Assembly (NCBI RefSeq): GCF_001879205.1
Contig: NZ_MLFK01000005.1
Location: 124,001 to 188,000 of the forward strand
DNA length: 64,000 bases
Reading direction: 5' to 3'
From: Flavobacterium johnsoniae
GTDB taxonomy: Bacteria; Bacteroidota; Bacteroidia; Flavobacteriales; Flavobacteriaceae
A program made the position numbers and the translations under genes. Under the pieces are notes generated by a model. That model ran no database searches and was not told where the DNA came from. It saw only the letters and a list, made by a program, of their open reading frames with translations. Shown piece after piece: positions 1-64,000 of the stretch (the first letter of the stretch is position 1; every line of letters begins with the position of its first letter).

Positions 1-1
1 T

Positions 2-304
2 TTCGTAACCGAAGTCGGTAATAGTTTCCTTGAAGCTTATGTTCCGATTGTAGAAAGAAGAAAAAACCTTGAATATACTCCAGAAAACAGAACCTGGCAG
101 GAAATCCGTCGCGGCCGTTACGTTGAATTTAATCTGGTTCATGACAAAGGAACATTATTTGGTTTAAAAACAAACGGAAGAATTGAAAGTATTTTGATGA
201 GTCTGCCGCCACACGTACAATGGGTTTATGATCATCATCCTGAAGCTGGAAGCGAAGAAGAAAAATTAGTACATGTGCTGGAAAACCAGCGTGAATGGAT
301 TTAA
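2..304 (+). CDS. hemF: Oxygen-dependent coproporphyrinogen III oxidase (3' part)
   Basis: These are the last 100 codons of aerobic coproporphyrinogen III oxidase, the cytosolic enzyme that converts coproporphyrinogen III to protoporphyrinogen IX in haem synthesis. The frame is open from base 2, so the gene begins before the window. Family signatures are YVPIVERR (fragment residues 13-20), RRGRYVEFNL (36-45) and LFGLKTNGRIESILMSLPP shortly after, which together make up the conserved C-terminal half of HemF. The C-terminus looks intact, with a normal TAA stop. Another haem gene, hemB, lies about 5.5 kb downstream on the same strand, so this looks like a loose haem cluster now split by a transposase remnant and unrelated genes. 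Family assignment is secure; only the N-terminal part cannot be judged. Confidence 0.95.
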   Translation, partial: FVTEVGNSFLEAYVPIVERRKNLEYTPENRTWQEIRRGRYVEFNLVHDKGTLFGLKTNGRIESILMSLPPHVQWVYDHHPEAGSEEEKLVHVLENQREWI

Positions 305-325
305 TCGCTTTCATTTTAATTTATA

Positions 326-490
326 TCGCTCCGATGGAGCTTTAGATTCTTTGTGGTAATTCATTGCTATAGATATTTTGCTCCTTCGGAGCATTTTAGC
401 ATTGAATAAACTAACGATAAAAATGCTCCGAAGGAGCAAAATATTTATAGCCTAATTTGTTTGCTTCCTACACAAAGCCCCAGAGGGGCG
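326..490. repeat. REP-like palindromic repeats beside a RAYT-type transposase remnant
   Basis: The non-coding stretch holds several short GC-rich palindromes in AT-rich DNA: GCTCCGATGGAGC (about 327-339), GCTCCTTCGGAGC (380-392), its copy GCTCCGAAGGAGC (425-437) and GCCCCAGAGGGGC (477-489). Such palindromes are typical of REP elements, which often sit next to genes for REP-associated tyrosine transposases. A related word, ATATCGCTCTCACGGA, follows the transposase remnant at about 1047-1062. That these are substrates of the neighbouring transposase family is inference. Confidence 0.7.
366..451. repeat. 32-bp inverted repeat pair
   Basis: The arms at 366-397 and 420-451 are reverse complements at 31 of 32 positions, separated by 22 bases. 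Each arm carries the core GCTCCTTCGGAGC, itself a palindrome, so the block can fold either as two small hairpins or as one long cruciform. It lies between hemF and the transposase remnant and may terminate hemF transcripts or be a paired REP (BIME-like) unit. Confidence 0.8.
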
Positions 491-581
491 ACATAATTAT
501 CACGTATAAAAAAACAGGTATTTATCTTACATTTTTAAAAATTATTACTTAGCTTTATCTCATTAATAATTTAACTAAATC

Positions 582-1041
582 GTGGCAAATACTTATTCTC
601 AAGTGTATATCCAAATTGTTTTTGCGGTAAAGGGAAGACAAAACTTAATTTCCAACACTAAGTAAGGACGAAATTTATAAATATATCACAGGAATTATTA
701 CCAATCAAAAACAAAAATTGATCGCAATTAACGGAATGCCAGATCATATTCATATCTTAGTTGGTATAAAACCCAATATTTCATTATCTGATTTAGTAAG
801 GGATATTAAATCAAGTTCATCCAAATTCATAAACGAACAAAAATGGGTGAATGGAAAATTTGAATGGCAGACAGGTTTTGGTGCGTTTTCATACGGACAT
901 TCACAATTGAACAATGTTATAAAATACATTGAAAACCAATAAGAACATCATAAAAAGAAAACATTCAGCGAAGAATATACTGCATTTTTAAAATTATTCA
1001 ATATTGATTTTAGAAATGAATATCTTTTTGAAGAAGTTTAA
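582..1041 (+). pseudogene. Broken IS200-like / REP-associated tyrosine transposase
   Basis: Reading from a GTG at 582 gives VANTYSQVYIQIVFAVKG, the usual start of small Bacteroidota Y1-type (HUH) transposases, which nick single-stranded DNA through a tyrosine. The frame hits TAA at 663-665. The rest of the protein continues in the +1 frame from about 658 (LSKDEIYKYITGI, then the metal-binding motif PDHIHILVG at about 736-762). That frame stops again at TAA 940-942, where relatives carry Glu, so a GAA to TAA change is likely, and homology continues (EHHKKKTFSEEYTAFLK) to the true stop at 1041. One frameshift plus one nonsense mutation make this an inactive copy of a protein of about 150 residues. 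The HUH motif and downstream tail are intact, so decay is recent. REP-like palindromes flank it. Confidence 0.88.
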
Positions 1042-1082
1042 TTAAATATCGCTCTCACGGACCAGTATAAAACTGATTGCAG

Positions 1083-2021
1083 ATGAATTTAAAATTAATC
1101 AATATATTATTCTTGTTTAGTTTTGTTGGGTCTTTCGCCCAAAACGATTCTTTGCAAAATCCTTATTTTAAATCATACAATGATAAAATTACCGTCAGTG
1201 CCTATTATTTAAATACTTCAAATAGTTTCCAGATTGCTTCAGATGATCAGGATCCCAAAGTATATCTAAATCTTATTCCAAATCGAAAGGAACAGATTGG
1301 TTTTAATTTGAATTATAAAATCATTGATATTACGCTTGGTTTTGCACCAAAATTTCTTGGCGGGAACAAAGGCGATTCTAATTCGAAGCATTTTAATTTC
1401 AACACCCGTTTTTATTACAAAAAATGGATGCAGTCCTTTACTTTTATCAATCAAAAAGGATTTTACATCAGTGATGATAATATAACAGCGCAGCTGCCTA
1501 ATATGCGTACGACTAAAATAGGCGGATCGACATCGTATGTTTTTAATGATAAATTCTCTTTTAAAACATTAGTAAGCCAAAACGAATGGCAGACTAAGAG
1601 CTCCGGAAGTTTTATTCCAACATTCTCCTTTTACTATACCAATTTAGACTTAAATACTCCCGATTCTTCGCCTGGAGATTTGTATGTTTTTACCTTGGCG
1701 CCTTCCTATTTTTACAACTTTGTAATCAGTGATCGGGTTTTAATTGGTGCCGGAATTGCCTTGGGTGCCGGAATAAACGATATTGACGGTGACACATCAG
1801 CTTTGCTTGAGGCAGATTTCAATTTAAAATTAGCCTATAACAAAGATCGTTTTTTTGCTTTTGCAAGTCTTAATACTATAAGTTTTGCTCAAGATGAGAA
1901 AGTTGATCCGCGATTGAATGATAATATTGTTACTTTAAAATTTTCTGCAGGTTATCGATTTGATCCTCCAAAAAAGGTAAAACAAGTTTATGATAAGGTC
2001 AATGAGAAAATAGGATTGTAA
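1083..2021 (+). CDS. DUF4421-type outer-membrane beta-barrel protein
   Basis: This encodes 312 residues with a clean signal peptide (MNLKLINILFLFSFVGSFAQ, cleavage expected after FAQ). The mature part is rich in alternating aromatic/hydrophobic strands such as RFYYKKWMQSFTFINQKGFY and ends in the strand TLKFSAGYRFDPP, as expected of an outer-membrane barrel. The sequence fits what I know of the DUF4421 family of Bacteroidota; its function is unknown. The ATG at 1083 is chosen because the signal peptide starts there; a TTG two codons earlier is possible. It stands alone between the transposase remnant and the aldolase gene, and no clear promoter was seen. Confidence 0.75.
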   Translation: MNLKLINILFLFSFVGSFAQNDSLQNPYFKSYNDKITVSAYYLNTSNSFQIASDDQDPKVYLNLIPNRKEQIGFNLNYKIIDITLGFAPKFLGGNKGDSNSKHFNFNTRFYYKKWMQSFTFINQKGFYISDDNITAQLPNMRTTKIGGSTSYVFNDKFSFKTLVSQNEWQTKSSGSFIPTFSFYYTNLDLNTPDSSPGDLYVFTLAPSYFYNFVISDRVLIGAGIALGAGINDIDGDTSALLEADFNLKLAYNKDRFFAFASLNTISFAQDEKVDPRLNDNIVTLKFSAGYRFDPPKKVKQVYDKVNEKIGL

Positions 2022-2101
2022 GAAATCTAAAATCTCACAATGAATAAGTTCTAAAAAATGCTTAAATTACAGGGATTTATACAACCTAAAAAAGCATTAT
2101 T

Positions 2102-2998
2102 ATGGGAAATGTAAACTTGAAACAATTAGATAGAATGCAATCCGGTAAAGGATTTATCGCTGCTTTAGATCAAAGCGGAGGCAGTACTCCAAAAGCATTG
2201 GCACAATACGGTGTGCAGGAAAGCAGTTTCTCAAATGATGAAGAAATGTACACCCTTGTACATGAAATGAGAACCCGAATTATTAAAAGTCATTCATTTG
2301 ACAGCAAATATATTCTTGGCGCTATTTTGTTTGAAAACACAATGGATCGCAAAATTGACGGCCAATGGACTGCCGATTTTTTATGGGAAAAGAAAAATAT
2401 TGTTCCTTTTTTAAAGGTAGATAAAGGTCTTGCTGATCCTGCAAATGGTGTACAATTGATGAAACCTATCCCCGATCTGGATCAGTTATTGACGAGAGCC
2501 GTAGATCGAAATATTTTTGGAACCAAAATGCGTTCTGTAATAAAAGAAGCCAACGCAACAGGAATTCGTGAAATAGTTGAACAGCAATTTGCCGTGGGAA
2601 AACAAATTTTTAAAAAAGGGCTTGTACCGATTATTGAGCCTGAAGTTGATATTTACAGTGCTGACAAGGAAAAATCAGAACAAATTCTAAAAGAAGAAAT
2701 CTTAAAACAGCTTAACGCGTTAGATAAAGATGTAAAGGTGATGCTGAAATTATCTATTCCAACAGTCAATAATTTTTACAAGGAATTAATGGCTGATTCA
2801 CATGTAGTGCGTGTCGTTGCCTTGTCTGGCGGGTATTCCCGAGAAGAAGCCAATCAAAAACTGTCAGAAAACCACGGATTGATTGCAAGTTTCTCCCGTG
2901 CATTATCTGAAGGACTTACTGCCGGCCAGTCTGATGATGAGTTTAACGCTGTACTTGGCCCTACAATCACGGCCATTTATGAAGCGTCAATCACATAA
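2102..2998 (+). CDS. fda: Fructose-bisphosphate aldolase class I
   Basis: The 298-residue product matches the short bacterial class I aldolases (staphylococcal Fda type, about 296 residues). These cleave fructose 1,6-bisphosphate into glyceraldehyde 3-phosphate and dihydroxyacetone phosphate without a metal. The full-length signature is visible: [17 protein letters not shown] (residues 18-33), FLKVDKGL (103-110), PIIEPEVD (176-183) and VMLKLSIP (213-220), where Lys216 is the expected Schiff-base lysine. [10 protein letters not shown] follows near residue 242. It acts in cytosolic glycolysis and gluconeogenesis. The gene is monocistronic and followed by a strong terminator at 3023-3052. A phosphoglycerate kinase gene is also in the window but not linked. 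Confidence 0.95.
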
Positions 2999-3022
2999 TC
3001 AAATTGATGTTTAATGCAAAAA

Positions 3023-3052
3023 AAATCCCCGAACGTTTCAATTCGGGGATTT
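3023..3052. terminator. Bidirectional intrinsic terminator after fda
   Basis: An 11-bp perfect stem (3023-3033 with 3042-3052, core ATCCCCGAA) closes an 8-base loop. An A-run precedes it and a T-rich stretch follows, so it can stop fda transcripts on the plus strand and the convergent envelope operon on the minus strand. Confidence 0.85.
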
Positions 3053-3071
3053 GTGTTTTATAGATTTAAAA

Positions 3072-4913
3072 CTATTTAGAAGTTAATTCCTGAGTTAAAT
3101 CTAAAGTTTGCAGAATAATATTTTTATCAGATTTCAATGAATTTAACTTAAATGCGAAAACCACTTTATTGTTAATTATCTTTTTAGGAGATTCAAATGT
3201 AATGTCTGAAAATTGTTCTGAAACTTTGCTGAATTTCCCTAAATCCGGAGATTTAGCTTCCCCTGACTTACCAAATGCATTTATTAGTTCAGCGATATTC
3301 AGCTTTCCGAACATATAATTTTTCTTCAAATCCTTTTTTGCTTCGCCAGAAAATGTGCCGTTTCCTGCATTAAAATAATCCAGTGTATTTGCCAAAATAA
3401 TAACATCTTTATCTTTTTTGAAGAAGATATCTCCATATTCTTTCGTTCCGGTAATAACATAATAATTGTCTTTTTGCACCAGTACTTTTTTGCGAATGCC
3501 TAACTGGATCAATTTATCAGCAAACGTAGGATGCGTCGAAGTAAAAATCACAGAAAACAGCGGAACGGATTTTTTACTCTTTTTCTCTGTTATTTTTTCT
3601 TCATAGTTTTCATCATAGTCATAAGATTTAGTCATAACCTCAACTTCCTTGAAACCGTATAAAAATGCGCTCAAATCGCCATCAAAAAGTGTTGCCGCAG
3701 CTTCTTCATCAACAATTGTCGAAATTAAATCAGTAACAACAGCAATATCCTCTTTTACCAGTTTTGGACTTTGAAATATATCTGTCATTAAAGTTGGGAA
3801 ATTTTCCAGTGCCGCTTTCGTATTAACATGATAAGACATATACCCCAAAGGCTTTTGCGCAGGGAAATAATTAAAAACATTCTTATTTATTTTTCTATTC
3901 GTGATTTTACTCACAACCTCAGCAAGCTGAGGGGAATATTCTACAACTTCTTCTACACGCGCATTGTTGTTATCAAAATAAAAATCAAGATTTATGCCTT
4001 TTATAAAATTCCCGAAGTTTTTCTGCATTGGCAAAAACTTATCATAACCCCCAAATATGGCCATTGGATAATTGTATACAGAATATAAACTGGTCATGAC
4101 AGCACTGTAATTTATCCAGGACGAAATATCGGCATTGGCATTTATCTTTTCTGAAATTGGCGGAGTAAATCCATTTTCGAATAATGATTTTATAATATTC
4201 GTGAGCTTTTCTGCTTGTTCCAGATTAAAACCAGCTTCCTGAATCGTGTACGGTGCGTTTGGGGTATACCCTTGTTCCCCATTGTAAGGAACCGGAGCTT
4301 CTTCAACCGCAATTGGTGTATCATTTAGGGGAGCTTCAATCATAATAGAATTTTCATCTGATTTCGTTTCTTCGTAAACCTCATCAACAGCAACAGAATC
4401 CTGCAAAACTGTTTGACTTTGGGTTGTATAAAAATTCGAAGGAAGTCTTTGAGTTAATTCCAGAATAACCAAATAATTATCGTTCCATGCTACTATTTTG
4501 TTTTTACCTTTTGGACTAAAAACAGCATATTTACCTAAATCCTGAATCTTTTCGTTTTGAACAGAACCATTTTTTTCTCCGCCGCCAAATTCTTGTATTA
4601 CAAATTGTTTCACGGCTTCTCTGCTTTTTACAGGAATTGTAACTTGATAATACGGAATACTGTCTGAGAACTTTCCGTGAATGGTTATTTTTTGATCTAA
4701 CTGAATAAGTGAGGTGTATTTGGTAAAATCTAAATCAGGCTTTTTATTGCTGTACTTGGTTACAATAGGATGATTAAGGATTTCGGCAACACTTACTTTT
4801 TTTGAAAGCTGGTTTCCGTTAAATTGAACAAAATAATCGTATTCGTTTTTACTGACTTGGCCAAAAGTTAAATACGAGGCGAATAATAAAAATAAAGAAT
4901 AAAAGTGCTTCAT
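3072..4913 (-). CDS. Large secreted protein of unknown function
   Basis: This is a 613-residue protein with a signal peptide (FYSLFLLFASYLTFGQ, cleavage after FGQ). The N-terminal third contains a beta-rich region, then an acidic low-complexity linker (about residues 175-225) followed by a mostly alpha/beta segment. The tail VVFAFKLNSLKSDKNIILQ resembles the end of the DUF4836 family of Bacteroidota envelope proteins, but I cannot confirm that. It is the second gene of an operon: its ATG lies 3 bases after the stop of the lipoprotein gene at 4917-5549, so translation is probably coupled. Both products are exported and likely work together in the envelope. The enzymatic role is unknown and no catalytic motif was recognised. 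Confidence 0.6.
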   Translation of the reverse strand: MKHFYSLFLLFASYLTFGQVSKNEYDYFVQFNGNQLSKKVSVAEILNHPIVTKYSNKKPDLDFTKYTSLIQLDQKITIHGKFSDSIPYYQVTIPVKSREAVKQFVIQEFGGGEKNGSVQNEKIQDLGKYAVFSPKGKNKIVAWNDNYLVILELTQRLPSNFYTTQSQTVLQDSVAVDEVYEETKSDENSIMIEAPLNDTPIAVEEAPVPYNGEQGYTPNAPYTIQEAGFNLEQAEKLTNIIKSLFENGFTPPISEKINANADISSWINYSAVMTSLYSVYNYPMAIFGGYDKFLPMQKNFGNFIKGINLDFYFDNNNARVEEVVEYSPQLAEVVSKITNRKINKNVFNYFPAQKPLGYMSYHVNTKAALENFPTLMTDIFQSPKLVKEDIAVVTDLISTIVDEEAAATLFDGDLSAFLYGFKEVEVMTKSYDYDENYEEKITEKKSKKSVPLFSVIFTSTHPTFADKLIQLGIRKKVLVQKDNYYVITGTKEYGDIFFKKDKDVIILANTLDYFNAGNGTFSGEAKKDLKKNYMFGKLNIAELINAFGKSGEAKSPDLGKFSKVSEQFSDITFESPKKIINNKVVFAFKLNSLKSDKNIILQTLDLTQELTSK

Positions 4914-4916
4914 GGA

Positions 4917-5549
4917 TTAAGGCGTTAATTGGATGGTATTATTCATTAAAGTCGATTTTTTAAGAACACTGTACATACTTTGTTTTAAAAAAACGGTTTT
5001 TTTGTTTTTAGAAATTTTACTGTTTTGGTTTTCAACCGACTGAATGTCTTTATCGAAAGTATAAATAGCAATTATATTAGCTTCTTCCAGATCTTTCTTT
5101 TTCTTTGGGTCTTTTACCACTTTTTCGGGAACCGGATACGACGCAATTCTCTCGAAATTTTTTCCGCTTCCGCTAAAGTGAATCTGATCGCGCTGATTGT
5201 TTATCGTATTGACAACAGCATTTAGCGCTTTTAAATTGGCATAATTGAGTTTAATGATGAAAATGTAACTATCAAAATCGGTTTTTGTCGTTACATTTGA
5301 AATTCCGTCAATTTTTAAAGCTTTTACTTTAAAATCTTCCAGTTTTTGGGAGATTTCCTGTTCGTTTGGGATTTTAACTCCATCGACTTCTTCCAAAAAT
5401 ATAGCCGATTTAGTCTTAAACCAGGATTTGGAAAAATCGACCATTAAGGTATATTCACCACTTTGGTCGTCGTGGTGTTTGATTCTTTCTGTTATTTCAA
5501 AACAACTCGTTAAAAACAGACAACAGCATAAAGCGAGAATTTTCTTCAT
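4917..5549 (-). CDS. Lipoprotein of unknown function
   Basis: This encodes 210 residues with a lipoprotein signal (MKKILALCCCLFLTSCFE); LTSC is the lipobox, so Cys16 is the likely lipidated residue. The mature protein has an ISNVTTKTDFDSYIFIIKLNY segment that looks like alternating strands, and a C-terminal threonine/serine-rich tail (STLMNNTIQL). I do not recognise a named family. It is the first gene of a two-gene minus-strand operon with the 613-residue secreted protein, spaced by only 3 bases. The -7 box (5554-5561) lies 4 bases from the ATG, so the mRNA is probably leaderless. Confidence 0.65.
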   Translation of the reverse strand: MKKILALCCCLFLTSCFEITERIKHHDDQSGEYTLMVDFSKSWFKTKSAIFLEEVDGVKIPNEQEISQKLEDFKVKALKIDGISNVTTKTDFDSYIFIIKLNYANLKALNAVVNTINNQRDQIHFSGSGKNFERIASYPVPEKVVKDPKKKKDLEEANIIAIYTFDKDIQSVENQNSKISKNKKTVFLKQSMYSVLKKSTLMNNTIQLTP

Positions 5550-5553
5550 CAGG

Positions 5554-5561
5554 CAAATTTA
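5554..5561 (-). promoter_or_regulatory. -7 promoter box of the 5549 lipoprotein operon
   Basis: The minus strand reads TAAATTTG, matching the Bacteroidota -7 consensus TAnnTTTG. Only 4 bases separate it from the ATG at 5549, which places the expected start of transcription on or next to the start codon. No convincing -33 TTTG was found. Confidence 0.55.
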
Positions 5562-5688
5562 GACCGAAAATATTTAAAAACCATATCCTGATAAATTTCT
5601 TAAAATTAAATAGTCGAAAACTCTAAATTTTTAGATAATATTAACGGATTCCAAGGTTGCTAAATGCCTTATTCTGTTGATTTTTCTT

Positions 5689-5696
5689 TAACTTTG
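5689..5696 (+). promoter_or_regulatory. Candidate -7 promoter box of hemB
   Basis: TAACTTTG matches TAnnTTTG. It would give a leader of about 135 bases ahead of hemB that includes the ATCTAAA-type repeats at 5793-5831. The nearest upstream TTG is not at a normal distance, so this is only a candidate. Confidence 0.45.
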
Positions 5697-5792
5697 CCCT
5701 GCTTCTTAAAAAGTAAAAAAATCTTCAAAAAAATAAAAAACAACTCCAGTTTTTAGAACTAAGGATTAATCTATCTGCTTTCAAACAAATTA

Positions 5793-5831
5793 AGATTAAA
5801 ATCTGAAATCTAAAATCTAAAAATCTAAAAC
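5793..5831. repeat. Short direct repeats of the word AATCTAAA
   Basis: Four near-copies of a 9-10 bp unit (AAATCTGA, AAATCTAA, AAATCTAA, AAATCTAA) end just before the hemB ATG. The same word occurs at 2022-2036 and, degenerate, at 15433-15478, so it is a dispersed intergenic element and not hemB-specific. Confidence 0.7.
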
Positions 5832-5834
5832 TAT

Positions 5835-6827
5835 ATGTTCCCATTACAAAGAAATCGTCGTTTGAGAACCAATGAATCTATTCGTTCTTTAGTTCGTGAA
5901 ACCAGTTTAAGTCCGCAGGATTTTATGCTTCCAATGTTTGTCGCAGAAGGAAAAGATATAAAATCTGCTATTCCTTCTATGCCGGGAATTTACCGTCATT
6001 CGCTGGATAATACTATTAAAGAAGTGAAAGAAGCCTGGGATTTAGGAATCAAAGCGGTGAACATTTATGTAAAAGTAAGCGACAATTTAAAGGACAACAA
6101 AGGAACTGAGGCCTGGAATAAAGATGGTTTAATGCAGCAAACAATTCGTGCCATTAAAGATGCCGTTCCGGAAATGATTGTAATGCCGGATGTAGCATTA
6201 GACCCCTATTCAATTTACGGCCATGACGGAATTATAGAAAACGGCCAATTATTAAACGATGCAACAGTTGATGCTTTAACCCGAATGAGTTTAAGCCATG
6301 CTGAAGCCGGAGCCGATTTTGTAGCTCCAAGTGACATGATGGACGGAAGAGTTTTGGCAATCAGAAAAGCATTAGAAGAAAACGGGCATCATAATGTTGG
6401 AATTATGAGTTACAGTGCGAAATATGCTTCGGCATTTTACGGACCGTTTCGTGATGCTTTAGATTCTGCTCCTGTAGATTCTCAAAATATCCCGAAAGAT
6501 AAAAAAACCTACCAGATGGATTATGCCAACCGAATCGAAGGAATTCGAGAAGCATTACTGGATGTTGAAGAAGGAGCAGATATTGTAATGGTAAAACCAG
6601 GAATTGCTTATTTAGACATCGTTCGCGAGGTAAAAAATGCTGTTCATGTACCGGTTGCCGTTTACCAAGTATCTGGTGAGTACGCTATGGTAAAGGCCGC
6701 AGCCGAAAGAGGATGGCTGGATCATGACAAAATTATGATAGAGCAACTTTATTGCATTAAGCGTGCGGGTGCCAGTATTATCTCGACTTATTTCGCAAAA
6801 GAAGCTTCACTTTTATTAAATAAATAA
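5835..6827 (+). CDS. hemB: Delta-aminolevulinic acid dehydratase (porphobilinogen synthase)
   Basis: The 330-residue cytosolic enzyme condenses two 5-aminolevulinate molecules to porphobilinogen, the second common step of haem synthesis. The two active-site lysines lie in SYSAKYASAFYGPFR (Lys196) and VMVKPGIAYLD (Lys254). The metal loop DVALDPYSIYGHDG (residues 119-132) has Ala, Asp and Asp where zinc-type enzymes have three cysteines, so this is the zinc-independent, Mg/monovalent-cation type. Length and order of motifs are normal for the family. A c-type cytochrome gene starts one base after the stop, so the haem enzyme and a haem protein are likely co-expressed. The start ATG gives the typical MFPLQRNRRLR N-terminus. 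Confidence 0.97.
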   Translation: MFPLQRNRRLRTNESIRSLVRETSLSPQDFMLPMFVAEGKDIKSAIPSMPGIYRHSLDNTIKEVKEAWDLGIKAVNIYVKVSDNLKDNKGTEAWNKDGLMQQTIRAIKDAVPEMIVMPDVALDPYSIYGHDGIIENGQLLNDATVDALTRMSLSHAEAGADFVAPSDMMDGRVLAIRKALEENGHHNVGIMSYSAKYASAFYGPFRDALDSAPVDSQNIPKDKKTYQMDYANRIEGIREALLDVEEGADIVMVKPGIAYLDIVREVKNAVHVPVAVYQVSGEYAMVKAAAERGWLDHDKIMIEQLYCIKRAGASIISTYFAKEASLLLNK

Positions 6828-6828
6828 C

Positions 6829-7230
6829 ATGAAAAAAGTATTATTCTTATCTGCTGTATTAGCATTTGCATCCTGTAAAAAAGAAAAAGCCGAAGATCCT
6901 GTTCAGGATCCGACAGAAAATTATTCAGAAGGCCATTCGGCGGAAGTCAAAACTCCAGAAGCTTTAGGAAAAGAACTTTTTGAAGGACCGGGAAATTGTG
7001 CCAGCTGCCATCAGCCGGATCAAAAAGTTATTGGACCAAGCATTAAAGAAATTGCCAAAATCTACAAAGACAAAAATGCTGATCTTGTGGCGTTCTTAAA
7101 AGGAAATTCAGAACCAATTGTAGATCCAAGCCAGTTTTCAGTAATGCAGACAAATTTACCTATAACAAAGGCAATGTCTGACGAAGAATTAAAAGCAATT
7201 GAAACGTATATGTACAGTCAATTAAAATAA
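6829..7230 (+). CDS. c-type cytochrome lipoprotein
   Basis: The product has 133 residues. The N-terminus MKKVLFLSAVLAFASCKK carries a lipobox (ASC, Cys16), so the protein is likely anchored in a membrane facing the periplasm. A single haem-binding CASCH motif (Cys57, Cys60, His61) is followed by a conserved IGPSIKEI helix and by VMQTNLPIT, in which Met106 is the likely distal haem ligand. This is the standard class I cytochrome c fold for small electron carriers. An acidic, low-complexity linker (residues 20-45) separates the anchor from the domain. The gene starts one base after hemB and ends before a strong terminator, so hemB and this gene form a two-gene unit. The electron-transfer partner is unknown. 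Confidence 0.9.
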   Translation: MKKVLFLSAVLAFASCKKEKAEDPVQDPTENYSEGHSAEVKTPEALGKELFEGPGNCASCHQPDQKVIGPSIKEIAKIYKDKNADLVAFLKGNSEPIVDPSQFSVMQTNLPITKAMSDEELKAIETYMYSQLK

Positions 7231-7247
7231 TTGATTTGTATTCAAAC

Positions 7248-7279
7248 AAAAAACGGCGCTGAAATCAGCGCCGTTTTTT
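7248..7279. terminator. Bidirectional intrinsic terminator between cytochrome and M13 peptidase genes
   Basis: The stem CGGCGCTGA (7254-7262) pairs perfectly with 7265-7273 over a 2-base centre, flanked by six A on the left and six T on the right. It serves the plus-strand hemB-cytochrome unit and the convergent minus-strand peptidase gene. Confidence 0.92.
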
Positions 7280-7296
7280 ATATTCTAAAAATACGA

Positions 7297-9357
7297 TTAC
7301 CAGATTTTTACTCGTTTTTCTGGACTTACATACATTTTGTCTCCACTTTTAATACCAAAAGCTTGATAAAAAGCATCAACATTCTGAATTGGAACATACG
7401 CTCTGTACATTCCTGGCGAATGCGGATCTGTTTTTACCTGGTTTTTAATAGCTTCGTCTCTTGATTTTGTTCTCCAAACTGTTGCCCAAGAAATAAAGAA
7501 ACGCTGTTCTGGAGTAAATCCGTCAATTAAACCAGGATTTCCATGAGCCTTTAAGTACAATTGCAATCCATCAAAGGCAGCATTGATACCTCCTAAGTCA
7601 CCAATATTTTCACCAAGAGTGAAATTTCCATCAACATGAATTCCAGGTAATGGCTCTAAAGCGCTGTATTGATCAGCTAATTCTTTTCCTAATTGTGTAA
7701 ATTGTTTTAAGTCTTCCGGAGTCCACCAGTCAACAAGATTTCCATCAGCATTGTAACGTGCTCCAGAATCGTCAAAACCATGAGAGATTTCGTGACCAAT
7801 TACAGCACCAATTCCACCATAATTTACAGCTTCGTCAGCTTGGTAATTGTAGAAAGGCGGTTGTAAAATTGCAGCTGGAAATACAATTTCGTTGTAAGAT
7901 GGGTTGTAATAAGCATTTACGGTTTGAGGCGACATTCCCCACTCTGTTTTATCAACAGGTTTATTTAACTTTTCAATTCCTTTTTTGAAATTCCATTTTG
8001 AAATGTTTTTTGAATTTTCAAAATAGCTTCCGCCTTCGGCAACACTTTTAATTTCAAGTGCTGAATAATCTTTCCATTTATCAGGGTAACCTACTTTTAT
8101 GGTAATTTTATTTAATTTCTCGATCGCTTTTACTTTAGTCGCAGCCGACATCCAAGTTAGGTTATTAATACGGTTTTGGTACGCCGTAATAACATTATGT
8201 ATCATATCAAGCGCTTTGGTTTTTGCTTCAGCAGGAAATACTTTATCTACATATAGTTTTCCAAGTGCTTCACCAATTCCTCTATTTACAACTTGTAATG
8301 CTTTTTCTTCGCGAGGTAATTGTTTTATAGCGCCTCTTAATGTTTTACTGTAAAAATCAAAACTTGCAGTTTCAATATCTGTAGACAATTTAGAACCTGC
8401 AGCATTCAGTAAATCCCATTTTAAATATTCTTTCCATGCGGCTACTTTATTTTCAGTAAAAATAGTTTGTAAAGCCTTCATGTATTTAGGCTCCATTACT
8501 ACAACCGTATCTAATTTTGCTAAACCAATACCTGCAAAATAAGCATCCCATTTAATAGCCGGAGTTAATTTTTGAAGTTCAGCAACGGTCATTGGGTTAT
8601 ATTGCAAACGGCTGTCTCTGCTTTCTACACGATTTAATCTTGCTGTTGACAATTGTGTTTCTAAAGCCAAAATTTCTGTGGCACTTTGCTTGGCTTTTAC
8701 CGGAGACTCACCTATAAACTGCATCATTCTCGCAACGTGAAGTTCATACTTCGCACGTTTTTCTTTAGAATCCTTATCGTCTGAAGTATAATAATCTTTA
8801 TCAGGTAATCCTAATGAGCTTACACCAAGACTTACGGAATTTTTAGAGCTGTTTTTTTCATCTGCTCCAACATAAATTCCAAAAAATCCTGATCCTCCTT
8901 CTGGTTCCATTTCAACCAAAAACTTTTGAAGATCTGCCACATTTTTAATGGCGTCAATTTTTTTCAAATAAGGTTTTAAAGGCTCCGCTCCTCTTTTGTT
9001 TCTGCCTACAGTATCTAAAACTGTTGCAAACAAGTTTACTGCTTTACCCTGATCTGTATTTGATTTGTATTTTGGATTGCTTGAAGCTTCCTTCAAAACC
9101 GCCATTACATCTTTATCCGTTTTTTTGATCAATTCATTAAAACTTCCCCAAGAAGTTCTGTCACTCGGAATTTCTGTCTGGCTTAACCATGTTCCGTTTA
9201 CGTACTGAAAAAAATCCTGGCTCGGACTAATTTTGGTATTCATGTATGATACATTAATGCCTGGTTCTTTTGAAGCTGTGCTTTGAGCCTGCATCGCTGT
9301 AACTGATAACATTACAGAAAAAGCGCAAAACAAAGGTTTACTAAGTTGTTTTTTCAT
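7297..9357 (-). CDS. pepO: M13 family zinc metallopeptidase (PepO/neprilysin-like)
   Basis: This is a 686-residue exported endopeptidase of the neprilysin family. The signal peptide ends at AMQAQ (about residue 25). The zinc site is complete: VIGHEISHGFDD (HExxH at about residues 521-525) with the third ligand in GENIGDLGG (Glu at about 581). The substrate-binding NAYYNPSYNEIVFPAAIL lies about 40 residues before HExxH. The C-terminus ends in KRVKIW, matching the conserved terminal tryptophan of the family. Length is normal (650-700). It probably cleaves short peptides in the periplasm or at the cell surface. It stands alone, with a -7 box at 9384-9391. The specific substrate is not deducible. 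Confidence 0.95.
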   Translation of the reverse strand: MKKQLSKPLFCAFSVMLSVTAMQAQSTASKEPGINVSYMNTKISPSQDFFQYVNGTWLSQTEIPSDRTSWGSFNELIKKTDKDVMAVLKEASSNPKYKSNTDQGKAVNLFATVLDTVGRNKRGAEPLKPYLKKIDAIKNVADLQKFLVEMEPEGGSGFFGIYVGADEKNSSKNSVSLGVSSLGLPDKDYYTSDDKDSKEKRAKYELHVARMMQFIGESPVKAKQSATEILALETQLSTARLNRVESRDSRLQYNPMTVAELQKLTPAIKWDAYFAGIGLAKLDTVVVMEPKYMKALQTIFTENKVAAWKEYLKWDLLNAAGSKLSTDIETASFDFYSKTLRGAIKQLPREEKALQVVNRGIGEALGKLYVDKVFPAEAKTKALDMIHNVITAYQNRINNLTWMSAATKVKAIEKLNKITIKVGYPDKWKDYSALEIKSVAEGGSYFENSKNISKWNFKKGIEKLNKPVDKTEWGMSPQTVNAYYNPSYNEIVFPAAILQPPFYNYQADEAVNYGGIGAVIGHEISHGFDDSGARYNADGNLVDWWTPEDLKQFTQLGKELADQYSALEPLPGIHVDGNFTLGENIGDLGGINAAFDGLQLYLKAHGNPGLIDGFTPEQRFFISWATVWRTKSRDEAIKNQVKTDPHSPGMYRAYVPIQNVDAFYQAFGIKSGDKMYVSPEKRVKIW

Positions 9358-9383
9358 TTATATTTAAGTTTTTAGTGCATATG

Positions 9384-9391
9384 CAAACATA
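9384..9391 (-). promoter_or_regulatory. -7 promoter box of the M13 peptidase gene
   Basis: The minus strand reads TATGTTTG (TAnnTTTG), 26 bases before the ATG. No clear -33 element was seen. Confidence 0.5.
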
Positions 9392-9559
9392 TTGTTAATA
9401 TTTGGAATTTCATGTTAATTTTTTTGCAATAATCTCAATTTGACCCTTCATACTAAGATTTTAATAGAAACCATTGATTCTTTTCATGAATATTTCTGAC
9501 GTTTTTCGCAGAATATTGAAATTGTTTTTGGAATATTTGTTCAACGTATTAAAGTAAAA

Positions 9560-10495
9560 ATGAGAGCAAAAATTCAGAATGCTGTTTCAGGAAAAATCGA
9601 TGCCATTGGTCTGCCAATTATGGCTTTATGCTGGGTGAGTTTTTTTTGGGGAACTACCTGGCTGGCTTCAAAAGAAGGCGTGAGACACATGCCGGCACTA
9701 CAGCTCGCAACAATCAGGCAGTTTTTGGGCGGATTGATTTATGTTGCTTATTTTATTCTGAAAAAACAGCCTTGGCCAAAAGGAAAACAATGGCGCACCA
9801 TTTTGGTTTTAAGCGTTTTAAATTTTGCCCTCAGCAATGGTTTGAGCACTTGGGGCGTAAAATATATTACCAGCGGATTGGGCGCCATCATTAGTGCACT
9901 TTTTCCAATCTGGATTATTATAATTAATTTCTTCAATGGCGAAAGAATTGCCAGAATGGCTTTATTTGGAATTCTAATTAGTTTTGCCGGCATCTGCGTT
10001 ATTTTCGTTGATTATATAGCTGACTTTTTGCGACCTGATTTTCAGTTCGGAATTATTTTGATGACGGCTTCTACCATAACATGGGCTTTCGGAATTTTAG
10101 AAACCAAGAAAAAAGCGGCCAGTTTTAATCCCTATTTTAGTTTGGGACTGCAGATGCTGATTTCAAGTATATTTCTTTTTGGAATTACAGAAGCTGCTGA
10201 CATAAATATTCCGCTGAGTGAAATTCCATCAGAATCCTGGTGGTCAATTATCTATTTGGTTATTGTGGGTTCTGTTCTGACTTTTATTGCTTTTATTTAT
10301 TCGCTGCAGCATCTTCCCACAGAAATAAGCAGTATTTATGTTTACATTAATCCAATTGTAGCTATGATTTTGGGTTCTATCATTTTTAGTGAAGTGCTCA
10401 CACACGCTATTGCAATTGGTTCTGCAGTTACTTTAACGGGCTTATATATGGTAAACAAATCGATCCGGAAGCCTAAGAAGATAGCACGCGGATGA
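9560..10495 (+). CDS. EamA/DMT-family inner-membrane transporter
   Basis: The 311-residue protein has about ten hydrophobic segments arranged as two EamA halves (about residues 18-150 and 165-300). The first begins IMALCWVSFFWGTTWLASKEG and the second ASTITWAFGILETKK. The motif PIVAMILGSIIFSEVLT near the end is typical of RhaT/YdcZ-like drug/metabolite exporters. Such proteins usually export amino acids, nucleosides or toxins; the substrate cannot be told from the sequence. The gene is monocistronic. Its stop codon (10493-10495) lies inside one arm of a 26-bp inverted repeat, so the last codons may have been reshaped by insertion of that element. Confidence 0.88.
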   Translation: MRAKIQNAVSGKIDAIGLPIMALCWVSFFWGTTWLASKEGVRHMPALQLATIRQFLGGLIYVAYFILKKQPWPKGKQWRTILVLSVLNFALSNGLSTWGVKYITSGLGAIISALFPIWIIIINFFNGERIARMALFGILISFAGICVIFVDYIADFLRPDFQFGIILMTASTITWAFGILETKKKAASFNPYFSLGLQMLISSIFLFGITEAADINIPLSEIPSESWWSIIYLVIVGSVLTFIAFIYSLQHLPTEISSIYVYINPIVAMILGSIIFSEVLTHAIAIGSAVTLTGLYMVNKSIRKPKKIARG

Positions 10496-10693
10496 GGCGG
10501 ATTCGCTTTGCGAAAACGCTGATTTATACAGATTTTAATCTTTCTAATTTTTTTAATCTCGCAAAGCCGCAGAGACGCAAAGTTTTCTAAGTCCTGTTGT
10601 CAGTCTGAGCGAAGTCGAAAACTCACAACGTACATACATAATCTATAAAATCTGTGTCATTCCGTAATTTTCGCAAAGCGAATCCGCCTCATC
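10491..10693. repeat. Intergenic element bounded by perfect 26-bp inverted repeats
   Basis: The arms at 10491-10516 and 10668-10693 are perfect reverse complements (outer end GATGAGGCGGATTCGC). They enclose 151 bases with several words common in flavobacterial intergenic DNA: CGCAAAGCCGCAGAGACG at about 10559, and GTCTGAGCGAAGTCGAAA at about 10603. No ORF is present. The left arm overlaps the stop codon of the transporter gene. The region up to the SCO gene (10694-10815) holds only its promoter. This looks like a non-autonomous mobile or hairpin-forming repeat. Confidence 0.8.
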
Positions 10694-10792
10694 TGTGTGC
10701 CATTTCACAATCCTACTGCAGAAAAGCTCTTTTACATTGTAGCTTCTCTGTTAAAAAGTGTTATAACTGCGGCTTTTGAAATGCTCTTTTCG

Positions 10793-10800
10793 TATTTTTG
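10793..10800 (+). promoter_or_regulatory. -7 promoter box of the SCO gene
   Basis: TATTTTTG fits TAnnTTTG and lies 15 bases before the ATG at 10816. A TTTG at 10775-10778 is only 14 bases upstream, shorter than usual. Confidence 0.5.
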
Positions 10801-10815
10801 CGCCAAATTATTTTT

Positions 10816-11481
10816 ATGAAATCGTTTCTTTATAAATACCGCAAATTCTTCATTGTCTTAATTGTATTTTCTGTAGTCACAATATCTTTATTTTACTCAG
10901 CCTTAAAACCACAAAAAACACTTCCAATTTACAATCCAGCCGATGTAAATCCGGAATTGGTAGACAGTACGATTCAGTACAAAAGTAAATATCATACAAT
11001 CGCAGATTTTTCATTCGTAAACCAAAACGGAGATACAATTACGCAAAAAAATTATGAAGGCAAGATTTATGTTGCTGATTTCTTCTTTACAACCTGCGGT
11101 TCTATCTGCCCAAAAATGTCCACTAATCTGGCCGATGTTCAAAAGGCAGTTTTGAATAATCCAAAAGTGATGCTGCTTTCACATACGGTTTTTCCTGAAG
11201 TAGACAGTGTTTCGGTTTTAAAAGCATATGCTGTAAAATACGGAGTTGTAGACAGCAAATGGAATTTGGTTACCGGAGATAAAAAAGAGATTTATACCAT
11301 GGCCAGAAAATCTTACCTGGCTGTAAAATTAGGTCGGCCAGATCAGTTGTATGATATGGTGCATACAGAGAATTTTGTTTTGGTAGATCAAAAAAGACGT
11401 GTTCGCGGTTTTTATGACGGAACCAAAAAAGAAGAAATTCAACGTCTGCTAGAAGACATCGATTTCTTATCAAAAGAGTAA
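10816..11481 (+). CDS. SCO1/SenC family copper chaperone
   Basis: A 221-residue protein with one N-terminal membrane anchor (residues about 10-28, FFIVLIVFSVVTISLF) and a periplasmic thioredoxin-like domain. The SCO copper site is complete: TCGSICPKM (Cys94, Cys98) and the distal histidine in MVHTENF (His183). SCO proteins deliver copper to, or reduce, the CuA site of cytochrome c oxidase. DFSFVNQNGDTITQKNYEGK at 64-83 is the usual strand pair before the active site. The ATG at 10816 is chosen because the membrane anchor follows it directly and the -7 box at 10793-10800 excludes an upstream TTG at 10798. The iron-uptake genes follow 104 bases later from their own promoter. Confidence 0.93.
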   Translation: MKSFLYKYRKFFIVLIVFSVVTISLFYSALKPQKTLPIYNPADVNPELVDSTIQYKSKYHTIADFSFVNQNGDTITQKNYEGKIYVADFFFTTCGSICPKMSTNLADVQKAVLNNPKVMLLSHTVFPEVDSVSVLKAYAVKYGVVDSKWNLVTGDKKEIYTMARKSYLAVKLGRPDQLYDMVHTENFVLVDQKRRVRGFYDGTKKEEIQRLLEDIDFLSKE

Positions 11482-11521
11482 AATCCCTTATTTTTAGAAA
11501 GATTTAGCATATTCAAAGGCT

Positions 11522-11552
11522 ATTATTGCCTTGGAATAAATAATTATTGCCT
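11522..11552 (+). promoter_or_regulatory. Direct repeat ATTATTGCCT flanking the feoAB -33 element
   Basis: The 10-bp word ATTATTGCCT occurs at 11522-11531 and again at 11543-11552, 21 bp apart start to start (two helical turns). The pair overlaps the -33 TTG (11531-11533) and touches the first base of the -7 box. This geometry suits a dimeric repressor binding one face of the promoter. An iron-responsive regulator would make sense for feoAB, but that is inference. Confidence 0.55.
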
Positions 11553-11559
11553 ATTTTTG
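11531..11559 (+). promoter_or_regulatory. feoAB promoter
   Basis: TTG (11531-11533), an 18-bp spacer and TATTTTTG (11552-11559) match the Bacteroidota promoter consensus. Transcription would start near 11565, leaving about 20 bases before the TTG start codon of feoA. Confidence 0.75.
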
Positions 11560-11585
11560 CAATCTAAATTCAATCTAAATAAGCT

Positions 11586-11825
11586 TTGCAGAATACAATC
11601 CATACCCTGAAAAAAGGCGATAAAGCCATTATCAAAGATTTTGATATCGATTTGATTCCTTTAAAATTATTAGAGATGGGTTGTTTGCCGGGCAGCTTAG
11701 TCGAACTACTTCAAATTGCTCCTTTTGGAGACCCTCTATATCTAGACATTAACGGTTCGCATGTTGCTATTCGTGTAGAAACTGCTCGTGAAATTGAAGT
11801 TGAACTTATCAAAAACAATTTATAA
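11586..11825 (+). CDS. feoA: FeoA, SH3-like accessory protein of iron(II) transport
   Basis: A 79-residue cytosolic protein with the FeoA fold. LKKGDKAIIKDFDID is the first strand pair and KLLEMGCLPGSLVELLQIAPFGDP is the hallmark G-x-x-P-G turn region; the tail RVETAREIEVEL is also typical. FeoA binds and supports FeoB in Fe(II) uptake. The only start that preserves the first beta strand is a TTG at 11586; the next in-frame ATG (11676) would remove a third of the domain. The stop of feoA overlaps the ATG of feoB (TAATG), so translation is coupled. Confidence 0.93.
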   Translation: MQNTIHTLKKGDKAIIKDFDIDLIPLKLLEMGCLPGSLVELLQIAPFGDPLYLDINGSHVAIRVETAREIEVELIKNNL

Positions 11826-13924
11826 TGAGCATACAGAATATCAATGTTGCCCTTATTGGGAATCCAAATACAGGAAAGACTTCTGTTTTTAATCAGTTAA
11901 CAGGTTTAAATCAACAAGTGGGGAATTATCCCGGAATTACGGTTGAGAAAAAAATTGGTTTTTGCAAATTACCTCAGAACATAAAAGCTAACATTCTGGA
12001 TTTACCGGGAACGTATAGCCTGAATGCGAGTTCAATGGATGAAAGCGTGGTAATTGAACTTTTGTTAAACAAAAACGACAAATTATATCCAGACGTTGCC
12101 GTTGTCGTAACTGATGTCGAAAATCTGAAAAGAAATTTACTGATCTACACGCAGATAAAAGACCTTGAAATTCCAACAATATTAGTCATAAATATGTCTG
12201 ATCGTATGGAAAGTAAAGGAATTACTTTGGATATCCCGTATTTAGAAGAAAAACTAAAAACCAAAATTGCTTTAGTAAGTTCGCGTAAAGGTTTAGGAAT
12301 CGAAGAATTAAAAGAGCTGATTGTTTCCTATAAAACAATTACACATGAACCATGTTTAAATGCTTCGGTAATTGATCCTGAATATTTTGAAAAGTTAAAA
12401 CATGCTTTTCCAAATCAATTAATGTATAAGCTGTGGCTGGTAATTACACAAGACGTCAATTTTTCGAATTTAGACCGAAATGAAATCCGCAGTACTTTTA
12501 CGAAATCGCATTCAGAGTTAAAGCGTTTACAACAAAAAGAAACTATCAAAAGATATCAGTTTATAAATGATGTTTTAAAAGAAGGTTTAAAAGTAGATGC
12601 CTCAACAGCAAAAGATTTTAGAGCAAGATTAGACCGCGTTTTAACTCATAAAGTTTGGGGATATGTAATTTTCCTCGGAATTTTATTCCTTATTTTCCAA
12701 TCGATTTTCAGCTGGTCAACTATTCCAATGGATTTTATCGATGGCACTTTTGCTTCATTAAGCAGCTGGGTTGCTGATGAATTGCCAAGTGGTATTTTAA
12801 CCGATTTGCTTTCTCAGGGAATCATTCCGGGAATTGGCGGTGTTATTATATTTATTCCGCAGATTGCCTTTTTGTTTTTATTCATTTCTATTTTAGAAGA
12901 AAGCGGTTATATGAGCCGTGTAGTATTTCTAATGGATAAAATAATGCGCAAATTTGGTCTTTCGGGAAAAAGTGTTGTTCCTTTAATCTCAGGAACTGCC
13001 TGTGCAATTCCGGCTATTATGGCGACTAGAAATATCGAAAACTGGAAAGAACGTTTGATTACCATTTTAGTAACGCCGTTTACAACCTGTTCTGCCAGAC
13101 TTCCTGTTTACGCTATTATGATTTCACTCGTAATCCCGAATAAAAGAGTTCTTGGATTTTTAAATCTTCAGGGGTTATCTCTTATGCTTTTATATCTGCT
13201 AGGATTTGTGGCAGCTATAATCTCTGCTTATATTTTAAATAAAGTTTTAAAACTAAATTCAAAATCGTATTTCGTAGTTGAAATGCCAAGTTACAAATTA
13301 CCTCTTTTAAAGAATGTTGGAATTAACGTTGTAGAAAAAACCAAAGCTTTTGTTTTGGGCGCAGGTAAAATCATCTTGGCAATATCTGTTATTTTATGGT
13401 TTTTAGCCTCTTTTGGGCCAGGAAAAGAATTTAACGATGCGGAAACTATCGTAAAAGAAAGATTTGCAAATACGCCTTTAGATGAAACTCAATTTGAAAA
13501 CGAAGTAGCATCTCAAAAAATAGAGAACTCGTACATCGGAATTATGGGTAAAACTATCGAACCGGTGATTTCTCCTTTGGGTTATGACTGGAAAATAGGA
13601 ATTGCTATTATCAGTTCGTTTGCAGCACGTGAGGTTTTAGTGGGAACATTAGCTACTATTTATAGCGTTGGAGACAGCGATAACGAATCGACAATTAAGA
13701 GTAAAATGCAAAAAGAAGTAAATCCGGAGACTGGAGAAAAGATCTTTAACTTTGCTTCCGGAATTTCATTATTACTATTCTATGCTTTTGCCATGCAGTG
13801 TGCCAGTACATTGGCCATTACGAAAAAAGAAACCAATTCATGGAAATGGCCTGTAATGCAGCTTGTCTTTATGACAGGTCTGGCCTATATCTCAGCGCTT
13901 ATAGCGTATCAATTTTTAAAGTAA
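11825..13924 (+). CDS. feoB: FeoB, ferrous iron transporter with G domain
   Basis: This is a 699-residue inner-membrane protein. The N-terminal GTPase has a P-loop GNPNTGKTS (residues 12-20), the switch I NYPGITVEK (34-42), the G3 motif DLPGTYSL (59-66) and the G4 motif NMSD. A membrane core follows with two Gate domains, including the conserved SGTACAIPAIMATR with its Cys-Ala-Ile-Pro core and the second gate AREVLVGTLATIYSV. It imports Fe(II) into the cytosol, coupled to GTP hydrolysis. The protein has the usual FeoB domain order but is shorter than the E. coli homologue (773 residues), as is common in Bacteroidota. feoA overlaps it upstream and a small Cys-rich peptide gene follows after 6 bases, giving a complete feoA-feoB-accessory operon. 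Confidence 0.97.
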   Translation: MSIQNINVALIGNPNTGKTSVFNQLTGLNQQVGNYPGITVEKKIGFCKLPQNIKANILDLPGTYSLNASSMDESVVIELLLNKNDKLYPDVAVVVTDVENLKRNLLIYTQIKDLEIPTILVINMSDRMESKGITLDIPYLEEKLKTKIALVSSRKGLGIEELKELIVSYKTITHEPCLNASVIDPEYFEKLKHAFPNQLMYKLWLVITQDVNFSNLDRNEIRSTFTKSHSELKRLQQKETIKRYQFINDVLKEGLKVDASTAKDFRARLDRVLTHKVWGYVIFLGILFLIFQSIFSWSTIPMDFIDGTFASLSSWVADELPSGILTDLLSQGIIPGIGGVIIFIPQIAFLFLFISILEESGYMSRVVFLMDKIMRKFGLSGKSVVPLISGTACAIPAIMATRNIENWKERLITILVTPFTTCSARLPVYAIMISLVIPNKRVLGFLNLQGLSLMLLYLLGFVAAIISAYILNKVLKLNSKSYFVVEMPSYKLPLLKNVGINVVEKTKAFVLGAGKIILAISVILWFLASFGPGKEFNDAETIVKERFANTPLDETQFENEVASQKIENSYIGIMGKTIEPVISPLGYDWKIGIAIISSFAAREVLVGTLATIYSVGDSDNESTIKSKMQKEVNPETGEKIFNFASGISLLLFYAFAMQCASTLAITKKETNSWKWPVMQLVFMTGLAYISALIAYQFLK

Positions 13925-13930
13925 AAAGTC

Positions 13931-14053
13931 ATGATACAAGAAATTATCGCTTTTGCCATATTATTTATCGCCGTTGCTTTTTTGATTAGAAAATTCTTTT
14001 GGAAATCTAAAAAGAAAAAAGACTGCGGTGACGGAAATTGCGGCTGTTCTTAA
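13931..14053 (+). CDS. FeoB-associated Cys-rich membrane peptide
   Basis: Forty codons read MIQEIIAFAILFIAVAFLIR followed by a lysine-rich stretch and the tail DCGDGNCGCS. One transmembrane helix (about residues 3-19) is followed by a positively charged cytosolic segment and three cysteines (32, 37, 39) at the C-terminus. This is the layout of the small FeoB-associated Cys-rich membrane proteins found after feoB in Bacteroidota, which fill the place of FeoC. The cysteines may bind iron or an Fe-S cluster. It starts 6 bases after feoB, so it belongs to the feo operon. Confidence 0.85.
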   Translation: MIQEIIAFAILFIAVAFLIRKFFWKSKKKKDCGDGNCGCS

Positions 14054-14151
14054 TTGAAGTTATTAAGTCTTATGAATGGCAAAGATTAAAAGGAATTTAG
14101 CTTACTCAGCTCGACAAATTACTGATGTTTTGAAAAATTAAACTTTAAAAA

Positions 14152-14535
14152 ATGGCAAATTTCATTTACTATATATTCTTCATATGCTTAAATCTTTCAA
14201 TATTCTTAATACTTTCTAAAAAAGTTCTTTTAAATCGATACATTAATTTAAGCATTGCAGCTTTTTTTATAATTGTTTATTTAATACATCAATTGAATCT
14301 CTTTGTATATCAAATAAATTCATCCGATTTTAGAAAAATATGCTTTTTTAGTGTCGTTCTAATATTTTGGTTTTATCTTAACGGACTTTTTTTAAAACAA
14401 ATGGAATCTAAAAAAAACGCTCTAAATTATTTCAATAAAGGAATATATCTTTTTGTAAAAAAAGGTTTTCTAATTTATACTCTTTTTATAATTACAACAA
14501 TAACTCAAATAGATTGGGTTTATCGCATAAACTAA
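14152..14535 (+). CDS. Small four-helix membrane protein, unknown
   Basis: A 127-residue, very AT-rich gene. The product has about four hydrophobic helices (residues roughly 3-21, 31-51, 63-81 and 103-119) joined by short basic or polar loops, such as KQMESKKNALNYF between the third and fourth helices. I do not recognise a family. It follows the feo operon by about 100 bases with no visible promoter and is convergent with the HD hydrolase gene. Its codon use is more AT-biased than the neighbours, which may point to a recently acquired or lineage-specific gene. Whether it is expressed is unknown. Confidence 0.5.
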   Translation: MANFIYYIFFICLNLSIFLILSKKVLLNRYINLSIAAFFIIVYLIHQLNLFVYQINSSDFRKICFFSVVLIFWFYLNGLFLKQMESKKNALNYFNKGIYLFVKKGFLIYTLFIITTITQIDWVYRIN

Positions 14536-14620
14536 AAACCAGCATATACTTAAATTCTGAATTTAGAAAAGTATCATTTCACGGAGATACAAAGAGTAAC
14601 CTAAAAACTGAGACTGAAAA

Positions 14621-15274
14621 CTATTTAACCCCTTCCCATTCAGCATAAAACTGAGCCAGGAATAGTTCCATAAACTGATGTCTTTCGGCAGCGATTTGTT
14701 TTCCTTTTTCAGTATTCATTTTATCTTTTAAAAGCAAAAGCTTTTCATAAAAATGATTAATTGTCGGGGCATTGTTTTTCTTATACTCCTCTTTCGTCAT
14801 ATTTGTAATAGGTGCAATTTCGGGATTGTGCAGGGCTCTATTTTTAAATCCGCCATAATTAAAAGCTCTTGCAATTCCAATTGCCCCAATTGCGTCTAAA
14901 CGATCTGCATCCTGAACAATATCCAATTCTACAGAAGAGAACTTCTTTTCGAAATTTCCGCCTTTATATGAGATGTTTTCAATTATTTTAACTACATGCT
15001 CTATAATATCTTCTGAAACATTTTCTGACTCTAAAAACAAACGTGCTGTCCTTGGACCAATAGTTTCATCTCCGTTATGAAATTTACTATCGGCAATATC
15101 ATGAAGCAAAGCTCCTAATTGTACAACAGTAAGGTCGCAATCTGTATCTTTTGCAATTAAAAGTGCGTTTTTATATACACGTTCGATATGAAACCAATCA
15201 TGCCCGCCTTCGGCATCGTTTAGTTTCTCTTTTACAAAAGCGATTGTTTTAATTATAAGTTCAGGATTATTCAT
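14621..15274 (-). CDS. HD-domain phosphohydrolase
   Basis: A 217-residue cytosolic protein of the HD superfamily (YedJ-like). The metal ligands are visible in order: HDWFHIERVYKNA near the N-terminus, ALLHDIADSKFHNGD (the HD pair) and QDADRLDAIGAIGIARAF, which carries the last Asp. Such proteins hydrolyse phosphate esters, often of nucleotides; the substrate is unknown. The start MNNPELIIKTIAF at 15274 is preferred. A longer version starting at 15307 would run into a dispersed intergenic repeat (CAGATAACGCAGATTAAACG at about 15306-15325), which argues against it. The gene is alone and convergent with the four-helix membrane protein gene. Confidence 0.88.
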   Translation of the reverse strand: MNNPELIIKTIAFVKEKLNDAEGGHDWFHIERVYKNALLIAKDTDCDLTVVQLGALLHDIADSKFHNGDETIGPRTARLFLESENVSEDIIEHVVKIIENISYKGGNFEKKFSSVELDIVQDADRLDAIGAIGIARAFNYGGFKNRALHNPEIAPITNMTKEEYKKNNAPTINHFYEKLLLLKDKMNTEKGKQIAAERHQFMELFLAQFYAEWEGVK

Positions 15275-15362
15275 AAGTGTATTCAGTTTGTAATAAAAAT
15301 GGCTCACAGATAACGCAGATTAAACGGATTGAACTGGAGTTTCTTATATTTTAAATAAAAAA

Positions 15363-15400
15363 TGTTGATTGTTGAAGCTTTGAAACTTCAACAATCAACA
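15363..15400 (-). terminator. Terminator after the acyl-ACP desaturase gene
   Basis: A 15-bp perfect stem (15363-15377 with 15386-15400) closes an 8-base loop. On the minus strand it is followed by a T-rich run, so it ends the plsC-desaturase transcript before the HD gene. Confidence 0.85.
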
Positions 15401-15471
15401 ATATTTTCAATATCAATGTAAACTGTAAAAATCAATTTTAAATCTAAAACCAGAATCTGCAGTCTAAAATC

Positions 15472-16464
15472 TTAAAGTCTGGCTGGTTCAACCCATTTAA
15501 AGATGTGGCTTTCAGCAGGAATAACAATTCTTTCAGAAATTCTAGCCATACGTGCCGGTAATTTCATCAAGTAATCACGTGCTTTTTCTGCTTCATCAGT
15601 TAAGTTTGTGATTTTATCAATTTCCCATTTGTTGATTAATTTCTGCATAATATCAACATAATCGTTTGCGGTATAAACACCTATACGTTGTGCAGAATCA
15701 GAAAACTGCTCAAAAGCAGAACTGATTTTTTGACCGGATTCTCTTAAGAAATGTGCCGGCATAACGATTTTTTGTTTCATCATGTATTGAAAAGCCAACA
15801 TCATTTCGCTAGGGTCAACCTGAAAAATTCTGGTTACAAACTCGCTGTAAGCATGGTGATGACGCATTTCGTCACCTGCGATCATTTTACACATTTTAGA
15901 CAACTTGTTATCGCCAAATTTCTTTGCGATCTGTGCTACTCTATTGTGAGAAACGTAAGTTGCTAATTCCTGAAAACTAGTGTATACAAAGTTTTTGTAC
16001 GGGTCAGTTCCAGTTCCAATATCAAAACCGTCGTTGATTAAATGCTGTGTTGTCATTTCGATTTCACGCATGTTAACACGACCAGACAAATACAAGTATT
16101 TATTTAAAAGATCTCCGTGGCGGTTTTCTTCTCCGGTCCATTGTCTGATCCATTTCGACCAGCCATTACCACCATTCTCCACCTGGTTTACTCCTTCTAC
16201 ATCCATTAACCATGATTCGTATGTTGGAAGCGCTTCTTCGGTAATTGTGTCACCCACAAGCGTTACCCAGAAATCGTATGGCAATTCTTTAGCAATTTCG
16301 CGTAGTTCCTTTACCTCCTCGAAGAAATTTTCTCCTTCAGAATTAGGCAGGAAATCTGACGGCTGCCAAATTTTTTCCACCGGAATTAAATACTGTTCAA
16401 CGAAGCTGTCAACGTTTTTTTCCAAAAACTGCATCACTTCTAATCTAATGTTTTTTATAGACAT
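15472..16464 (-). CDS. Acyl-[acyl-carrier-protein] desaturase
   Basis: The 330-residue protein is a soluble ferritin-like diiron enzyme that introduces a double bond into acyl-ACP, adjusting membrane fluidity. Both diiron signatures are present: GEENRHGD (Glu113, His116) and GDEMRHHHAY (Glu199, His202). The Glu/His pair in SFQELATYVSH (Glu166, His173) is also visible. The length matches plant and bacterial stearoyl-ACP desaturases without a transit peptide. The upstream gene on the same strand encodes a PlsC acyltransferase, ending 45 bases before the start, so the two probably form one lipid-synthesis operon read from the promoter near 17276. A hairpin terminator lies about 70 bases after the stop. 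Confidence 0.95.
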   Translation of the reverse strand: MSIKNIRLEVMQFLEKNVDSFVEQYLIPVEKIWQPSDFLPNSEGENFFEEVKELREIAKELPYDFWVTLVGDTITEEALPTYESWLMDVEGVNQVENGGNGWSKWIRQWTGEENRHGDLLNKYLYLSGRVNMREIEMTTQHLINDGFDIGTGTDPYKNFVYTSFQELATYVSHNRVAQIAKKFGDNKLSKMCKMIAGDEMRHHHAYSEFVTRIFQVDPSEMMLAFQYMMKQKIVMPAHFLRESGQKISSAFEQFSDSAQRIGVYTANDYVDIMQKLINKWEIDKITNLTDEAEKARDYLMKLPARMARISERIVIPAESHIFKWVEPARL

Positions 16465-16509
16465 TACTTATTTTAAATTTGGGATTTACGTTTTAGCTCG
16501 GACTAAAAC

Positions 16510-17256
16510 TTAAACCTGTTTATACTCGTTTACTCCTTCCACTACTGCTTTCTCTGTTAATTTCATTAACTCGGCAAAATCATAATCTTTTACTGCCATA
16601 GCTTTATGAACTGTAAAAGACAGACGGTTTCCTAATCCAACAGGAAACATACCATAGCGAACCATTTTCCATGAATTGTTAATACTTACCGGAACAACAT
16701 ACGCTGATGGTGCGTATTTGCATAGAATTTTTAAACCGCTTTGGGCAAATTCTTTAGGTTTCCCTGTTTTGCTGCGGGTTCCTTCCGGGAAGATTACAGC
16801 AGATCTAGTGTTTTTTTCTATATATTCAGACAAGCCTTTGATTACTGGAATCGCTTGTTTAGGGTCTTTACGGTCTATTAAAACAGATCCTCCGTGGCGT
16901 AAATTAAAAGATACACTCGGAATTCCGCTTCCTAACTCTTTCTTACTTACAAATTTACAATGAAAACGTCTAAAGTACCAAATCATTGCCACGATATCGT
17001 ACATACTTTGATGATTAGAGACAAAAATAATAGGAACTCCGGTTGGAATTGTATCTACACCGGTAACTTTATAAGTTGTTCCAACTAGGTTTGTGCATTT
17101 TAAAAGCGAGAAATTTAAATAATCAACGCTTTTTTTGTGCGCCTGATAACCAAAAAGATTAAGGCAGATCCATTGTATTGGATGAAATACCGCCAAACAC
17201 AAACCAAAACATAAATAATAAATTACAGAGATTGGATATGAAATTATCTTTTGCAT
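16510..17256 (-). CDS. plsC: 1-acyl-sn-glycerol-3-phosphate acyltransferase (PlsC-type)
   Basis: A 248-residue membrane-associated acyltransferase that acylates lysophosphatidate to phosphatidate in phospholipid synthesis. The four family motifs are visible: SNHQSMYD (His82, Asp87 of the HX4D motif), GSVLIDRKD (residues 123-131), FPEGTRSKTG (156-165) and the proline-containing VVPVSINNSW. A hydrophobic N-terminal segment (residues 8-30) anchors it to the inner membrane. It is the first gene of an operon with the acyl-ACP desaturase. A second, divergent homologue is present at 59898-60653. Confidence 0.92.
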   Translation of the reverse strand: MQKIISYPISVIYYLCFGLCLAVFHPIQWICLNLFGYQAHKKSVDYLNFSLLKCTNLVGTTYKVTGVDTIPTGVPIIFVSNHQSMYDIVAMIWYFRRFHCKFVSKKELGSGIPSVSFNLRHGGSVLIDRKDPKQAIPVIKGLSEYIEKNTRSAVIFPEGTRSKTGKPKEFAQSGLKILCKYAPSAYVVPVSINNSWKMVRYGMFPVGLGNRLSFTVHKAMAVKDYDFAELMKLTEKAVVEGVNEYKQV

Positions 17257-17275
17257 GCTTGAAAAAATTTGAGGT

Positions 17276-17283
17276 CAAAAGTA
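17276..17283 (-). promoter_or_regulatory. -7 promoter box of the plsC-desaturase operon
   Basis: The minus strand reads TACTTTTG (TAnnTTTG), 19 bases before the plsC ATG. It is divergent from the rnpA promoter, whose -33 begins about 37 bases away. Confidence 0.55.
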
Positions 17284-17319
17284 GTAAATATATTTTTAGC
17301 GGTATAAAATTTGAAAACA

Positions 17320-17351
17320 ATAACCGTTTTTATGGTTTAATTGTACCTTTG
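17320..17351 (+). promoter_or_regulatory. rnpA promoter
   Basis: TTTG (17320-17323), a 20-bp spacer and TACCTTTG (17344-17351) match the Bacteroidota consensus. The expected transcription start leaves about 26 bases before the rnpA ATG. Confidence 0.75.
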
Positions 17352-17382
17352 TCCATAAAATTGCAAATTTTTTCTGAATTAA

Positions 17383-17787
17383 ATGAACTTCACTTACCCT
17401 AAAAATGAACGCTTAAAGAGCAAAACGACGATTGGATTACTTTTTTCTGAAGGGAAATCTGTTTCAAAATATCCGCTTCGTCTGGTTTACCGTCAAGCGG
17501 AACAAGAGTATCAGGGTAATACAAAAGTTGGGGTTTCGGTTTCTAAGAAATACTTTAAAAAAGCCGTTGACAGAAATTATTTCAAAAGGGTTTTAAGAGA
17601 AACCTATCGGTTAAACAAACACCTGCTTCTGGATAATCTAGATCAGCCCTATTCTTTCATGCTTTTTTATCAGACAAAAGACAGATTAACATACGAAGAA
17701 ATCAATACCAAAACGATTCAGTTGTTTGAGAAATTTTTGCAGCAGCTAAACAAAACTCCCGATTCTGAAATCAAAAAAGATTTGTAA
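17383..17787 (+). CDS. rnpA: Ribonuclease P protein component
   Basis: A 134-residue basic cytosolic protein that assists the RNase P RNA in trimming tRNA 5' leaders. The family signature is AVDRNYFKRVLRETYR (the RNR motif, here DRNYFKR) after VGVSVSKKYFKKA, and the N-terminus NERLKSKTTIGLLFSEG is typical. Length is slightly above the usual 110-120 because of a C-terminal tail (NKTPDSEIKKDL). It starts a run of plus-strand genes, with a DUF4349 lipoprotein gene after 80 bases, then ctp and an OmpA-domain gene. It is not next to dnaA or rpmH here, which is usual for Flavobacterium but unlike most other bacteria. Confidence 0.93.
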   Translation: MNFTYPKNERLKSKTTIGLLFSEGKSVSKYPLRLVYRQAEQEYQGNTKVGVSVSKKYFKKAVDRNYFKRVLRETYRLNKHLLLDNLDQPYSFMLFYQTKDRLTYEEINTKTIQLFEKFLQQLNKTPDSEIKKDL

Positions 17788-17867
17788 AGCTTAAAAGTCA
17801 ACTTTGTACTCTAAATCAGATAAAAAATTATAAAAAAATTGTAGTTTTAGCACTAAATTGAAATTTT

Positions 17868-18695
17868 ATGCGATACATTTTCTTTTTATATGTCGTTTTT
17901 TTGATTCTTTCGGGCTGCAATAAAGCTGATGCAAATTATGAAGATATGGCTATAAGTGCCATAAAAGTTACTCCTCCACCTCCGCCTGCTGCAGGAGCAA
18001 GCTATAAAGATGAAGATAAAAATGACGCTCCTCCGGAAATTCCGCAGAAAATAATCAAACAAGCATCGCTTCGATTTGAATCGAATGATTTAGAAACTTC
18101 ATTCAACCAAATCAAAAACGCCGTAATTGCAAATAAAGGAAAAATCATAAACGATTCTGAAGGAAAAGATTATCAAACAATTTATAGAAGCCTAACCGTA
18201 AAAGTTCCAAGTGAGAACTTTGACAGCTTTTTGAATTCAGTTTCTAAAGGTGTATCGTATTTTGAAAGAAAAGAAATTTCGGCAGAAGATGTTACAGAGC
18301 AATATATTGATCTCACAACAAGATTAAAAAACAAACGAAAACTGGAAGAACGTTATCTTCAAATTCTGCAAAAAGCCACCAAAATAAGTGAGATTCTGGA
18401 AATCGAAAAACAAATCTCTATTATTCGTGAAGAAATTGAAGCCAAAGAAGGCCAGCTGAAATATTTAGAAAGCCGCGTTTCTGAAAGCACTTTTACAATT
18501 GAGTTTTATAAAACGCTGCCACAGCAGGAAGCTGTACAATCATCATACGGATCTAAAATCTGGACGGCCATTAAGTCTGGATTTTTTTGTTTGTCCAGCT
18601 TCTTTATATCAATTATCAGCATTTGGCCGTTTATTATTATATTTTGTGTATTAGCCTATTTTATTAGAAAAAGATTTAAAAGAAAAAAACCATAG
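17868..18695 (+). CDS. DUF4349 lipoprotein
   Basis: A 275-residue protein with a lipobox in LILSGCNKAD (Cys17), a Pro-rich linker (TPPPPPAAGA), and a DUF4349 body: QASLRFESNDLETSFNQIK and YFERKEISAEDVTEQYIDL followed by a coiled-coil hairpin with TRLKNKRKLEERYLQIL and EILEIEKQISIIREEIEAK. A C-terminal hydrophobic helix (about residues 236-260) suggests a second membrane contact. DUF4349 proteins are envelope proteins of unknown function. The stop lies 2 bases before the ATG of the S41 peptidase gene, so the two are co-translated and probably act on the same envelope process. Confidence 0.85.
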   Translation: MRYIFFLYVVFLILSGCNKADANYEDMAISAIKVTPPPPPAAGASYKDEDKNDAPPEIPQKIIKQASLRFESNDLETSFNQIKNAVIANKGKIINDSEGKDYQTIYRSLTVKVPSENFDSFLNSVSKGVSYFERKEISAEDVTEQYIDLTTRLKNKRKLEERYLQILQKATKISEILEIEKQISIIREEIEAKEGQLKYLESRVSESTFTIEFYKTLPQQEAVQSSYGSKIWTAIKSGFFCLSSFFISIISIWPFIIIFCVLAYFIRKRFKRKKP

Positions 18696-18697
18696 TC

Positions 18698-20335
18698 ATG
18701 TATCCTTATTTCAAGAAGAAATTCATCATACCAGCTGTTGCAGCAGGATTTTTATTTGTTGGAACCAGTTTCAAAGAAGACTTTTTTGAGATTGCCAAAC
18801 AAATCGAAATCTTCACCACATTGTTTAAAGCAGTAAACACCAATTATGTAGACGAAACGAATCCGGGTGATTTAATGGACAAAGCCATTAAAAGCATGCT
18901 CGGAAGTTTAGATCCGTACACAGTTTACTTTAACGAACAGGATGTTGTTAATTTCAAAATCAACAATACGGGAGAATATACCGGAATTGGCGCTATGATC
19001 GCGCGCAAAAAAGATCGATTAATTGTTCGCGAACCTTATAAAAATTACCCTGCAGACAAAGCCGGTTTAAAAGCAGGTGATGAAATTATTCAGATTGGCG
19101 ATGTTTTAATTGCTGATTTTAAAGATGATGCGTCACAATTATTAAAGGGAACCAAAAACACTAAAATTGCTATAAAATACCTTCGTCAGGGAAAAACCTT
19201 TACAACCGAATTGGTTTTAGATGAAGTTGATATTAAATCGGTTCCGTTTTATGGAAAAATTGATGAGAAAACCGGTTATATCGTTCTGGCACATTTTAGC
19301 AGAAAAGCTTCGGCAGAAGTTAAAGAGGCTTTGGAAAAACTAAAAGCGGATGGTGCAACTCAGATTGTTTTGGATTTAAGAGGAAATCCAGGCGGACTTT
19401 TAAACGAAGCGATTGACATCTGTAATTTATTTGTGCCGAAAAACGAAGTGATTGTAACTACAAAATCAAGAATCGAAAAACATAACAATACCTATAAAAC
19501 GACTAAAGAACCTATTGATACTCAGATTCCGCTTGCTATTTTAGTGAATGGAAGAAGTGCATCGGCATCTGAAATTGTTTCCGGAGCTTTGCAGGATTTA
19601 GATCGTGCTGTAATTTTAGGAAGCCGCAGTTTTGGAAAAGGTTTGGTACAGCGTTCTGTAGATTTGACTTACGGGACTCAGTTGAAAGTTACGATTTCGC
19701 GTTACTACACTCCATCCGGGCGCTGCATTCAGGCCCTTGATTATGCACATAAGGACAAAAACGGCGTTGCTCAAAAAACAGATTCTAAAAACTTCAATGC
19801 CTTTAAAACCCGAAAAGGAAGAACGGTTTATGATGGAGGTGGTGTTTTACCTGATATTGAATTAGAAGATGCCAAAATGAGCCCAATTACGACTGCTCTT
19901 TTGAAAAATGACGGAATCTTTGATTATGCTACTACGTACTATTATAAAAATCCAAATTTAGGTGATAAAATTCCTGTGGTTACAGATGCTGATTATGTGA
20001 GTTTTAAACAATACCTGAAAGCAAACAAAATCAGTTTTGATACTGAAACTGAAGTTGCCCTGAAAAACACTTTGGCTGCAGCCAAAAACGAAAAAATAGA
20101 CGAAACAATTGCTCCGGAATATCAACAATTATTAGCCGCATTAGAGAAAAGCGAAACCACATTATTAGATAAAAACCAAAAAGAAATTAGAGGTTTGATT
20201 CAGGAAGAGCTTATTAAGAGATACCAATACCAGGAAGGTTTGTATCAATTTTATATTAAAAACAATTCAGAAATTAAGAGAGCAGTAAGCGTATTAAATA
20301 ATCAGACTGAATATAAAACGATTTTAAAAATGTAG
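18698..20335 (+). CDS. ctpA: C-terminal processing peptidase (S41 family)
   Basis: A 545-residue periplasmic serine protease. An N-terminal hydrophobic anchor (residues 8-24) is followed by a PDZ domain (about 92-170, EYTGIGAMIARKKDRLIV and PADKAGLKAGDEIIQIGD). The S41 catalytic core follows, with NGRSASASEIVSGALQD (likely nucleophile Ser289) and GSRSFGKGLVQ (Lys314), spaced 25 residues as in CtpA. Such proteases trim or degrade proteins from the C-terminus. A C-terminal helical extension (about 430-545) is longer than in the minimal family. It lies 2 bases after the DUF4349 gene and 3 bases before the OmpA-domain gene, forming a tight three-gene unit for envelope maintenance. Confidence 0.94.
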   Translation: MYPYFKKKFIIPAVAAGFLFVGTSFKEDFFEIAKQIEIFTTLFKAVNTNYVDETNPGDLMDKAIKSMLGSLDPYTVYFNEQDVVNFKINNTGEYTGIGAMIARKKDRLIVREPYKNYPADKAGLKAGDEIIQIGDVLIADFKDDASQLLKGTKNTKIAIKYLRQGKTFTTELVLDEVDIKSVPFYGKIDEKTGYIVLAHFSRKASAEVKEALEKLKADGATQIVLDLRGNPGGLLNEAIDICNLFVPKNEVIVTTKSRIEKHNNTYKTTKEPIDTQIPLAILVNGRSASASEIVSGALQDLDRAVILGSRSFGKGLVQRSVDLTYGTQLKVTISRYYTPSGRCIQALDYAHKDKNGVAQKTDSKNFNAFKTRKGRTVYDGGGVLPDIELEDAKMSPITTALLKNDGIFDYATTYYYKNPNLGDKIPVVTDADYVSFKQYLKANKISFDTETEVALKNTLAAAKNEKIDETIAPEYQQLLAALEKSETTLLDKNQKEIRGLIQEELIKRYQYQEGLYQFYIKNNSEIKRAVSVLNNQTEYKTILKM

Positions 20336-20338
20336 AAA

Positions 20339-21142
20339 ATGAAACTTTACCGGGTCCTTTTTTTGTTTATTATTTACAATTTATCGGCGCAGCAAAAACC
20401 AATCGAAACCGTGTATTTTGATTTCGATAAATATGATCTTACTGAACCGCAGGTAAAAGTTGTAAATAACTTTATAAAATCTATAGACACGGCAAGAGTT
20501 GAATCTATACAGATTTACGGCTACTGCGATGACCGCGGTACTGATGATTATAATTTCCGATTGTCTCACGATCGGGTTAATACGATACAAAACTTATTAC
20601 TTTCTTCGGGATTTAAGGAAAGTAAAATTGTTATTCTCGAAGGAAAAGGGCGTGTGGTCGTAAGGCCTGATACGGTTGAGAATCTTTACGAAACCCGTCT
20701 GCGAAATCGGCGAGTTGACTTGATTGTCGTTAAACGCAATAGTTTCGGCAAAGGCATTTATACTTCCTTCAAGGACAAACTAAAAGTGGGCGATAAAATT
20801 TACCTCGAAAGCATTTTATTTGACCTTGGAAGTTCCAGATTAACCCAAAATTCAAAAAAAGAACTAGATAATATCGCAACGACACTCCTAAAGCAAAAAA
20901 ACATTCAGTTTGAAATTAGAGGTCATGTATGCTGTACTCCGGAAATTTATAATGACGGAATTGACAAGGATACTAAAGAAAGAAAGCTTTCCTGGAATCG
21001 CGCCAAAAGCGTTTTTAATTATTTGAGTTCAAAGAAAGTTTCTAAAAACAGAATGACATATCAAGGTTGCGGTAATAGATTTCCGTTGAAAAGAGGCGAT
21101 AATTACGATCGTCGTGTCGAATTTTTAATTACAAAGATTTAA
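20339..21142 (+). CDS. Exported protein with two OmpA-like peptidoglycan-binding domains
   Basis: A 267-residue exported protein with two tandem OmpA C-terminal domains and no barrel. The first (about residues 22-125) has VYFDFDKYDLTE and GYCDDRGTDDYNFRLSHDRV; its end reads LRNRRVDLIVV. The second (about 155-267) has ILFDLGSSRLTQNSKKELD, IRGHVCCTPE and a terminal YDRRVEFLI. The second copy lacks the usual D-x-x-G-x-x-x-x-N loop intact and carries two adjacent cysteines, so it may not bind diaminopimelate the same way. The N-terminus (LYRVLFLFIIYNLSAQ) is a signal peptide. It follows ctpA after 3 bases and is the last gene of that unit. Confidence 0.85.
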   Translation: MKLYRVLFLFIIYNLSAQQKPIETVYFDFDKYDLTEPQVKVVNNFIKSIDTARVESIQIYGYCDDRGTDDYNFRLSHDRVNTIQNLLLSSGFKESKIVILEGKGRVVVRPDTVENLYETRLRNRRVDLIVVKRNSFGKGIYTSFKDKLKVGDKIYLESILFDLGSSRLTQNSKKELDNIATTLLKQKNIQFEIRGHVCCTPEIYNDGIDKDTKERKLSWNRAKSVFNYLSSKKVSKNRMTYQGCGNRFPLKRGDNYDRRVEFLITKI

Positions 21143-21351
21143 ATTTTATCGACAGGAAAATTTAAAGTATTCCAAATTTTATATTTAAAGTTTTACTCTA
21201 AACTACACTACTAATTTATTCTTTTAAAGATAATTATAATTAATAATAAAACCACAAAATAAATATCGCAACAAAGTTGCTTTAACAAATAAAGCAACTG
21301 ATCGTTAAAAGAATCTAGCTCTTTTGAGAAGTAGCTGCTAATTTAATTTCA

Positions 21352-21798
21352 TCAACTCTTTATCATTTCTATATGCGGAATATTATCCTCTAAATACATT
21401 TCGCTAGATTGCACAAAACCGTGACTTTCATAAAATCTCTTCAAATACAATTGCGCACCAATTGTAATTTTATCTTTATTGAAATTCGATTTTATGCCAG
21501 CAATTGCTTCGCGCATTAAATCATGACCCCATTTTCTGTCGCGATAATTGACATCGACCACTACTCTTCCTATTGAAGCGTTATCAAAACTAATTCCGGC
21601 ATCAAACAGACGCGAATAGGCCACAATTTTACCATCATATTCTCCAATTAAGTGAAGCGCTTTCTTATCCTTACCGTCATGATCCAAATAAACGCAGTTT
21701 TGCTCGACTACAAAGATTTCACTTCTAAGTTTGAGTAAATCATATAGCTCATTTACATTTAATGCCTCAAAGGGCTTTATTTTCCATTTCAGCTCCAT
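21352..21798 (-). CDS. GNAT acetyltransferase, ElaA-like
   Basis: A 148-residue cytosolic protein of the GNAT fold. The acetyl-CoA loop region reads GRVVVDVNYRDRKWGHDLMREA (residues about 78-99), matching the R/Q-x-x-G-x-G/A type pattern in degenerate form. LRSEIFVVEQNCVYLDHDGKD near residues 25-45 is the ElaA signature, followed by LYLKRFYESHGFV. ElaA relatives acetylate an unknown small molecule or protein. The gene stands alone, with a weak -7 match at 21865-21872 (TAATTTTG on the minus strand) 66 bases upstream. No link to neighbours was seen. Confidence 0.88.
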   Translation of the reverse strand: MELKWKIKPFEALNVNELYDLLKLRSEIFVVEQNCVYLDHDGKDKKALHLIGEYDGKIVAYSRLFDAGISFDNASIGRVVVDVNYRDRKWGHDLMREAIAGIKSNFNKDKITIGAQLYLKRFYESHGFVQSSEMYLEDNIPHIEMIKS

Positions 21799-21891
21799 TT
21801 CTTATATTGTTTGTTGTTTCTGTTTGTTCTTTAGTGCTCAAAACTAATTTTAACTTTATGAGAACAAAATTACATCAATATTGCTAAATGA

Positions 21892-21922
21892 AAATCCCGA
21901 CTGCAAAATGCAATCGGGATTT
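21892..21922 (-). terminator. Terminator after the DUF1579 gene
   Basis: A stem of 13 pairs with one mismatch (21892-21905 with 21909-21922, core AAATCCCGA) over a 3-base loop, followed on the minus strand by T-rich sequence. A second small palindrome (TCCCGAAGTCTCGGGA, 21946-21961) lies between it and the gene. Confidence 0.75.
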
Positions 21923-21976
21923 CTATTTTATAACACAAGCTTTTGTCCCGAAGTCTCGGGATTGAGAGATCTGTTA

Positions 21977-22624
21977 TTATTTTTTCTTCATGATGATTTC
22001 CATGCTTTTATATTCTTCCCCATTTTTGGTGTCGAACATTTCCATTTTACGGGTTGTGGCGTCTACAATAGTATACACTTCTCTATAAGGAGATTTAATT
22101 CCGTTTATCGGATTTACTACATCGCCTTTTAATTCCATGCTTTTTGTTTTTTCATCAAATTTCCCTGTAGCAACCATCATTCCGGTTCCCATATTATCAA
22201 TAAAGGTTGTAGTGTATTCTTTGCTTGCATTATTATAAGCAAGTGTACTTTTTCCTTCAAACGGCGCTCCCATAATTTTGCCCACATAGTTGGCTTCCTG
22301 GTAACGTCCGCCCAAAATCATTTTTACAGTTGCAACAGAAGATGCTTTCTCGGGTTTGCTGTCTTTCTCGTACCAAAAAGTCATATCACAGTTCCATGTT
22401 CCCACTTCATCGCTCATTAACTTGTGAGGTTCTCCCGGAGTTGCATAATCCTGCCATGCTTTGGCTTGTGCTGCAGAATCTACAGGTGCTTCTGCAACGG
22501 GTGTTTCGGTTTTAGTACCATCCAATTTTAGACTGTCTGCATTTGAGGTTTCCGTTTTTACTTCCTTTTTGCAAGAAGCAAAACACAGTGCTATTATTAC
22601 TAGTGTTGCGGTTAAATTTTTCAT
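21977..22624 (-). CDS. DUF1579 lipoprotein
   Basis: A 215-residue exported lipoprotein: LVIIALCFASCKKE contains the lipobox (Cys18). After an Ala/Glu/Thr-rich linker (residues 24-55) comes a DUF1579 domain, with GTWNCDMTFWYEKDS and ILGGRYQEANYVGKIMGAPFEG in the first half and EYTTTFIDNMGTGMMVATGKF in the second. The family is a lipocalin-like beta barrel of unknown role. It is monocistronic with a -7 box (22653-22660, TACTTTTG on the minus strand) 28 bases upstream and a terminator after it. Confidence 0.85.
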   Translation of the reverse strand: MKNLTATLVIIALCFASCKKEVKTETSNADSLKLDGTKTETPVAEAPVDSAAQAKAWQDYATPGEPHKLMSDEVGTWNCDMTFWYEKDSKPEKASSVATVKMILGGRYQEANYVGKIMGAPFEGKSTLAYNNASKEYTTTFIDNMGTGMMVATGKFDEKTKSMELKGDVVNPINGIKSPYREVYTIVDATTRKMEMFDTKNGEEYKSMEIIMKKK

Positions 22625-22652
22625 AAGTATTTGTTTTTATGTTTGTTACAAA

Positions 22653-22660
22653 CAAAAGTA
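22653..22660 (-). promoter_or_regulatory. -7 promoter box of the DUF1579 gene
   Basis: The minus strand reads TACTTTTG (TAnnTTTG), 28 bases before the ATG. No -33 element was recognised. Confidence 0.5.
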
Positions 22661-22690
22661 TGAAATTAATTAACGTTGTTTAAAGTTTAA

Positions 22691-22826
22691 GGTTTCAAGT
22701 TTTTAAATCGCATACATGCGATCTACCATATAAGAAATTTAAGAAAACATTAAAAAGACTTGCGTAACCCTTGGTGAACTAGGTGTCAAAAAATCTGAAA
22801 CTTGAAACCTGAAACCTGAAAACCAA
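22691..22826. repeat. Intergenic repeat with inverted ends and CTGAAAC units
   Basis: GGTTTCAAGTTT (22691-22702) is the exact inverse of AAACTTGAAACC (22798-22809), which continues with two more ACCTGAA units. The interior carries TTGGTGAACTAGGTGTC, a wording that I associate with flavobacterial intergenic repeats. No ORF. It separates the DUF1579 gene from DUF4837. Confidence 0.65.
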
Positions 22827-22834
22827 AATAAATC

Positions 22835-23803
22835 TTATCGCTTGTCTATTTTGACTGATTTTATGATGGCTTCTAAATCCAGCATCAGGTCACGTTCTTG
22901 ATTTGAGGGAGAGTAACAAAATCCTTCAATCACCAAAACTCTATTGTAAACTGGGTCGACGATTGCGTAGTTTATAAAAGGGCCGGCCATAAAGTCATTT
23001 TTAAGTTCCCAGTTTCCCTTGGTTTCAAACGCTTCTTTGCCATCGAGCGTAGTGTTAGAAAAATATGGTGCATAAGCTTCACCGGTAATCATTGGAGTAT
23101 TGGGTTCACGGCCTTTGATATAACGGCCTATAGAATCTCTCATTTTAATAATATTGCCTACTACATTTCCCTTGGTTTTGAAATTGTGAAGCGGAATCTG
23201 GTAAATTAATAAACTGGTATTACCGCTTATAATATCCTTTTTGAGCCAGATGAAATTCTTTTTATGCAAAACATATTCATATCCTGTTGGAATTTGAATG
23301 TCGATATGAAATTTGTTTTTAATAACAGCAGGGTTTAAAAGAGATTTGCTGTTGTCTTCCTGGATTTTTTCAATCTCGGCATCGCGAATCATTTTGATGA
23401 TTTGCGCCGAATTTAATTCGATACTGCAAATGATATCATCTATCGATTTTCCGTAAATACGAAAAGTATTGTGCGGTAAAGATTTACTATGAATTACTTC
23501 AAACTTTTCGTTTGCGGTTTTCTTAACTACAATAATGCTTCGGCTGTCGGTTACAAATCCTTCAAGAAGTTTTGCAGGATATTGATTGATGGTAAATAAC
23601 GGTTCTTCCTGAGTTAAACCCAGAACCGGTGAGGCAAATTTATTTCGAATAGTATCACCTACTTCGCCATACCATAATTGATCGTCTATAATTATAGAAA
23701 TAGTATTGGCTTTTCCAGAAACAGGCTGCGACTGTTTATCTGTTTTTAAACAAGAAATCAGTAGAAACGGAAGTATTATAAATAAAAAATGGGTTTTATT
23801 CAT
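22835..23803 (-). CDS. DUF4837 lipoprotein
   Basis: A 322-residue lipoprotein with the signal LFIILPFLLISCLKTD (lipobox ISC, Cys18). The body matches DUF4837: SIIIDDQLWYGEVGDTIRNKF (here written across residues about 36-56), then QEEPLFTINQYP, and near the end YAPYFSNTTLDGKEAFETKG with GFCYSPSNQERDLMLDLEAI. The family is confined to Bacteroidota and has no known activity. It lies 46 bases after the LysM transglycosylase gene on the same strand, a pairing that suggests a role in cell-wall remodelling. It probably shares the mltD promoter. Confidence 0.85.
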   Translation of the reverse strand: MNKTHFLFIILPFLLISCLKTDKQSQPVSGKANTISIIIDDQLWYGEVGDTIRNKFASPVLGLTQEEPLFTINQYPAKLLEGFVTDSRSIIVVKKTANEKFEVIHSKSLPHNTFRIYGKSIDDIICSIELNSAQIIKMIRDAEIEKIQEDNSKSLLNPAVIKNKFHIDIQIPTGYEYVLHKKNFIWLKKDIISGNTSLLIYQIPLHNFKTKGNVVGNIIKMRDSIGRYIKGREPNTPMITGEAYAPYFSNTTLDGKEAFETKGNWELKNDFMAGPFINYAIVDPVYNRVLVIEGFCYSPSNQERDLMLDLEAIIKSVKIDKR

Positions 23804-23849
23804 TTTATTAATTTATGAAATAAAACCCAAATTTAAATAAGATTTTTTA

Positions 23850-25682
23850 TTATCCGTTTATTTTAAGTTTCATTCCGGGTTTAATATCTTCATCTTTAAT
23901 ACCATTCCATTTTTTAATATCTGAAATTGTTACTCCAGGATATTTTTTAGAAATACTGTACAAAGAATCACCTTTTTTTACATAATAATCCTCACCCATA
24001 CTTTTTGCTGAAGGGGCTTTTTTCTTGAAAGAATCTACTGAGTTTGAAGCGATAGCTGTAGATACAGGCTCTTCGATCTCTGTAACTATTTTAGAAACTA
24101 CCAAAGTCTTCCCTAAACCAATATTATTAGATGCCAGATTATTTAGTTCTTTTAAGTCCGCAATAGTCGTACCGAATTTTTTAGCGATGCTTCCTAAATT
24201 ATCTCCAGATGCCACAACGTACTCTACAGTTTGTACTGAAACCTTATCATTATCCTCTGCAGAAGCAATTGCAACATCAGTATTTTTGTCGATTGAAGGA
24301 ATTGATTTTGGTTCTTTAACGGCTTTTGCAGCAGTGTCTACATCTGATTTAATTTTTAAGGATCTTCCTAAAGCAATAGCATTTGATTTAAGATTATTCC
24401 ATTTTTTTAAATCCGAAATATTCACATTATATCTATCTGCAATGGCGCCTAAGTTATCACCTTTTTTAACTTTATAAAACTGAATTTCTTTTGATGATTC
24501 AACTGCTTCTCTAACTGGTTTTGCTTTTGGAGCTATTTTAGCTGCCAAACGAGTTGGAATTGTTTTATTTAATGATTCATATTGTGCATAAGCATAAATT
24601 TTATCTTCGTTTGAAACAAAGGCTGCAATTTTATCTTTTGGCAAACGAAGAAAATGCTGTTCTCCATGATATGCGGGGACTACATTTAATTTATAAGATG
24701 GATTTAAAAGCTGAATCTGCGATTGAGGCATATCTAACAAATCTGCCAGCTGCTTAAATGTCATTTGATTTTTGACAGCAACGGTATCTGTTTCAAAATT
24801 TTTAACTACAGCTCTTTCCGGATTGATTCCATGCTCTTTATGGTATTCGAATAGATACATTGTAGCGTAAAAAGCCGGAACATAACCTTGTGTTTCTTTT
24901 GGAAGGTGGTTACGAATATCCCAGTAACCTGTTTTTCCGCCAGAACGACGAATTGCTTTGGTTACATTTCCTGGTCCGGAGTTATAAGATGCCAAAACCA
25001 ATTCCCAGTCATTAAAGACGTTGAACATTCTGGTCATATAATCTGAGCATGCAATTGTAGCTTTAAGAGGGTCACTTCTTTCGTCGATATAAGAATCGAT
25101 TTTTAAAGCGTATTGTTTTCCGGTTCCGTACATAAACTGCCAAAGTCCCGTAGCGCCCATTCTAGAAACTGCTTTAGGATTTAAAGCAGATTCTACAACG
25201 GCTAAATATTTTATTTCCAATGGAATTTTTTCTTTTGCGAAAGTTTCCTCGAATATTGGAAAGTAGTATTCTGATAATGCCATTAATCTAGAGAACGATT
25301 TTTTACGGTTCTTAAGAAATGACTTTATTACATTTTCTAATCCCTGATTGTATTCTATCTCAAAAGGAGATTTAGCGTTCATTGCTGCCAGACGTTGTTT
25401 TAGCAATTCGGTTGGCAGTTCTTCATCTACAGTTACATCCTTATTTATGGTTTGAATATCTTTTGTCAAATCATCGTAGATGTCTAAACTTACTAACTCA
25501 TTCATCCAAAGACTGTCAACTCGCGCAGCCATATCGTCTTTTTTGAATGTGCTTTTAATAGAATCTAGATAGGACAACTTTACTTCGGGCTTTATTTCTT
25601 TTGAAAGTTCTGCAGTTTCCTGCGCAAACATCGACATCGAAAATAAAGCTGTAACCACTAAGGAGATTTTCTTTACAATCAT
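23850..25682 (-). CDS. mltD: MltD-like lytic transglycosylase with three LysM domains
   Basis: A 610-residue exported protein (signal MIVKKISLVVTALFSMSMFA). An SLT domain follows at about residues 130-260, with the catalytic Glu in VVESALNPKAVSRMGATG and the conserved ASYNSGPGNVTKAIR. Three LysM domains end the protein: YKVKKGDNLGAIADRYNV, YVVASGDNLGSIAKKFG and YYVKKGDSLYSISKKYPGV. It cleaves peptidoglycan glycan strands in the periplasm, held by LysM. The ATG at 25682 is chosen since the signal peptide starts there; a longer form from 25712 (ten extra residues) is also possible. It heads a two-gene unit with DUF4837. A -7 box lies at 25737-25744. Confidence 0.92.
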   Translation of the reverse strand: MIVKKISLVVTALFSMSMFAQETAELSKEIKPEVKLSYLDSIKSTFKKDDMAARVDSLWMNELVSLDIYDDLTKDIQTINKDVTVDEELPTELLKQRLAAMNAKSPFEIEYNQGLENVIKSFLKNRKKSFSRLMALSEYYFPIFEETFAKEKIPLEIKYLAVVESALNPKAVSRMGATGLWQFMYGTGKQYALKIDSYIDERSDPLKATIACSDYMTRMFNVFNDWELVLASYNSGPGNVTKAIRRSGGKTGYWDIRNHLPKETQGYVPAFYATMYLFEYHKEHGINPERAVVKNFETDTVAVKNQMTFKQLADLLDMPQSQIQLLNPSYKLNVVPAYHGEQHFLRLPKDKIAAFVSNEDKIYAYAQYESLNKTIPTRLAAKIAPKAKPVREAVESSKEIQFYKVKKGDNLGAIADRYNVNISDLKKWNNLKSNAIALGRSLKIKSDVDTAAKAVKEPKSIPSIDKNTDVAIASAEDNDKVSVQTVEYVVASGDNLGSIAKKFGTTIADLKELNNLASNNIGLGKTLVVSKIVTEIEEPVSTAIASNSVDSFKKKAPSAKSMGEDYYVKKGDSLYSISKKYPGVTISDIKKWNGIKDEDIKPGMKLKING

Positions 25683-25736
25683 ATAACATTTTTTTAAAAT
25701 TCTATAATTCAATCAATTACAGGACTTGTATATTTG

Positions 25737-25744
25737 CAAACTTA
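25737..25744 (-). promoter_or_regulatory. -7 promoter box of mltD
   Basis: The minus strand reads TAAGTTTG (TAnnTTTG). A TTTTG about 24 bases upstream is a long-spaced -33 candidate. It precedes either possible mltD start. Confidence 0.5.
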
Positions 25745-25792
25745 AAAAGTTTAACTATAAAAAATACGCAAAAAAATGTTAATTGTGATATT

Positions 25793-26980
25793 TTAGTCTA
25801 AAATTGCTGCAATTCCAGGTAAAATTCTTCCTTCTAACATTTCCAGCATTGCCCCGCCTCCTGTAGAAACGTAGCTCATTTTATCTTCAAAACCGAACTG
25901 TTTTACTGCTGCAACTGAATCACCTCCTCCAACAAGAGAAAATGCGCCATTTTTAGTTGCTTCAGCAATATAATCACCTAAAGCGATCGTTCCTTTTGAG
26001 AAAGTTTCCATTTCAAAAACTCCTAATGGACCATTCCAAAGGATAGTTTTTGACTCTAAAATTACTTTTTTGAAGTTTTCTAAAGATTTTGGACCTGCAT
26101 CAAGACCTTGCCATCCGTCAGGTATTGCTGTTACATCTACAACCTGAGTATTGGCTGTATTTGAAAAATCATCTGCAGCAACAACATCAACCGGAATGTG
26201 AATCTGAACTCCTTTTTCTTTAGCTAATCTTAAAATTTCAAGTGCTAATTCCTGTTTGTCATCTTCACAAATCGAATCACCAATTTTACCGCCTTGTGCT
26301 TTAATGAACGTAAAGGTCATACCGCCTCCAATAATCATGTGATCTACTTTGTCTAAAATGTTTTCAATAACGGTGATTTTTGAAGAAACTTTAGATCCTC
26401 CTAAAACTGCCGTAACAGGTTTTTCACTGTTTTTAAGAACTTTATTTAAACTTTCTATTTCTTTTGCTAATAATGTTCCGAAACATTTATCATTTGGAAA
26501 AAACTGAGCAATAATTGTTGTTGAAGCATGAGCTCTGTGTGCTGTTCCGAAAGCGTCATTCACATAGATATCACCAAGTGAAGCCAATTCTTTTGCGAAA
26601 GCTACATCTCCAGCTTCTTCTTCTGCATGAAAACGTAAATTTTCAAGTAATAAAACTTCTCCTGGTTTTAGGTTTTTAGCAGCTGTTTGAGCTGGCTCTC
26701 CAACACAGTTTTCAGCGAACTGAACTTGAACTCCTAAAATATCAGAAGCTGTTTTTAAAATATGTTTTAATGAATATTTTTCTTCAGCACCTTTTGGTCT
26801 TCCCAAATGCGACATTAAAATAACACTCCCGCCTTGAGCTAAAATAGTGTCAATTGTTGGTTTTGCAGCTTCGATACGTGTTGTATCTGTTACATTAAAA
26901 TTCTCGTCCAACGGCACATTAAAATCAACACGGATAATTGCCTTTTTATTTTTAAAGTCGAAATCGTTTAAAGTTTTCAT
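25793..26980 (-). CDS. pgk: Phosphoglycerate kinase
   Basis: A 395-residue cytosolic glycolytic enzyme that transfers phosphate from 1,3-bisphosphoglycerate to ADP. Motifs in order: [12 protein letters not shown] (residues 16-27), MSHLGRPKG (57-65), [13 protein letters not shown], then the nucleotide-binding [19 protein letters not shown] and [13 protein letters not shown] near the C-terminus. Length matches bacterial PGK (about 390-400). It is monocistronic, as in other flavobacteria, and is not linked to gap. A -7 box is found 32 bases before the ATG. Confidence 0.98.
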
Positions 26981-27012
26981 TTGATAATTTTTTAGTTTTT
27001 TTGAAAGAAAAA

Positions 27013-27020
27013 CAAATATA
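27013..27020 (-). promoter_or_regulatory. -7 promoter box of pgk
   Basis: The minus strand reads TATATTTG (TAnnTTTG), 32 bases before the ATG. No -33 TTG at a usual distance was seen. Confidence 0.5.
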
Positions 27021-27151
27021 GAACATTTAAGCTTGTGTTAAATTCGAAAAAAACGAAAAATAATGCGTCATTACAACGAAAACGATGTAAACACTGAAAA
27101 AAAACAAAAATTTAAGAAATAAAGAAAAAAATCGATCTGCTGTAAAACATT

Positions 27152-27184
27152 AAAACTTACTGTATTTGATTTACAGTAAGTTTT
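27152..27184 (-). terminator. Terminator at the end of the spr operon
   Basis: A perfect 13-bp stem (27152-27164 with 27172-27184, AAAACTTACTGTA) over a 7-base loop lies 12 bases after the sprF stop. On the minus strand the stem ends in TTTT. It marks the end of the 28-kb operon. Confidence 0.85.
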
Positions 27185-27196
27185 AAGTTATAGTTT

Positions 27197-28171
27197 TTAA
27201 TCGTGAACCGGACTTTGCGTACAAGGACAGTTACTAATAGATTGTAAGAAATCAAATCCGATCGTGACAACGTGTGTTCCTGTGTTATAAGACCCTAAAT
27301 CGTTGAACATAATTTGATATGAATATCCAAAATAAAATTTAGATTTCATGAAACCAGCCATTGGCCCGACTGATAATGGTTTTGGAAACTGGTCGTTTAG
27401 GAAACGGTATGAAACCCCAATCCAATAATAATCTTCGTAACGATTGTATCTTCTGTACTTGAAGTTAAAATCGGTTGTAGAACGTTTGTCACTGGCAAAA
27501 TACTGGTAATAAACAGATGGTTCGTATTCTATACGGCTGTTTTCTCCGTCTTTGAAAATCATACCCGTGTAAACCTGATAGTTTGACAATAAATCCGGTT
27601 CTACTCCGCGGTATTTATTAGTGTTCTTCTTTAAAACGTTATTGGCATTAAAACTCAAATAGAAGTTTTTGTTTCGGTACAAAGCACTAATATCAAAGTT
27701 GTTATTTGTTGTATAACGGTTATCTGTTACGGACGGATCCAGAATAGGATGTTCGATGGTGTTATTAAACTCATCAATATCAATTCTAAACGTATTAAAA
27801 TTATACGAAATACCGAAAGACAAATACTGTTTTGAATAATAATCTAAAATCAGGTGATGTGCAAAAGAAACTTTGGCACCAGTTTGTTTAGTATATCCGT
27901 TTTTATCATTGTACATAGAGATACCAACTCCTGAACGATCTAAGACTCTAAAATCGGCATAAAGAGATTGGTTTTGCGGTGCGTCTTTAATTCCGACCCA
28001 CTGCGTTAATCCATTTGCTCTTATTCGAAGATTATCTCCGATACCTGCATACGCAGGAGAAAGTACAAAAGGGTTATCAGCTAAATACTGAGTAAATACC
28101 GGTAGGTTTAACTCTTGGCTGTAACTTGTTGTTACAGCCATGAGTACTAAGGATAAAATAAACTTTTTCAT
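27197..28171 (-). CDS. sprF: SprF, PorP/SprF-family outer-membrane protein for SprB export
   Basis: A 324-residue outer-membrane barrel of the PorP/SprF family. The signal peptide is MKKFILSLVLMAVTTSYSQ, then the family opening LPVFTQYLADNPFVLSPAYAG. The middle has repeated aromatic strands (SLYADFRVLDRSGVGISMYN, SYNFNTFRIDIDEFNN), and the end VVTIGFDFLQSIS is a typical closing strand. In F. johnsoniae SprF is needed to place SprB on the cell surface via T9SS; here it lies 43 bases after sprB, as the last gene of the operon. The start at 28171 is chosen for the signal peptide; an upstream extension would overlap sprB and lacks homology. A terminator follows. Confidence 0.95.
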   Translation of the reverse strand: MKKFILSLVLMAVTTSYSQELNLPVFTQYLADNPFVLSPAYAGIGDNLRIRANGLTQWVGIKDAPQNQSLYADFRVLDRSGVGISMYNDKNGYTKQTGAKVSFAHHLILDYYSKQYLSFGISYNFNTFRIDIDEFNNTIEHPILDPSVTDNRYTTNNNFDISALYRNKNFYLSFNANNVLKKNTNKYRGVEPDLLSNYQVYTGMIFKDGENSRIEYEPSVYYQYFASDKRSTTDFNFKYRRYNRYEDYYWIGVSYRFLNDQFPKPLSVGPMAGFMKSKFYFGYSYQIMFNDLGSYNTGTHVVTIGFDFLQSISNCPCTQSPVHD

Positions 28172-28214
28172 TGTAATAATTTTTTTAGATAACATCATAG
28201 GGGCTATTATTTTG

Positions 28215-31200
28215 TTATCTGTATAAAGTGAAATGTCCAACAAACTCTCTTCCATCATTCTCGTCATTTAGTTTAAGAACATACCAGTAATCACCTGAAG
28301 GTAAATCTTCGCCATTGTATTTACCATCCCATTTTTGACCATAGTGATATTTAGCAATTACACGACCATATCTGTCAAAGATTGAGAATGTAAGGTTGTT
28401 GTAAATATTTGTACAACCAGGACCCCACATTGTGTTAGTCGAACCAGCCGGAGTAAAGTAATTATCAAGACAAACATCTACGTATTTGATGTAGTAGTCT
28501 TTTGAATCTGTACAACCGTTTTTATCTCTAACCGTGATTGTATAAGTACCTGTTTTGTAAATCTTGAATTTATTTTCTGTACTAAAGTTTACTCCATCAA
28601 TACTGTATTCATATTCACCTCCACCGCCAGTAGCAGTTGCTGTGATTATGTTCCAAACACCTTTTTCTTCTGCCAGCGTTAATTCTAGTTTAGTATAACC
28701 AACGATGTTAAACTTAACTTCGGCAGGACATCCGTTTGTATGTCTTACTGTAATAATATGATCACCAGCAGGAACATTGATAAAGACATTATCTGGCTGG
28801 ATTGCACCTCCATCAAGAGAGTAATCAATATCAGCAGGGTTGTTACTTTCATCAACTGTAACTACTACCATGTTTGACTGCGCATTGTTAACACAATCGT
28901 AAGAGATAGTATACTTAGGATCCAGAAGAACCGGTAATCCCATATCTACTTCAATTTCGGTAGGACATCCTCCGTTATCTGCAATGTATACTATGTGCTT
29001 ACCTCCGGTTAAACCTTTGTACTCAACAGTATTACCAGTTACAGGAAGGAATGGACCCTTCTCGTTATCAAGACTTGCTGTGTAAGGAGCTGTTCCGCCT
29101 TGAATTTCAATAGCAAACTCTCCGTTTTTATCTCCAACACAAACCTCTGGAATCATAGAGTTAGGAACTAAAGCTGCTGTAAGCGGATCTGGTTCTGTTA
29201 CCTCAACATCTTTAAGGAAAACATAACATTCGTTTTCATCCTGAACTAAGATATCATAGAATCCAGGTTTCAAGTTTTCGAATACATTTTTGTCAAAGAA
29301 CTGTTTAAATTCAGGCTCAATAGCATATTTGTATGCTCCTGTTCCTCCTGTTACATTTACAGTTATTTTACCGTTGTTATATCCGTTACATGTAACTCCT
29401 GTAACAACAGGACTTGCACTTAATGGTGCATTTGGTTCTGTTAATTCGATAACAGGTGTAAAGATCAAACAATCAGAACTTTCAATTTTAACAATATACT
29501 TACCAATAGGTAAATTTGTGAAAGTACCTGGTGTTGTCTGCACCGGAGCTGGAGTAATGTTTACTCCTGCCTCATTTTGCAGCGTATAGATATAGTTTCC
29601 TAAACCTCCTTTTGCTACCACTATAATAGAACCTGTTGAGCTTCCCTGACATCTAATATCAACTTCGCTTAAACGCTCGATATCTAATTTTGGAACTGGT
29701 GAGAATGGAATATGATTCGTCTCAGCATTAATACATCCATTTGCATCTTTTACAAAATATTTGTATTCCACTTTTGCCACTGTTTGTGGTAATGTGATGT
29801 CAACAAATGAGTTGTATGGTCCAAAATAAGTAGTACCGTCTGCACTATAGTAATATGGCGGTGTTCCTCCCTGGAAAGTAAGCTTAATTACCGGCGCTTT
29901 TTGACAAGTTTCGTTATCTACGATAGTTAAAGTTCCTGACGCTTTTGTTGGCTGATTAATAATTACTGTATTAGAATTATTAGTACAACCCCAAGTATCG
30001 TTAACCGTTACATAGTAACTTCCCGCTTTAAGACCTGTAAACTGAGCTGGTCCTTGTGACTGCTCAACCGTAATAGTACCATCAACTAATACTCCGTGTA
30101 ATGTATAAGTATAGTTACCTGAACCACCTGTTACAGTATTAATAGTTACTACTCCATCTTCGTTATCGAAACAAGTAAGCAATGGCGTAGCACTGATTTG
30201 TACATTGATTGGTGTTGGGTTCACTAATGAAGCATTAACAAAAGTCTCACAACCAAAACTGTCTTTAGCATACACTGTATAATTTCCGGCAGTAAGATTC
30301 TCGAATATTGGAGAATCATTATAAGCCTTAACTACAGCACCACCAGATCTTAATTCGTATAAGTATTCTCCTGGCCATCCACCAGTTGCATTTGCAATGA
30401 TTACACCGTCATTATTACCTGCAACACAAGTAATTTCAGACTTAGTAGCAGTAACAATTAATGCTGCTGTTGGCTGCTCTATTGTAAAGATTATTGCAGC
30501 CGTTGTACACTCTGGAGTGTTATCTAATTTTGCAACAACACTGTATTGTCCAGCGAGAAGATTACTTACTGTATTTGGACCTGGTCCTGTTATAACTGCT
30601 GTACTTGGGAACGGACCGGTAATTGTATACGTGAATGGACCTGCAGGATTACCCAGATTATCCAATAACGTTAAATTAACTACTCCGTCTGAAGTACCAT
30701 AACAAATTTTATCGCTTGCAGGAACTGCTTTCAGTTCGTACACATTTGGTTCAAAGATGAAATGAACATCTTGAATGATACAGTGTGTAGCTGTGTTAAG
30801 AACTGTAATTAAATAGTTACCTACATCTAGTCCTCCAAATTTTCCGTCATTATTAGTAATTGGTCCATAAACTGTTCCGTTAGTTCCAGTAAGAGTGTAA
30901 TCGAATGTTCCAGGAACATTCACACCATTCTTATCTTTCACTGTTACCGTAATGTCTTCTTTTGAAATACAAGTTATCTTTTTGTCTACAGTAACCACTA
31001 CATCATCCATAGCAATAAATGGTAGAACTGAAGCAGTTTGTGTATTACCAATACAACCTTTGTCATCTTTAACAATTATTGTATAAGTACCTCCTGTATA
31101 ATCCATTTCTGTATATACATTTATTGGGCCGCTGTATTTTACTACCCCTCCTTTAATGAAGTCGTAAGTATATTTTCCTGAACCACCATTTACACCATTA

Positions 31201-34200
31201 ACCGTAATTGTTGCATGGTTACTAATGTTATCTGTAGTACAGCCATACTCTAGAACTGTTGGCGTTGGAACTACGATTATAGCCGGAGTTCCTACAGTTA
31301 CCGGTTTTGAAGCCGGACAACCTCTGGCTGAAATCACCGCAACAGTATAAGTTCCTGCTGCCAATCCTGTAAAATAAGGATTGTCTTGTAATGGACCTCC
31401 ATCTAAACTGTATTTGTAAGGAGGGTTGTCATTTGCACCTGTTTGATCTATAACAGCTGTAATTGTACCATCTGTACTTCCAAAACATGTTACTGGTGTA
31501 GAAGATGCATCAAATCCTATAATAGGAGTTGCAGCGCCTAATGTTACCTCAACTTCTGCAGTACATCCTGTAGATGTATCTGTTACAACAATTATATGTT
31601 TACCCGCAGTTAAAAATTTGAAATCGGCCGGTGTTGTTGTAATAGTTGTGGCTCCAATCGTATAACTGTAATTACCTGAACCACCTGTTGCTGTTGCGCT
31701 AAGACTTCCGTCACTATCTGCACAAGTTGGCAGTACAACATTATTATATTTTAAATCTAATGGCTCTAAAATTTCTACAATTTCAGTAAATACAAAAGGA
31801 CATCCAAATTTATCTTTTACAGTTAAATCATATTTTCCAGGAACTTTTACTGTAAATGTTTTATCTGTTTGGAAGTCTCCACCAATACTGTATGTATAAG
31901 GTGCCATACCTGTAGCTAAAGCATCATTTACAACTATTACATAGTTTCCGTCATTATCAGGACATTGAGATAAAGCCGAAGCAGTAAATCCAGCTGGTAA
32001 TGGGTCTGTAGTAATGTTTACAGTAATAGGAGCAGAAATACATCCGTTCAAATCTTTTGCATATACAAACCAAGAAGGAGTTGCAGGATTTAATTCTCTG
32101 GTAGCTTCTGGCTCAAATGTACCCGCAGGATCTCCAGCTTTTACGAATGAATAAGTATAGTCTGGGCTTCCACCATCTCCTTTAACTGTTACTAAAGCTC
32201 CTTTTGTACAATTTGCAGGTATATTATCGATTTCGGCAACTGTAACAAGACTTGGTCGTTTCACTTCAACTGAATAAGTTGCCGGACAGCCTGTAATAAC
32301 ATCAGTTACACTAATTACATACGTTCCGTTAGATAAACCTGTTAATGGAATTTCGGTATCAGAAGTTGTTATTGGTCCTACTGAATAGGCTCCTCCATCT
32401 GTAACTGAATAGGTATACGTTCCGGCAAATTTAGAAACTGTAAATGTTATTTTTCCATCATTTAAAGCATTACAAGATATATCAGCAAGTAATGAATGAC
32501 CTACTTCTATTCTAACAACATCCTTAATTGGAAGTAATTTGCTGTATGAACATCCGTTGTTATCTGTTACTTTAAATAAGTAATCTCCAAATGGTAATCC
32601 GTTAAATACTGCTGGAATTGTATTATCTGCAACTTTTACAGGAGCATAAGGCACTGCAGGAGCTGCACCATTAAACTCAACAATTTCAAATGTTAACTCT
32701 CCAACACCTTTTGCAGCCGTAATAGATACATTGCTGCTGTTTCCGCTGATACAAGTAATTGGGCTTGCATTGAATGTTAAATCAATTGGAGGATCTAATG
32801 GAGCAACTGGTATTGTAACTATTCCTGTTTCACATCCGTTTTCATCTCTAACTGTATACGTTACATTTTGAATTGAATTATTATTGACTACCGTGAAAGT
32901 ATTTTTAGTATCATAACCTTGATTATTAAAGTTATAATAATACTTACCATCTGCTCTTGGTGTACCGCCAGCAGCTGTAACTTCTATAATAGTTTCAACA
33001 CTACATGAATTGTTTTTTAAGATTTCATATGTAGCTGTAAGCAATGTTGGCTGACTAATTACAACCGGAATTGCAGCAGAAGAACAACCTTTACTATCTG
33101 TTACAATAACAGAATAATTACCTGCTGATAAACCTGTGTAAGTTCCAGAATTATCTCCTGTTGTATTACCTGCAGGAGTTAACGCAAAAGTATAAGGACC
33201 CACTCCTTTTGAAGGCGTGATAGTTAAACTTCCATCTGTATCAGCCATACATTTTAAATCTACATGAGTTTCTGTACCTTCTGGCTGCTCTGGAGTGGTT
33301 ACTTTTTCTGTATTTGTTTTTACAGGACAAGCAGGTGTATTACTATCTGTAATTACAAAATAGTAATCTCCAACAGCTGTTGGTGAAACTGTAAATTTGT
33401 TTCCAGTAGTTACCGGTACTTGTATACCAGAACCTGCTCCATTATGATATATTTCATAAAAGTATGGAGCTACTCCACCTTGAATTTCAACATCGATTGT
33501 AGCAGCTATAGCACCTGTACAATAAAGATCTTTCTTTAAAGTTGCACTTGCTGTTAATTGTTTTTGGATAACAAAAGTTTTGCTGTCCTCGCAACCATTA
33601 TCATCAATAACAGTTAATACATAACTGCCATCTGCAGTGAATTTTGCTAAAGAGCCTACAGATAAACCGTCTACTTTAAATGATTTCACACCATTGTAAG
33701 TTGTAGAAAGTGCATCAAGATCTACTGTTAATTCTGCACCAACAAAGCATTGTTGTGCTGGCATATTAAGAACCGGAGGCAAGTTGTAAGTAACCAGAAC
33801 GTTTTGTGGTCCTGCAATACAACCGTTTGCATCCTTCACATAAACGTTCCAAGATAGATCAACTAAACCAGTATGAGCTGTAAATGGTGTATCGATATTA
33901 TCTGTAAAAGTTGTTGGAGCAGGATCTACTGCCTTAACTACAGCGTAAGTATAAGGAGATGTTCCTCCTGTTACACTCGTAACTGTAATTTGTGAATCAG
34001 GACTGTTACAAAATACTTTTGTAGCATTTGCCGCAATCACCATTGGAGCCGGCATTGTAATTACAACATTAGCAGATTTTGAACAATTTGTTGTATTGTC
34101 TGTTACTGTTATTGTATAAGTACCTTCAACCAAACCTGTAACTGTAACAATATTAGCTGCTATAGTTGGTGTGTTGTATGCTAATGCAGCAGGAGTACTT

Positions 34201-37200
34201 GTTACTGCAACTGTATAACCAGCCGCACTATAGTCAGAAACTGTGAAAGTTGCTGTTCCGTTATTATCAATTCCGTTTGCCGTATTACAACTTACATTTG
34301 TTGATGATGTACGTGTAATATCAATTGGTACAACCGGAGCAATTTTATAGTAATCCTCGATATAACATCCATTAGCATCTGTAACTCTAAACAGGTAATT
34401 TACATTTGTATCTAAATTTGTAAATGTATCTACTGTACCATTATTAAAATATGCTGGTGAAATTATTTCATACTTCGCATAAGGAGTATAACCTCCAGTA
34501 ACTGTAACTTTTACATCGGCAACGTTTGTTGGACAAACAGGAGCTGTCACTACTGCGAAGTTAATAGTTAATAATTTTTGATATGGAGCTACAATTACAG
34601 TATCATCATACAAACATCCATTAGCATCTTTCACATAATAATGCACTGTTTCTCCAGCAATATTATCAACTAACTTAATGTTATCATCATAGTACACGGT
34701 ACCTCCATCAAAATTATACTGATATGGTGCTGTTCCGCCTGTTCCGATAATTGTAACCACAGCTTCTTTAACCGAATTACTTGTATTACAGCTAAAAGGA
34801 TCTACATTAACAATAGCGCCTACAGCTGCTGTTGGCTGACCAACATTATATTGTTTTGTAAGCGAGCACCCTTTTCCTGAAGTTACAGTAATATTATAGC
34901 TGCCTTGAGGAACATTAGTAAATACATTACCTACTAATACAATTCCCCCAGGAAGAGGTGTTGCCGTTGCTGAAGCAATAGTATAAGTATACACTGGTTC
35001 TGTATTACCCGGAAGTAAGTTTACCGTAATCGTTCCTGTACTAGAATTAAAACAAGTCGCATCTTTTACCACTGCATCAAAAGTTACAGGAATTGGAAGT
35101 TCAAGCTTAACCGGAACGGTTGCGCTGCATACACCATCTGTAACAGTAACAGTATAACTTCCTGCCGCAAGATTAGTAATAACATTATTTGTTACCACCG
35201 CACCCGGAGCATCTATAGTATAGGTATAAGTTCCTGTACCACCCGTAGTTGTTAGTGTTATTTTTCCTCCGTTTACTGCCGTACATGTTGGTTCTAAATT
35301 AACAACAGCAGGCGACAAGTCAAGAGGAGCATTAATATTTATAGTTTTAAAATCAACACATCCGTTGGCATCTTTAATATAAATTGTATGCGATCCAGAA
35401 GAAAGTCCTGAAACAGTATGAGGCAGACCTGATGGAATACTTGTATAAGAATTATCACTGTCTACACTAATTGAATAAGTTCCTGTTCCTGCAGTAGTTT
35501 CTATAACACTTACATTAAAGTCACCTTCTGCTGCACAGTCATTAAGTAAATCTAAAGTAATTACCGGACTTGAATCTACCGGAATTACTTGTCCTAAAGG
35601 AACCTCACAACCTTGTGCATCTCTAACAACTATATTCCAATTTGTACCTGAATTAGGATCTAATTCTAAAACATTATTAGTACTTGTGAAAAGAGTAGGA
35701 ATAGCAGGTGCAACTGCCGCGCCATAATAATATGGTCCTGTTCCGCCTGTTGTTTTAATAGTTACGAATGCACCATTATGGCAATTAGCAGGAATTACTG
35801 AAGTAATACTTGCATTCAGAGGCTGAGCTGGCTGCGCAATTTCAAATGTGAAAGCTGTTGAACACTGTGTCTGATCATCTTCTGTAACCTGCAATACATA
35901 ATTACCCGCTGGTAAATTATTAATAGTATGGGTTACAGGACCACCTGCTGGTCCAGTTAATGGTGGACCCAATGGTATAGCAACAGGCAGTAAAGTTAAT
36001 GCATCAAGTATTTTAAAATTTATTTGTGTTACAAGAGGATTATAATCCTGAACTGTAAACGTTAATGTTCCATTAGAAGTACCAGAACAAGTAGCATCTG
36101 TACTTGCTGTACCGGTAATTTTAATTGTCGAAGGAGCCGCAGGCGTTTGAACCTCTTTAATAGAAATACAATTATTTTTATCTCTTACTTGTAAAAAGTA
36201 AGTTGTATTGTGTAACAAACCTGTAAAAACATAAGTATTACTTGCTATTGGAGCTGTCTCTGGCTGACCAAAAATAGAATATCTATAAGGACCTTGTCCT
36301 CCACTTGTAATAACCTTAATATCTACTCCTGTAGCACAACTATTAGAGTCAACTACATCGTCTATTTGTAAATCAGGTGGTGTTTCAATTCTAAGTCTTG
36401 GTGTTTCAAATTTACATCCATTAACATCTACTATTGTAATATAGTAATAACCGAAATTAAGTCCTGAAAAAGTATAAGGAGTCGTTGGAACTGTTCCTGA
36501 ATTTTCAGTATATGTTGCTAATACAGCACGGTTTGTGTCATATAATGTATATACATATGGAGCAGTACCACCAGAATTTACACTTACGCTAAAGGTTCCA
36601 AGAGTATTTAAATTACAAATAATTGGAGTTTGAGTTACAACTCCATCAATTGGAGCAGGATTAGTTAAAACTACTGTATCTGCATACTCACAGCCTTTTA
36701 CGTCTCTTACAATATAATTGTAAGTTCCTGCTGTTAATCCTCCAAATATATAAGCATCATCAAAAGGTAATCCGTTAAAGCTATATTTAAACGGAGCTTC
36801 TCCGGTAAGTGCATTTAAACGAACTACACCATCTGTACCTGCGTTACAAGTAGGATTAGTAGGAGTATGAGAAGCTGTTACAGTTGGAGTAGGATTAATA
36901 ACAACTGTACTAGTTTCTTTAGTACAACCATTGGCATCAGTAATTTCAAACTGATAAGTTCCTGCCGCTGATGTAGTATATACAAAAGATGTTGACATTC
37001 CTGCAAAAGGAATTGGTGTTCCTGTGTAAGCAGCAGGAAGCACTTTCACTCTATATCCAAATGCTGGTTTTCCTCCTGTTACTGATACTGCAATAGTTGC
37101 ATCTGTAGGCGAAACAGCAGCACATGTAAGATCTTTTGTTCTTACTGCAGTAGGAATCATTGTTCCGTTTACAGTAACAGTTGTTGTATTAGTACATCCG

Positions 37201-40200
37201 TTTGCATCCTTAACTGTAATTGTATAAGTTCCTGCAGCTACAGTAAACGTATCTGCCGGGCTTGGTGCAACTCCTGTATTAATAGTATAAGTATATGGCG
37301 CAACTCCATCAGCTCCTGTGGCTATAATTTTAAATGAACTACCCGAAGCAGTACATTGATTGTCCACAACAGCAGTTACTGTTGGTTTAGTATCTGTTGC
37401 AATTGTAACTGGTATTGATGTTGTACATCCTTTACTGTCTTTGGCATAAATAACCCAATTTAAGTCTGCACCAGAATTAGAATTAATATTAAATACAGCT
37501 CCTGGACCATAAACCGGAGCACCAGTTGTATCATCAGCATCTAATATTGCATATTGATAAGTTGGTGTTCCTCCTGTAGCCTGTACAGTTACAGTAGAAG
37601 TTATTTTTCCGCAATTAGCATTTACATTAGAATCAATTGTTAAACCTAAAGCATTTGCAGGTTCTAAAATTTGAATTGTTCTTGTTAATGTACAATTAGT
37701 AGTCTCGTCAGTAAATACAACATCATAGATACCTACACCACGATTTAATGTAAATACCTTTTCAGTTCTACCCGTTACAGTAGGTTCGCTGTTTACTTTG
37801 TAGCTATAAGTCGAAGTAAAGTTTGAAACATTAAATCTCATTGTTCCAGTTGCATCTCCATGGCAATAAACATCATTTAATTTAGTTGCCGTAACATCGA
37901 TTGAAACTAAAGCAGGAATGTTTTTAGCAAAATCATCATAACAACCATTTGCATTTGTTACTCTGAAAACATAATTACCCGCAGTAAGATCTGTGAAAAT
38001 TCCATTTGTAGCTCCAGATGTATTACTTACTGGTCCTGAAACAATTGTATAAGTTCCAGATCCCGCACTTAATGTAATTGTAGCTGTACTGGTTGTGCTT
38101 TCAACTGGATCACAGTAAATTACAGTAGCATCAACTTTTGAAATCTTAGGTAAAACAAGCGGTGCTATTGTAATCGTTTTTTCTGCTGTTATACAGCCAT
38201 TATCATCTTTTACAGAATATTTTACTGTTTGTGTATTACCGTTATCAGAAACGATAAATATATTTGAAGTCTCATAAGAACCTCCATTGAAACTATAAGT
38301 ATAAGGAGCTTTTCCTCCAGTTGCTGTAACTGTAACGTCTTTAGATTCTTTAGTATTAGAAGTATTACATGTAAACGGATCAACACTTGCAGTAGCCGCT
38401 AATACCGGAAGCTCAGTAATTGTAACCTGTGCTGTACCTTGACAACCTATAGCATCTGTAACTACGATATCATAAATACCAGCAGCCAAACCTGTAGCTG
38501 AGGCTGATGTAGTTGAAGCAGAAACTGTTGCAGGAACAGCTGCTCCGCCTTTAGTTATAGCATAAGTATATGGAGCTTTTCCAGAGGTTGGCGTAACCAA
38601 AAGACTTCCTGTGCTTTCTCCATGACATTTTACATCTACTTTGCTTGTGTTTACTGTTAGAACAGTAGATTTTAATGTAACATTAATAATCGTAGATAAA
38701 GCTGAACAAGCCGGAGCTGGTGTTTTAGAATCGGTTACTTTAAATTGATATGTACCTGTTCCTGTTGCTAAGTATGGATTCGCAGCAGTTACAAAACCTC
38801 CACCATTATAAGAAACCTGATAACTTACAGTACCTGTACCTCCCGTTGAACTTAATTTAATTGTTGTATTTGGAGTACAAGCAGCATCTGCTTCAACTTC
38901 TGTTTTTATAGTCAGCTGTTCCGGAACTACATAAGTTGTAGTAGCAGGACATCCAAATCCATCTTTTAAATATAAAGTGTATGTACCTGGAGTAAGGCTG
39001 AAATTATTTGTAGGTACGAAATTAGTACCATTAATACTGTAACTTGGTGTTCCTACGTAAGTTCCCGTAATTAATATATCAACTGGTGAACCTGTATAAC
39101 ACTGCATAGCAGGAGTATCAATATGCGGCGGATCTTCAGTTAAAACTGAAACTGTTTTCTTAACGACACAGCCATTAGTATCTTTAACATAAACATCTAT
39201 AGTAGTTGTTAACACCGCTGTATCAACTTTTAAAGTTGTTCCATAAGCAGTAGTTGGCGCTGTAGATAGGCTTTTTGCGTAAGCATAAGAATAACCACCG
39301 CTTCCGCCAGAAAGACCTGTAATTGTTAATGTTGAAACTGTAGTAGAACAGTTAATTTTTGAAGCAGTTACAGTATAGTTGATCTCAGTAGCTGCATCAA
39401 TCGTAACTTGTGCTGTATTTGATACACAGCCTGTAGTAAGATCAGTTGCAACGAAAGAATAAGTACCGGCACCTAGACCCGTAACTTTTACTTCATTGCT
39501 TACTTTTGTTGCTGTTCCGGAGTTAGGAGTTAAAGTATAACTAAAATTAGTTGAACTTACCGTAAAAGTTGCTGTACCATTGTTAGCTCCAAAACATACT
39601 TCATTTGTTTTTTCTCCTGAAGCTGTAATTGCAGCTGCCGGATTAATAACTGTTGAGTCTGTAACAGAACATCCTCTGGCATCGGTTACTTTAAATGTAT
39701 AGGTACCAGCCGTTAAATTACTAAACGTACCAGTTGTATTAGTCCCTGTTACAGGCCCAGATGTAATGGTATAAGTTAACGGTGCAATACCTCCGGTAAC
39801 GGTTAAAGTAATACTTGTTGAAGTATTATTACATGTAATCGCAGCTGGTGCTGAGAAACTAATTGCTGTTGGCGGGTTAAATGCCGGAACTACAATAGTT
39901 TTAGTATCAATACAACCATTAGTATCTCTTACAGAGTAAGTGATTGTTTGTGCTGCATTTGTATTTGTTACTACTAATGTATTCGTATCGTTATAATTTG
40001 TATTACCTACACCAAAATTATATTTATAGTCTCCTGTACCTCCTACAGCTGAAGTCGTAATAGTTGTCGTAGTGCTGCAAGTTGTGTTTGCTGCAAAATT
40101 TGCCGAAGCTACAACTTTTGTAGGGTTGTTTAAGGTTACTTTATAAACTGGAGAAACACAGCCTTTACTGTCTTTTACCTGATATGTATATTCTTTACTG

Positions 40201-43200
40201 TTAACTGCTCCAACAAAAGCATCAAGACCTGAGAATGTTGCAGAGTTACCAAAAAGGCCTCCGTTAAAACTATATGTATAAGTTGGTCCAAAACCACCTG
40301 CTCCTACAACTGTAAATTGACCATCTGTGCCATTATTACATTTAGGATCTGTTTTGCTAACCAAAGAAGCTGTTGGATCTACTTTTGCATTTACTGCAAC
40401 AGCTGATGTTGTAAACTGACAACCTTTAGAATCTGTTACTCTAAAAATAAAACTACCTGCTGTACTTGTTTCATAAACAGCCGTCAGCATTGGATCAAAT
40501 GAAGTTCCTCCGTTAGTAGATACTTCATAAGTATATCCAGGTGTACCACCCTGAACATTCATTACCGTAATTTGAGCATTAGGCGAATTCGTACAATCTA
40601 ATGGTTTGGTTAATTTCGCTTCTGCTTTTAATTCATTTGCTATTGTTGGAATTCCAGAAACATTGGCAGTACATCCGTTAGCATCTGTAACTACAATAGT
40701 ATGTGCCCCAGGTCCAACATTTTTAAAAATATTGCTTGTTTGTCCTGTCTGACCATCTAAACTATAAGAGAATGGTGATTTTCCGTTATTTACAGTAACT
40801 ACCAAAGTAGCTTTGTTAGTTAAATCATAACATAAATCTGAGGCCGTAACATCTAATGATGCAGTAGGCGCAACTGCTCCTGTAACCGTTACTTTGTTTG
40901 AAGCCGGAGAGGCACAATTGCTGGCATCTTTTACAAAAACTTCAAAATCTCCTATTTGTCCAACATTAAGCTGGAAAGTATCTGAATCTTGAAATGGTTT
41001 TACAATAGTACCATCAGTTAAACGCAGTTCATATTTAAAACTTGGTGTTCCTCCACTGGTCACTTCTGCTTTAATAAGAGCCCCTACCGTACATGTTGGC
41101 GGTGTAACAACACTTGCTGATAATACAATTGCAAGCGGTGATTTGATTTCTTTTGTAAAAGTTGACGAACATAAACCTGCGTCGTCATTTTTAACAATAA
41201 CTTTATAAATTCCTTTCGCTAATCCGTTGATAATTACCGGAGATGTTGTTGAAGAACTCCAGTTTGCTCCGTTATCGATAGAATATTTAAAACCATTTAC
41301 AGTATCAAAATTCTCTACAGCTATAGTAATACGCCCGTCGCTTTTATCACTGCAGGTTGTATCATCAATGATTGGCTCCGAAACTTTAAACGCTTTATTG
41401 CTTTGAATAACAACATCAAATTTCTTCTCTGTGATACATGATTTAGGTAATTGACGAACCCAAATATCATCTACAAGTAAATCATTTCCACTGAATTTAT
41501 CATTATAAGAACGAATTACAAAACTAAGATTATTATAGGCCCCAGGATTTAAAGACAATTCTTTATAATTCCATATTTCATTTCTTGGCACTTTCCAAGG
41601 ATTTGCAGTATCGGTTGTTGCAACGATAATTTCTCCTGGTCCGCCTAAGTCATTAACTAATTGTATCGTTAATTCCGGATCATAATAATTGGCTCCTGTA
41701 GTACTCTTCATTAAATTTTCTGCCCATAATGAAATAATTACGGGTTGATCTACAATAACGTCTTTAATAGGTTTACTGTAAATAATACCTCCAATTCCCG
41801 CTGAACTTCCAATATTAACACATAAAAATCTTCCTAATTTATTCGTAGGTAAAGTGTGATCTTTAGCAACTACCCAAGTACCTCCAAAAGTTGTTTTGAT
41901 ACTGCTTGCAACAGCATATTTACCATCGTTTATCTGGTAATCATTGATGTTACCGCATATTGATGGAAAAGTTACCGGGTGTGGAGTCGTTTCATCTTCA
42001 AAGCAATATTTCGAGCTGATTCCTGGAGTTGTAGTATAACCTCCTGTTCCAAAATCTTCTTGTAATAAATTACTATATGTTGCAGCTGCAACAGCTTTGT
42101 ATTTTACTGAAATTTGATGAGTTCCTGTAGGAACATTATTAAATACATTACTGGTAATAGGAACATTAGGCTTGGTATCGATATAATACTCATATGTATA
42201 ATTTCCTCCTCCTGTATTGTTTACAACAATAGTAGCTTTTCCTGTTCCATCACAATTATAAACAACCTGAGGGTTTGGCTCAATAGTTGGATCTGCTGGT
42301 TTAGGATCTAAAACAATATCTGACATTGGAAAGATACAACCTTTGCTGTCTTTAACGTAAACCGTGTACTTTCCTGGATTAACATAAGCTTCATTTGAAT
42401 TTATCCAATTTACTTGGTTATCAAAACTATAAGTATATCCTGGTGTTCCACCCTGAACGTTTGTAATTCTAATTTTACCCTGGTGTTCAAATCCTGCTGG
42501 TCCGCATCCTGCTAATTCAGATACACCCGCAGAAGCTGTTAAAGCATCTGTTGGACCTGCAATTATAATTGTTCTGGCCGGATCTGTACATTCAACACCA
42601 TCATAAGTATACTTAACTACTAAAGAATGTGATCCAGCAGCTAAATTGGTAATTGGTGTAACAGAACTGAATGCTCCATTATCAACGCTGTATGAAACTG
42701 CATAACCTGAATTTGCAGGTGTAACAGTGATATTTATTTGTCCGCTGTTAGTTCCATAACAATCAACGGAGTTCGGCGTAGCCGTAACTGTTGGTTTTGG
42801 AATCTGCGTAATTTTAATTGGCGCTAATGTTACTTTACATCCTTTATCGTCTACAACCACAATGTTGTAAATTCCGTCTGTTGGTAAAGTAGCAGTAGTT
42901 ACCGGAATAATAGGGTTTGTAATATAATTTGTATTACCGTTTATGTAATATAAGTAATAAGGTGGCGGCCCCGGTCTTGGAGTACCTCCTGTAACTGTAA
43001 CTGTAATTTCACCATCGCTGCAGGCAGAAAGCGTTTTTGTAATTTTGGCTTCAGCAGTTAAACGATAATCTAGTACTTCAATTTCTTTAGTTGCGAAACA
43101 ACCATTATGATTTGTAGAAAAATCAACTTCATATACCCCCGGATCAACTCCTGTAAATGTAATGTAGTTGTTTGTTATTAATCCTGTATTTTGAATTTCA

Positions 43201-45794
43201 ACAGTACTTCCTTTTTTTCTAAGGATAAACTTGTATTCGCCAGGAACATTACTAATAGAAGCTTTAATTGTTCCCTTATCTGCAGTACAAATTGGGTGCG
43301 TAGCTTCAAGATTTGTTTTAAATTCTAGTTCCTGAACAGTAACATCAACAAAAAACGGACATGTTGAAAGTACACCATCAATTAATACCGTCTGTCTGAT
43401 TTGTACTTTATAATCTCCTTTTGCAACATTATTAAATGTACTGGACGTTTGGTAATTGGTACCATCTAAACTATAGCTGTAACCTGAATTTTCAGGTGGA
43501 TTTGTAACGGTAATTCTACCTGGAGTATTACAAATGATGTCTTGCTTTTCTGCTTTTGGATCAAGTAAATTTTGGTAAACATTAAAATAATGTGTAACCA
43601 CACATGTATTACCATAATTAATTACAAGTCTGAAAACACCCGCTCTATCTGCTGTAAAAACTGGACCATTTGCAACAGTAGTCCAGTTAGTTGCACCTTC
43701 ATAAGGACAGCTGTCCGGATTAGGTGTTTCTGCAGGAGGCACATCTTTTGTTTCCTGCCAAACGATACTTGCAGCATTAGTAATTTTAGTGTCTATGATT
43801 CTTTTATCATTTAGACCACATAAAAATATTTTTGGAAATGGCTTTTGGTCACGTACACAACCATAAGCTTCACCTGTAGCAGGATCAATATTGTCTCCTT
43901 TTATTGGACTTTTATTTGTTCCAGCCAAATAATCTGTAACAACAAATGTCTGCTTAATAGGTTTACAATTTGCCGCACCGCTGTTTTCAACAGTATAAGT
44001 TCCCGGTTTATCAATAGTAACTTGTCTGTTGTTACCTCCAAAAATAACGCCGTTAGGGTCTTTCCATACATAAGTTGTATAACCATTAGCAGCAGTTAAA
44101 ACGGCAGTACCACACAACGACACATCGCGGCTGAATAAACATTTATCAATACCTACTAAGAAATTGGTTGATGTTGGTTCGCCCACATTACATTCTGATA
44201 TTGTAGAATAACTACCCTCTCCAAATCCTCCTGGAGTTGTGTTTTTATCTCCAAAGTATTTAGAAACCGCTGTGTTTTTAATTTCGTTAGAACAAGCATC
44301 AACTAATTCATTACAATCTTTTACAACACGAACCTTAAATTTAATATTGTAGTAATCTCCACTGCCCGTTTGTTTAGAAACAACCATATGATCTGGTACT
44401 GTAAACACAAGTGTTCTGGTAGCAGCAGTATAAGCCGCAGTAATACCGGGCTCCATAAATATTATATCACTAAGACCATTAAAGATTACATTGTTTGGAA
44501 GAACGTCTGTAATAGTAAAGTTTTTAGCATTATCATTACCCTCATTTCTAAACTTCAGTTCATATCTAAGTTCCTGATCCAGACTTACAGGCTGACCGCC
44601 AATAATTTTATCGTCTTTGTCAAGTACATTCTTCCTGATTACAATTTTTGGAGCAATAATTTCTACTGATAATGCATTAAAAAACATATAGTAGGAATCC
44701 GATGAAGTACTGATTCTAAGTGTAGCATCGGTTTCATCATTTTGTATGATACTATTATTAACGTTATCAATTTTTACAACCCCTGCATCATACCCCAGCG
44801 TATTTCTACTGGATGGAGTACGGCCTCCCATAACAACATCACCATCTGTTATAGAACTATTAAAAAAGTTTGGAGTACTAGCTCCCCACCAACTTACATC
44901 AATTGGTCGAGCTAATGAAGATATAGCTCCCCACGCACCAGATTTAGCACCTTTAATTTCAAGGCCGTCTCCTGTTAATTTATTATCACCTTCAAGTGCA
45001 CTAAAAGCTAGTTTTACATTTACATCTCCAAAAGGATTTGTTCTAAAACCAGAAATTGGAATATCTAATGGTGCATCACTATTTCTAATAATACTAAAAC
45101 CGTCAAAACTTGTAATATATTTATTTGGAAGTAATGGATCTTTATAGATTACATAAATAGACCATCCGGCTGAGTTACCTCCTCTTCCGTTATCTAGTTT
45201 TCCTTCTGAACATACTAAATCACCAACAGTATAAACACCTTCTTTGGCTGCTTTAACTTCGTCTGTAATTTCTTTAAAACAGGCATATGGTTTTGATACG
45301 TATGCATTATTAACACCTGCTGCTCCTTCATCCCATAGTACCGTTCCTGTAACTGTTTTATAAGCTGCAGTAGGAGTCTTTAATTTCACCTGATTAATCT
45401 TGCTTCTATCAGAACCCTGATAAGTTCCTCCCCAATACAAAGCAGCATATACAATTTCATAACAAGTTTTACTTGCCTGAGGAATTGTTAATGTTGCAGA
45501 GCTTGAATTTAATGTTGTGGTATTGTCGTTATCAATATCAATGTATTTCATGTTGAAATTATCATTGACTTCACTCTTGCTGCCGACATCATTATAAGGA
45601 TCTTTTGGACGCTTATTATTTCCATCATCCCTATTTAAGATATTGTTTCCAATAACTAAAATATCACCATTTAAACTGGTTGTATGCCGCGTAGTAAAAC
45701 CCTTTCTTAACTGAGCGAAAGAAGTAATACTGAGCAACATGAATACAACTGCAATTAATGCTTTAAAAATAGTAGGTTTTTTCATAGTCTTCAT
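28215..45794 (-). CDS. sprB: SprB, giant gliding-motility adhesin
   Basis: A 5859-residue secreted surface protein. A signal peptide (about 1-27) precedes a unique N-terminal domain (about 28-380) and a DUF11-like region (about 385-500, ELRYELKFRNEGNDNAKNF). About 53 SprB-type modules follow, each with a GGTxPYxY strand and usually ending in VTDxxGC. A jelly-roll-like insertion at about 1243-1458 interrupts the early modules. The last 90 residues are a T9SS type B sorting domain (FSIFDRYGRVI, KWDGKYNGEDLPSGDYWY). In F. johnsoniae SprB moves along the cell surface, driven by the gliding motor. It lies 127 bases after sprD and 43 before sprF. Start at MKTMKKP; a second ATG three codons later is possible. 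At this length it is near the 6497 residues of the F. johnsoniae protein. Confidence 0.96.
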   Translation of the reverse strand: MKTMKKPTIFKALIAVVFMLLSITSFAQLRKGFTTRHTTSLNGDILVIGNNILNRDDGNNKRPKDPYNDVGSKSEVNDNFNMKYIDIDNDNTTTLNSSSATLTIPQASKTCYEIVYAALYWGGTYQGSDRSKINQVKLKTPTAAYKTVTGTVLWDEGAAGVNNAYVSKPYACFKEITDEVKAAKEGVYTVGDLVCSEGKLDNGRGGNSAGWSIYVIYKDPLLPNKYITSFDGFSIIRNSDAPLDIPISGFRTNPFGDVNVKLAFSALEGDNKLTGDGLEIKGAKSGAWGAISSLARPIDVSWWGASTPNFFNSSITDGDVVMGGRTPSSRNTLGYDAGVVKIDNVNNSIIQNDETDATLRISTSSDSYYMFFNALSVEIIAPKIVIRKNVLDKDDKIIGGQPVSLDQELRYELKFRNEGNDNAKNFTITDVLPNNVIFNGLSDIIFMEPGITAAYTAATRTLVFTVPDHMVVSKQTGSGDYYNIKFKVRVVKDCNELVDACSNEIKNTAVSKYFGDKNTTPGGFGEGSYSTISECNVGEPTSTNFLVGIDKCLFSRDVSLCGTAVLTAANGYTTYVWKDPNGVIFGGNNRQVTIDKPGTYTVENSGAANCKPIKQTFVVTDYLAGTNKSPIKGDNIDPATGEAYGCVRDQKPFPKIFLCGLNDKRIIDTKITNAASIVWQETKDVPPAETPNPDSCPYEGATNWTTVANGPVFTADRAGVFRLVINYGNTCVVTHYFNVYQNLLDPKAEKQDIICNTPGRITVTNPPENSGYSYSLDGTNYQTSSTFNNVAKGDYKVQIRQTVLIDGVLSTCPFFVDVTVQELEFKTNLEATHPICTADKGTIKASISNVPGEYKFILRKKGSTVEIQNTGLITNNYITFTGVDPGVYEVDFSTNHNGCFATKEIEVLDYRLTAEAKITKTLSACSDGEITVTVTGGTPRPGPPPYYLYYINGNTNYITNPIIPVTTATLPTDGIYNIVVVDDKGCKVTLAPIKITQIPKPTVTATPNSVDCYGTNSGQINITVTPANSGYAVSYSVDNGAFSSVTPITNLAAGSHSLVVKYTYDGVECTDPARTIIIAGPTDALTASAGVSELAGCGPAGFEHQGKIRITNVQGGTPGYTYSFDNQVNWINSNEAYVNPGKYTVYVKDSKGCIFPMSDIVLDPKPADPTIEPNPQVVYNCDGTGKATIVVNNTGGGNYTYEYYIDTKPNVPITSNVFNNVPTGTHQISVKYKAVAAATYSNLLQEDFGTGGYTTTPGISSKYCFEDETTPHPVTFPSICGNINDYQINDGKYAVASSIKTTFGGTWVVAKDHTLPTNKLGRFLCVNIGSSAGIGGIIYSKPIKDVIVDQPVIISLWAENLMKSTTGANYYDPELTIQLVNDLGGPGEIIVATTDTANPWKVPRNEIWNYKELSLNPGAYNNLSFVIRSYNDKFSGNDLLVDDIWVRQLPKSCITEKKFDVVIQSNKAFKVSEPIIDDTTCSDKSDGRITIAVENFDTVNGFKYSIDNGANWSSSTTSPVIINGLAKGIYKVIVKNDDAGLCSSTFTKEIKSPLAIVLSASVVTPPTCTVGALIKAEVTSGGTPSFKYELRLTDGTIVKPFQDSDTFQLNVGQIGDFEVFVKDASNCASPASNKVTVTGAVAPTASLDVTASDLCYDLTNKATLVVTVNNGKSPFSYSLDGQTGQTSNIFKNVGPGAHTIVVTDANGCTANVSGIPTIANELKAEAKLTKPLDCTNSPNAQITVMNVQGGTPGYTYEVSTNGGTSFDPMLTAVYETSTAGSFIFRVTDSKGCQFTTSAVAVNAKVDPTASLVSKTDPKCNNGTDGQFTVVGAGGFGPTYTYSFNGGLFGNSATFSGLDAFVGAVNSKEYTYQVKDSKGCVSPVYKVTLNNPTKVVASANFAANTTCSTTTTITTSAVGGTGDYKYNFGVGNTNYNDTNTLVVTNTNAAQTITYSVRDTNGCIDTKTIVVPAFNPPTAISFSAPAAITCNNTSTSITLTVTGGIAPLTYTITSGPVTGTNTTGTFSNLTAGTYTFKVTDARGCSVTDSTVINPAAAITASGEKTNEVCFGANNGTATFTVSSTNFSYTLTPNSGTATKVSNEVKVTGLGAGTYSFVATDLTTGCVSNTAQVTIDAATEINYTVTASKINCSTTVSTLTITGLSGGSGGYSYAYAKSLSTAPTTAYGTTLKVDTAVLTTTIDVYVKDTNGCVVKKTVSVLTEDPPHIDTPAMQCYTGSPVDILITGTYVGTPSYSINGTNFVPTNNFSLTPGTYTLYLKDGFGCPATTTYVVPEQLTIKTEVEADAACTPNTTIKLSSTGGTGTVSYQVSYNGGGFVTAANPYLATGTGTYQFKVTDSKTPAPACSALSTIINVTLKSTVLTVNTSKVDVKCHGESTGSLLVTPTSGKAPYTYAITKGGAAVPATVSASTTSASATGLAAGIYDIVVTDAIGCQGTAQVTITELPVLAATASVDPFTCNTSNTKESKDVTVTATGGKAPYTYSFNGGSYETSNIFIVSDNGNTQTVKYSVKDDNGCITAEKTITIAPLVLPKISKVDATVIYCDPVESTTSTATITLSAGSGTYTIVSGPVSNTSGATNGIFTDLTAGNYVFRVTNANGCYDDFAKNIPALVSIDVTATKLNDVYCHGDATGTMRFNVSNFTSTYSYKVNSEPTVTGRTEKVFTLNRGVGIYDVVFTDETTNCTLTRTIQILEPANALGLTIDSNVNANCGKITSTVTVQATGGTPTYQYAILDADDTTGAPVYGPGAVFNINSNSGADLNWVIYAKDSKGCTTSIPVTIATDTKPTVTAVVDNQCTASGSSFKIIATGADGVAPYTYTINTGVAPSPADTFTVAAGTYTITVKDANGCTNTTTVTVNGTMIPTAVRTKDLTCAAVSPTDATIAVSVTGGKPAFGYRVKVLPAAYTGTPIPFAGMSTSFVYTTSAAGTYQFEITDANGCTKETSTVVINPTPTVTASHTPTNPTCNAGTDGVVRLNALTGEAPFKYSFNGLPFDDAYIFGGLTAGTYNYIVRDVKGCEYADTVVLTNPAPIDGVVTQTPIICNLNTLGTFSVSVNSGGTAPYVYTLYDTNRAVLATYTENSGTVPTTPYTFSGLNFGYYYITIVDVNGCKFETPRLRIETPPDLQIDDVVDSNSCATGVDIKVITSGGQGPYRYSIFGQPETAPIASNTYVFTGLLHNTTYFLQVRDKNNCISIKEVQTPAAPSTIKITGTASTDATCSGTSNGTLTFTVQDYNPLVTQINFKILDALTLLPVAIPLGPPLTGPAGGPVTHTINNLPAGNYVLQVTEDDQTQCSTAFTFEIAQPAQPLNASITSVIPANCHNGAFVTIKTTGGTGPYYYGAAVAPAIPTLFTSTNNVLELDPNSGTNWNIVVRDAQGCEVPLGQVIPVDSSPVITLDLLNDCAAEGDFNVSVIETTAGTGTYSISVDSDNSYTSIPSGLPHTVSGLSSGSHTIYIKDANGCVDFKTININAPLDLSPAVVNLEPTCTAVNGGKITLTTTGGTGTYTYTIDAPGAVVTNNVITNLAAGSYTVTVTDGVCSATVPVKLELPIPVTFDAVVKDATCFNSSTGTITVNLLPGNTEPVYTYTIASATATPLPGGIVLVGNVFTNVPQGSYNITVTSGKGCSLTKQYNVGQPTAAVGAIVNVDPFSCNTSNSVKEAVVTIIGTGGTAPYQYNFDGGTVYYDDNIKLVDNIAGETVHYYVKDANGCLYDDTVIVAPYQKLLTINFAVVTAPVCPTNVADVKVTVTGGYTPYAKYEIISPAYFNNGTVDTFTNLDTNVNYLFRVTDANGCYIEDYYKIAPVVPIDITRTSSTNVSCNTANGIDNNGTATFTVSDYSAAGYTVAVTSTPAALAYNTPTIAANIVTVTGLVEGTYTITVTDNTTNCSKSANVVITMPAPMVIAANATKVFCNSPDSQITVTSVTGGTSPYTYAVVKAVDPAPTTFTDNIDTPFTAHTGLVDLSWNVYVKDANGCIAGPQNVLVTYNLPPVLNMPAQQCFVGAELTVDLDALSTTYNGVKSFKVDGLSVGSLAKFTADGSYVLTVIDDNGCEDSKTFVIQKQLTASATLKKDLYCTGAIAATIDVEIQGGVAPYFYEIYHNGAGSGIQVPVTTGNKFTVSPTAVGDYYFVITDSNTPACPVKTNTEKVTTPEQPEGTETHVDLKCMADTDGSLTITPSKGVGPYTFALTPAGNTTGDNSGTYTGLSAGNYSVIVTDSKGCSSAAIPVVISQPTLLTATYEILKNNSCSVETIIEVTAAGGTPRADGKYYYNFNNQGYDTKNTFTVVNNNSIQNVTYTVRDENGCETGIVTIPVAPLDPPIDLTFNASPITCISGNSSNVSITAAKGVGELTFEIVEFNGAAPAVPYAPVKVADNTIPAVFNGLPFGDYLFKVTDNNGCSYSKLLPIKDVVRIEVGHSLLADISCNALNDGKITFTVSKFAGTYTYSVTDGGAYSVGPITTSDTEIPLTGLSNGTYVISVTDVITGCPATYSVEVKRPSLVTVAEIDNIPANCTKGALVTVKGDGGSPDYTYSFVKAGDPAGTFEPEATRELNPATPSWFVYAKDLNGCISAPITVNITTDPLPAGFTASALSQCPDNDGNYVIVVNDALATGMAPYTYSIGGDFQTDKTFTVKVPGKYDLTVKDKFGCPFVFTEIVEILEPLDLKYNNVVLPTCADSDGSLSATATGGSGNYSYTIGATTITTTPADFKFLTAGKHIIVVTDTSTGCTAEVEVTLGAATPIIGFDASSTPVTCFGSTDGTITAVIDQTGANDNPPYKYSLDGGPLQDNPYFTGLAAGTYTVAVISARGCPASKPVTVGTPAIIVVPTPTVLEYGCTTDNISNHATITVNGVNGGSGKYTYDFIKGGVVKYSGPINVYTEMDYTGGTYTIIVKDDKGCIGNTQTASVLPFIAMDDVVVTVDKKITCISKEDITVTVKDKNGVNVPGTFDYTLTGTNGTVYGPITNNDGKFGGLDVGNYLITVLNTATHCIIQDVHFIFEPNVYELKAVPASDKICYGTSDGVVNLTLLDNLGNPAGPFTYTITGPFPSTAVITGPGPNTVSNLLAGQYSVVAKLDNTPECTTAAIIFTIEQPTAALIVTATKSEITCVAGNNDGVIIANATGGWPGEYLYELRSGGAVVKAYNDSPIFENLTAGNYTVYAKDSFGCETFVNASLVNPTPINVQISATPLLTCFDNEDGVVTINTVTGGSGNYTYTLHGVLVDGTITVEQSQGPAQFTGLKAGSYYVTVNDTWGCTNNSNTVIINQPTKASGTLTIVDNETCQKAPVIKLTFQGGTPPYYYSADGTTYFGPYNSFVDITLPQTVAKVEYKYFVKDANGCINAETNHIPFSPVPKLDIERLSEVDIRCQGSSTGSIIVVAKGGLGNYIYTLQNEAGVNITPAPVQTTPGTFTNLPIGKYIVKIESSDCLIFTPVIELTEPNAPLSASPVVTGVTCNGYNNGKITVNVTGGTGAYKYAIEPEFKQFFDKNVFENLKPGFYDILVQDENECYVFLKDVEVTEPDPLTAALVPNSMIPEVCVGDKNGEFAIEIQGGTAPYTASLDNEKGPFLPVTGNTVEYKGLTGGKHIVYIADNGGCPTEIEVDMGLPVLLDPKYTISYDCVNNAQSNMVVVTVDESNNPADIDYSLDGGAIQPDNVFINVPAGDHIITVRHTNGCPAEVKFNIVGYTKLELTLAEEKGVWNIITATATGGGGEYEYSIDGVNFSTENKFKIYKTGTYTITVRDKNGCTDSKDYYIKYVDVCLDNYFTPAGSTNTMWGPGCTNIYNNLTFSIFDRYGRVIAKYHYGQKWDGKYNGEDLPSGDYWYVLKLNDENDGREFVGHFTLYR
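28740..41200 (-). repeat. SprB super-repeat: about seven periods of 1.78 kb, seven modules each
   Basis: A subset of modules ends not in DxxGC but in a D-x-T/D-x-C form. These fall at regular intervals: KNDDAGLC at about 41190, TDLTTGC 39435, TDETTNC 37700, EDDQTQC 35873, TDNTTNC 34093, TDVITGC 32298 and LDNTPEC 30518, with VRHTNGC in phase at 28740. Spacings are about 1755, 1735, 1827, 1780, 1795, 1780 and 1778 bases. By hand count exactly seven module ends fall in each period. Other markers, such as the W-containing VYVKD/VYAKD module, keep the same phase. Confidence 0.8.
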
Positions 45795-45873
45795 TTTGTT
45801 TTTGGGCTTTTCCTTTATTCTCTAAGGGGCGTTAAAAAATAAAGTACAGCATTCTGAAACATTTATTATAAAT

Positions 45874-45898
45874 GTCCTTCTCAGAAATAGAGAAGGAC
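45874..45898 (-). other. Intercistronic hairpin between sprD and sprB
   Basis: A perfect 9-bp stem (GTCCTTCTC 45874-45882 with 45890-45898) over a 7-base loop lies 23 bases after the sprD stop. No T-run follows, so it is not a typical terminator. It may stabilise or partly end the upstream mRNA and so set the sprD:sprB ratio. Confidence 0.6.
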
Positions 45899-45921
45899 GA
45901 GTTTTATTCTCAATAATTATA

Positions 45922-48900
45922 TTAATTCTCCACTTTTACGATCGCCATTTTCCCGTTATATGACTTAGATCCTTTTGCTTCAAGTGCCTTTGTAGCCTCT
46001 TGTAAACCATCGAATTTCTCGTAATAGATGTAATACTTACTTGTTGTAATGTTGTAGAAGAAATTAATGTTTGTAAGTCCGGCTGCAACAGCTTTCGTTA
46101 AGAATTGATCTCTTTTTTCAACACTATTATGTACCGCAAGAATCATGTAATAACCACTTTCAGAGTTTTTAATATTCTTAATAATCTGCATGTTTGACTG
46201 ATCTTCACCAAAATCAAAATCACTTGCTGTTAGCGGCGTACTGCTTAATTTGGTTGTCTCTTTTATTCGTTTAAGAGCGGCAACGTCCTGCGCATATCTT
46301 CCCTGATCATTTTCATAAGCTGCACGTTTAATTCTACGTTTTTTCTCAATTTCCGTTTCCGTTTTGATACGCTCTAAATCGGCTAATAAAGCTGCACCCT
46401 CCTGTTCCATTTTTAACTGCGCTGCTTTTAATTGATTTATCTTTTCAAGATAAGCTTTGTTTAAAGCATCGTTTTTATTTGGAACTTTTTTAAGCCTTTC
46501 GTTATATAAATTTGTCAGCTTGGCAATTTCATCTTTCTGGATTCTGCTTGCATCAGCAAGTTGTCCTTTTAAAGCCTCTAACTGGCTGTTTTCTGCAGCA
46601 ACACTTTTAAATGGTTTTGGCTCTCTATAAATTCCTTTTTCACTTAAATCATTCTCTTCTTTTAAGTCGTTCAAGTCTTTTTGTTTATTTGCTACAGTAG
46701 ATTTAAACTGATCTAATAAATCATTTTGTGCTTTACTTGTACCTTCAATAGACTGCGTTAAACTTTCAATTGCTTTTGCTGTATCGTCTTTTGCGGCTGC
46801 TGCTCTTGCTGCTGCTTCGGCATCTGCCTTAGCTTTTTCTGCAGCTAATCTTGCCTGACGTTCTTCTTCCTCTCTTAATAATCTTGTTTCTTCTTCAGCT
46901 TTTAGTTTTTCTGTTGCTTCGGCATCCGCTTTTGCTTTTGCATCGGCCAATAACTTAGCTTGTAAAGCCACCATATCTGCTTTTGCTTTAGCATCTGCTG
47001 CCAGCTTAGCTTCAAGAGCTTCTGCATCGGCTTTAGCTTTAGCATCAGCTGCTAGTTTTGCTTGAAGTGCTTCTGCATCTGCCTTAGCTTTTGCGTCAGC
47101 TGCCAGCTTAGCCTGACGTGCTTCTTCTGCTTCTCTTAATTGTTTCGCTTCAGCATCCGCTTTTGCTTTCGCTGTAGCTTCGGCATCTGCTTTTACTCTT
47201 GCATCAGCAATTAATTTAGCTTGAAGCGCTTCCATATCAGCTTTGGCTTTCGCATCAGCAGCAAGTCTAGCTTGTTCTGCCTCTGCATCCGCTTTGGCTT
47301 TAGCATCTGCTGCTAATTTAGCCTGGCGTGCTTCTTCATCAGCTTTGGCTTTTGCTTCTGCTGCTTGTTTAGCCTGAAGGGCTTCAGCATCAGCTTTGGC
47401 TTTGGCATCAGCAGCTAATTTTGCTTGTAGTGCTTCTGCATCGGCTTTTGCTTTTGCATCGGCTGCTAATTTGGCCTGGCGCGCCTCTTCTTCTGCTTTA
47501 ATTTTTGCTTCTTCTGCTTGTTTTATTTTTAATGCTTCTGCGTCGGCTTTAGCTCTTGCATCGGCAACCAATTTTGCTTGTAATGCTTCAGCATCTGCTT
47601 TTGCTTTTGCTTCGGCATCTAACTTAGCCTGTGCCTCTGCTGCTGCTTTTGCTTTTGCTTCTGCCGCTAACCTTGCTTGTAATGCATCTGAGTCGGCTTT
47701 TGCTTTGGCATCAGCTGCTAATTTTTCTTTTAGAGCTGCCTCTTCTGCTGCTTTTGCTTTAGCATCTGCTGCTAATTTTGCTTTGTTTGCAGCATCAATA
47801 GACGCTTTAGTTTTTGCTTCAGAAGCTGCTTTTGCTTTTGCTTCTGCCGCTAACCTTGCTTGTAATGCATCTGAGTCGGCTTTTGCTTTGGCATCAGCTG
47901 CTAATATAGACTGCATGTCTGCTGCTTCTGCTTTTGCTTTTGCATCAGCTTTACGTTTAGCTTCAGCTGCATCAGCTTTGGCTTGTGCATCGGCTGCTAA
48001 TTTTACTCTTAATGCTTCAGCGTCAACTTTTGCTTTTTCAGCTGCGGCAAGTCTTGCCAGTCTTGCTGTTTCTGCATCAGCCTTAACCTTTTCTGCAGCT
48101 GCTAATCTTGCTTTAGCTGCGGCTTCAGCGTCAGCTTTTGCCTTATCTGCTGCTAATTGCGCTGCTGTTTTTTGTGGTGCTGCAGGAGCTGGGTTAGCCG
48201 CAGTTTGTTTTGCTTTGGCTTCTGCATCAGCTTTTGCCTTAGCATCTGCTGCTAATTTTGCTTTGTTTGCAGCATCAATAGACGCTTTAGTTTTTGCTTC
48301 AGAAGCTGCTTTTGCTTTTGCTTCTGCCGCTAACCTTGCTTGTAATGCATCTGAGTCGGCTTTTGCTTTGGCATCAGCTGCTAATTTTTCTTTTAGAGCT
48401 GCCTCTTCTGCTGCTTTTGCTTTAGCATCTGCTGCTAATTTTGCTTTGTTTGCAGCATCAATAGACGCTTTAGTTTTTGCTTCAGAAGCTGCTTTTGCTT
48501 TTGCTTCTGCCGCTAACCTTGCTTGTAATGCATCTGAGTCGGCTTTTGCTTTGGCATCAGCTGCCAGCTTAGCCTGACGTGCTTCTTCTGCTTGTCTTGC
48601 CTGAAGTGCTTCTGCATCGGCTTTTGCTTTTGCGTCAGCTGCAAGTTTTGCCTGAAGAGCTTCAGCGTCTGCTTTGGCTTTAGCATCAGCTGCCAATTTA
48701 GCCTGACGGGCTTCTTCTGCTTGTCTTGCCTGAAGAGCTTCTGCATCGGCTTTTGCTTTCGCATCAGCAGCCAGTTTAGCTTGAAGTGCTTCTGCATCTG
48801 CCTTAGCTTTTGCGTCAGCTGCCAGCTTAGCCTGACGTGCTTCTTCTGCTTGTCTTGCCTGAAGAGCCTCTGCATCTGCTTTCGCTTTTGCATCAGCAGC

Positions 48901-51660
48901 CAGTTTTGCTTGAAGTGCTTCCGCATCGGCTTTTGCTTTGGCATCAGCTGCCAGCTTAGCCTGACGTGCTTCTTCTGCTTCTCTTAATTGTTTCGCTTCA
49001 GCATCCGCTTTTGCTTTCGCTGTAGCTTCGGCATCTGCTTTTACTCTTGCATCAGCAATTAATTTAGCTTGAAGCGCTTCCATATCAGCTTTGGCTTTCG
49101 CATCAGCAGCAAGTCTAGCTTGTTCTGCCTCTGCATCCGCTTTGGCTTTAGCATCTGCTGCTAATTTAGCCTGGCGTGCTTCTTCATCAGCTTTGGCTTT
49201 TGCTTCTGCTGCTTGTTTAGCCTGAAGGGCTTCAGCATCAGCTTTGGCTTTGGCATCAGCAGCTAATTTTGCTTGTAGTGCTTCTGCATCGGCTTTTGCT
49301 TTTGCATCGGCTGCTAATTTGGCCTGGCGCGCCTCTTCTTCTGCTTTAATTTTTGCTTCTTCTGCTTGTTTTATTTTTAATGCTTCTGCGTCGGCTTTAG
49401 CTCTTGCATCGGCAACCAATTTTGCTTGTAATGCTTCAGCATCTGCTTTTGCTTTTGCTTCGGCATCTAACTTAGCCTGTGCCTCTGCTGCTGCTTTTGC
49501 TTTTGCTTCTTCTGCTTGTTTTATTTTTAATGCTTCTGCGTCCGCTTTTGCTTTAGCCTCCGCTGCAATTATAGCTTGTCTTGCTTCGGCATCAGCTTTT
49601 GCTTTGGCATCAGCTGCTAATTTTTCTTTTAGAGCTGCCTCTTCTGCTGCTTTTGCTTTAGCATCTGCTGCTAATTTTGCTTTGTTTGCAGCATCAATAG
49701 ACGCTTTAGTTTTTGCTTCAGAAGCTGCTTTTGCTTTTGCTTCTGCCGCTAACCTTGCTTGTAATGCATCTGAGTCGGCTTTTGCTTTGGCATCAGCTGC
49801 TAATATAGACTGCATGTCTGCTGCTTCTGCTTTTGCTTTTGCATCAGCTTTACGTTTAGCTTCAGCTGCATCAGCTTTGGCTTGTGCATCGGCTGCTAAT
49901 TTTACTCTTAATGCTTCAGCGTCAACTTTTGCTTTTTCAGCTGCGGCAAGTCTTGCCAGTCTTGCTGTTTCTGCATCAGCCTTAACCTTTTCTGCAGCTG
50001 CTAATCTTGCTTTAGCTGCGGCTTCAGCGTCAGCTTTTGCCTTATCTGCTGCTAATTGCGCTGCTGTTTTTTGTGGTGCTGCAGGAGCTGGGTTAGCCGC
50101 AGTTTGTTTTGCTTTGGCTTCTGCATCAGCTTTTGCCTTAGCATCTGCTGCTAATTTTATTTTCAATGCTTCAGCATCTGCTTTTGCCTTATCTGCCACT
50201 AATTGCGCCTGTGTCTTTTGTGGAGCCGCGCCAGCTGCTGCCGGTTTATTTGCAATCGCTTGCGCTCTTGTTGCTGCGGCTGCATCAACTCTTGCTTTAT
50301 TATCTGCCGCTAATTTGATTCTGCGTGCTTCCGCATCGGCTCTTGCTTTATCAGCTGCCAATTGAACGGCTGTTTTTTGTGTTGTCGCAACTGCTCTGTT
50401 TGCTGTTGCAGTCTGCGCTCTTGCTGCAGCTGCGGCATCAGCTTTTGCCTTAGCATCGGCTGCTAATTTTATTTTAATAGCTTCGGCATCTGCTTTAGCT
50501 TTATTGTCTGCTTCTAATTTTGCTTTGGCTGCAGCTTCGGCATCTGCCCTAACTTTTTCAGCCGCCGCTAATCTTGCTTGTTTTGCTTCTGCATCTGCTT
50601 TTGCTTTTGCTTCTGCGGCAAGTCTGTTCTTTTCAGCAATCTCAGTTCTGTTAACTTGAGTTGCTTCAGATTTTGGTTTAGCCTTAACTGGCTTTGGTTT
50701 TGAAGGATCGATTAATGAACCTTCTTCGTCATCTCCGTAATAGTAATTTCTACTTTTGAATTTGTATGCAATTGCAAATTCATGAGAACCTCCCATGTTT
50801 GTAAAATTGCCCATTCCTCTTTCGTAGTTGTATTCGATTGCAATGCTTGGTGAAATATTAATACCCAAACCTGCAGAAACTCCGTATAATGTATTGTAAC
50901 CTGCCTGTGCCCAAACTCCTTGCTGTAATGCCAGCATAGCAAGTCCGGAAATCACTGTTTTATCCTTTTTAAGTTCTGTTTTTACAATTCCGGAGAATTT
51001 ACTTCTGTCAAAAAAACCATAGCTGTCCAGATAGCCTGTGTACATAGCATGCAGTTCGATTGCTCTTTCAGGATCGTCTTTTACCATTCCTGAACCAAAA
51101 TTGTAAAGCACTAAATTGTTAACCGATACTCCAAAATCAAGAAAAGCGGTTCCGTAATTAATACCTGGATTAACAGTAAGTAAAGTATTTGACGGATAAT
51201 CTCCGTTTAAAATATCTGTATCGTCTGTTATAATTTTTCCTTTATCTAAACCACTTTGGTAAACACCAACGTTTAAACCAAAAGTTAAATTACTGTCTTG
51301 TTCTAAAACGATATTATGAGCGAAATTGGCAATACCGCCAAAAACGGTCATTAATCCATAATTTTGTTGAAATAAGCCAACCGCAAAAGCTTCATTCTCT
51401 CTAAAACGACCTGAATAATTTGCTAAATAAGTTTGTGGTGCGTTGTCAAACTGAACCCATTGCCTTTTATTATAAAAACTGGCATACGGATTAGATTCGC
51501 GAACGAAACTAAAAGTTGGGTTAATTAAATATCTATTAAACTTTAAAGAATTTCTTATAGGTAATGAAAACGAAACAACTCCATTCTCATTTTGATCCTG
51601 AGAATAGAGTGCATTTGAAAAACCGTAAAATAAAGTTATGAATAGTAAAATTTTCTTCAT
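45922..51660 (-). CDS. sprD: SprD, barrel plus giant helical repeat plus SPOR-like domain
   Basis: A 1912-residue protein. The signal peptide ends at NALYSQ (about 20). Residues 21-310 form a PorP/SprF-like barrel (SLPIRNSLKFNRYLINPTF, closing HEFAIAYKFKSRNYYYG). A Pro/Lys linker leads to residues 337-1622, almost entirely Ala, Lys, Asp, Glu, Leu and Gln in a 17-residue unit of the type LQAKLAADAKAKADAEA, a TolA-like helix. Residues 1625-1830 are a predicted coiled coil and 1838-1912 a SPOR-like domain (SGYYMILAVHNSVEKRDQF). By position it is SprD, which in F. johnsoniae supports SprB-dependent spreading. It starts 1 base after sprC, so translation is coupled. The helix holds large near-identical duplications. 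Confidence 0.9.
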   Translation of the reverse strand: MKKILLFITLFYGFSNALYSQDQNENGVVSFSLPIRNSLKFNRYLINPTFSFVRESNPYASFYNKRQWVQFDNAPQTYLANYSGRFRENEAFAVGLFQQNYGLMTVFGGIANFAHNIVLEQDSNLTFGLNVGVYQSGLDKGKIITDDTDILNGDYPSNTLLTVNPGINYGTAFLDFGVSVNNLVLYNFGSGMVKDDPERAIELHAMYTGYLDSYGFFDRSKFSGIVKTELKKDKTVISGLAMLALQQGVWAQAGYNTLYGVSAGLGINISPSIAIEYNYERGMGNFTNMGGSHEFAIAYKFKSRNYYYGDDEEGSLIDPSKPKPVKAKPKSEATQVNRTEIAEKNRLAAEAKAKADAEAKQARLAAAEKVRADAEAAAKAKLEADNKAKADAEAIKIKLAADAKAKADAAAAARAQTATANRAVATTQKTAVQLAADKARADAEARRIKLAADNKARVDAAAATRAQAIANKPAAAGAAPQKTQAQLVADKAKADAEALKIKLAADAKAKADAEAKAKQTAANPAPAAPQKTAAQLAADKAKADAEAAAKARLAAAEKVKADAETARLARLAAAEKAKVDAEALRVKLAADAQAKADAAEAKRKADAKAKAEAADMQSILAADAKAKADSDALQARLAAEAKAKAASEAKTKASIDAANKAKLAADAKAKAAEEAALKEKLAADAKAKADAEARQAIIAAEAKAKADAEALKIKQAEEAKAKAAAEAQAKLDAEAKAKADAEALQAKLVADARAKADAEALKIKQAEEAKIKAEEEARQAKLAADAKAKADAEALQAKLAADAKAKADAEALQAKQAAEAKAKADEEARQAKLAADAKAKADAEAEQARLAADAKAKADMEALQAKLIADARVKADAEATAKAKADAEAKQLREAEEARQAKLAADAKAKADAEALQAKLAADAKAKADAEALQARQAEEARQAKLAADAKAKADAEALQAKLAADAKAKADAEALQARQAEEARQAKLAADAKAKADAEALQAKLAADAKAKADAEALQARQAEEARQAKLAADAKAKADSDALQARLAAEAKAKAASEAKTKASIDAANKAKLAADAKAKAAEEAALKEKLAADAKAKADSDALQARLAAEAKAKAASEAKTKASIDAANKAKLAADAKAKADAEAKAKQTAANPAPAAPQKTAAQLAADKAKADAEAAAKARLAAAEKVKADAETARLARLAAAEKAKVDAEALRVKLAADAQAKADAAEAKRKADAKAKAEAADMQSILAADAKAKADSDALQARLAAEAKAKAASEAKTKASIDAANKAKLAADAKAKAAEEAALKEKLAADAKAKADSDALQARLAAEAKAKAAAEAQAKLDAEAKAKADAEALQAKLVADARAKADAEALKIKQAEEAKIKAEEEARQAKLAADAKAKADAEALQAKLAADAKAKADAEALQAKQAAEAKAKADEEARQAKLAADAKAKADAEAEQARLAADAKAKADMEALQAKLIADARVKADAEATAKAKADAEAKQLREAEEARQAKLAADAKAKADAEALQAKLAADAKAKADAEALEAKLAADAKAKADMVALQAKLLADAKAKADAEATEKLKAEEETRLLREEEERQARLAAEKAKADAEAAARAAAAKDDTAKAIESLTQSIEGTSKAQNDLLDQFKSTVANKQKDLNDLKEENDLSEKGIYREPKPFKSVAAENSQLEALKGQLADASRIQKDEIAKLTNLYNERLKKVPNKNDALNKAYLEKINQLKAAQLKMEQEGAALLADLERIKTETEIEKKRRIKRAAYENDQGRYAQDVAALKRIKETTKLSSTPLTASDFDFGEDQSNMQIIKNIKNSESGYYMILAVHNSVEKRDQFLTKAVAAGLTNINFFYNITTSKYYIYYEKFDGLQEATKALEAKGSKSYNGKMAIVKVEN
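47097..48259 (-). repeat. SprD internal duplication, copy 1
   Basis: Bases 47097-47657 are identical as far as I compared to 48945-49505 (offset 1848), and 47695-48259 to 49594-50158 (offset 1899). The offset jumps by 51 bp, one repeat unit, in the short divergent stretch between. Both offsets are multiples of three, so the frame is kept. Confidence 0.88.
48945..50158 (-). repeat. SprD internal duplication, copy 2
   Basis: This is the partner of the block at 47097-48259. A further 120-bp sub-block (around CAGCATCAATAGACGC) occurs four times, near 47790, 48270, 48455 and 49690. Near-identity at third codon positions indicates recent duplication or ongoing gene conversion. Confidence 0.88.
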
Positions 51661-51661
51661 A

Positions 51662-53110
51662 TTATTTAATCACAGTTATTGATCCTTTTTTTTCACCTGT
51701 GTCTGATTGAATGACATAATAATATACTGGATTTACATTTTTAAAATCTATTGCGGTCTGAGGCCAATCGCCCTGATAGTTGACTACATCCAGAACCTTT
51801 TCTCCGTTTGAACTAAGAATTATTACTTTGGTATTTGCGTTTTTATATTCATCTGGTATGTTCCAATATGGATTTAAACCACTTAGTTTAATAATATTTT
51901 GAATTACAGATGACGGCTGAGAAGGCCCCGTTACTCTAAAATTAAACTCCTGAGAAGAGATACATCCGGTTGCCTGAGAAATTTTTACTCTATAATTACC
52001 TGGTACGGCTACCAAGTACGAATTTGATGCTGCACCGCTTATAGCATTTCCGTTTAAAAACCATTCAAAAGTCGGATTTGCGGCATCTGTAGTAACTGAT
52101 ACATTTAAAGTTTCTCCTTCGTTTATAGAAGTTGTTTCTGCCACATCTATACTAGCTGTAAAACCATTACTTTGTAAGTTAATAGACCCTGAAGCTTTAC
52201 AACCTCCAAAATCAACTTCTACGTTATAAACACCGCTTTCTTTTGCGTTAATACTGCGGGTTGTTCCTATTTGTTTTCCATCTTTTGTCCAAACATAACT
52301 GTTACCGCTTGTTGCAGTTAAAACTGTTCCATCACCGTTTGAACAAAAAGGGTTTCCTAAACTTGAATCGATTGTAACTGCAGAGCCTCCTCCTGAAGAT
52401 GAAACTGTTACACGATTCGAATAAGATCCCGATGTACAAGTACCGTAATTTGTTTCAACATAATAAACACCTGGTGCAGTAACGCTGTAAGTTGGCCCTG
52501 ATGCACCCGCCATAAGAGTTGGAAGTGCAGAAACGCCATTGTCTTTGTACCAGTTGTATGTTAGAGAAGAAAATTTCAAAGGAGAATCATTAACAGGATC
52601 TGCTGAATCCGGGTCAATTTTTAATAAATAACTTCCTCCTGCACAAAATGCAGCCGTACCATTAAAATTATTTATGGTATACTGCCTGTCATGTGCTTTA
52701 TAATAAACCGGGAAAGCATTCTTTAAACCAAAAGAAACAAATTTACCGCTGGAAAAACCTGTAGTAGAAACTCTCAGACTATAAGTATCTGAACCAACAA
52801 GATTAGTAGGAACCGAAAACTTTACAGTTCTTTGAGTACCAGTATCGCTAACAGGAGTAGTAGCTGCCGTTACAATGGTTGTAAAATTGTTAGTTGAAAG
52901 CTCAACCACAAAAACCGTTTCGGCAGGAAATCCTGTATAGGTAAATGTTGCCGTATATTCATTACCGTCAATACCCGCACAAATCCTATCAAAAGGCAGT
53001 ACCTGCGGACTGATAGTTTTTGTTTGGGCATAACAGTTTGATTTAGTAAAAATAATTATACTAAATAAAAGCAATATTTTGGTAAAAGATAAAGTAGTTT
53101 TTTGAATCAT
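51662..53110 (-). CDS. sprC: SprC, secreted gliding-motility protein with Ig/PKD-like domains
   Basis: A 482-residue exported protein: signal IIFTKSNCYAQ, then Ig/PKD-like beta domains (FDRICAGIDGNEYTATFTYTG; FSSLTYNWYKDNGVS; TATSGNSYVWTKDGKQIG; ANPTFEWFLNGNAISGA). A C-terminal domain of about 85 residues (LNPYWNIPDEYKNANTKV, ILSSNGEKVLDV, YYYVIQSDTGEKKGSITVIK) resembles a T9SS type B sorting domain. Such proteins are carried to the cell surface by T9SS. By position, size and fold it is SprC, whose loss in F. johnsoniae blocks spreading but not SprB secretion. Its ATG overlaps the stop of the 137-aa gene by 4 bases (ATGA) and it ends 1 base before sprD. Confidence 0.85.
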   Translation of the reverse strand: MIQKTTLSFTKILLLFSIIIFTKSNCYAQTKTISPQVLPFDRICAGIDGNEYTATFTYTGFPAETVFVVELSTNNFTTIVTAATTPVSDTGTQRTVKFSVPTNLVGSDTYSLRVSTTGFSSGKFVSFGLKNAFPVYYKAHDRQYTINNFNGTAAFCAGGSYLLKIDPDSADPVNDSPLKFSSLTYNWYKDNGVSALPTLMAGASGPTYSVTAPGVYYVETNYGTCTSGSYSNRVTVSSSGGGSAVTIDSSLGNPFCSNGDGTVLTATSGNSYVWTKDGKQIGTTRSINAKESGVYNVEVDFGGCKASGSINLQSNGFTASIDVAETTSINEGETLNVSVTTDAANPTFEWFLNGNAISGAASNSYLVAVPGNYRVKISQATGCISSQEFNFRVTGPSQPSSVIQNIIKLSGLNPYWNIPDEYKNANTKVIILSSNGEKVLDVVNYQGDWPQTAIDFKNVNPVYYYVIQSDTGEKKGSITVIK

Positions 53111-53520
53111 ATAGTGCGAGTTCTTGCTAAGTCTATACGCTCAAAAAACAAGATATCAATGAATGTTTCTGAAAAATCATATTTATAGTTCTCAATGATA
53201 TCTTTTGCAAGAATTGAGGTAGAACTTATAAATGAATTTTCATTACAATCTGTAGACTGATCTTTCATTTCAGTTGCCATAGTAAGGTTGTCCTTGGGGG
53301 TGGACAACCCTACTATAAACTGATTTGAATTATCTATTTTGCTGTTAGTCGTAACAGCTGAATCGTTATTTTGATTTTCTTCGATTACCGTCGCTGATTT
53401 GCAGTCAGAACCAACAGAAACTGTAGGCTTTTCTGTTGCTGAGCTTTGCGCATACAGACTTAACGAAATAGGAGAAAGCAAAAAGAATATATATAAATAC
53501 TTTTTTGTAGATAGAGCCAT
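53107..53520 (-). CDS. Small exported protein of the spr operon, unknown
   Basis: A 137-residue protein with a signal peptide (KKYLYIFFLLSPISLSLYAQ). The mature part is low-complexity and Ser/Thr/Asn-rich up to about residue 105, with two cysteines (about 39 and 91), then a short amphipathic C-terminal helix (IENYKYDFSETFIDILFFER). I recognise no family. It overlaps sprC by 4 bases, so its translation is probably coupled to sprC. A perfect 8-bp inverted repeat, GGTTGTCC/GGACAACC at 53286-53309, lies inside the gene. It corresponds to one of the three genes of the F. johnsoniae spr operon not required for gliding. Confidence 0.7.
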   Translation of the reverse strand: MALSTKKYLYIFFLLSPISLSLYAQSSATEKPTVSVGSDCKSATVIEENQNNDSAVTTNSKIDNSNQFIVGLSTPKDNLTMATEMKDQSTDCNENSFISSTSILAKDIIENYKYDFSETFIDILFFERIDLARTRTI

Positions 53521-53618
53521 TATGTTTTGATCTTTATTTGGTCCTTATAAGACGATACATAAATTGTGTCTGGGGACTTTATTAATAAAATTTACGCGAA
53601 ATAAAAATCGAAATCTAT

Positions 53619-54911
53619 TTATCTATTGCCGCTAGAAGCTGTAATTTTTCCTAATTGTAATCTGTAATCTGGTTTTTTAGGGTTGAACATATCAATGAAT
53701 GTTTCTTTATTGCTGCTTTGAGAGTAAACATTAAAGAACACACTGTTACCATACCAGCTCTCTAAATCTTCGTTGTTAGAATTGTATTCAGTAAAGATAT
53801 TTCCTTTACATAAGTTGAAATACATTTCCTCAAATTTGATTTTTTTAAGGTTAGCATCATTGATTTCTGTTTTGCTGTCTAATAATACTGCAGGGTTAAA
53901 TCCAGAGATCACACTTCTTTTCATTTCAAGAGAAGCATTTTCAGCCACGTAAACAGCCTCTTTTACTAAACCTGCCTGAATATCAGCATTGATATTTTCA
54001 CTGTCATTAAGCATTGTAATATTAGTTGCAACAACTAAAGTTTGTTTTTTAGTAAAATCTGTTTCGCTTTTCTTCTCATACGATTTTACTTCCATGCATC
54101 GAGATCCGTCTTTTGTACTTGAGAAGTAAGAAGATCTAACTGCTAATGAATTATAGAAACGACATTGTACACCTTGTGTAAATTTGTAATCGTCGTTGAT
54201 TGATTTATAAGAAACAAATTTTGTAGCATTTACATCTCCGCCTAAGAAACCAAAAGAATCTCCTCCAGCGTAGCTTACCATAATGTTTTCAAGAATTGTT
54301 TTGTTTCCAACACCAGCCAAAGTTAAACCGTTGAAAGTATCAACACCTTTTACTTTTTTACCGGCAAATTCGATTCTCACGAATCTTAAAATTCCAGAGT
54401 TTGAAGCAACATTATCACCACCATAAGTAGTTAAAGTTGGGTCAAGATCCATATTGTAAGAACCTACGTTTCCGAATTTGTTAATTGGAGCATCTCCAAG
54501 AATAACAACTCCACCCCAGTCTCCAGCTTTTTTCTGGCTGCGGTTTGAAGTAAATACAATTGGGTCAGTTTCTAAACCATCTGCAACTAGCTGTGCACCT
54601 TTTGTAACTACCAATGTTCCTTTTGTTTCGAAATCACCAATAATTAAAGTTCCCGGTTCGATTGTTAAAACTGCATTGTTAGTAACATAAACGTTACCCT
54701 GCAAAACATAAATATTCCTCTTAAGCAATTTAGTATTAACAGAAATGTTTCCTGCTAAAATTTGATTTGCTTCTCCATACTCTACTTTGTTAGGCTTAAA
54801 TTCAGTCCAGTTGTTTAACCAGTTCGTGTAGCCCATAATTCCTTTCTCTTGTTGAGCACTCATACTTGTAACTGTCAAAAGTACGCAGATCATTTGAGTA
54901 ATTTTTTTCAT
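53619..54911 (-). CDS. Secreted beta-helix-like protein of the spr operon
   Basis: A 430-residue exported protein (signal MICVLLTVTSMSAQ). From about residue 55 on it has a repeating strand pattern typical of a right-handed beta-helix: NVYVTNNAVLTIEPGTLIIG, GTLVVTKGAQLVADGLETDP, PIVFTSNRSQKKAGDWGGVV. FNGLTLAGVGNKTILENIMV and the C-terminal half continue the coil. Relatives in Bacteroidota are secreted surface or matrix proteins, often T9SS cargo; I saw no clear sorting domain here. It is the second gene of the spr operon, 198 bases after the 150-aa gene and 98 before the 137-aa gene. Confidence 0.75.
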   Translation of the reverse strand: MKKITQMICVLLTVTSMSAQQEKGIMGYTNWLNNWTEFKPNKVEYGEANQILAGNISVNTKLLKRNIYVLQGNVYVTNNAVLTIEPGTLIIGDFETKGTLVVTKGAQLVADGLETDPIVFTSNRSQKKAGDWGGVVILGDAPINKFGNVGSYNMDLDPTLTTYGGDNVASNSGILRFVRIEFAGKKVKGVDTFNGLTLAGVGNKTILENIMVSYAGGDSFGFLGGDVNATKFVSYKSINDDYKFTQGVQCRFYNSLAVRSSYFSSTKDGSRCMEVKSYEKKSETDFTKKQTLVVATNITMLNDSENINADIQAGLVKEAVYVAENASLEMKRSVISGFNPAVLLDSKTEINDANLKKIKFEEMYFNLCKGNIFTEYNSNNEDLESWYGNSVFFNVYSQSSNKETFIDMFNPKKPDYRLQLGKITASSGNR

Positions 54912-55109
54912 GATAAAGGTGTGTATTAGGTTAATAATAAATTTGGGTATGCGTAAATGAAAAAACTCCTCCCGTGTTTTCTAAGTAAAATTCAGAATAC
55001 AGCGAGAACGAGTTGTTTTTTTTATTCTTTTGTAAAATTGTCTTCGAATGAAATTTAATCCATCTACGCAAACATTCTAAAAAAGGTTTTAAAATATATT
55101 TTTAAAATA

Positions 55110-55562
55110 TTACATTTCGTTCAATTCGTTGAACTCGTGTAATGATTTCAATGTGTTTTCGTAAAATAAAATAGCTGCAATAAGGTTTCCTTTATCAGAG
55201 TAAGGCATCATTTTTCTTTGAAACTCAACTGTAGTATCTAAGAAAGTAGATGTACCAACTGCCTGAGCATCTAAAACTTTTTTGTGCTCGTTATCGTCTG
55301 GAATACCTAAGTCTGCCATCGTAACACCAGGTTTTGTAACCAACGCAATGTAAGGGAGAGTTTTTACTAATACTTTAATTCGCTCAATGTATAATTCCAA
55401 AAGTTCTCCTTTTTGCATACCACTCAATTCTTTTTGATCGTGATATTTACGAATAAGAGCAGTTGTACTGATAATACTTCTTGGAGCGTTTTTTGCCTGG
55501 GCAGAAACAGCCGCAGTTGTCATGATAAAAAATGCACTAAATAAAATAATTTTCCCTTTCAT
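55110..55562 (-). CDS. Small secreted protein, first gene of the spr operon
   Basis: A 150-residue exported protein with signal peptide KIILFSAFFIMTTAAVSAQ. The mature chain is helical: TTALIRKYHDQKELSGMQKG, ELYIERIKVLVKTLPYIALV, VTMADLGIPDDNEHKKVLDA and a C-terminal helix FYENTLKSLHEFNELNEM. I recognise no family with certainty. As the promoter-proximal gene it should be translated at least as much as the giant adhesin below. It follows a standard TTG-18-TATTTTTG promoter with a 5' leader of about 30 bases. Confidence 0.75.
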   Translation of the reverse strand: MKGKIILFSAFFIMTTAAVSAQAKNAPRSIISTTALIRKYHDQKELSGMQKGELLELYIERIKVLVKTLPYIALVTKPGVTMADLGIPDDNEHKKVLDAQAVGTSTFLDTTVEFQRKMMPYSDKGNLIAAILFYENTLKSLHEFNELNEM

Positions 55563-55596
55563 AAATTCTTATTATATAATTGGTTGTTGATGAAAA

Positions 55597-55625
55597 CAAA
55601 AATATAGAAATTAACTTAAATTCAA
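55597..55625 (-). promoter_or_regulatory. Promoter of the seven-gene spr operon
   Basis: On the minus strand TTG (55623-55625), an 18-bp spacer and TATTTTTG (55597-55604) match the Bacteroidota consensus. It lies about 34 bases before the first ATG of a 28.4-kb operon. An A/T-run region lies directly upstream and may act as an UP-like element. Confidence 0.8.
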
Positions 55626-55965
55626 CTTTATTGATTTTTTTTTTCAAAAAAAAAGCTTAAAAAAACCTTAAAAACCAGCGTTATGTCGAGAAAATGTGCG
55701 TTTTAACGTGGTTTTTGTTAAAATTGTTAAAATAGAAACCGTAAGATATTCCGCATAAAAAGACACTCATTTTAATTAATAAATAGCCAAAAAAACCGTA
55801 CGTTTATCGTTTTCAGTAAAAAAATATTAACAAAAAAGTCTTGATATCTGCTCGCGTCAACTAATTTATTAACAAAAGTTAGTTAACATCCCGCAAAGTT
55901 TTTAGCAAAAATCAATCATAATCTCATAAATGAAATGCAGCTGATAATCTTTTAATCGAAAATTT
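55626..55965. other. AT-rich divergent intergenic region, no gene seen
   Basis: The 340 bases between the spr promoter and the holB promoter are AT-rich with long A and T runs (about 55627-55669). No ORF, RNA gene or hairpin terminator was recognised. Sites for regulators of the spr operon could lie here. Confidence 0.6.
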
Positions 55966-55993
55966 TTGACTACATCATTTTCTTCTATCTTTG
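55966..55993 (+). promoter_or_regulatory. holB promoter (leaderless)
   Basis: TTG (55966-55968), a 17-bp spacer and TATCTTTG (55986-55993) match the consensus. Only 4 bases separate the box from the ATG at 55998, so the transcript should start at or by the start codon. Confidence 0.75.
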
Positions 55994-55997
55994 CTTC

Positions 55998-57146
55998 ATG
56001 CAATTTTCACAAATTTTAGGTCAGGATTACATCAAAAGTCACTTGATAAAAAGTGCCTCTTCCGGGCGAATTCCGCATGCGCAATTATTTATCGGACCCG
56101 AAGGAAGTGGTACGTTATCTACTGCAATTGCCTATGCCCAGTACATTTTATGCAATAACACAGGGAACGAAAATGAAAACGGAAACGATTCCTGCAATTT
56201 GAAATTTCAAAACATTTCGCATCCGGATCTTCATTTTATTTACCCAACCGTTACAACCGAAGATGTTAAAACCAAACCCAAAAGTTTAGACTTTATTCAG
56301 GATTGGAGAACCTTCATTCAGGAAATGCCTTACGGCGGATTATTTGACTGGTATAAAATTCTGGGCGTTCAAAACAAACAGGGCGAAATCAGGGTCGAAG
56401 ATGCACAGGAAGTTCTAAAATCGCTTGCGCTGAAATCATACGAAGGCGGTTATAAAATCATGATTATCTGGATGGCCGATAAAATGAATATCGCCGCTTC
56501 AAACAAACTTTTAAAACTACTCGAAGAACCTTCAGATAAAACCATTTTTATTCTGATTTCTGAAAATGAAGAAGACATCATACAAACCATACGTTCTCGC
56601 TGTCAGGTAATTCACTTTAACGGACTGCCGGAAAAAGTTATTGCCGATGCTTTGGTTTCTCAGGAAAATATTGATGCTAATGTCGCTAAAAAAATTGCCC
56701 ATCAGGCACAGGGAAATTTTAATAAAGCACTGCATTTGTTAAAAGAAGATGATTCTGAATATCCTTTCGAACAATGGTTTGTAAACTGGGTTCGTGCGGC
56801 TTTCAGAGCAAAAGGAAATGCGGCCGCCATTCAGGATTTAATTTCATGGAGTGAAGAAATTGCCGCACTAGGACGCGAAAGCCAGAAAAAATTCATTCAA
56901 TTCTGCATCGAAATGTTCAGACAGGCACTTTTACTTAATTATCAAACACCAAGTTTGGTTTACATAGAGCCAAAAGTTGACAAATTTAAACTCGAAAATT
57001 TTGCCCCTTTTGTAAATGGCAATAACATTCATGAAATTTTCAAAGAACTTTCAGATGCGATGTATCACATTGAAAGAAACGGAAACGCAAAAATAATCTT
57101 AACCGATTTATCTATAAAACTGACTCGTTTAATTCATAAAAAATAG
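55998..57146 (+). CDS. holB: DNA polymerase III subunit delta'
   Basis: A 382-residue subunit of the clamp-loader complex that places the sliding clamp on DNA. The AAA+ fold is visible: AQLFIGPEGSGTLSTA (residues 28-43), GEIRVEDAQEVLKSLALKS, WMADKMNIAASNKLLKLLEEP, FILISENEEDIIQTIRSRC. The Walker A lysine is absent (GPEGSGTLS with Thr39), as expected for delta', which does not hydrolyse ATP. The zinc module is reduced to two cysteines (52 and 66), as in other Bacteroidota. The gene is transcribed from a leaderless promoter and is followed 7 bases later by a DoxX-like gene. Confidence 0.92.
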   Translation: MQFSQILGQDYIKSHLIKSASSGRIPHAQLFIGPEGSGTLSTAIAYAQYILCNNTGNENENGNDSCNLKFQNISHPDLHFIYPTVTTEDVKTKPKSLDFIQDWRTFIQEMPYGGLFDWYKILGVQNKQGEIRVEDAQEVLKSLALKSYEGGYKIMIIWMADKMNIAASNKLLKLLEEPSDKTIFILISENEEDIIQTIRSRCQVIHFNGLPEKVIADALVSQENIDANVAKKIAHQAQGNFNKALHLLKEDDSEYPFEQWFVNWVRAAFRAKGNAAAIQDLISWSEEIAALGRESQKKFIQFCIEMFRQALLLNYQTPSLVYIEPKVDKFKLENFAPFVNGNNIHEIFKELSDAMYHIERNGNAKIILTDLSIKLTRLIHKK

Positions 57147-57153
57147 TCCTCAA

Positions 57154-57537
57154 ATGAATAATGCTGCCTCTATTTTATTACTAGCTTTTTTAGCCTTAAC
57201 TTTTTTACAATCAGGCTATGAGAAGATTTTTTACTGGAAAGATAATGTGGCCTGGCTTAAAGAACATTTTGCCAAAACACCGCTAAAAAATCAAGTGCCT
57301 CTTGCTCTTTTTCATTTGCTGGTTGTCGAACTAATTTCCGGAATTTTGTGCGTAGTGGGTGCCATTCAACTACTCACAAACAGCGGTCGTGAATATGGTT
57401 TTTATGGCGCTGTATTTTCATGTATATGTTTGTTAATGATGCTTTTCGGACAACGATTAGCCAAAGATTACGATGGTGCAAGAACCATTGTTATATATTT
57501 TATCCCTGCTGTTATGGCAGTTTACTGGTTGAATTAA
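57154..57537 (+). CDS. DoxX-family membrane protein
   Basis: A 127-residue protein with four transmembrane helices (about residues 5-22, 48-72, 82-100, 107-126). The N-terminal FLALTFLQSGYEKIFYWKDN has the DoxX pattern (helix, then FxSGxxKl), then LFHLLVVELISGILCVVGAI. DoxX proteins are small membrane proteins linked to redox or sulfur stress in some bacteria; here the role is unknown. It is co-transcribed with holB (7-base gap). After the stop comes a dispersed repeat with CAGATTCACACAGATTTTTT at 57561-57580. Confidence 0.85.
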   Translation: MNNAASILLLAFLALTFLQSGYEKIFYWKDNVAWLKEHFAKTPLKNQVPLALFHLLVVELISGILCVVGAIQLLTNSGREYGFYGAVFSCICLLMMLFGQRLAKDYDGARTIVIYFIPAVMAVYWLN

Positions 57538-57655
57538 AAAATATGCCACTAATTTCACAGATTCACACAGATTTTTTAATCATTTTAAGCTGTGAAAGCT
57601 GTGGCAAAAAAACCGTCTGTTTAGCTGACATCAAAAAAATTTTATTATCAAAAAA

Positions 57656-58165
57656 ATGAATCCAAAACACCCTTCAGAATCCCTAACAATATTAACTGAT
57701 TTAGTTTTACCAAGCGAAACTAATCCTTTAAACAATCTTTTTGGCGGCGAATTATTAGCCAGAATGGATCGCGCGGCAAGTATTGCTGCCCGCAGACATT
57801 CGCGCCGAATTGTGGTTACGGCCTCTGTCAATCATGTGGCTTTCAACAGAGCAATTTCTCTTGGCAGTGTGGTTACTGTTGAAGCAAAAGTCTCAAGATC
57901 ATTCAAAAGTTCTATGGAAGTTTTTATAGACGTTTGGGTTGAAGACCGCGAATCTGGAAACAGAACAAAAGCAAATGAAGCAATTTACACTTTTGTAGCT
58001 GTTGATGATACCGGAAGACCTGTTGAAGTTCCGGCAATTGTACCCGAAACAGAACTTGAAATACAGCGCTTTGAAGCTGCATTGCGCCGTAAACAATTGA
58101 GTTTACTGCTTGCAGGCAAAATTAAACCTTCGGACGCGACAGAATTAAAGGCTTTATTTTTATAG
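57656..58165 (+). CDS. Acyl-CoA thioesterase, hotdog fold
   Basis: A 169-residue cytosolic thioesterase of the YciA/BACH type. Key segments are NPLNNLFGGELLARMDRAAS (residues 23-42, with the FGG and catalytic Asp), VVTASVNHVAFNRAI and VTVEAKVSRSFKSSMEVFID. The C-terminal third (RFEAALRRKQLSLLLAGKIK) is a helix beyond the single hotdog domain. It hydrolyses acyl-CoA, which may supply free fatty acids or limit CoA trapping. It starts 118 bases after the doxX stop and is followed by recA with no terminator seen between them, so read-through is possible. The exact chain-length preference cannot be read. Confidence 0.9.
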   Translation: MNPKHPSESLTILTDLVLPSETNPLNNLFGGELLARMDRAASIAARRHSRRIVVTASVNHVAFNRAISLGSVVTVEAKVSRSFKSSMEVFIDVWVEDRESGNRTKANEAIYTFVAVDDTGRPVEVPAIVPETELEIQRFEAALRRKQLSLLLAGKIKPSDATELKALFL

Positions 58166-58324
58166 TAAAAATTGTAGCAATTTGTAACAATTGGGAAGGG
58201 TCAAACTTCAAAAAAAAGAAGTATTTTTACAAAATTACAAGCCTAACAAATAAAAATCAGGAAGTTGTTTGCCTTTTTGATTTTTTTTGAGAGAAAAAAT
58301 AACAATTTTAGACAAAAAGAAAAG

Positions 58325-59332
58325 ATGAGTTCAGACAAAGAAGCCAAATTAAAAGCGTTACAATTAACGCTTGATAAACTTGACAAAACCTACGGAAAAG
58401 GAACCGTAATGAAAATGGGCGACAGAGCCATTGTAGAGGTAGAAACGATTTCTTCTGGCTCACTTGGTGTTGATTTAGCTCTTGGAGTAAATGGTTATCC
58501 AAAAGGAAGAATTATAGAAATATACGGGCCAGAATCGTCTGGTAAAACTACATTAACATTACATGCTATTGCCGAAGCTCAAAAAGCAGGCGGAATTGCA
58601 GCGTTTATTGATGCAGAACATGCCTTTGATAGAAATTATGCCGAAAAATTAGGCGTTGATATCGAAAACTTAATTATTTCTCAGCCAGACAATGGAGAGC
58701 AGGCTTTAGAAATTGCCGAAAACTTAATTCGTTCCGGAGCTATAGACATCGTTGTAATTGACTCTGTAGCAGCTTTAACTCCAAAAAGTGAGATCGAAGG
58801 TGAAATGGGAGATTCTAAAATGGGTCTTCATGCACGTTTGATGTCTCAGGCTTTGAGAAAACTAACAGGAACTATCAGTAAAACAAATTGTACTGTTTTC
58901 TTCATCAACCAATTACGTGAAAAAATTGGAGTGATGTTTGGAAACCCTGAAACAACAACAGGTGGTAACGCATTAAAATTCTATGCATCTGTTCGTTTAG
59001 ATATTCGTCGTTCGTCTCAAATTAAAGATGGTGAAAACGTAATTGGAAACAGAACCAAAGTTAAAATCGTTAAAAACAAAGTAGCGCCACCATTTAAAAC
59101 TGCCGAATTTGATATTATGTACGGAGAAGGAGTTTCTAAAACAGGTGAAATTCTAGACTTAGCGGTTGAATTCGAAATCGTTAAAAAAGCCGGATCATGG
59201 TTTAGCTACGGAGATACAAAATTAGGACAAGGCCGTGATGCCGTAAAAGCTTTAATTAAAGATAATCCTGAATTAGCTGATGAATTAGAGGTGAAAATTA
59301 AAGCTCACATCAAAGAATTAGCAGATGCATAA
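58325..59332 (+). CDS. recA: Recombinase A
   Basis: A 335-residue strand-exchange protein for homologous recombination and SOS induction. Motifs: Walker [10 protein letters not shown] (69-77), [40 protein letters not shown], the L1 and L2 loop regions ([39 protein letters not shown]). The length is slightly below the E. coli protein owing to a short C-terminal tail. ATG at 58325 gives [13 protein letters not shown], the usual N-terminus; a TTG 60 bases upstream would add residues of no homology. No clear promoter was seen upstream. A strong terminator follows at 59372-59399. Confidence 0.98.
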
Positions 59333-59371
59333 TATCTCATAATAGTATTTAAAATCAATACTTTATATACA

Positions 59372-59399
59372 AACCCAATAGCTTAAAAGTTGTTGGGTT
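59372..59399 (+). terminator. recA terminator
   Basis: A 9-bp stem (59372-59380 with 59391-59399, one G-U pair; core AACCCAA) over a 10-base loop, followed by a T-run at 59398-59404. Confidence 0.88.
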
Positions 59400-59425
59400 T
59401 TTTATTTTCAAAAAAAAATTAAAAA

Positions 59426-59575
59426 CGACGCAACCTTTTTCAAATAAATCCATCTAGTTATAAGACACCCCGATTTGCTGGTATTGCCATAATATCCATT
59501 TCGGCGTTTTTAGAATAAATTTGGTTGGTTGATTCGACAAAAGTCCGTTAGTTTCCTGAACTAACGGATTTTTTT
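59426..59575 (+). ncRNA. Candidate small transcript between recA and plsC
   Basis: The word CGACGCAACCTTTT (59426-59439) is followed about 100 bases later by an intrinsic terminator (stem TCCGTTAGTT 59544-59553 with 59559-59568, then eight T). No ORF lies between. A second copy of the word occurs at 59605-59618. The pairing of a duplicated promoter-like word with a terminator suggests a small non-coding RNA of roughly 100 nt. The promoter role of GCAACC is an inference by analogy with ECF sigma -35 elements. Confidence 0.35.
59544..59568 (+). terminator. Orphan intrinsic terminator
   Basis: A perfect 10-bp stem, TCCGTTAGTT/AACTAACGGA, with a 5-base loop and a following run of T. It is not the end of any annotated gene; the recA terminator lies 150 bases upstream. 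Confidence 0.85.
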
Positions 59576-59708
59576 ATCTCTTTTTTTTGTTTTTTTTTAT
59601 CATTCGACGCAACCTTTTACATTTTCTTCTCTCTTCATAAAGTATGATATTAACTTGAGTTTATATTTTTTTTAAACTCTTTATTACCAACCTTATAATA
59701 TTTTAACC

Positions 59709-59813
59709 ATGAAAGAGAAAATAGAAGTGTTGTTGATTAAAAACCGAAAAAAAACCAAATTAAAATTTAAAAAAGTATTACGATTTATCTCAGAAAAAAT
59801 AATACATAGATAA
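59709..59813 (+). CDS. Candidate 34-residue basic peptide
   Basis: An ATG-started 34-codon ORF reads MKEKIEVLLIKNRKKTKLKF and so on, ending SEKIIHR. It is strongly basic, with no membrane segment. It lies in a stretch that begins with the second CGACGCAACCTTTT word (59605-59618) and ends with a strong terminator (59851-59886). No ribosome-binding site is visible, which is normal here, and chance ORFs of this size are common in AT-rich DNA. I recognise no family; existence is uncertain. Confidence 0.3.
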   Translation: MKEKIEVLLIKNRKKTKLKFKKVLRFISEKIIHR

Positions 59814-59850
59814 GCTTTTTGAATATAAAAGGGGTTTTAGTTCAAAAGAA

Positions 59851-59886
59851 AACCCGATAATTCCGAGGCTTCGGGATTGTCGGGTT
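59851..59886. terminator. Bidirectional terminator between the small-transcript region and plsC
   Basis: A 16-bp stem (59851-59866 with 59871-59886; core AACCCGATAATTCCGA, G-U pairs allowed) with the loop GGCT. It ends the minus-strand plsC gene 12 bases after its stop and can also stop transcripts from the left. Confidence 0.88.
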
Positions 59887-59897
59887 TATTATTTAAA

Positions 59898-60653
59898 TTA
59901 AGCTTTTAAATCTTTCTTTTTAAATTCGAGTAACGTTTTATAAATCAATTGTCTCACAGTATCCCGAAGCTCTTTTCTGTTATCAGATGTCAGACCGCTT
60001 GTTTCAATAAAAGGCAAAACTTTTCCACGCATTTTTCCCGGACTTCCACTTAAAAAAGTATAAGAAAATCGTTCTTTATTATCGGGAAAAACAATGGGTA
60101 CAATTGGAATTTGATGTTCTATAGCAAGTCTAAAAGCACCGTCTTTAAACTCATCCAGTAAAATAGATTCATCATCAGGAACACCTCCCTCAGGAAAAAT
60201 ACAAATGCTTAAACCTTGACTTAACCGGTCTTGAGCTCTTTTAAAAACTTCATTTTTACTTTTCGAAGAATTTCGGTCTACCAAAATACAGGTTCTCTTG
60301 TAGAAAAACCCAAATAACGGAATTTTCACCAGTTCTTTCTTTCCCACAAAAACAAATGGATTTCTAATAATGGCAAGCATCAGCATAATATCTGTCATTG
60401 AGGTATGGTTTGCCACGATCATATAGCTCGTATTTTTAATAAGCTTTTGTTCTCGTTTCACTTTGTAATAGAAACCCATGCCAAAAAGGATGAATTTAGC
60501 CCAAATGCGGGCCATTTTAAAGAAATAGGGATATCCTCTTTCTGAGATGATAGAAATAAGCAAAAACGGCAGCATAATCAGTATTGGAACCGCCATTAAA
60601 ATATAGAACCAAATGCGCCAAATAATCCAAAAAATAATCTTTAATCCTTTCAT
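59898..60653 (-). CDS. Second PlsC-type acyltransferase
   Basis: A 251-residue membrane-bound acyltransferase. The HX4D motif is ANHTSMTDIM (His83, Asp88). The next motif is VGKKELVKIPLFG, then ILVDRNSSKSKN and FPEGGVPDDES (153-163), where the usual EGTRS is replaced by EGGVP, marking it as a different subgroup from the plsC at 16510. The N-terminus has two hydrophobic segments (residues about 5-36). It likely acylates lysophospholipid or an ornithine-lipid or related precursor. It is monocistronic with a probable leaderless promoter and a terminator after the stop. Confidence 0.88.
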   Translation of the reverse strand: MKGLKIIFWIIWRIWFYILMAVPILIMLPFLLISIISERGYPYFFKMARIWAKFILFGMGFYYKVKREQKLIKNTSYMIVANHTSMTDIMLMLAIIRNPFVFVGKKELVKIPLFGFFYKRTCILVDRNSSKSKNEVFKRAQDRLSQGLSICIFPEGGVPDDESILLDEFKDGAFRLAIEHQIPIVPIVFPDNKERFSYTFLSGSPGKMRGKVLPFIETSGLTSDNRKELRDTVRQLIYKTLLEFKKKDLKA

Positions 60654-60658
60654 GGTTT

Positions 60659-60666
60659 CAAATGTA
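60659..60666 (-). promoter_or_regulatory. -7 promoter box of the second plsC (leaderless)
   Basis: The minus strand reads TACATTTG (TAnnTTTG), 5 bases before the ATG at 60653. No -33 TTG at 17-20 bp was recognised. Confidence 0.5.
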
Positions 60667-60749
60667 AGAAAACAGAAGTGAATTTAATTTCAGACTCATA
60701 GATTTTTTAGAATATTAGCCTTTTCTAATAAATAAAACTTTGAAATAGC

Positions 60750-60845
60750 ACAGATGTTCAATAAACTTTGCAGACTTTACGAAAACTTTGCGAACTTTGC
60801 AGTTATAAAAAAACTTCACGAACTTCGCAGTTAAGAAAAAAACTA
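60750..60845. repeat. Tandem AAACTTTGCG-type intergenic repeat before trpS
   Basis: The words AAACTTTGCAGACTTTACG, AAAACTTTGCGAACTTTGC and AACTTCGCAG recur in a row from about 60767. The inverse of the same word (CGCAGAGACGCAAAGTTTT) lies in the repeat at 10491-10693. It fills most of the gap before trpS; no promoter consensus was seen in it. Confidence 0.6.
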
Positions 60846-60847
60846 GA

Positions 60848-61822
60848 ATGGCAAAAATACTTACTGGTGTTCAGAGTACTGGAACACCGCATTTAGGCAA
60901 TTTATTGGGAGCAATTATCCCTGCAATTGAATTATCGAATGATCCTGCAAATGAATCTTTTTTGTTTATTGCTGATTTACATTCGATTACACAAATTAAA
61001 GATGGTAAAACATTAAGAGAAAACACTTACAGCACTGCCGCTGCTTGGCTTGCCTGTGGTTTAAATCCTGATAAAGTAACTTTCTACAGACAATCTGATG
61101 TGATTCAAACTGCAGAATTAACCTGGTATTTAAGCTGTTTTTTTCCATTCCAGCGTTTAACTCTGGCCCATTCTTTCAAAGACAAAGCTGATCGCTTAGA
61201 CGATGTTAATGCCGGACTTTTTACCTATCCGATGTTAATGGCTGCCGATATTTTACTTTACGATGCAGAGTTTGTTCCGGTTGGAAAAGACCAATTGCAG
61301 CATTTAGAAATTACGCGTGATGTAGCTTCACGTTTTAATCATCAAATGGGAGAAACATTTGTAATTCCAGAAGCTAAAATTCAGGAAGACAGCATGCTGA
61401 TTCCAGGCACAAATGGTGGAAAAATGAGTAAATCAGCCAATAATATTATCAATATTTTCCTTGATGATAAAGTGCTTCGCAAACAGGTTATGAGTATTGA
61501 AACAGACAGCACGCCACTTGAAGAACCAAAAAACCCAGATACTTGTAATGCTTTTGCAATTTATTCTTTATTAGCAAACGAGGCTCAAATTGCAGAAATG
61601 AGAGCGAATTATCTGGGCGGAAATTATGGTTATGGCCACGCAAAACAAGCTCTTTTTGAATTAATTACAGAGAAATTTAAAACAGAAAGAGAAAAATACA
61701 ATTACTACATGAACAATCTTGACGAGGTAAATGCTTTATTAAAGAAAGGCGCTGCAAAGGCTTCAGTTGTTGCTGATGGTGTTTTGGCCAAGGTTCGTAA
61801 TGTTCTCGGATTTGAGAATTAA
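60848..61822 (+). CDS. trpS: Tryptophanyl-tRNA synthetase
   Basis: A 324-residue class I aminoacyl-tRNA synthetase that charges tRNA-Trp. The HIGH-like motif is TGTPHLGN (residues 11-18), the KMSKS motif is complete in GGKMSKSANN (about residue 192). Between them are FIADLHSITQIKDG, YPMLMAADILLYDAEFVPVG and KDQLQHLEITRDVASRFN, all typical of bacterial TrpRS. Length is normal (about 325-335). The gene is monocistronic, preceded by a repeat-filled gap and followed by a hairpin terminator at 61850-61873. Confidence 0.98.
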   Translation: MAKILTGVQSTGTPHLGNLLGAIIPAIELSNDPANESFLFIADLHSITQIKDGKTLRENTYSTAAAWLACGLNPDKVTFYRQSDVIQTAELTWYLSCFFPFQRLTLAHSFKDKADRLDDVNAGLFTYPMLMAADILLYDAEFVPVGKDQLQHLEITRDVASRFNHQMGETFVIPEAKIQEDSMLIPGTNGGKMSKSANNIINIFLDDKVLRKQVMSIETDSTPLEEPKNPDTCNAFAIYSLLANEAQIAEMRANYLGGNYGYGHAKQALFELITEKFKTEREKYNYYMNNLDEVNALLKKGAAKASVVADGVLAKVRNVLGFEN

Positions 61823-61849
61823 AAAAATTACAATTTCTTCATTATCATA

Positions 61850-61873
61850 AACCTCTTGTTTTTACAGGAGGTT
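61850..61873 (+). terminator. trpS terminator
   Basis: A 10-bp stem (AACCTCTTGT 61850-61859 with 61864-61873, one G-U pair) with a TTTT loop, followed by a T-run. It lies 28 bases after the trpS stop. Confidence 0.85.
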
Positions 61874-61959
61874 TTTTTTATTCAAAAAAAGATCTCAACT
61901 CATTTTAAATTTGTAAATTCATAATAATGAAATGTTTATAAATTTTAAATTAAAAAATA

Positions 61960-62085
61960 ATGAACAAATATATTGAAGATTACGACATTCCGCCTTATCT
62001 GTTTCAAGTTCTAAATATACTTTTTGGACTTTTGGCCATCTACATTTTATATCGATTATTTAAGCACTTTAGAAAGAAAAACTAA
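61960..62085 (+). CDS. Small single-span membrane peptide, unknown
   Basis: A 41-residue ORF starts MNKYIEDYDIPPYLFQV and continues with a transmembrane helix (about residues 16-33, NILFGLLAIYILY) and a basic tail (RLFKHFRKKN). The layout of a short polar N-terminus, one helix and a positive C-terminus looks like a real small inner-membrane protein. It lies alone between the trpS terminator and dprA on the opposite strand. No family recognised, and no promoter consensus seen. Confidence 0.5.
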   Translation: MNKYIEDYDIPPYLFQVLNILFGLLAIYILYRLFKHFRKKN

Positions 62086-62109
62086 AGTTTAAAATAAGCT
62101 TTTATTCTC

Positions 62110-63210
62110 TTAAACAGCTTCAAACATTTTGCCGGGCAAAGGCCTTATAATGCCTTTCAGCTCCATATTTACCAACGTGCCGGAAATTCTAAAAATGGGT
62201 AAATTACATTCTAAAGCAATAATATCAAGTAATTCTTTACCATTCTTTAAAAGAAAATCATAAATTTTCTGTTCATAAGGATCAAGATCAATAAACAGTT
62301 GTTTTTGAATGGCTTGAGGTTTCTTTTCAATATCCCAATTCAACACATAAATCAAATCTGCTGCACAGGTAAGCACATTTGCTTTTTGGGTTTTAATCAG
62401 ATCATTACAACCCTGACTATACCTATCTGTTACCCTTCCAGGAACAGCAAAAACATCACGATTATAATCGTTAGCTAAATTGGCCGTGATGAGTGATCCG
62501 CCTTTATCAGCCGATTCAATTACAATTGTAGCTTCACTGATTCCGGCAACAATTCGGTTACGGCGAACAAAGTTTTCTTTGTCAGGACTTGCAGAACTCC
62601 AAAATTCTGTAATAAAACCGCCGTTTTCTTCCATTTTCGCCATATATTTTTTGTGCACTCGCGGATAAATCTGGTTTAATCCGTGTGCCAAAACTCCAAT
62701 AGTCTGTAAATTGTATTCCATTGCAAACTGATGCGCCACTATATCAACTCCGTATGCAAAACCGCTTACAATTACTGGATCAAGAAGAGCCAGATCCTCA
62801 ATCAGTTTCCTGCAGAATTCTGTTCCGTACGAAGTAATCTGCCTCGTGCCTACAATACTAATTATTTTTCGGTTTTTCAAATCGATATTTCCACCCGAAA
62901 AAAGTAAAACCGGCGAATCTATACAATGTTTTAAGCGATCCGGGTAATTTTCATCCTGAAAAAAAGAAACATCTATATTGTTTTTTCTAATAAAAGCGAG
63001 CTCTTGATCTGCCTTCTCAAAAATTATTTTATCTTTTAAATTCTTTAATAAAACTGAACCAACTCCATCTATTCCAGCTAATTGATTCAATTTTGAATTC
63101 AAAACATTTTCTGCATTTCCACAGTAATTCAATAACTTTTTGGCCATAATATCTCCTACTCCATCCACTTTCATTAAGGCTAATAAATAAAATAATTCCT
63201 GATCTGACAT
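62110..63210 (-). CDS. dprA: DNA-processing protein DprA
   Basis: A 366-residue cytosolic protein that loads RecA on incoming single-stranded DNA during transformation. The N-terminus has a helix-hairpin-helix (KVDGVGDIMAKKLLNYCGN). The Rossmann core follows: SIVGTRQITSYGTEFCRKL, IVSGFAYGVDIVAHQFA, GVLAHGLNQIYPRVHKKYM, NGGFITEF, RRNRIVAGISEATIVIESA and KGGSLITANLANDYNRDVFA. The C-terminal 60 residues (PYEQKIYDFLLKNGKELLDI) form a DML1-like winged helix. Length and order are normal. A leaderless-type promoter precedes it; recA is 3 kb away on the other strand. Confidence 0.95.
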   Translation of the reverse strand: MSDQELFYLLALMKVDGVGDIMAKKLLNYCGNAENVLNSKLNQLAGIDGVGSVLLKNLKDKIIFEKADQELAFIRKNNIDVSFFQDENYPDRLKHCIDSPVLLFSGGNIDLKNRKIISIVGTRQITSYGTEFCRKLIEDLALLDPVIVSGFAYGVDIVAHQFAMEYNLQTIGVLAHGLNQIYPRVHKKYMAKMEENGGFITEFWSSASPDKENFVRRNRIVAGISEATIVIESADKGGSLITANLANDYNRDVFAVPGRVTDRYSQGCNDLIKTQKANVLTCAADLIYVLNWDIEKKPQAIQKQLFIDLDPYEQKIYDFLLKNGKELLDIIALECNLPIFRISGTLVNMELKGIIRPLPGKMFEAV

Positions 63211-63214
63211 TTTG

Positions 63215-63222
63215 CAAAAATA
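63215..63222 (-). promoter_or_regulatory. -7 promoter box of dprA (leaderless)
   Basis: The minus strand reads TATTTTTG (TAnnTTTG), 4 bases before the ATG at 63210. No -33 TTG at the right distance was recognised. Confidence 0.5.
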
Positions 63223-63414
63223 TTATGTAAAATAGAATTAGAAACTCTATTAAATTATTAGTGCAAATATGGTTAAAATAAAGTAATTTCTTAATAAATA
63301 TTACATTTTAAACTTGTCTTGTTTTATAAAAACTAATAAGGCAATTATTAAAATACTGAGAATTAATTGTCTATAAAAAAATGAGAATTGTTAATAAAAA
63401 TTGTGAATAAAATT

Positions 63415-63443
63415 TTGATAACTATATTCATTACATAACTTTG
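63415..63443 (+). promoter_or_regulatory. Promoter of the HU-CCDC81/SPOR gene (leaderless)
   Basis: TTTG (63415-63418), a 17-bp spacer and TAACTTTG (63436-63443) match the consensus. Five bases separate the box from the ATG at 63449, so the transcript probably starts at the start codon. Confidence 0.75.
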
Positions 63444-63448
63444 TTACT

Positions 63449-64000
63449 ATGAAAATCGAAGTATATATCTCGCAGTTATTGTATCGTTATCAGTGTGTAA
63501 CGGTTCCTGGGTTTGGAGCATTTTTAACCGAAATTCAGTCAGCACAGCTGAATGAAAGCACTAATTCGTTTTTTCCACCCAAAAAAATGATTTCTTTTAA
63601 CAGTCGTTTGAAAAACAATGACGGACTGCTGGCAAATCATGTTGCCCAGGCAGAAAATACATCATATGGTTTTGCTGTAAGCGCTATCGCATTTGAAGTG
63701 CAAAGCTGGAGACAAACACTGGAAGAAAATGGTGTTATCAGTCTAAAAAATATTGGCGATCTGCGTTTAAATTCTGAAAATAATATCGTTTTTACACCAA
63801 ACGAACAGATTAACTATTTGTCCACTTCTTTTGGATTGGCGCCTTTTGTTTCTCCGTTGGTGAAAAAAGAAATTTTTGATAAAAAAATCGAGCAGATTTC
63901 AGAAAGAGAGCCTGTTGCATTATATGAAAATGACGAACCAAAATCATCTGGTTCTTTCTTAAGATACGCCGCTATTTTTGTTCTTGGTCTTGGAATTACG
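63449..64000 (+). CDS. HU-CCDC81/SPOR-type protein (5' part)
   Basis: The first 184 codons are present; the gene runs off the window. The N-terminus (MKIEVYISQLLYRYQCVTV, then PGFGAFLTE) is the HU-CCDC81 domain of Bacteroidota, distantly related to HU DNA-binding proteins. A second HU-like half follows (VAQAENTSYGFAVSAIAFEV to SLKNIGDLRLNSENNIVFTP). A charged linker (EREPVALYENDEPKSSG) leads into a hydrophobic segment at the very end (FLRYAAIFVLGLGIT), a membrane span. Family members continue with a periplasmic SPOR domain, which would bind peptidoglycan at division sites; that part is not visible. It is divergent from dprA, and the promoter is well matched. Confidence 0.88.
   Translation, partial: MKIEVYISQLLYRYQCVTVPGFGAFLTEIQSAQLNESTNSFFPPKKMISFNSRLKNNDGLLANHVAQAENTSYGFAVSAIAFEVQSWRQTLEENGVISLKNIGDLRLNSENNIVFTPNEQINYLSTSFGLAPFVSPLVKKEIFDKKIEQISEREPVALYENDEPKSSGSFLRYAAIFVLGLGIT

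Follow-up and report, generated by a model that had tools for sequence, protein, structure and literature searches.

The locus analysed here raises the question of what an outer-membrane barrel protein of the PorP type could do with a very long, Ala-rich charged array ending in a SPOR-like domain. The gene lies in a window of 64,000 nucleotides from Flavobacterium johnsoniae (contig NZ_MLFK01000005.1, positions 124,001 to 188,000 of the forward strand), and the coordinates of its features are collected in Table 1. The sprCDBF operon of F. johnsoniae was reportedly described by Rhodes et al. in 2011, as cited by other papers, and both the gene and the operon order are identical here. Because two of the four primers used to delete sprD (PMC9870892) match with their annealing parts at 45933-45954 (one mismatch) and 53662-53686 (two mismatches), and sprC, sprB and sprF flank the gene, the open reading frame is, as judged from its sequence, sprD, a known helper of Flavobacterium gliding. 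The account that we prefer, with a probability of about 0.5 for the whole of it, is that SprD is a leashed, wall-docked carrier and surface anchor of SprC.

Table 1. Features of the sprD locus, in positions of the window; residues are those of SprD.
Feature	Position	Strand	Remarks
sprD	45922..51660	-	single ORF, 1912 aa, zero cysteines
PorP/SprF outer-membrane barrel	50764..51552	-	residues 37-299, PF11751 E 9.5e-43
Ala/Lys/Asp/Glu array	46720..50694	-	residues ~323 to ~1647-1653, by Ala-content rule; salt-bridge pattern like that of single alpha-helices
Proline/glycine break 1	50221..50244	-	residues 473-480
Proline break 2	50074..50091	-	residues 524-529
Proline break 3	48175..48192	-	residues 1157-1162; within second copy of the 564-bp repeat
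Exact 564-bp repeat	49595..50158	-	second copy 47696-48259, offset 1899 nt
Exact 567-bp repeat	48944..49510	-	second copy 47096-47662, offset 1848 nt
Conserved helical (coiled-coil-like) neck	46180..46719	-	residues 1648-1827; predicted helices with block pLDDT up to 94
C-terminal SPOR-fold head (predicted)	45925..46179	-	residues 1828-1912; AlphaFold2 pLDDT 81.3, pTM 0.69
sprC	51662..53110	-	482 aa, upstream of sprD; type-B T9SS substrate with Ig-like domains; presumed SprD cargo
SprB-like giant adhesin	28215..45794	-	5859 aa, downstream of sprD; assigned from position and a type-B-like C-terminus, by eye rather than HMM
sprF	27197..28267	-	PorP-family carrier, PF11751 E 1e-68; CPC twin-cysteine tail at 27221-27229

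The PorP/SprF-like barrel that the first-pass annotation had proposed was borne out by HMM. SprD matched PF11751 with 147.1 bits (curated cut-off 22.3) and TIGR03519 with 185.7 bits (cut-off 90.55; E 1.2e-54, residues 1-301), and profile search detected the PorP_SprF barrel in all 20 sampled SprD proteins from 19 other genera. SprD was reported at 0.05 of its wild-type level among the outer-membrane proteins of a lolA1 mutant, a drop that is consistent with an outer-membrane location, although it did not satisfy the authors' criteria across both lol mutants (PMC11885536). The sprD gene adjoins that of a type-B CTD substrate, SprC, an arrangement expected of type-B carriers. All eight SprC orthologues analysed matched CHU_C at E <= 0.01 (best 1.2e-14), the window SprC doing so at 6.6e-4, under the cut-off, and three of the eight, which do not include the window protein, matched TIGR04131 (best 7.7e-8). 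The best reading of these matches is that SprD acts as a type-B T9SS carrier, with SprC as its presumed cargo.

The genome holds nine intact PorP-family genes and a tenth, broken match. Six of the nine have a PorE-like gene directly downstream, with an OmpA domain in each of the six neighbours (the type-B ends upstream of these six PorP-PorE sets were judged by eye, with no HMM), and a C-x-C tail was found in two of the nine proteins, SprF and L007. SprD alone has neither a PorE neighbour nor a C-x-C tail and carries a fused C-terminal head, which supports the preferred account. The comparison with SprF is informative in this respect: both are PorP-family barrels for a type-B adhesin with a C-terminal tail, which in SprF is functional and periplasmic, but the SprF tail is short and one of its twin cysteines is disulphide-bonded to GldK (PMC12635249). 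SprD, on the contrary, contains no cysteine, and none was detected past residue 17 in any sequence checked, so that a SprF-like disulphide link to GldK was rejected. As the SprF tail lies in the periplasm (PMC12635249), the tail of SprD is, by analogy, presumably periplasmic too.

A second known system, PorP-PorE-PG1035 of P. gingivalis, also joins a type-B cargo, a PorP barrel and a cell-wall anchor, with the difference that its anchor is a separate OmpA-domain lipoprotein (PMC9143113), whereas in SprD the putative anchor is fused, SPOR-fold and placed on a long helix. In P. gingivalis and F. johnsoniae, type-B proteins linked to PorE have been proposed or seen to be wall-anchored and static, while those of the gliding machinery are mobile (PMC9143113; PMC12618676), a distinction that favours a static SprC-SprD if SprD does dock on the wall; the main text of PMC12618676 names neither SprC nor SprD. 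Fusions of a comparable design exist in relatives, namely a PorP-TSP3-OmpA protein (L125) and short PorP-SPOR proteins whose SPOR domain is recognised by Pfam (four of four examined: L020, L021, L118 and L119), and they also support this account.

The array that follows the barrel was measured at residues about 323-1653, close to the ~1285 residues of Ala/Lys/Asp/Glu repeat estimated at first, and consists of 41% Ala, 16% Lys, 20% Lys+Arg and 18% Asp+Glu. It had been taken for a single helix of ~190 nm, an idea that was rejected, since the proline and glycine breaks listed in Table 1 leave at most 627 residues uninterrupted (530-1156), or ~94 nm if each residue adds 0.15 nm. Within this longest run, 140 pairs of opposite charges were found at i,i+4 against 46 expected, and just 2 pairs of like charges against 46 expected; the expectations come from composition shuffles, and the z-scores are inflated because these ignore the repetitiveness of the array. 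The same pattern was detected in 73 of 73 Flavobacterium sequences, with observed/expected ratios for opposite charges of 2.1-3.7 (median 3.0) and a median like-charge ratio of 0.06, in a count from which G006 and G015, duplicates of L075 and L083 kept in the 75-row array measurement, had been removed. In 20 spacers from other genera the pattern is weaker, in such a way that it is absent in L204 (8 against 9 expected) and lacks the like-charge depletion in L192, and this counts against the preferred account.

With such a salt-bridge pattern the array resembles single alpha-helices, and it could be mostly monomeric. Single alpha-helix leashes such as that of INCENP (PMC4571873) similarly join two functional domains by a charged helix, although the SprD array is far longer and much richer in Ala; natural single helices typically have 40 to ~200 residues (PMC5347031). 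An alternative is that the array forms an Ala-coil bundle or oligomer, that is, a thicker and shorter fibre joining several SprD barrels. A bundle is possible because Ala shows a modest periodicity, with peaks at 3.62-3.64 residues (power 5.0 and 4.0), and charged, Ala-rich helices made by design were prone to oligomerise, dimers included (PMC5347031), and the high Ala content points in the same direction. Against it, the hydrophobic power in the two long stretches of the array is low (0.0-2.1) at 3.5, 3.6 and 3.67 residues and the main hydrophobic peaks, at 4.34 and 3.38 residues, are unlike those of a standard coiled coil, and we consider the bundle unlikely. A coiled coil within the array is itself disfavoured, as the hydrophobic residues do not peak at 3.5 or 3.67, a profile with which oligomers are still compatible.

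The mechanical consequences of a monomeric helix can be estimated from the persistence length of single alpha-helices, ~15 nm (PMC5347031; a value not derived from SprD). With it, a contour of 94 nm would give a root-mean-square span of ~49 nm in three dimensions and ~63 nm in two, and a contour of 200 nm spans of ~74 and ~101 nm, respectively. This flexibility and the proline breaks speak against the straight ~190-nm strut that had been envisaged, but the geometric argument behind it was upheld: the helix is too long to stand across the periplasm and must lie tangentially. Single helices have been described as constant-force springs (PMC4183817), in agreement with the role as a leash that we propose for the array of SprD.

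The length of the array was then a second question, as it is not constant among species. At 1912 aa, the window SprD is the longest of those measured. For comparison, the nearest 80 named loci were taken, 67 of which gave a SprD longer than 800 aa, and these full-length orthologues range from 1220 to 1819 aa (median 1513). The other 13 did not enter these statistics: in 7 the array runs off the contig, and in 6 it contains Ns or a break in the frame, which shows that assemblies are weak in the array. More distant Flavobacterium proteins go down to 901 aa, and 20 SprD from 19 other genera have lengths of 645-999 aa, of which the spacer makes up 70-424 residues; these 20 were hand-picked from 84 matches (E <= 7.2e-63; 299 genomes; two of the 84 in the genus of the window), and the spacer lengths of L203 and L206 are rough, their starts being probably set too late. 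Spacers of ~70 to ~1330 residues thus occur between a barrel and a head that are kept throughout. As the spacers of other genera are shorter, the ancestral SprD was probably shorter, the array having expanded in the relatives of F. johnsoniae.

Length also drifts between close relatives. Among 31 pairs with tail identities of at least 97% not one has equal lengths, and the median difference is 52 residues, so a molecular ruler is not supported; with barrel and head constant while the length varies, the best reading of the spacer is that of a leash. Length differences in multiples of 17 were also tried and fit only 13 of 90 pairs. The exact 564- and 567-bp repeats of the window contrast with a longest exact internal repeat of 221 nt in any of the 67 full-length named orthologues and indicate either a recent duplication or an assembly error, in such a way that the array length given here needs caution.

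Such a history leads to the view that most of the extra length arose as a by-product when repeats expanded, and that any spacer of ~100 residues would be enough for the function. In its favour are the short spacers and proteins of other genera, the Flavobacterium copies down to 901 aa, the rapid length drift and the exact internal duplication in the window. On the opposite side, the i,i+4 pattern is kept in all the Flavobacterium sequences, the 67 full-length copies among the nearest loci all have at least 1220 aa, and the only equal-length pair with at least 80% identity among the 67 orthologues (F. anhuiense and F. sharifuzzamanii) shows dN/dS values of 0.007 for the barrel, 0.036 for the array, 0.028 for the coil and 0.030 for the head, which indicates that in this pair the array is held at the protein level by strong purifying selection. 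We regard this view as a possibility to be taken seriously, though not the one on which we would settle, and it is compatible with SprD being a tether.

Beyond the array, the coil expected by the first-pass annotation was found as a conserved helical neck, followed by an end domain of ~85 residues. This 265-residue tail is 32-88% identical to the window's in eight other Flavobacterium proteins and is conserved in all 20 SprD proteins sampled across the 19 other genera. The claim that the protein ends in a SPOR-like domain held for fold and profile-profile homology and failed for Pfam, as PF05036 did not match the window head even at E 10. The same family matched one of nine Flavobacterium heads weakly (E 0.041) and none of the 20 heads of other genera at E 1, and unrelated families matched the heads as well or better, with DUF6461 in 8 of the 20 (best 0.0035). 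By contrast, alignment by hhalign of the head profile to that of the Pfam-positive PorP-SPOR proteins gave a probability of 96.8 and an E of 2.8e-10 over 78 columns, and the 20 heads of other genera gave an E of 7.5e-9 in the same type of comparison. In 50 column shuffles used as control, the best E was 0.0066 and the highest probability 5.8.

Structure prediction gave a coherent result for the head alone. Searched for similar folds, the model of the entire 265-residue tail (pTM 0.45), in which the last strand of the head is unresolved with pLDDT < 50, produced no match at E <= 0.001 and no SPOR domain among the best 50 listed, so the head was predicted and searched alone. A sequence-profile search of the head against solved structures gave no match at E 10. 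The head-only model has a predicted beta-alpha-beta-beta-alpha-beta topology, and its three top matches in Foldseek were the SPOR domains of CwlC, DedD and DamX (probabilities 0.99, 0.99 and 0.89; E 0.04-0.17). In VIA, Z values of 6.4 were obtained for DedD and DamX, 6.2 for RlpA, 6.1 for RlpA with glycan and 5.2 for CwlC, with the next row at 4.1, values that are middling by themselves; the first row, ahead of the SPOR structures, was 6ozd (Z 8.3). From profiles and predicted models together, we conclude that the C-terminal domain has a SPOR fold, even if the weak Pfam and Foldseek scores and the poorly modelled last strand count against the preferred account.

Some residues of the head argue against direct binding of glycan. 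Although it shares the fold of the SPOR domains of DedD, DamX, CwlC and RlpA, the SprD head lacks the glycan-contacting Gln and apparently, by eye, the basic patch. In RlpA, Q270 contacts denuded glycan, and the patch residues vary between SPOR domains (PMC6895207). The equivalent position, set by eye, is Ile or Val in 86 of 86 SprD sequences (alignments A3 and A4 cover 49 and 37 of the 80 loci), and the two presumed Arg sites of the patch on beta-3, also located by eye in a patch that varies between SPOR domains, are Tyr or Phe. This is an argument against docking of SprD on the wall, which is mitigated by the absence of the same Gln in four of four Pfam-positive PorP-SPOR relatives, so its loss may be a feature of the PorP-SPOR group. 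By eye, it is also missing from the protein of this genome that scores best with Pfam SPOR.

A way to reach the wall through a partner is suggested by a second protein. The coil and SPOR module of SprD also ends a four-LysM protein encoded beside guaA (named by eye), and it was found in seven LysM proteins with 26-31% identity, six of them at E 6.8e-16 to 1.6e-9 and one at 5.0e-5; four LysM stretches were present in each of the two LysM-SPOR proteins examined. Among 249 Flavobacterium genomes, 67 have intact LysM-SPOR genes and 66 of these 67 also have SprD, a co-occurrence uncorrected for phylogeny. These data, like the lack of the canonical Gln, would fit a head that works as a protein-docking module, pairing with the coil and SPOR end of the four-LysM protein, which in turn grips the wall. 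The partner would not be obligatory, as 17 of the 83 genomes with SprD are without an intact LysM-SPOR gene (G262 and G172 carry a broken copy), and divergent copies may be missed in the tally, which was compiled by hand, counted SprD at E <= 4.3e-60 and excluded 19 genomes with weak matches only. We consider this pairing possible but rather doubtful; it would be a special case of the wall-docked carrier and not its contrary.

The relation of SprD to the gliding track was also considered, since the first-pass annotation had suggested that it could be a tangential strut of great length, or an element of the track, linked to the gliding baseplate. Two observations agree with this: the helix must run tangentially, and a supporting part in SprB function is attributed to SprC and SprD (PMC5879114). 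However, all the spr mutants, but no gld mutant, were reported to show multirails (PMC9870892), and their persistence in the former implies that SprD is probably not required to build the track, on the understanding that the sprD deletion was among the spr mutants scored. The recent model of the track is made of GldJ, GldK and GldN, with SprF disulphide-linked to GldK (PMC12635249), a link for which SprD has no cysteine, and the length of SprD is not conserved. Moreover, GldJ was above the cut-off in 247 of the 249 Flavobacterium genomes and SprD in 83, indicating that SprD is accessory. On the spr-mutant multirails, the GldJ/K/N model and the genome counts, a track or baseplate role was rejected as the main reading, and we consider it very unlikely.

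We thus return to SprD as a leashed, wall-docked carrier. According to this account, the barrel would sit in the outer membrane and hold SprC, and the C-terminal extension would enter the periplasm and run in the plane of the envelope. There, the charged and mostly monomeric alpha-helix would make a long and semi-flexible leash, perhaps working as a constant-force spring, that ends in the conserved coil and the SPOR-fold head. The head would dock on the cell wall either directly or through a wall-bound partner. In this manner SprC-SprD would be kept on a fixed, long-reach tether, whereas SprB-SprF is bonded to the moving track. A more specific proposal, which we put forward tentatively and would not yet defend, is that SprD represents a third, "leashed" class of T9SS adhesin carriers, bonded to the track no more than it is anchored by PorE, in which a built-in single-alpha-helix spring with a contour of ~45-200 nm in Flavobacterium holds it to the wall through a SPOR-fold head, maybe docked on the LysM-SPOR partner, and SprC is held at a long-range fixed position supporting SprB-driven gliding.

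If the leashed reading is true, the helix would be far longer than those of natural single alpha-helices, and a charged helix of hundreds of residues in the bacterial periplasm would be a useful case for helix mechanics. A wall-tethered carrier within the operon of a track-bound one would mean that gliding uses a fixed plus a moving partner, and the recently proposed rule of mobile and static type-B carriers would gain a third, cis-anchored class. Neither movement data nor a stated mechanism for SprC or SprD was found in the gliding literature consulted. A search of the open literature, subscription papers and preprints being outside its scope, returned no description of the SPOR fold or single-helix pattern of SprD, no record combining SprD, SPOR and Flavobacterium, and none combining PorP, SPOR domain and type IX secretion, a query that could miss PorP and SPOR alone. 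For SPOR domains with gliding in the literature retrieved by the stem Bacteroid-, the sole match concerned monoderm cell surfaces.

Two minor observations can be added. By tail identity, the nearest named relative of the window protein is that of Flavobacterium sp. HSC-32F16 (98%), in a ranking that may omit the window's own record. The antisense open reading frames that run along the array were taken as artefacts of its stop-poor repeat.

As shown in the table, PorP barrels with fused anchor domains were also found apart from SprD. The L125 protein joins barrel, TSP3 repeats and OmpA domain in a single chain and would be another cis-anchored carrier. In L118 and L119, proteins that by eye are type-B-like lie directly upstream of the PorP-SPOR proteins, in such a way that each pair appears as a short equivalent of SprC-SprD, with Pro-rich linkers. 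The own genome also encodes a second PorP-family protein ending in a SprF-type C-x-C tail (L154), possibly another track-linked carrier; no PorE neighbour was seen directly downstream of it.

Features in the window and in fetched loci (L)
Location	Strand	Feature
L125:1477-3276		PorP-TSP3-OmpA protein, from a member of the same class
L118:1495-2844	-	PorP-SPOR, Pro-rich linker
L119:1483-2847	+	PorP-SPOR, Pro-rich linker
L154:1642-2628		PorP-family, CNC tail (own genome, contig 10)
L024:475-2373		four-LysM protein (own genome, contig 11), adjoins guaA
53619-54911	-	ORF, 430 aa, upstream of sprC
53107-53520	-	ORF, 137 aa, 4-nt overlap with sprC start
47396-48577	+	long ORF antisense to sprD array
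49244-50365	+	long ORF antisense to sprD array

Upstream of sprC, profile searches of the 137-aa ORF gave no family above cut-off, and the 430-aa ORF no Pfam family above cut-off. An ORF of 424-458 aa occupies the latter's position in all seven other fetched loci extending that far (L029-L032, L034-L036), with ends alike by eye, and the 430-aa ORF is a possible additional member of the operon. The antisense ORFs were regarded as artefacts, since the repeat is poor in stop codons.

The C-terminus of the four-LysM protein is homologous to the coil and SPOR head of SprD; the copies of its gene in two Flavobacterium genomes (G262 and G172) are broken.
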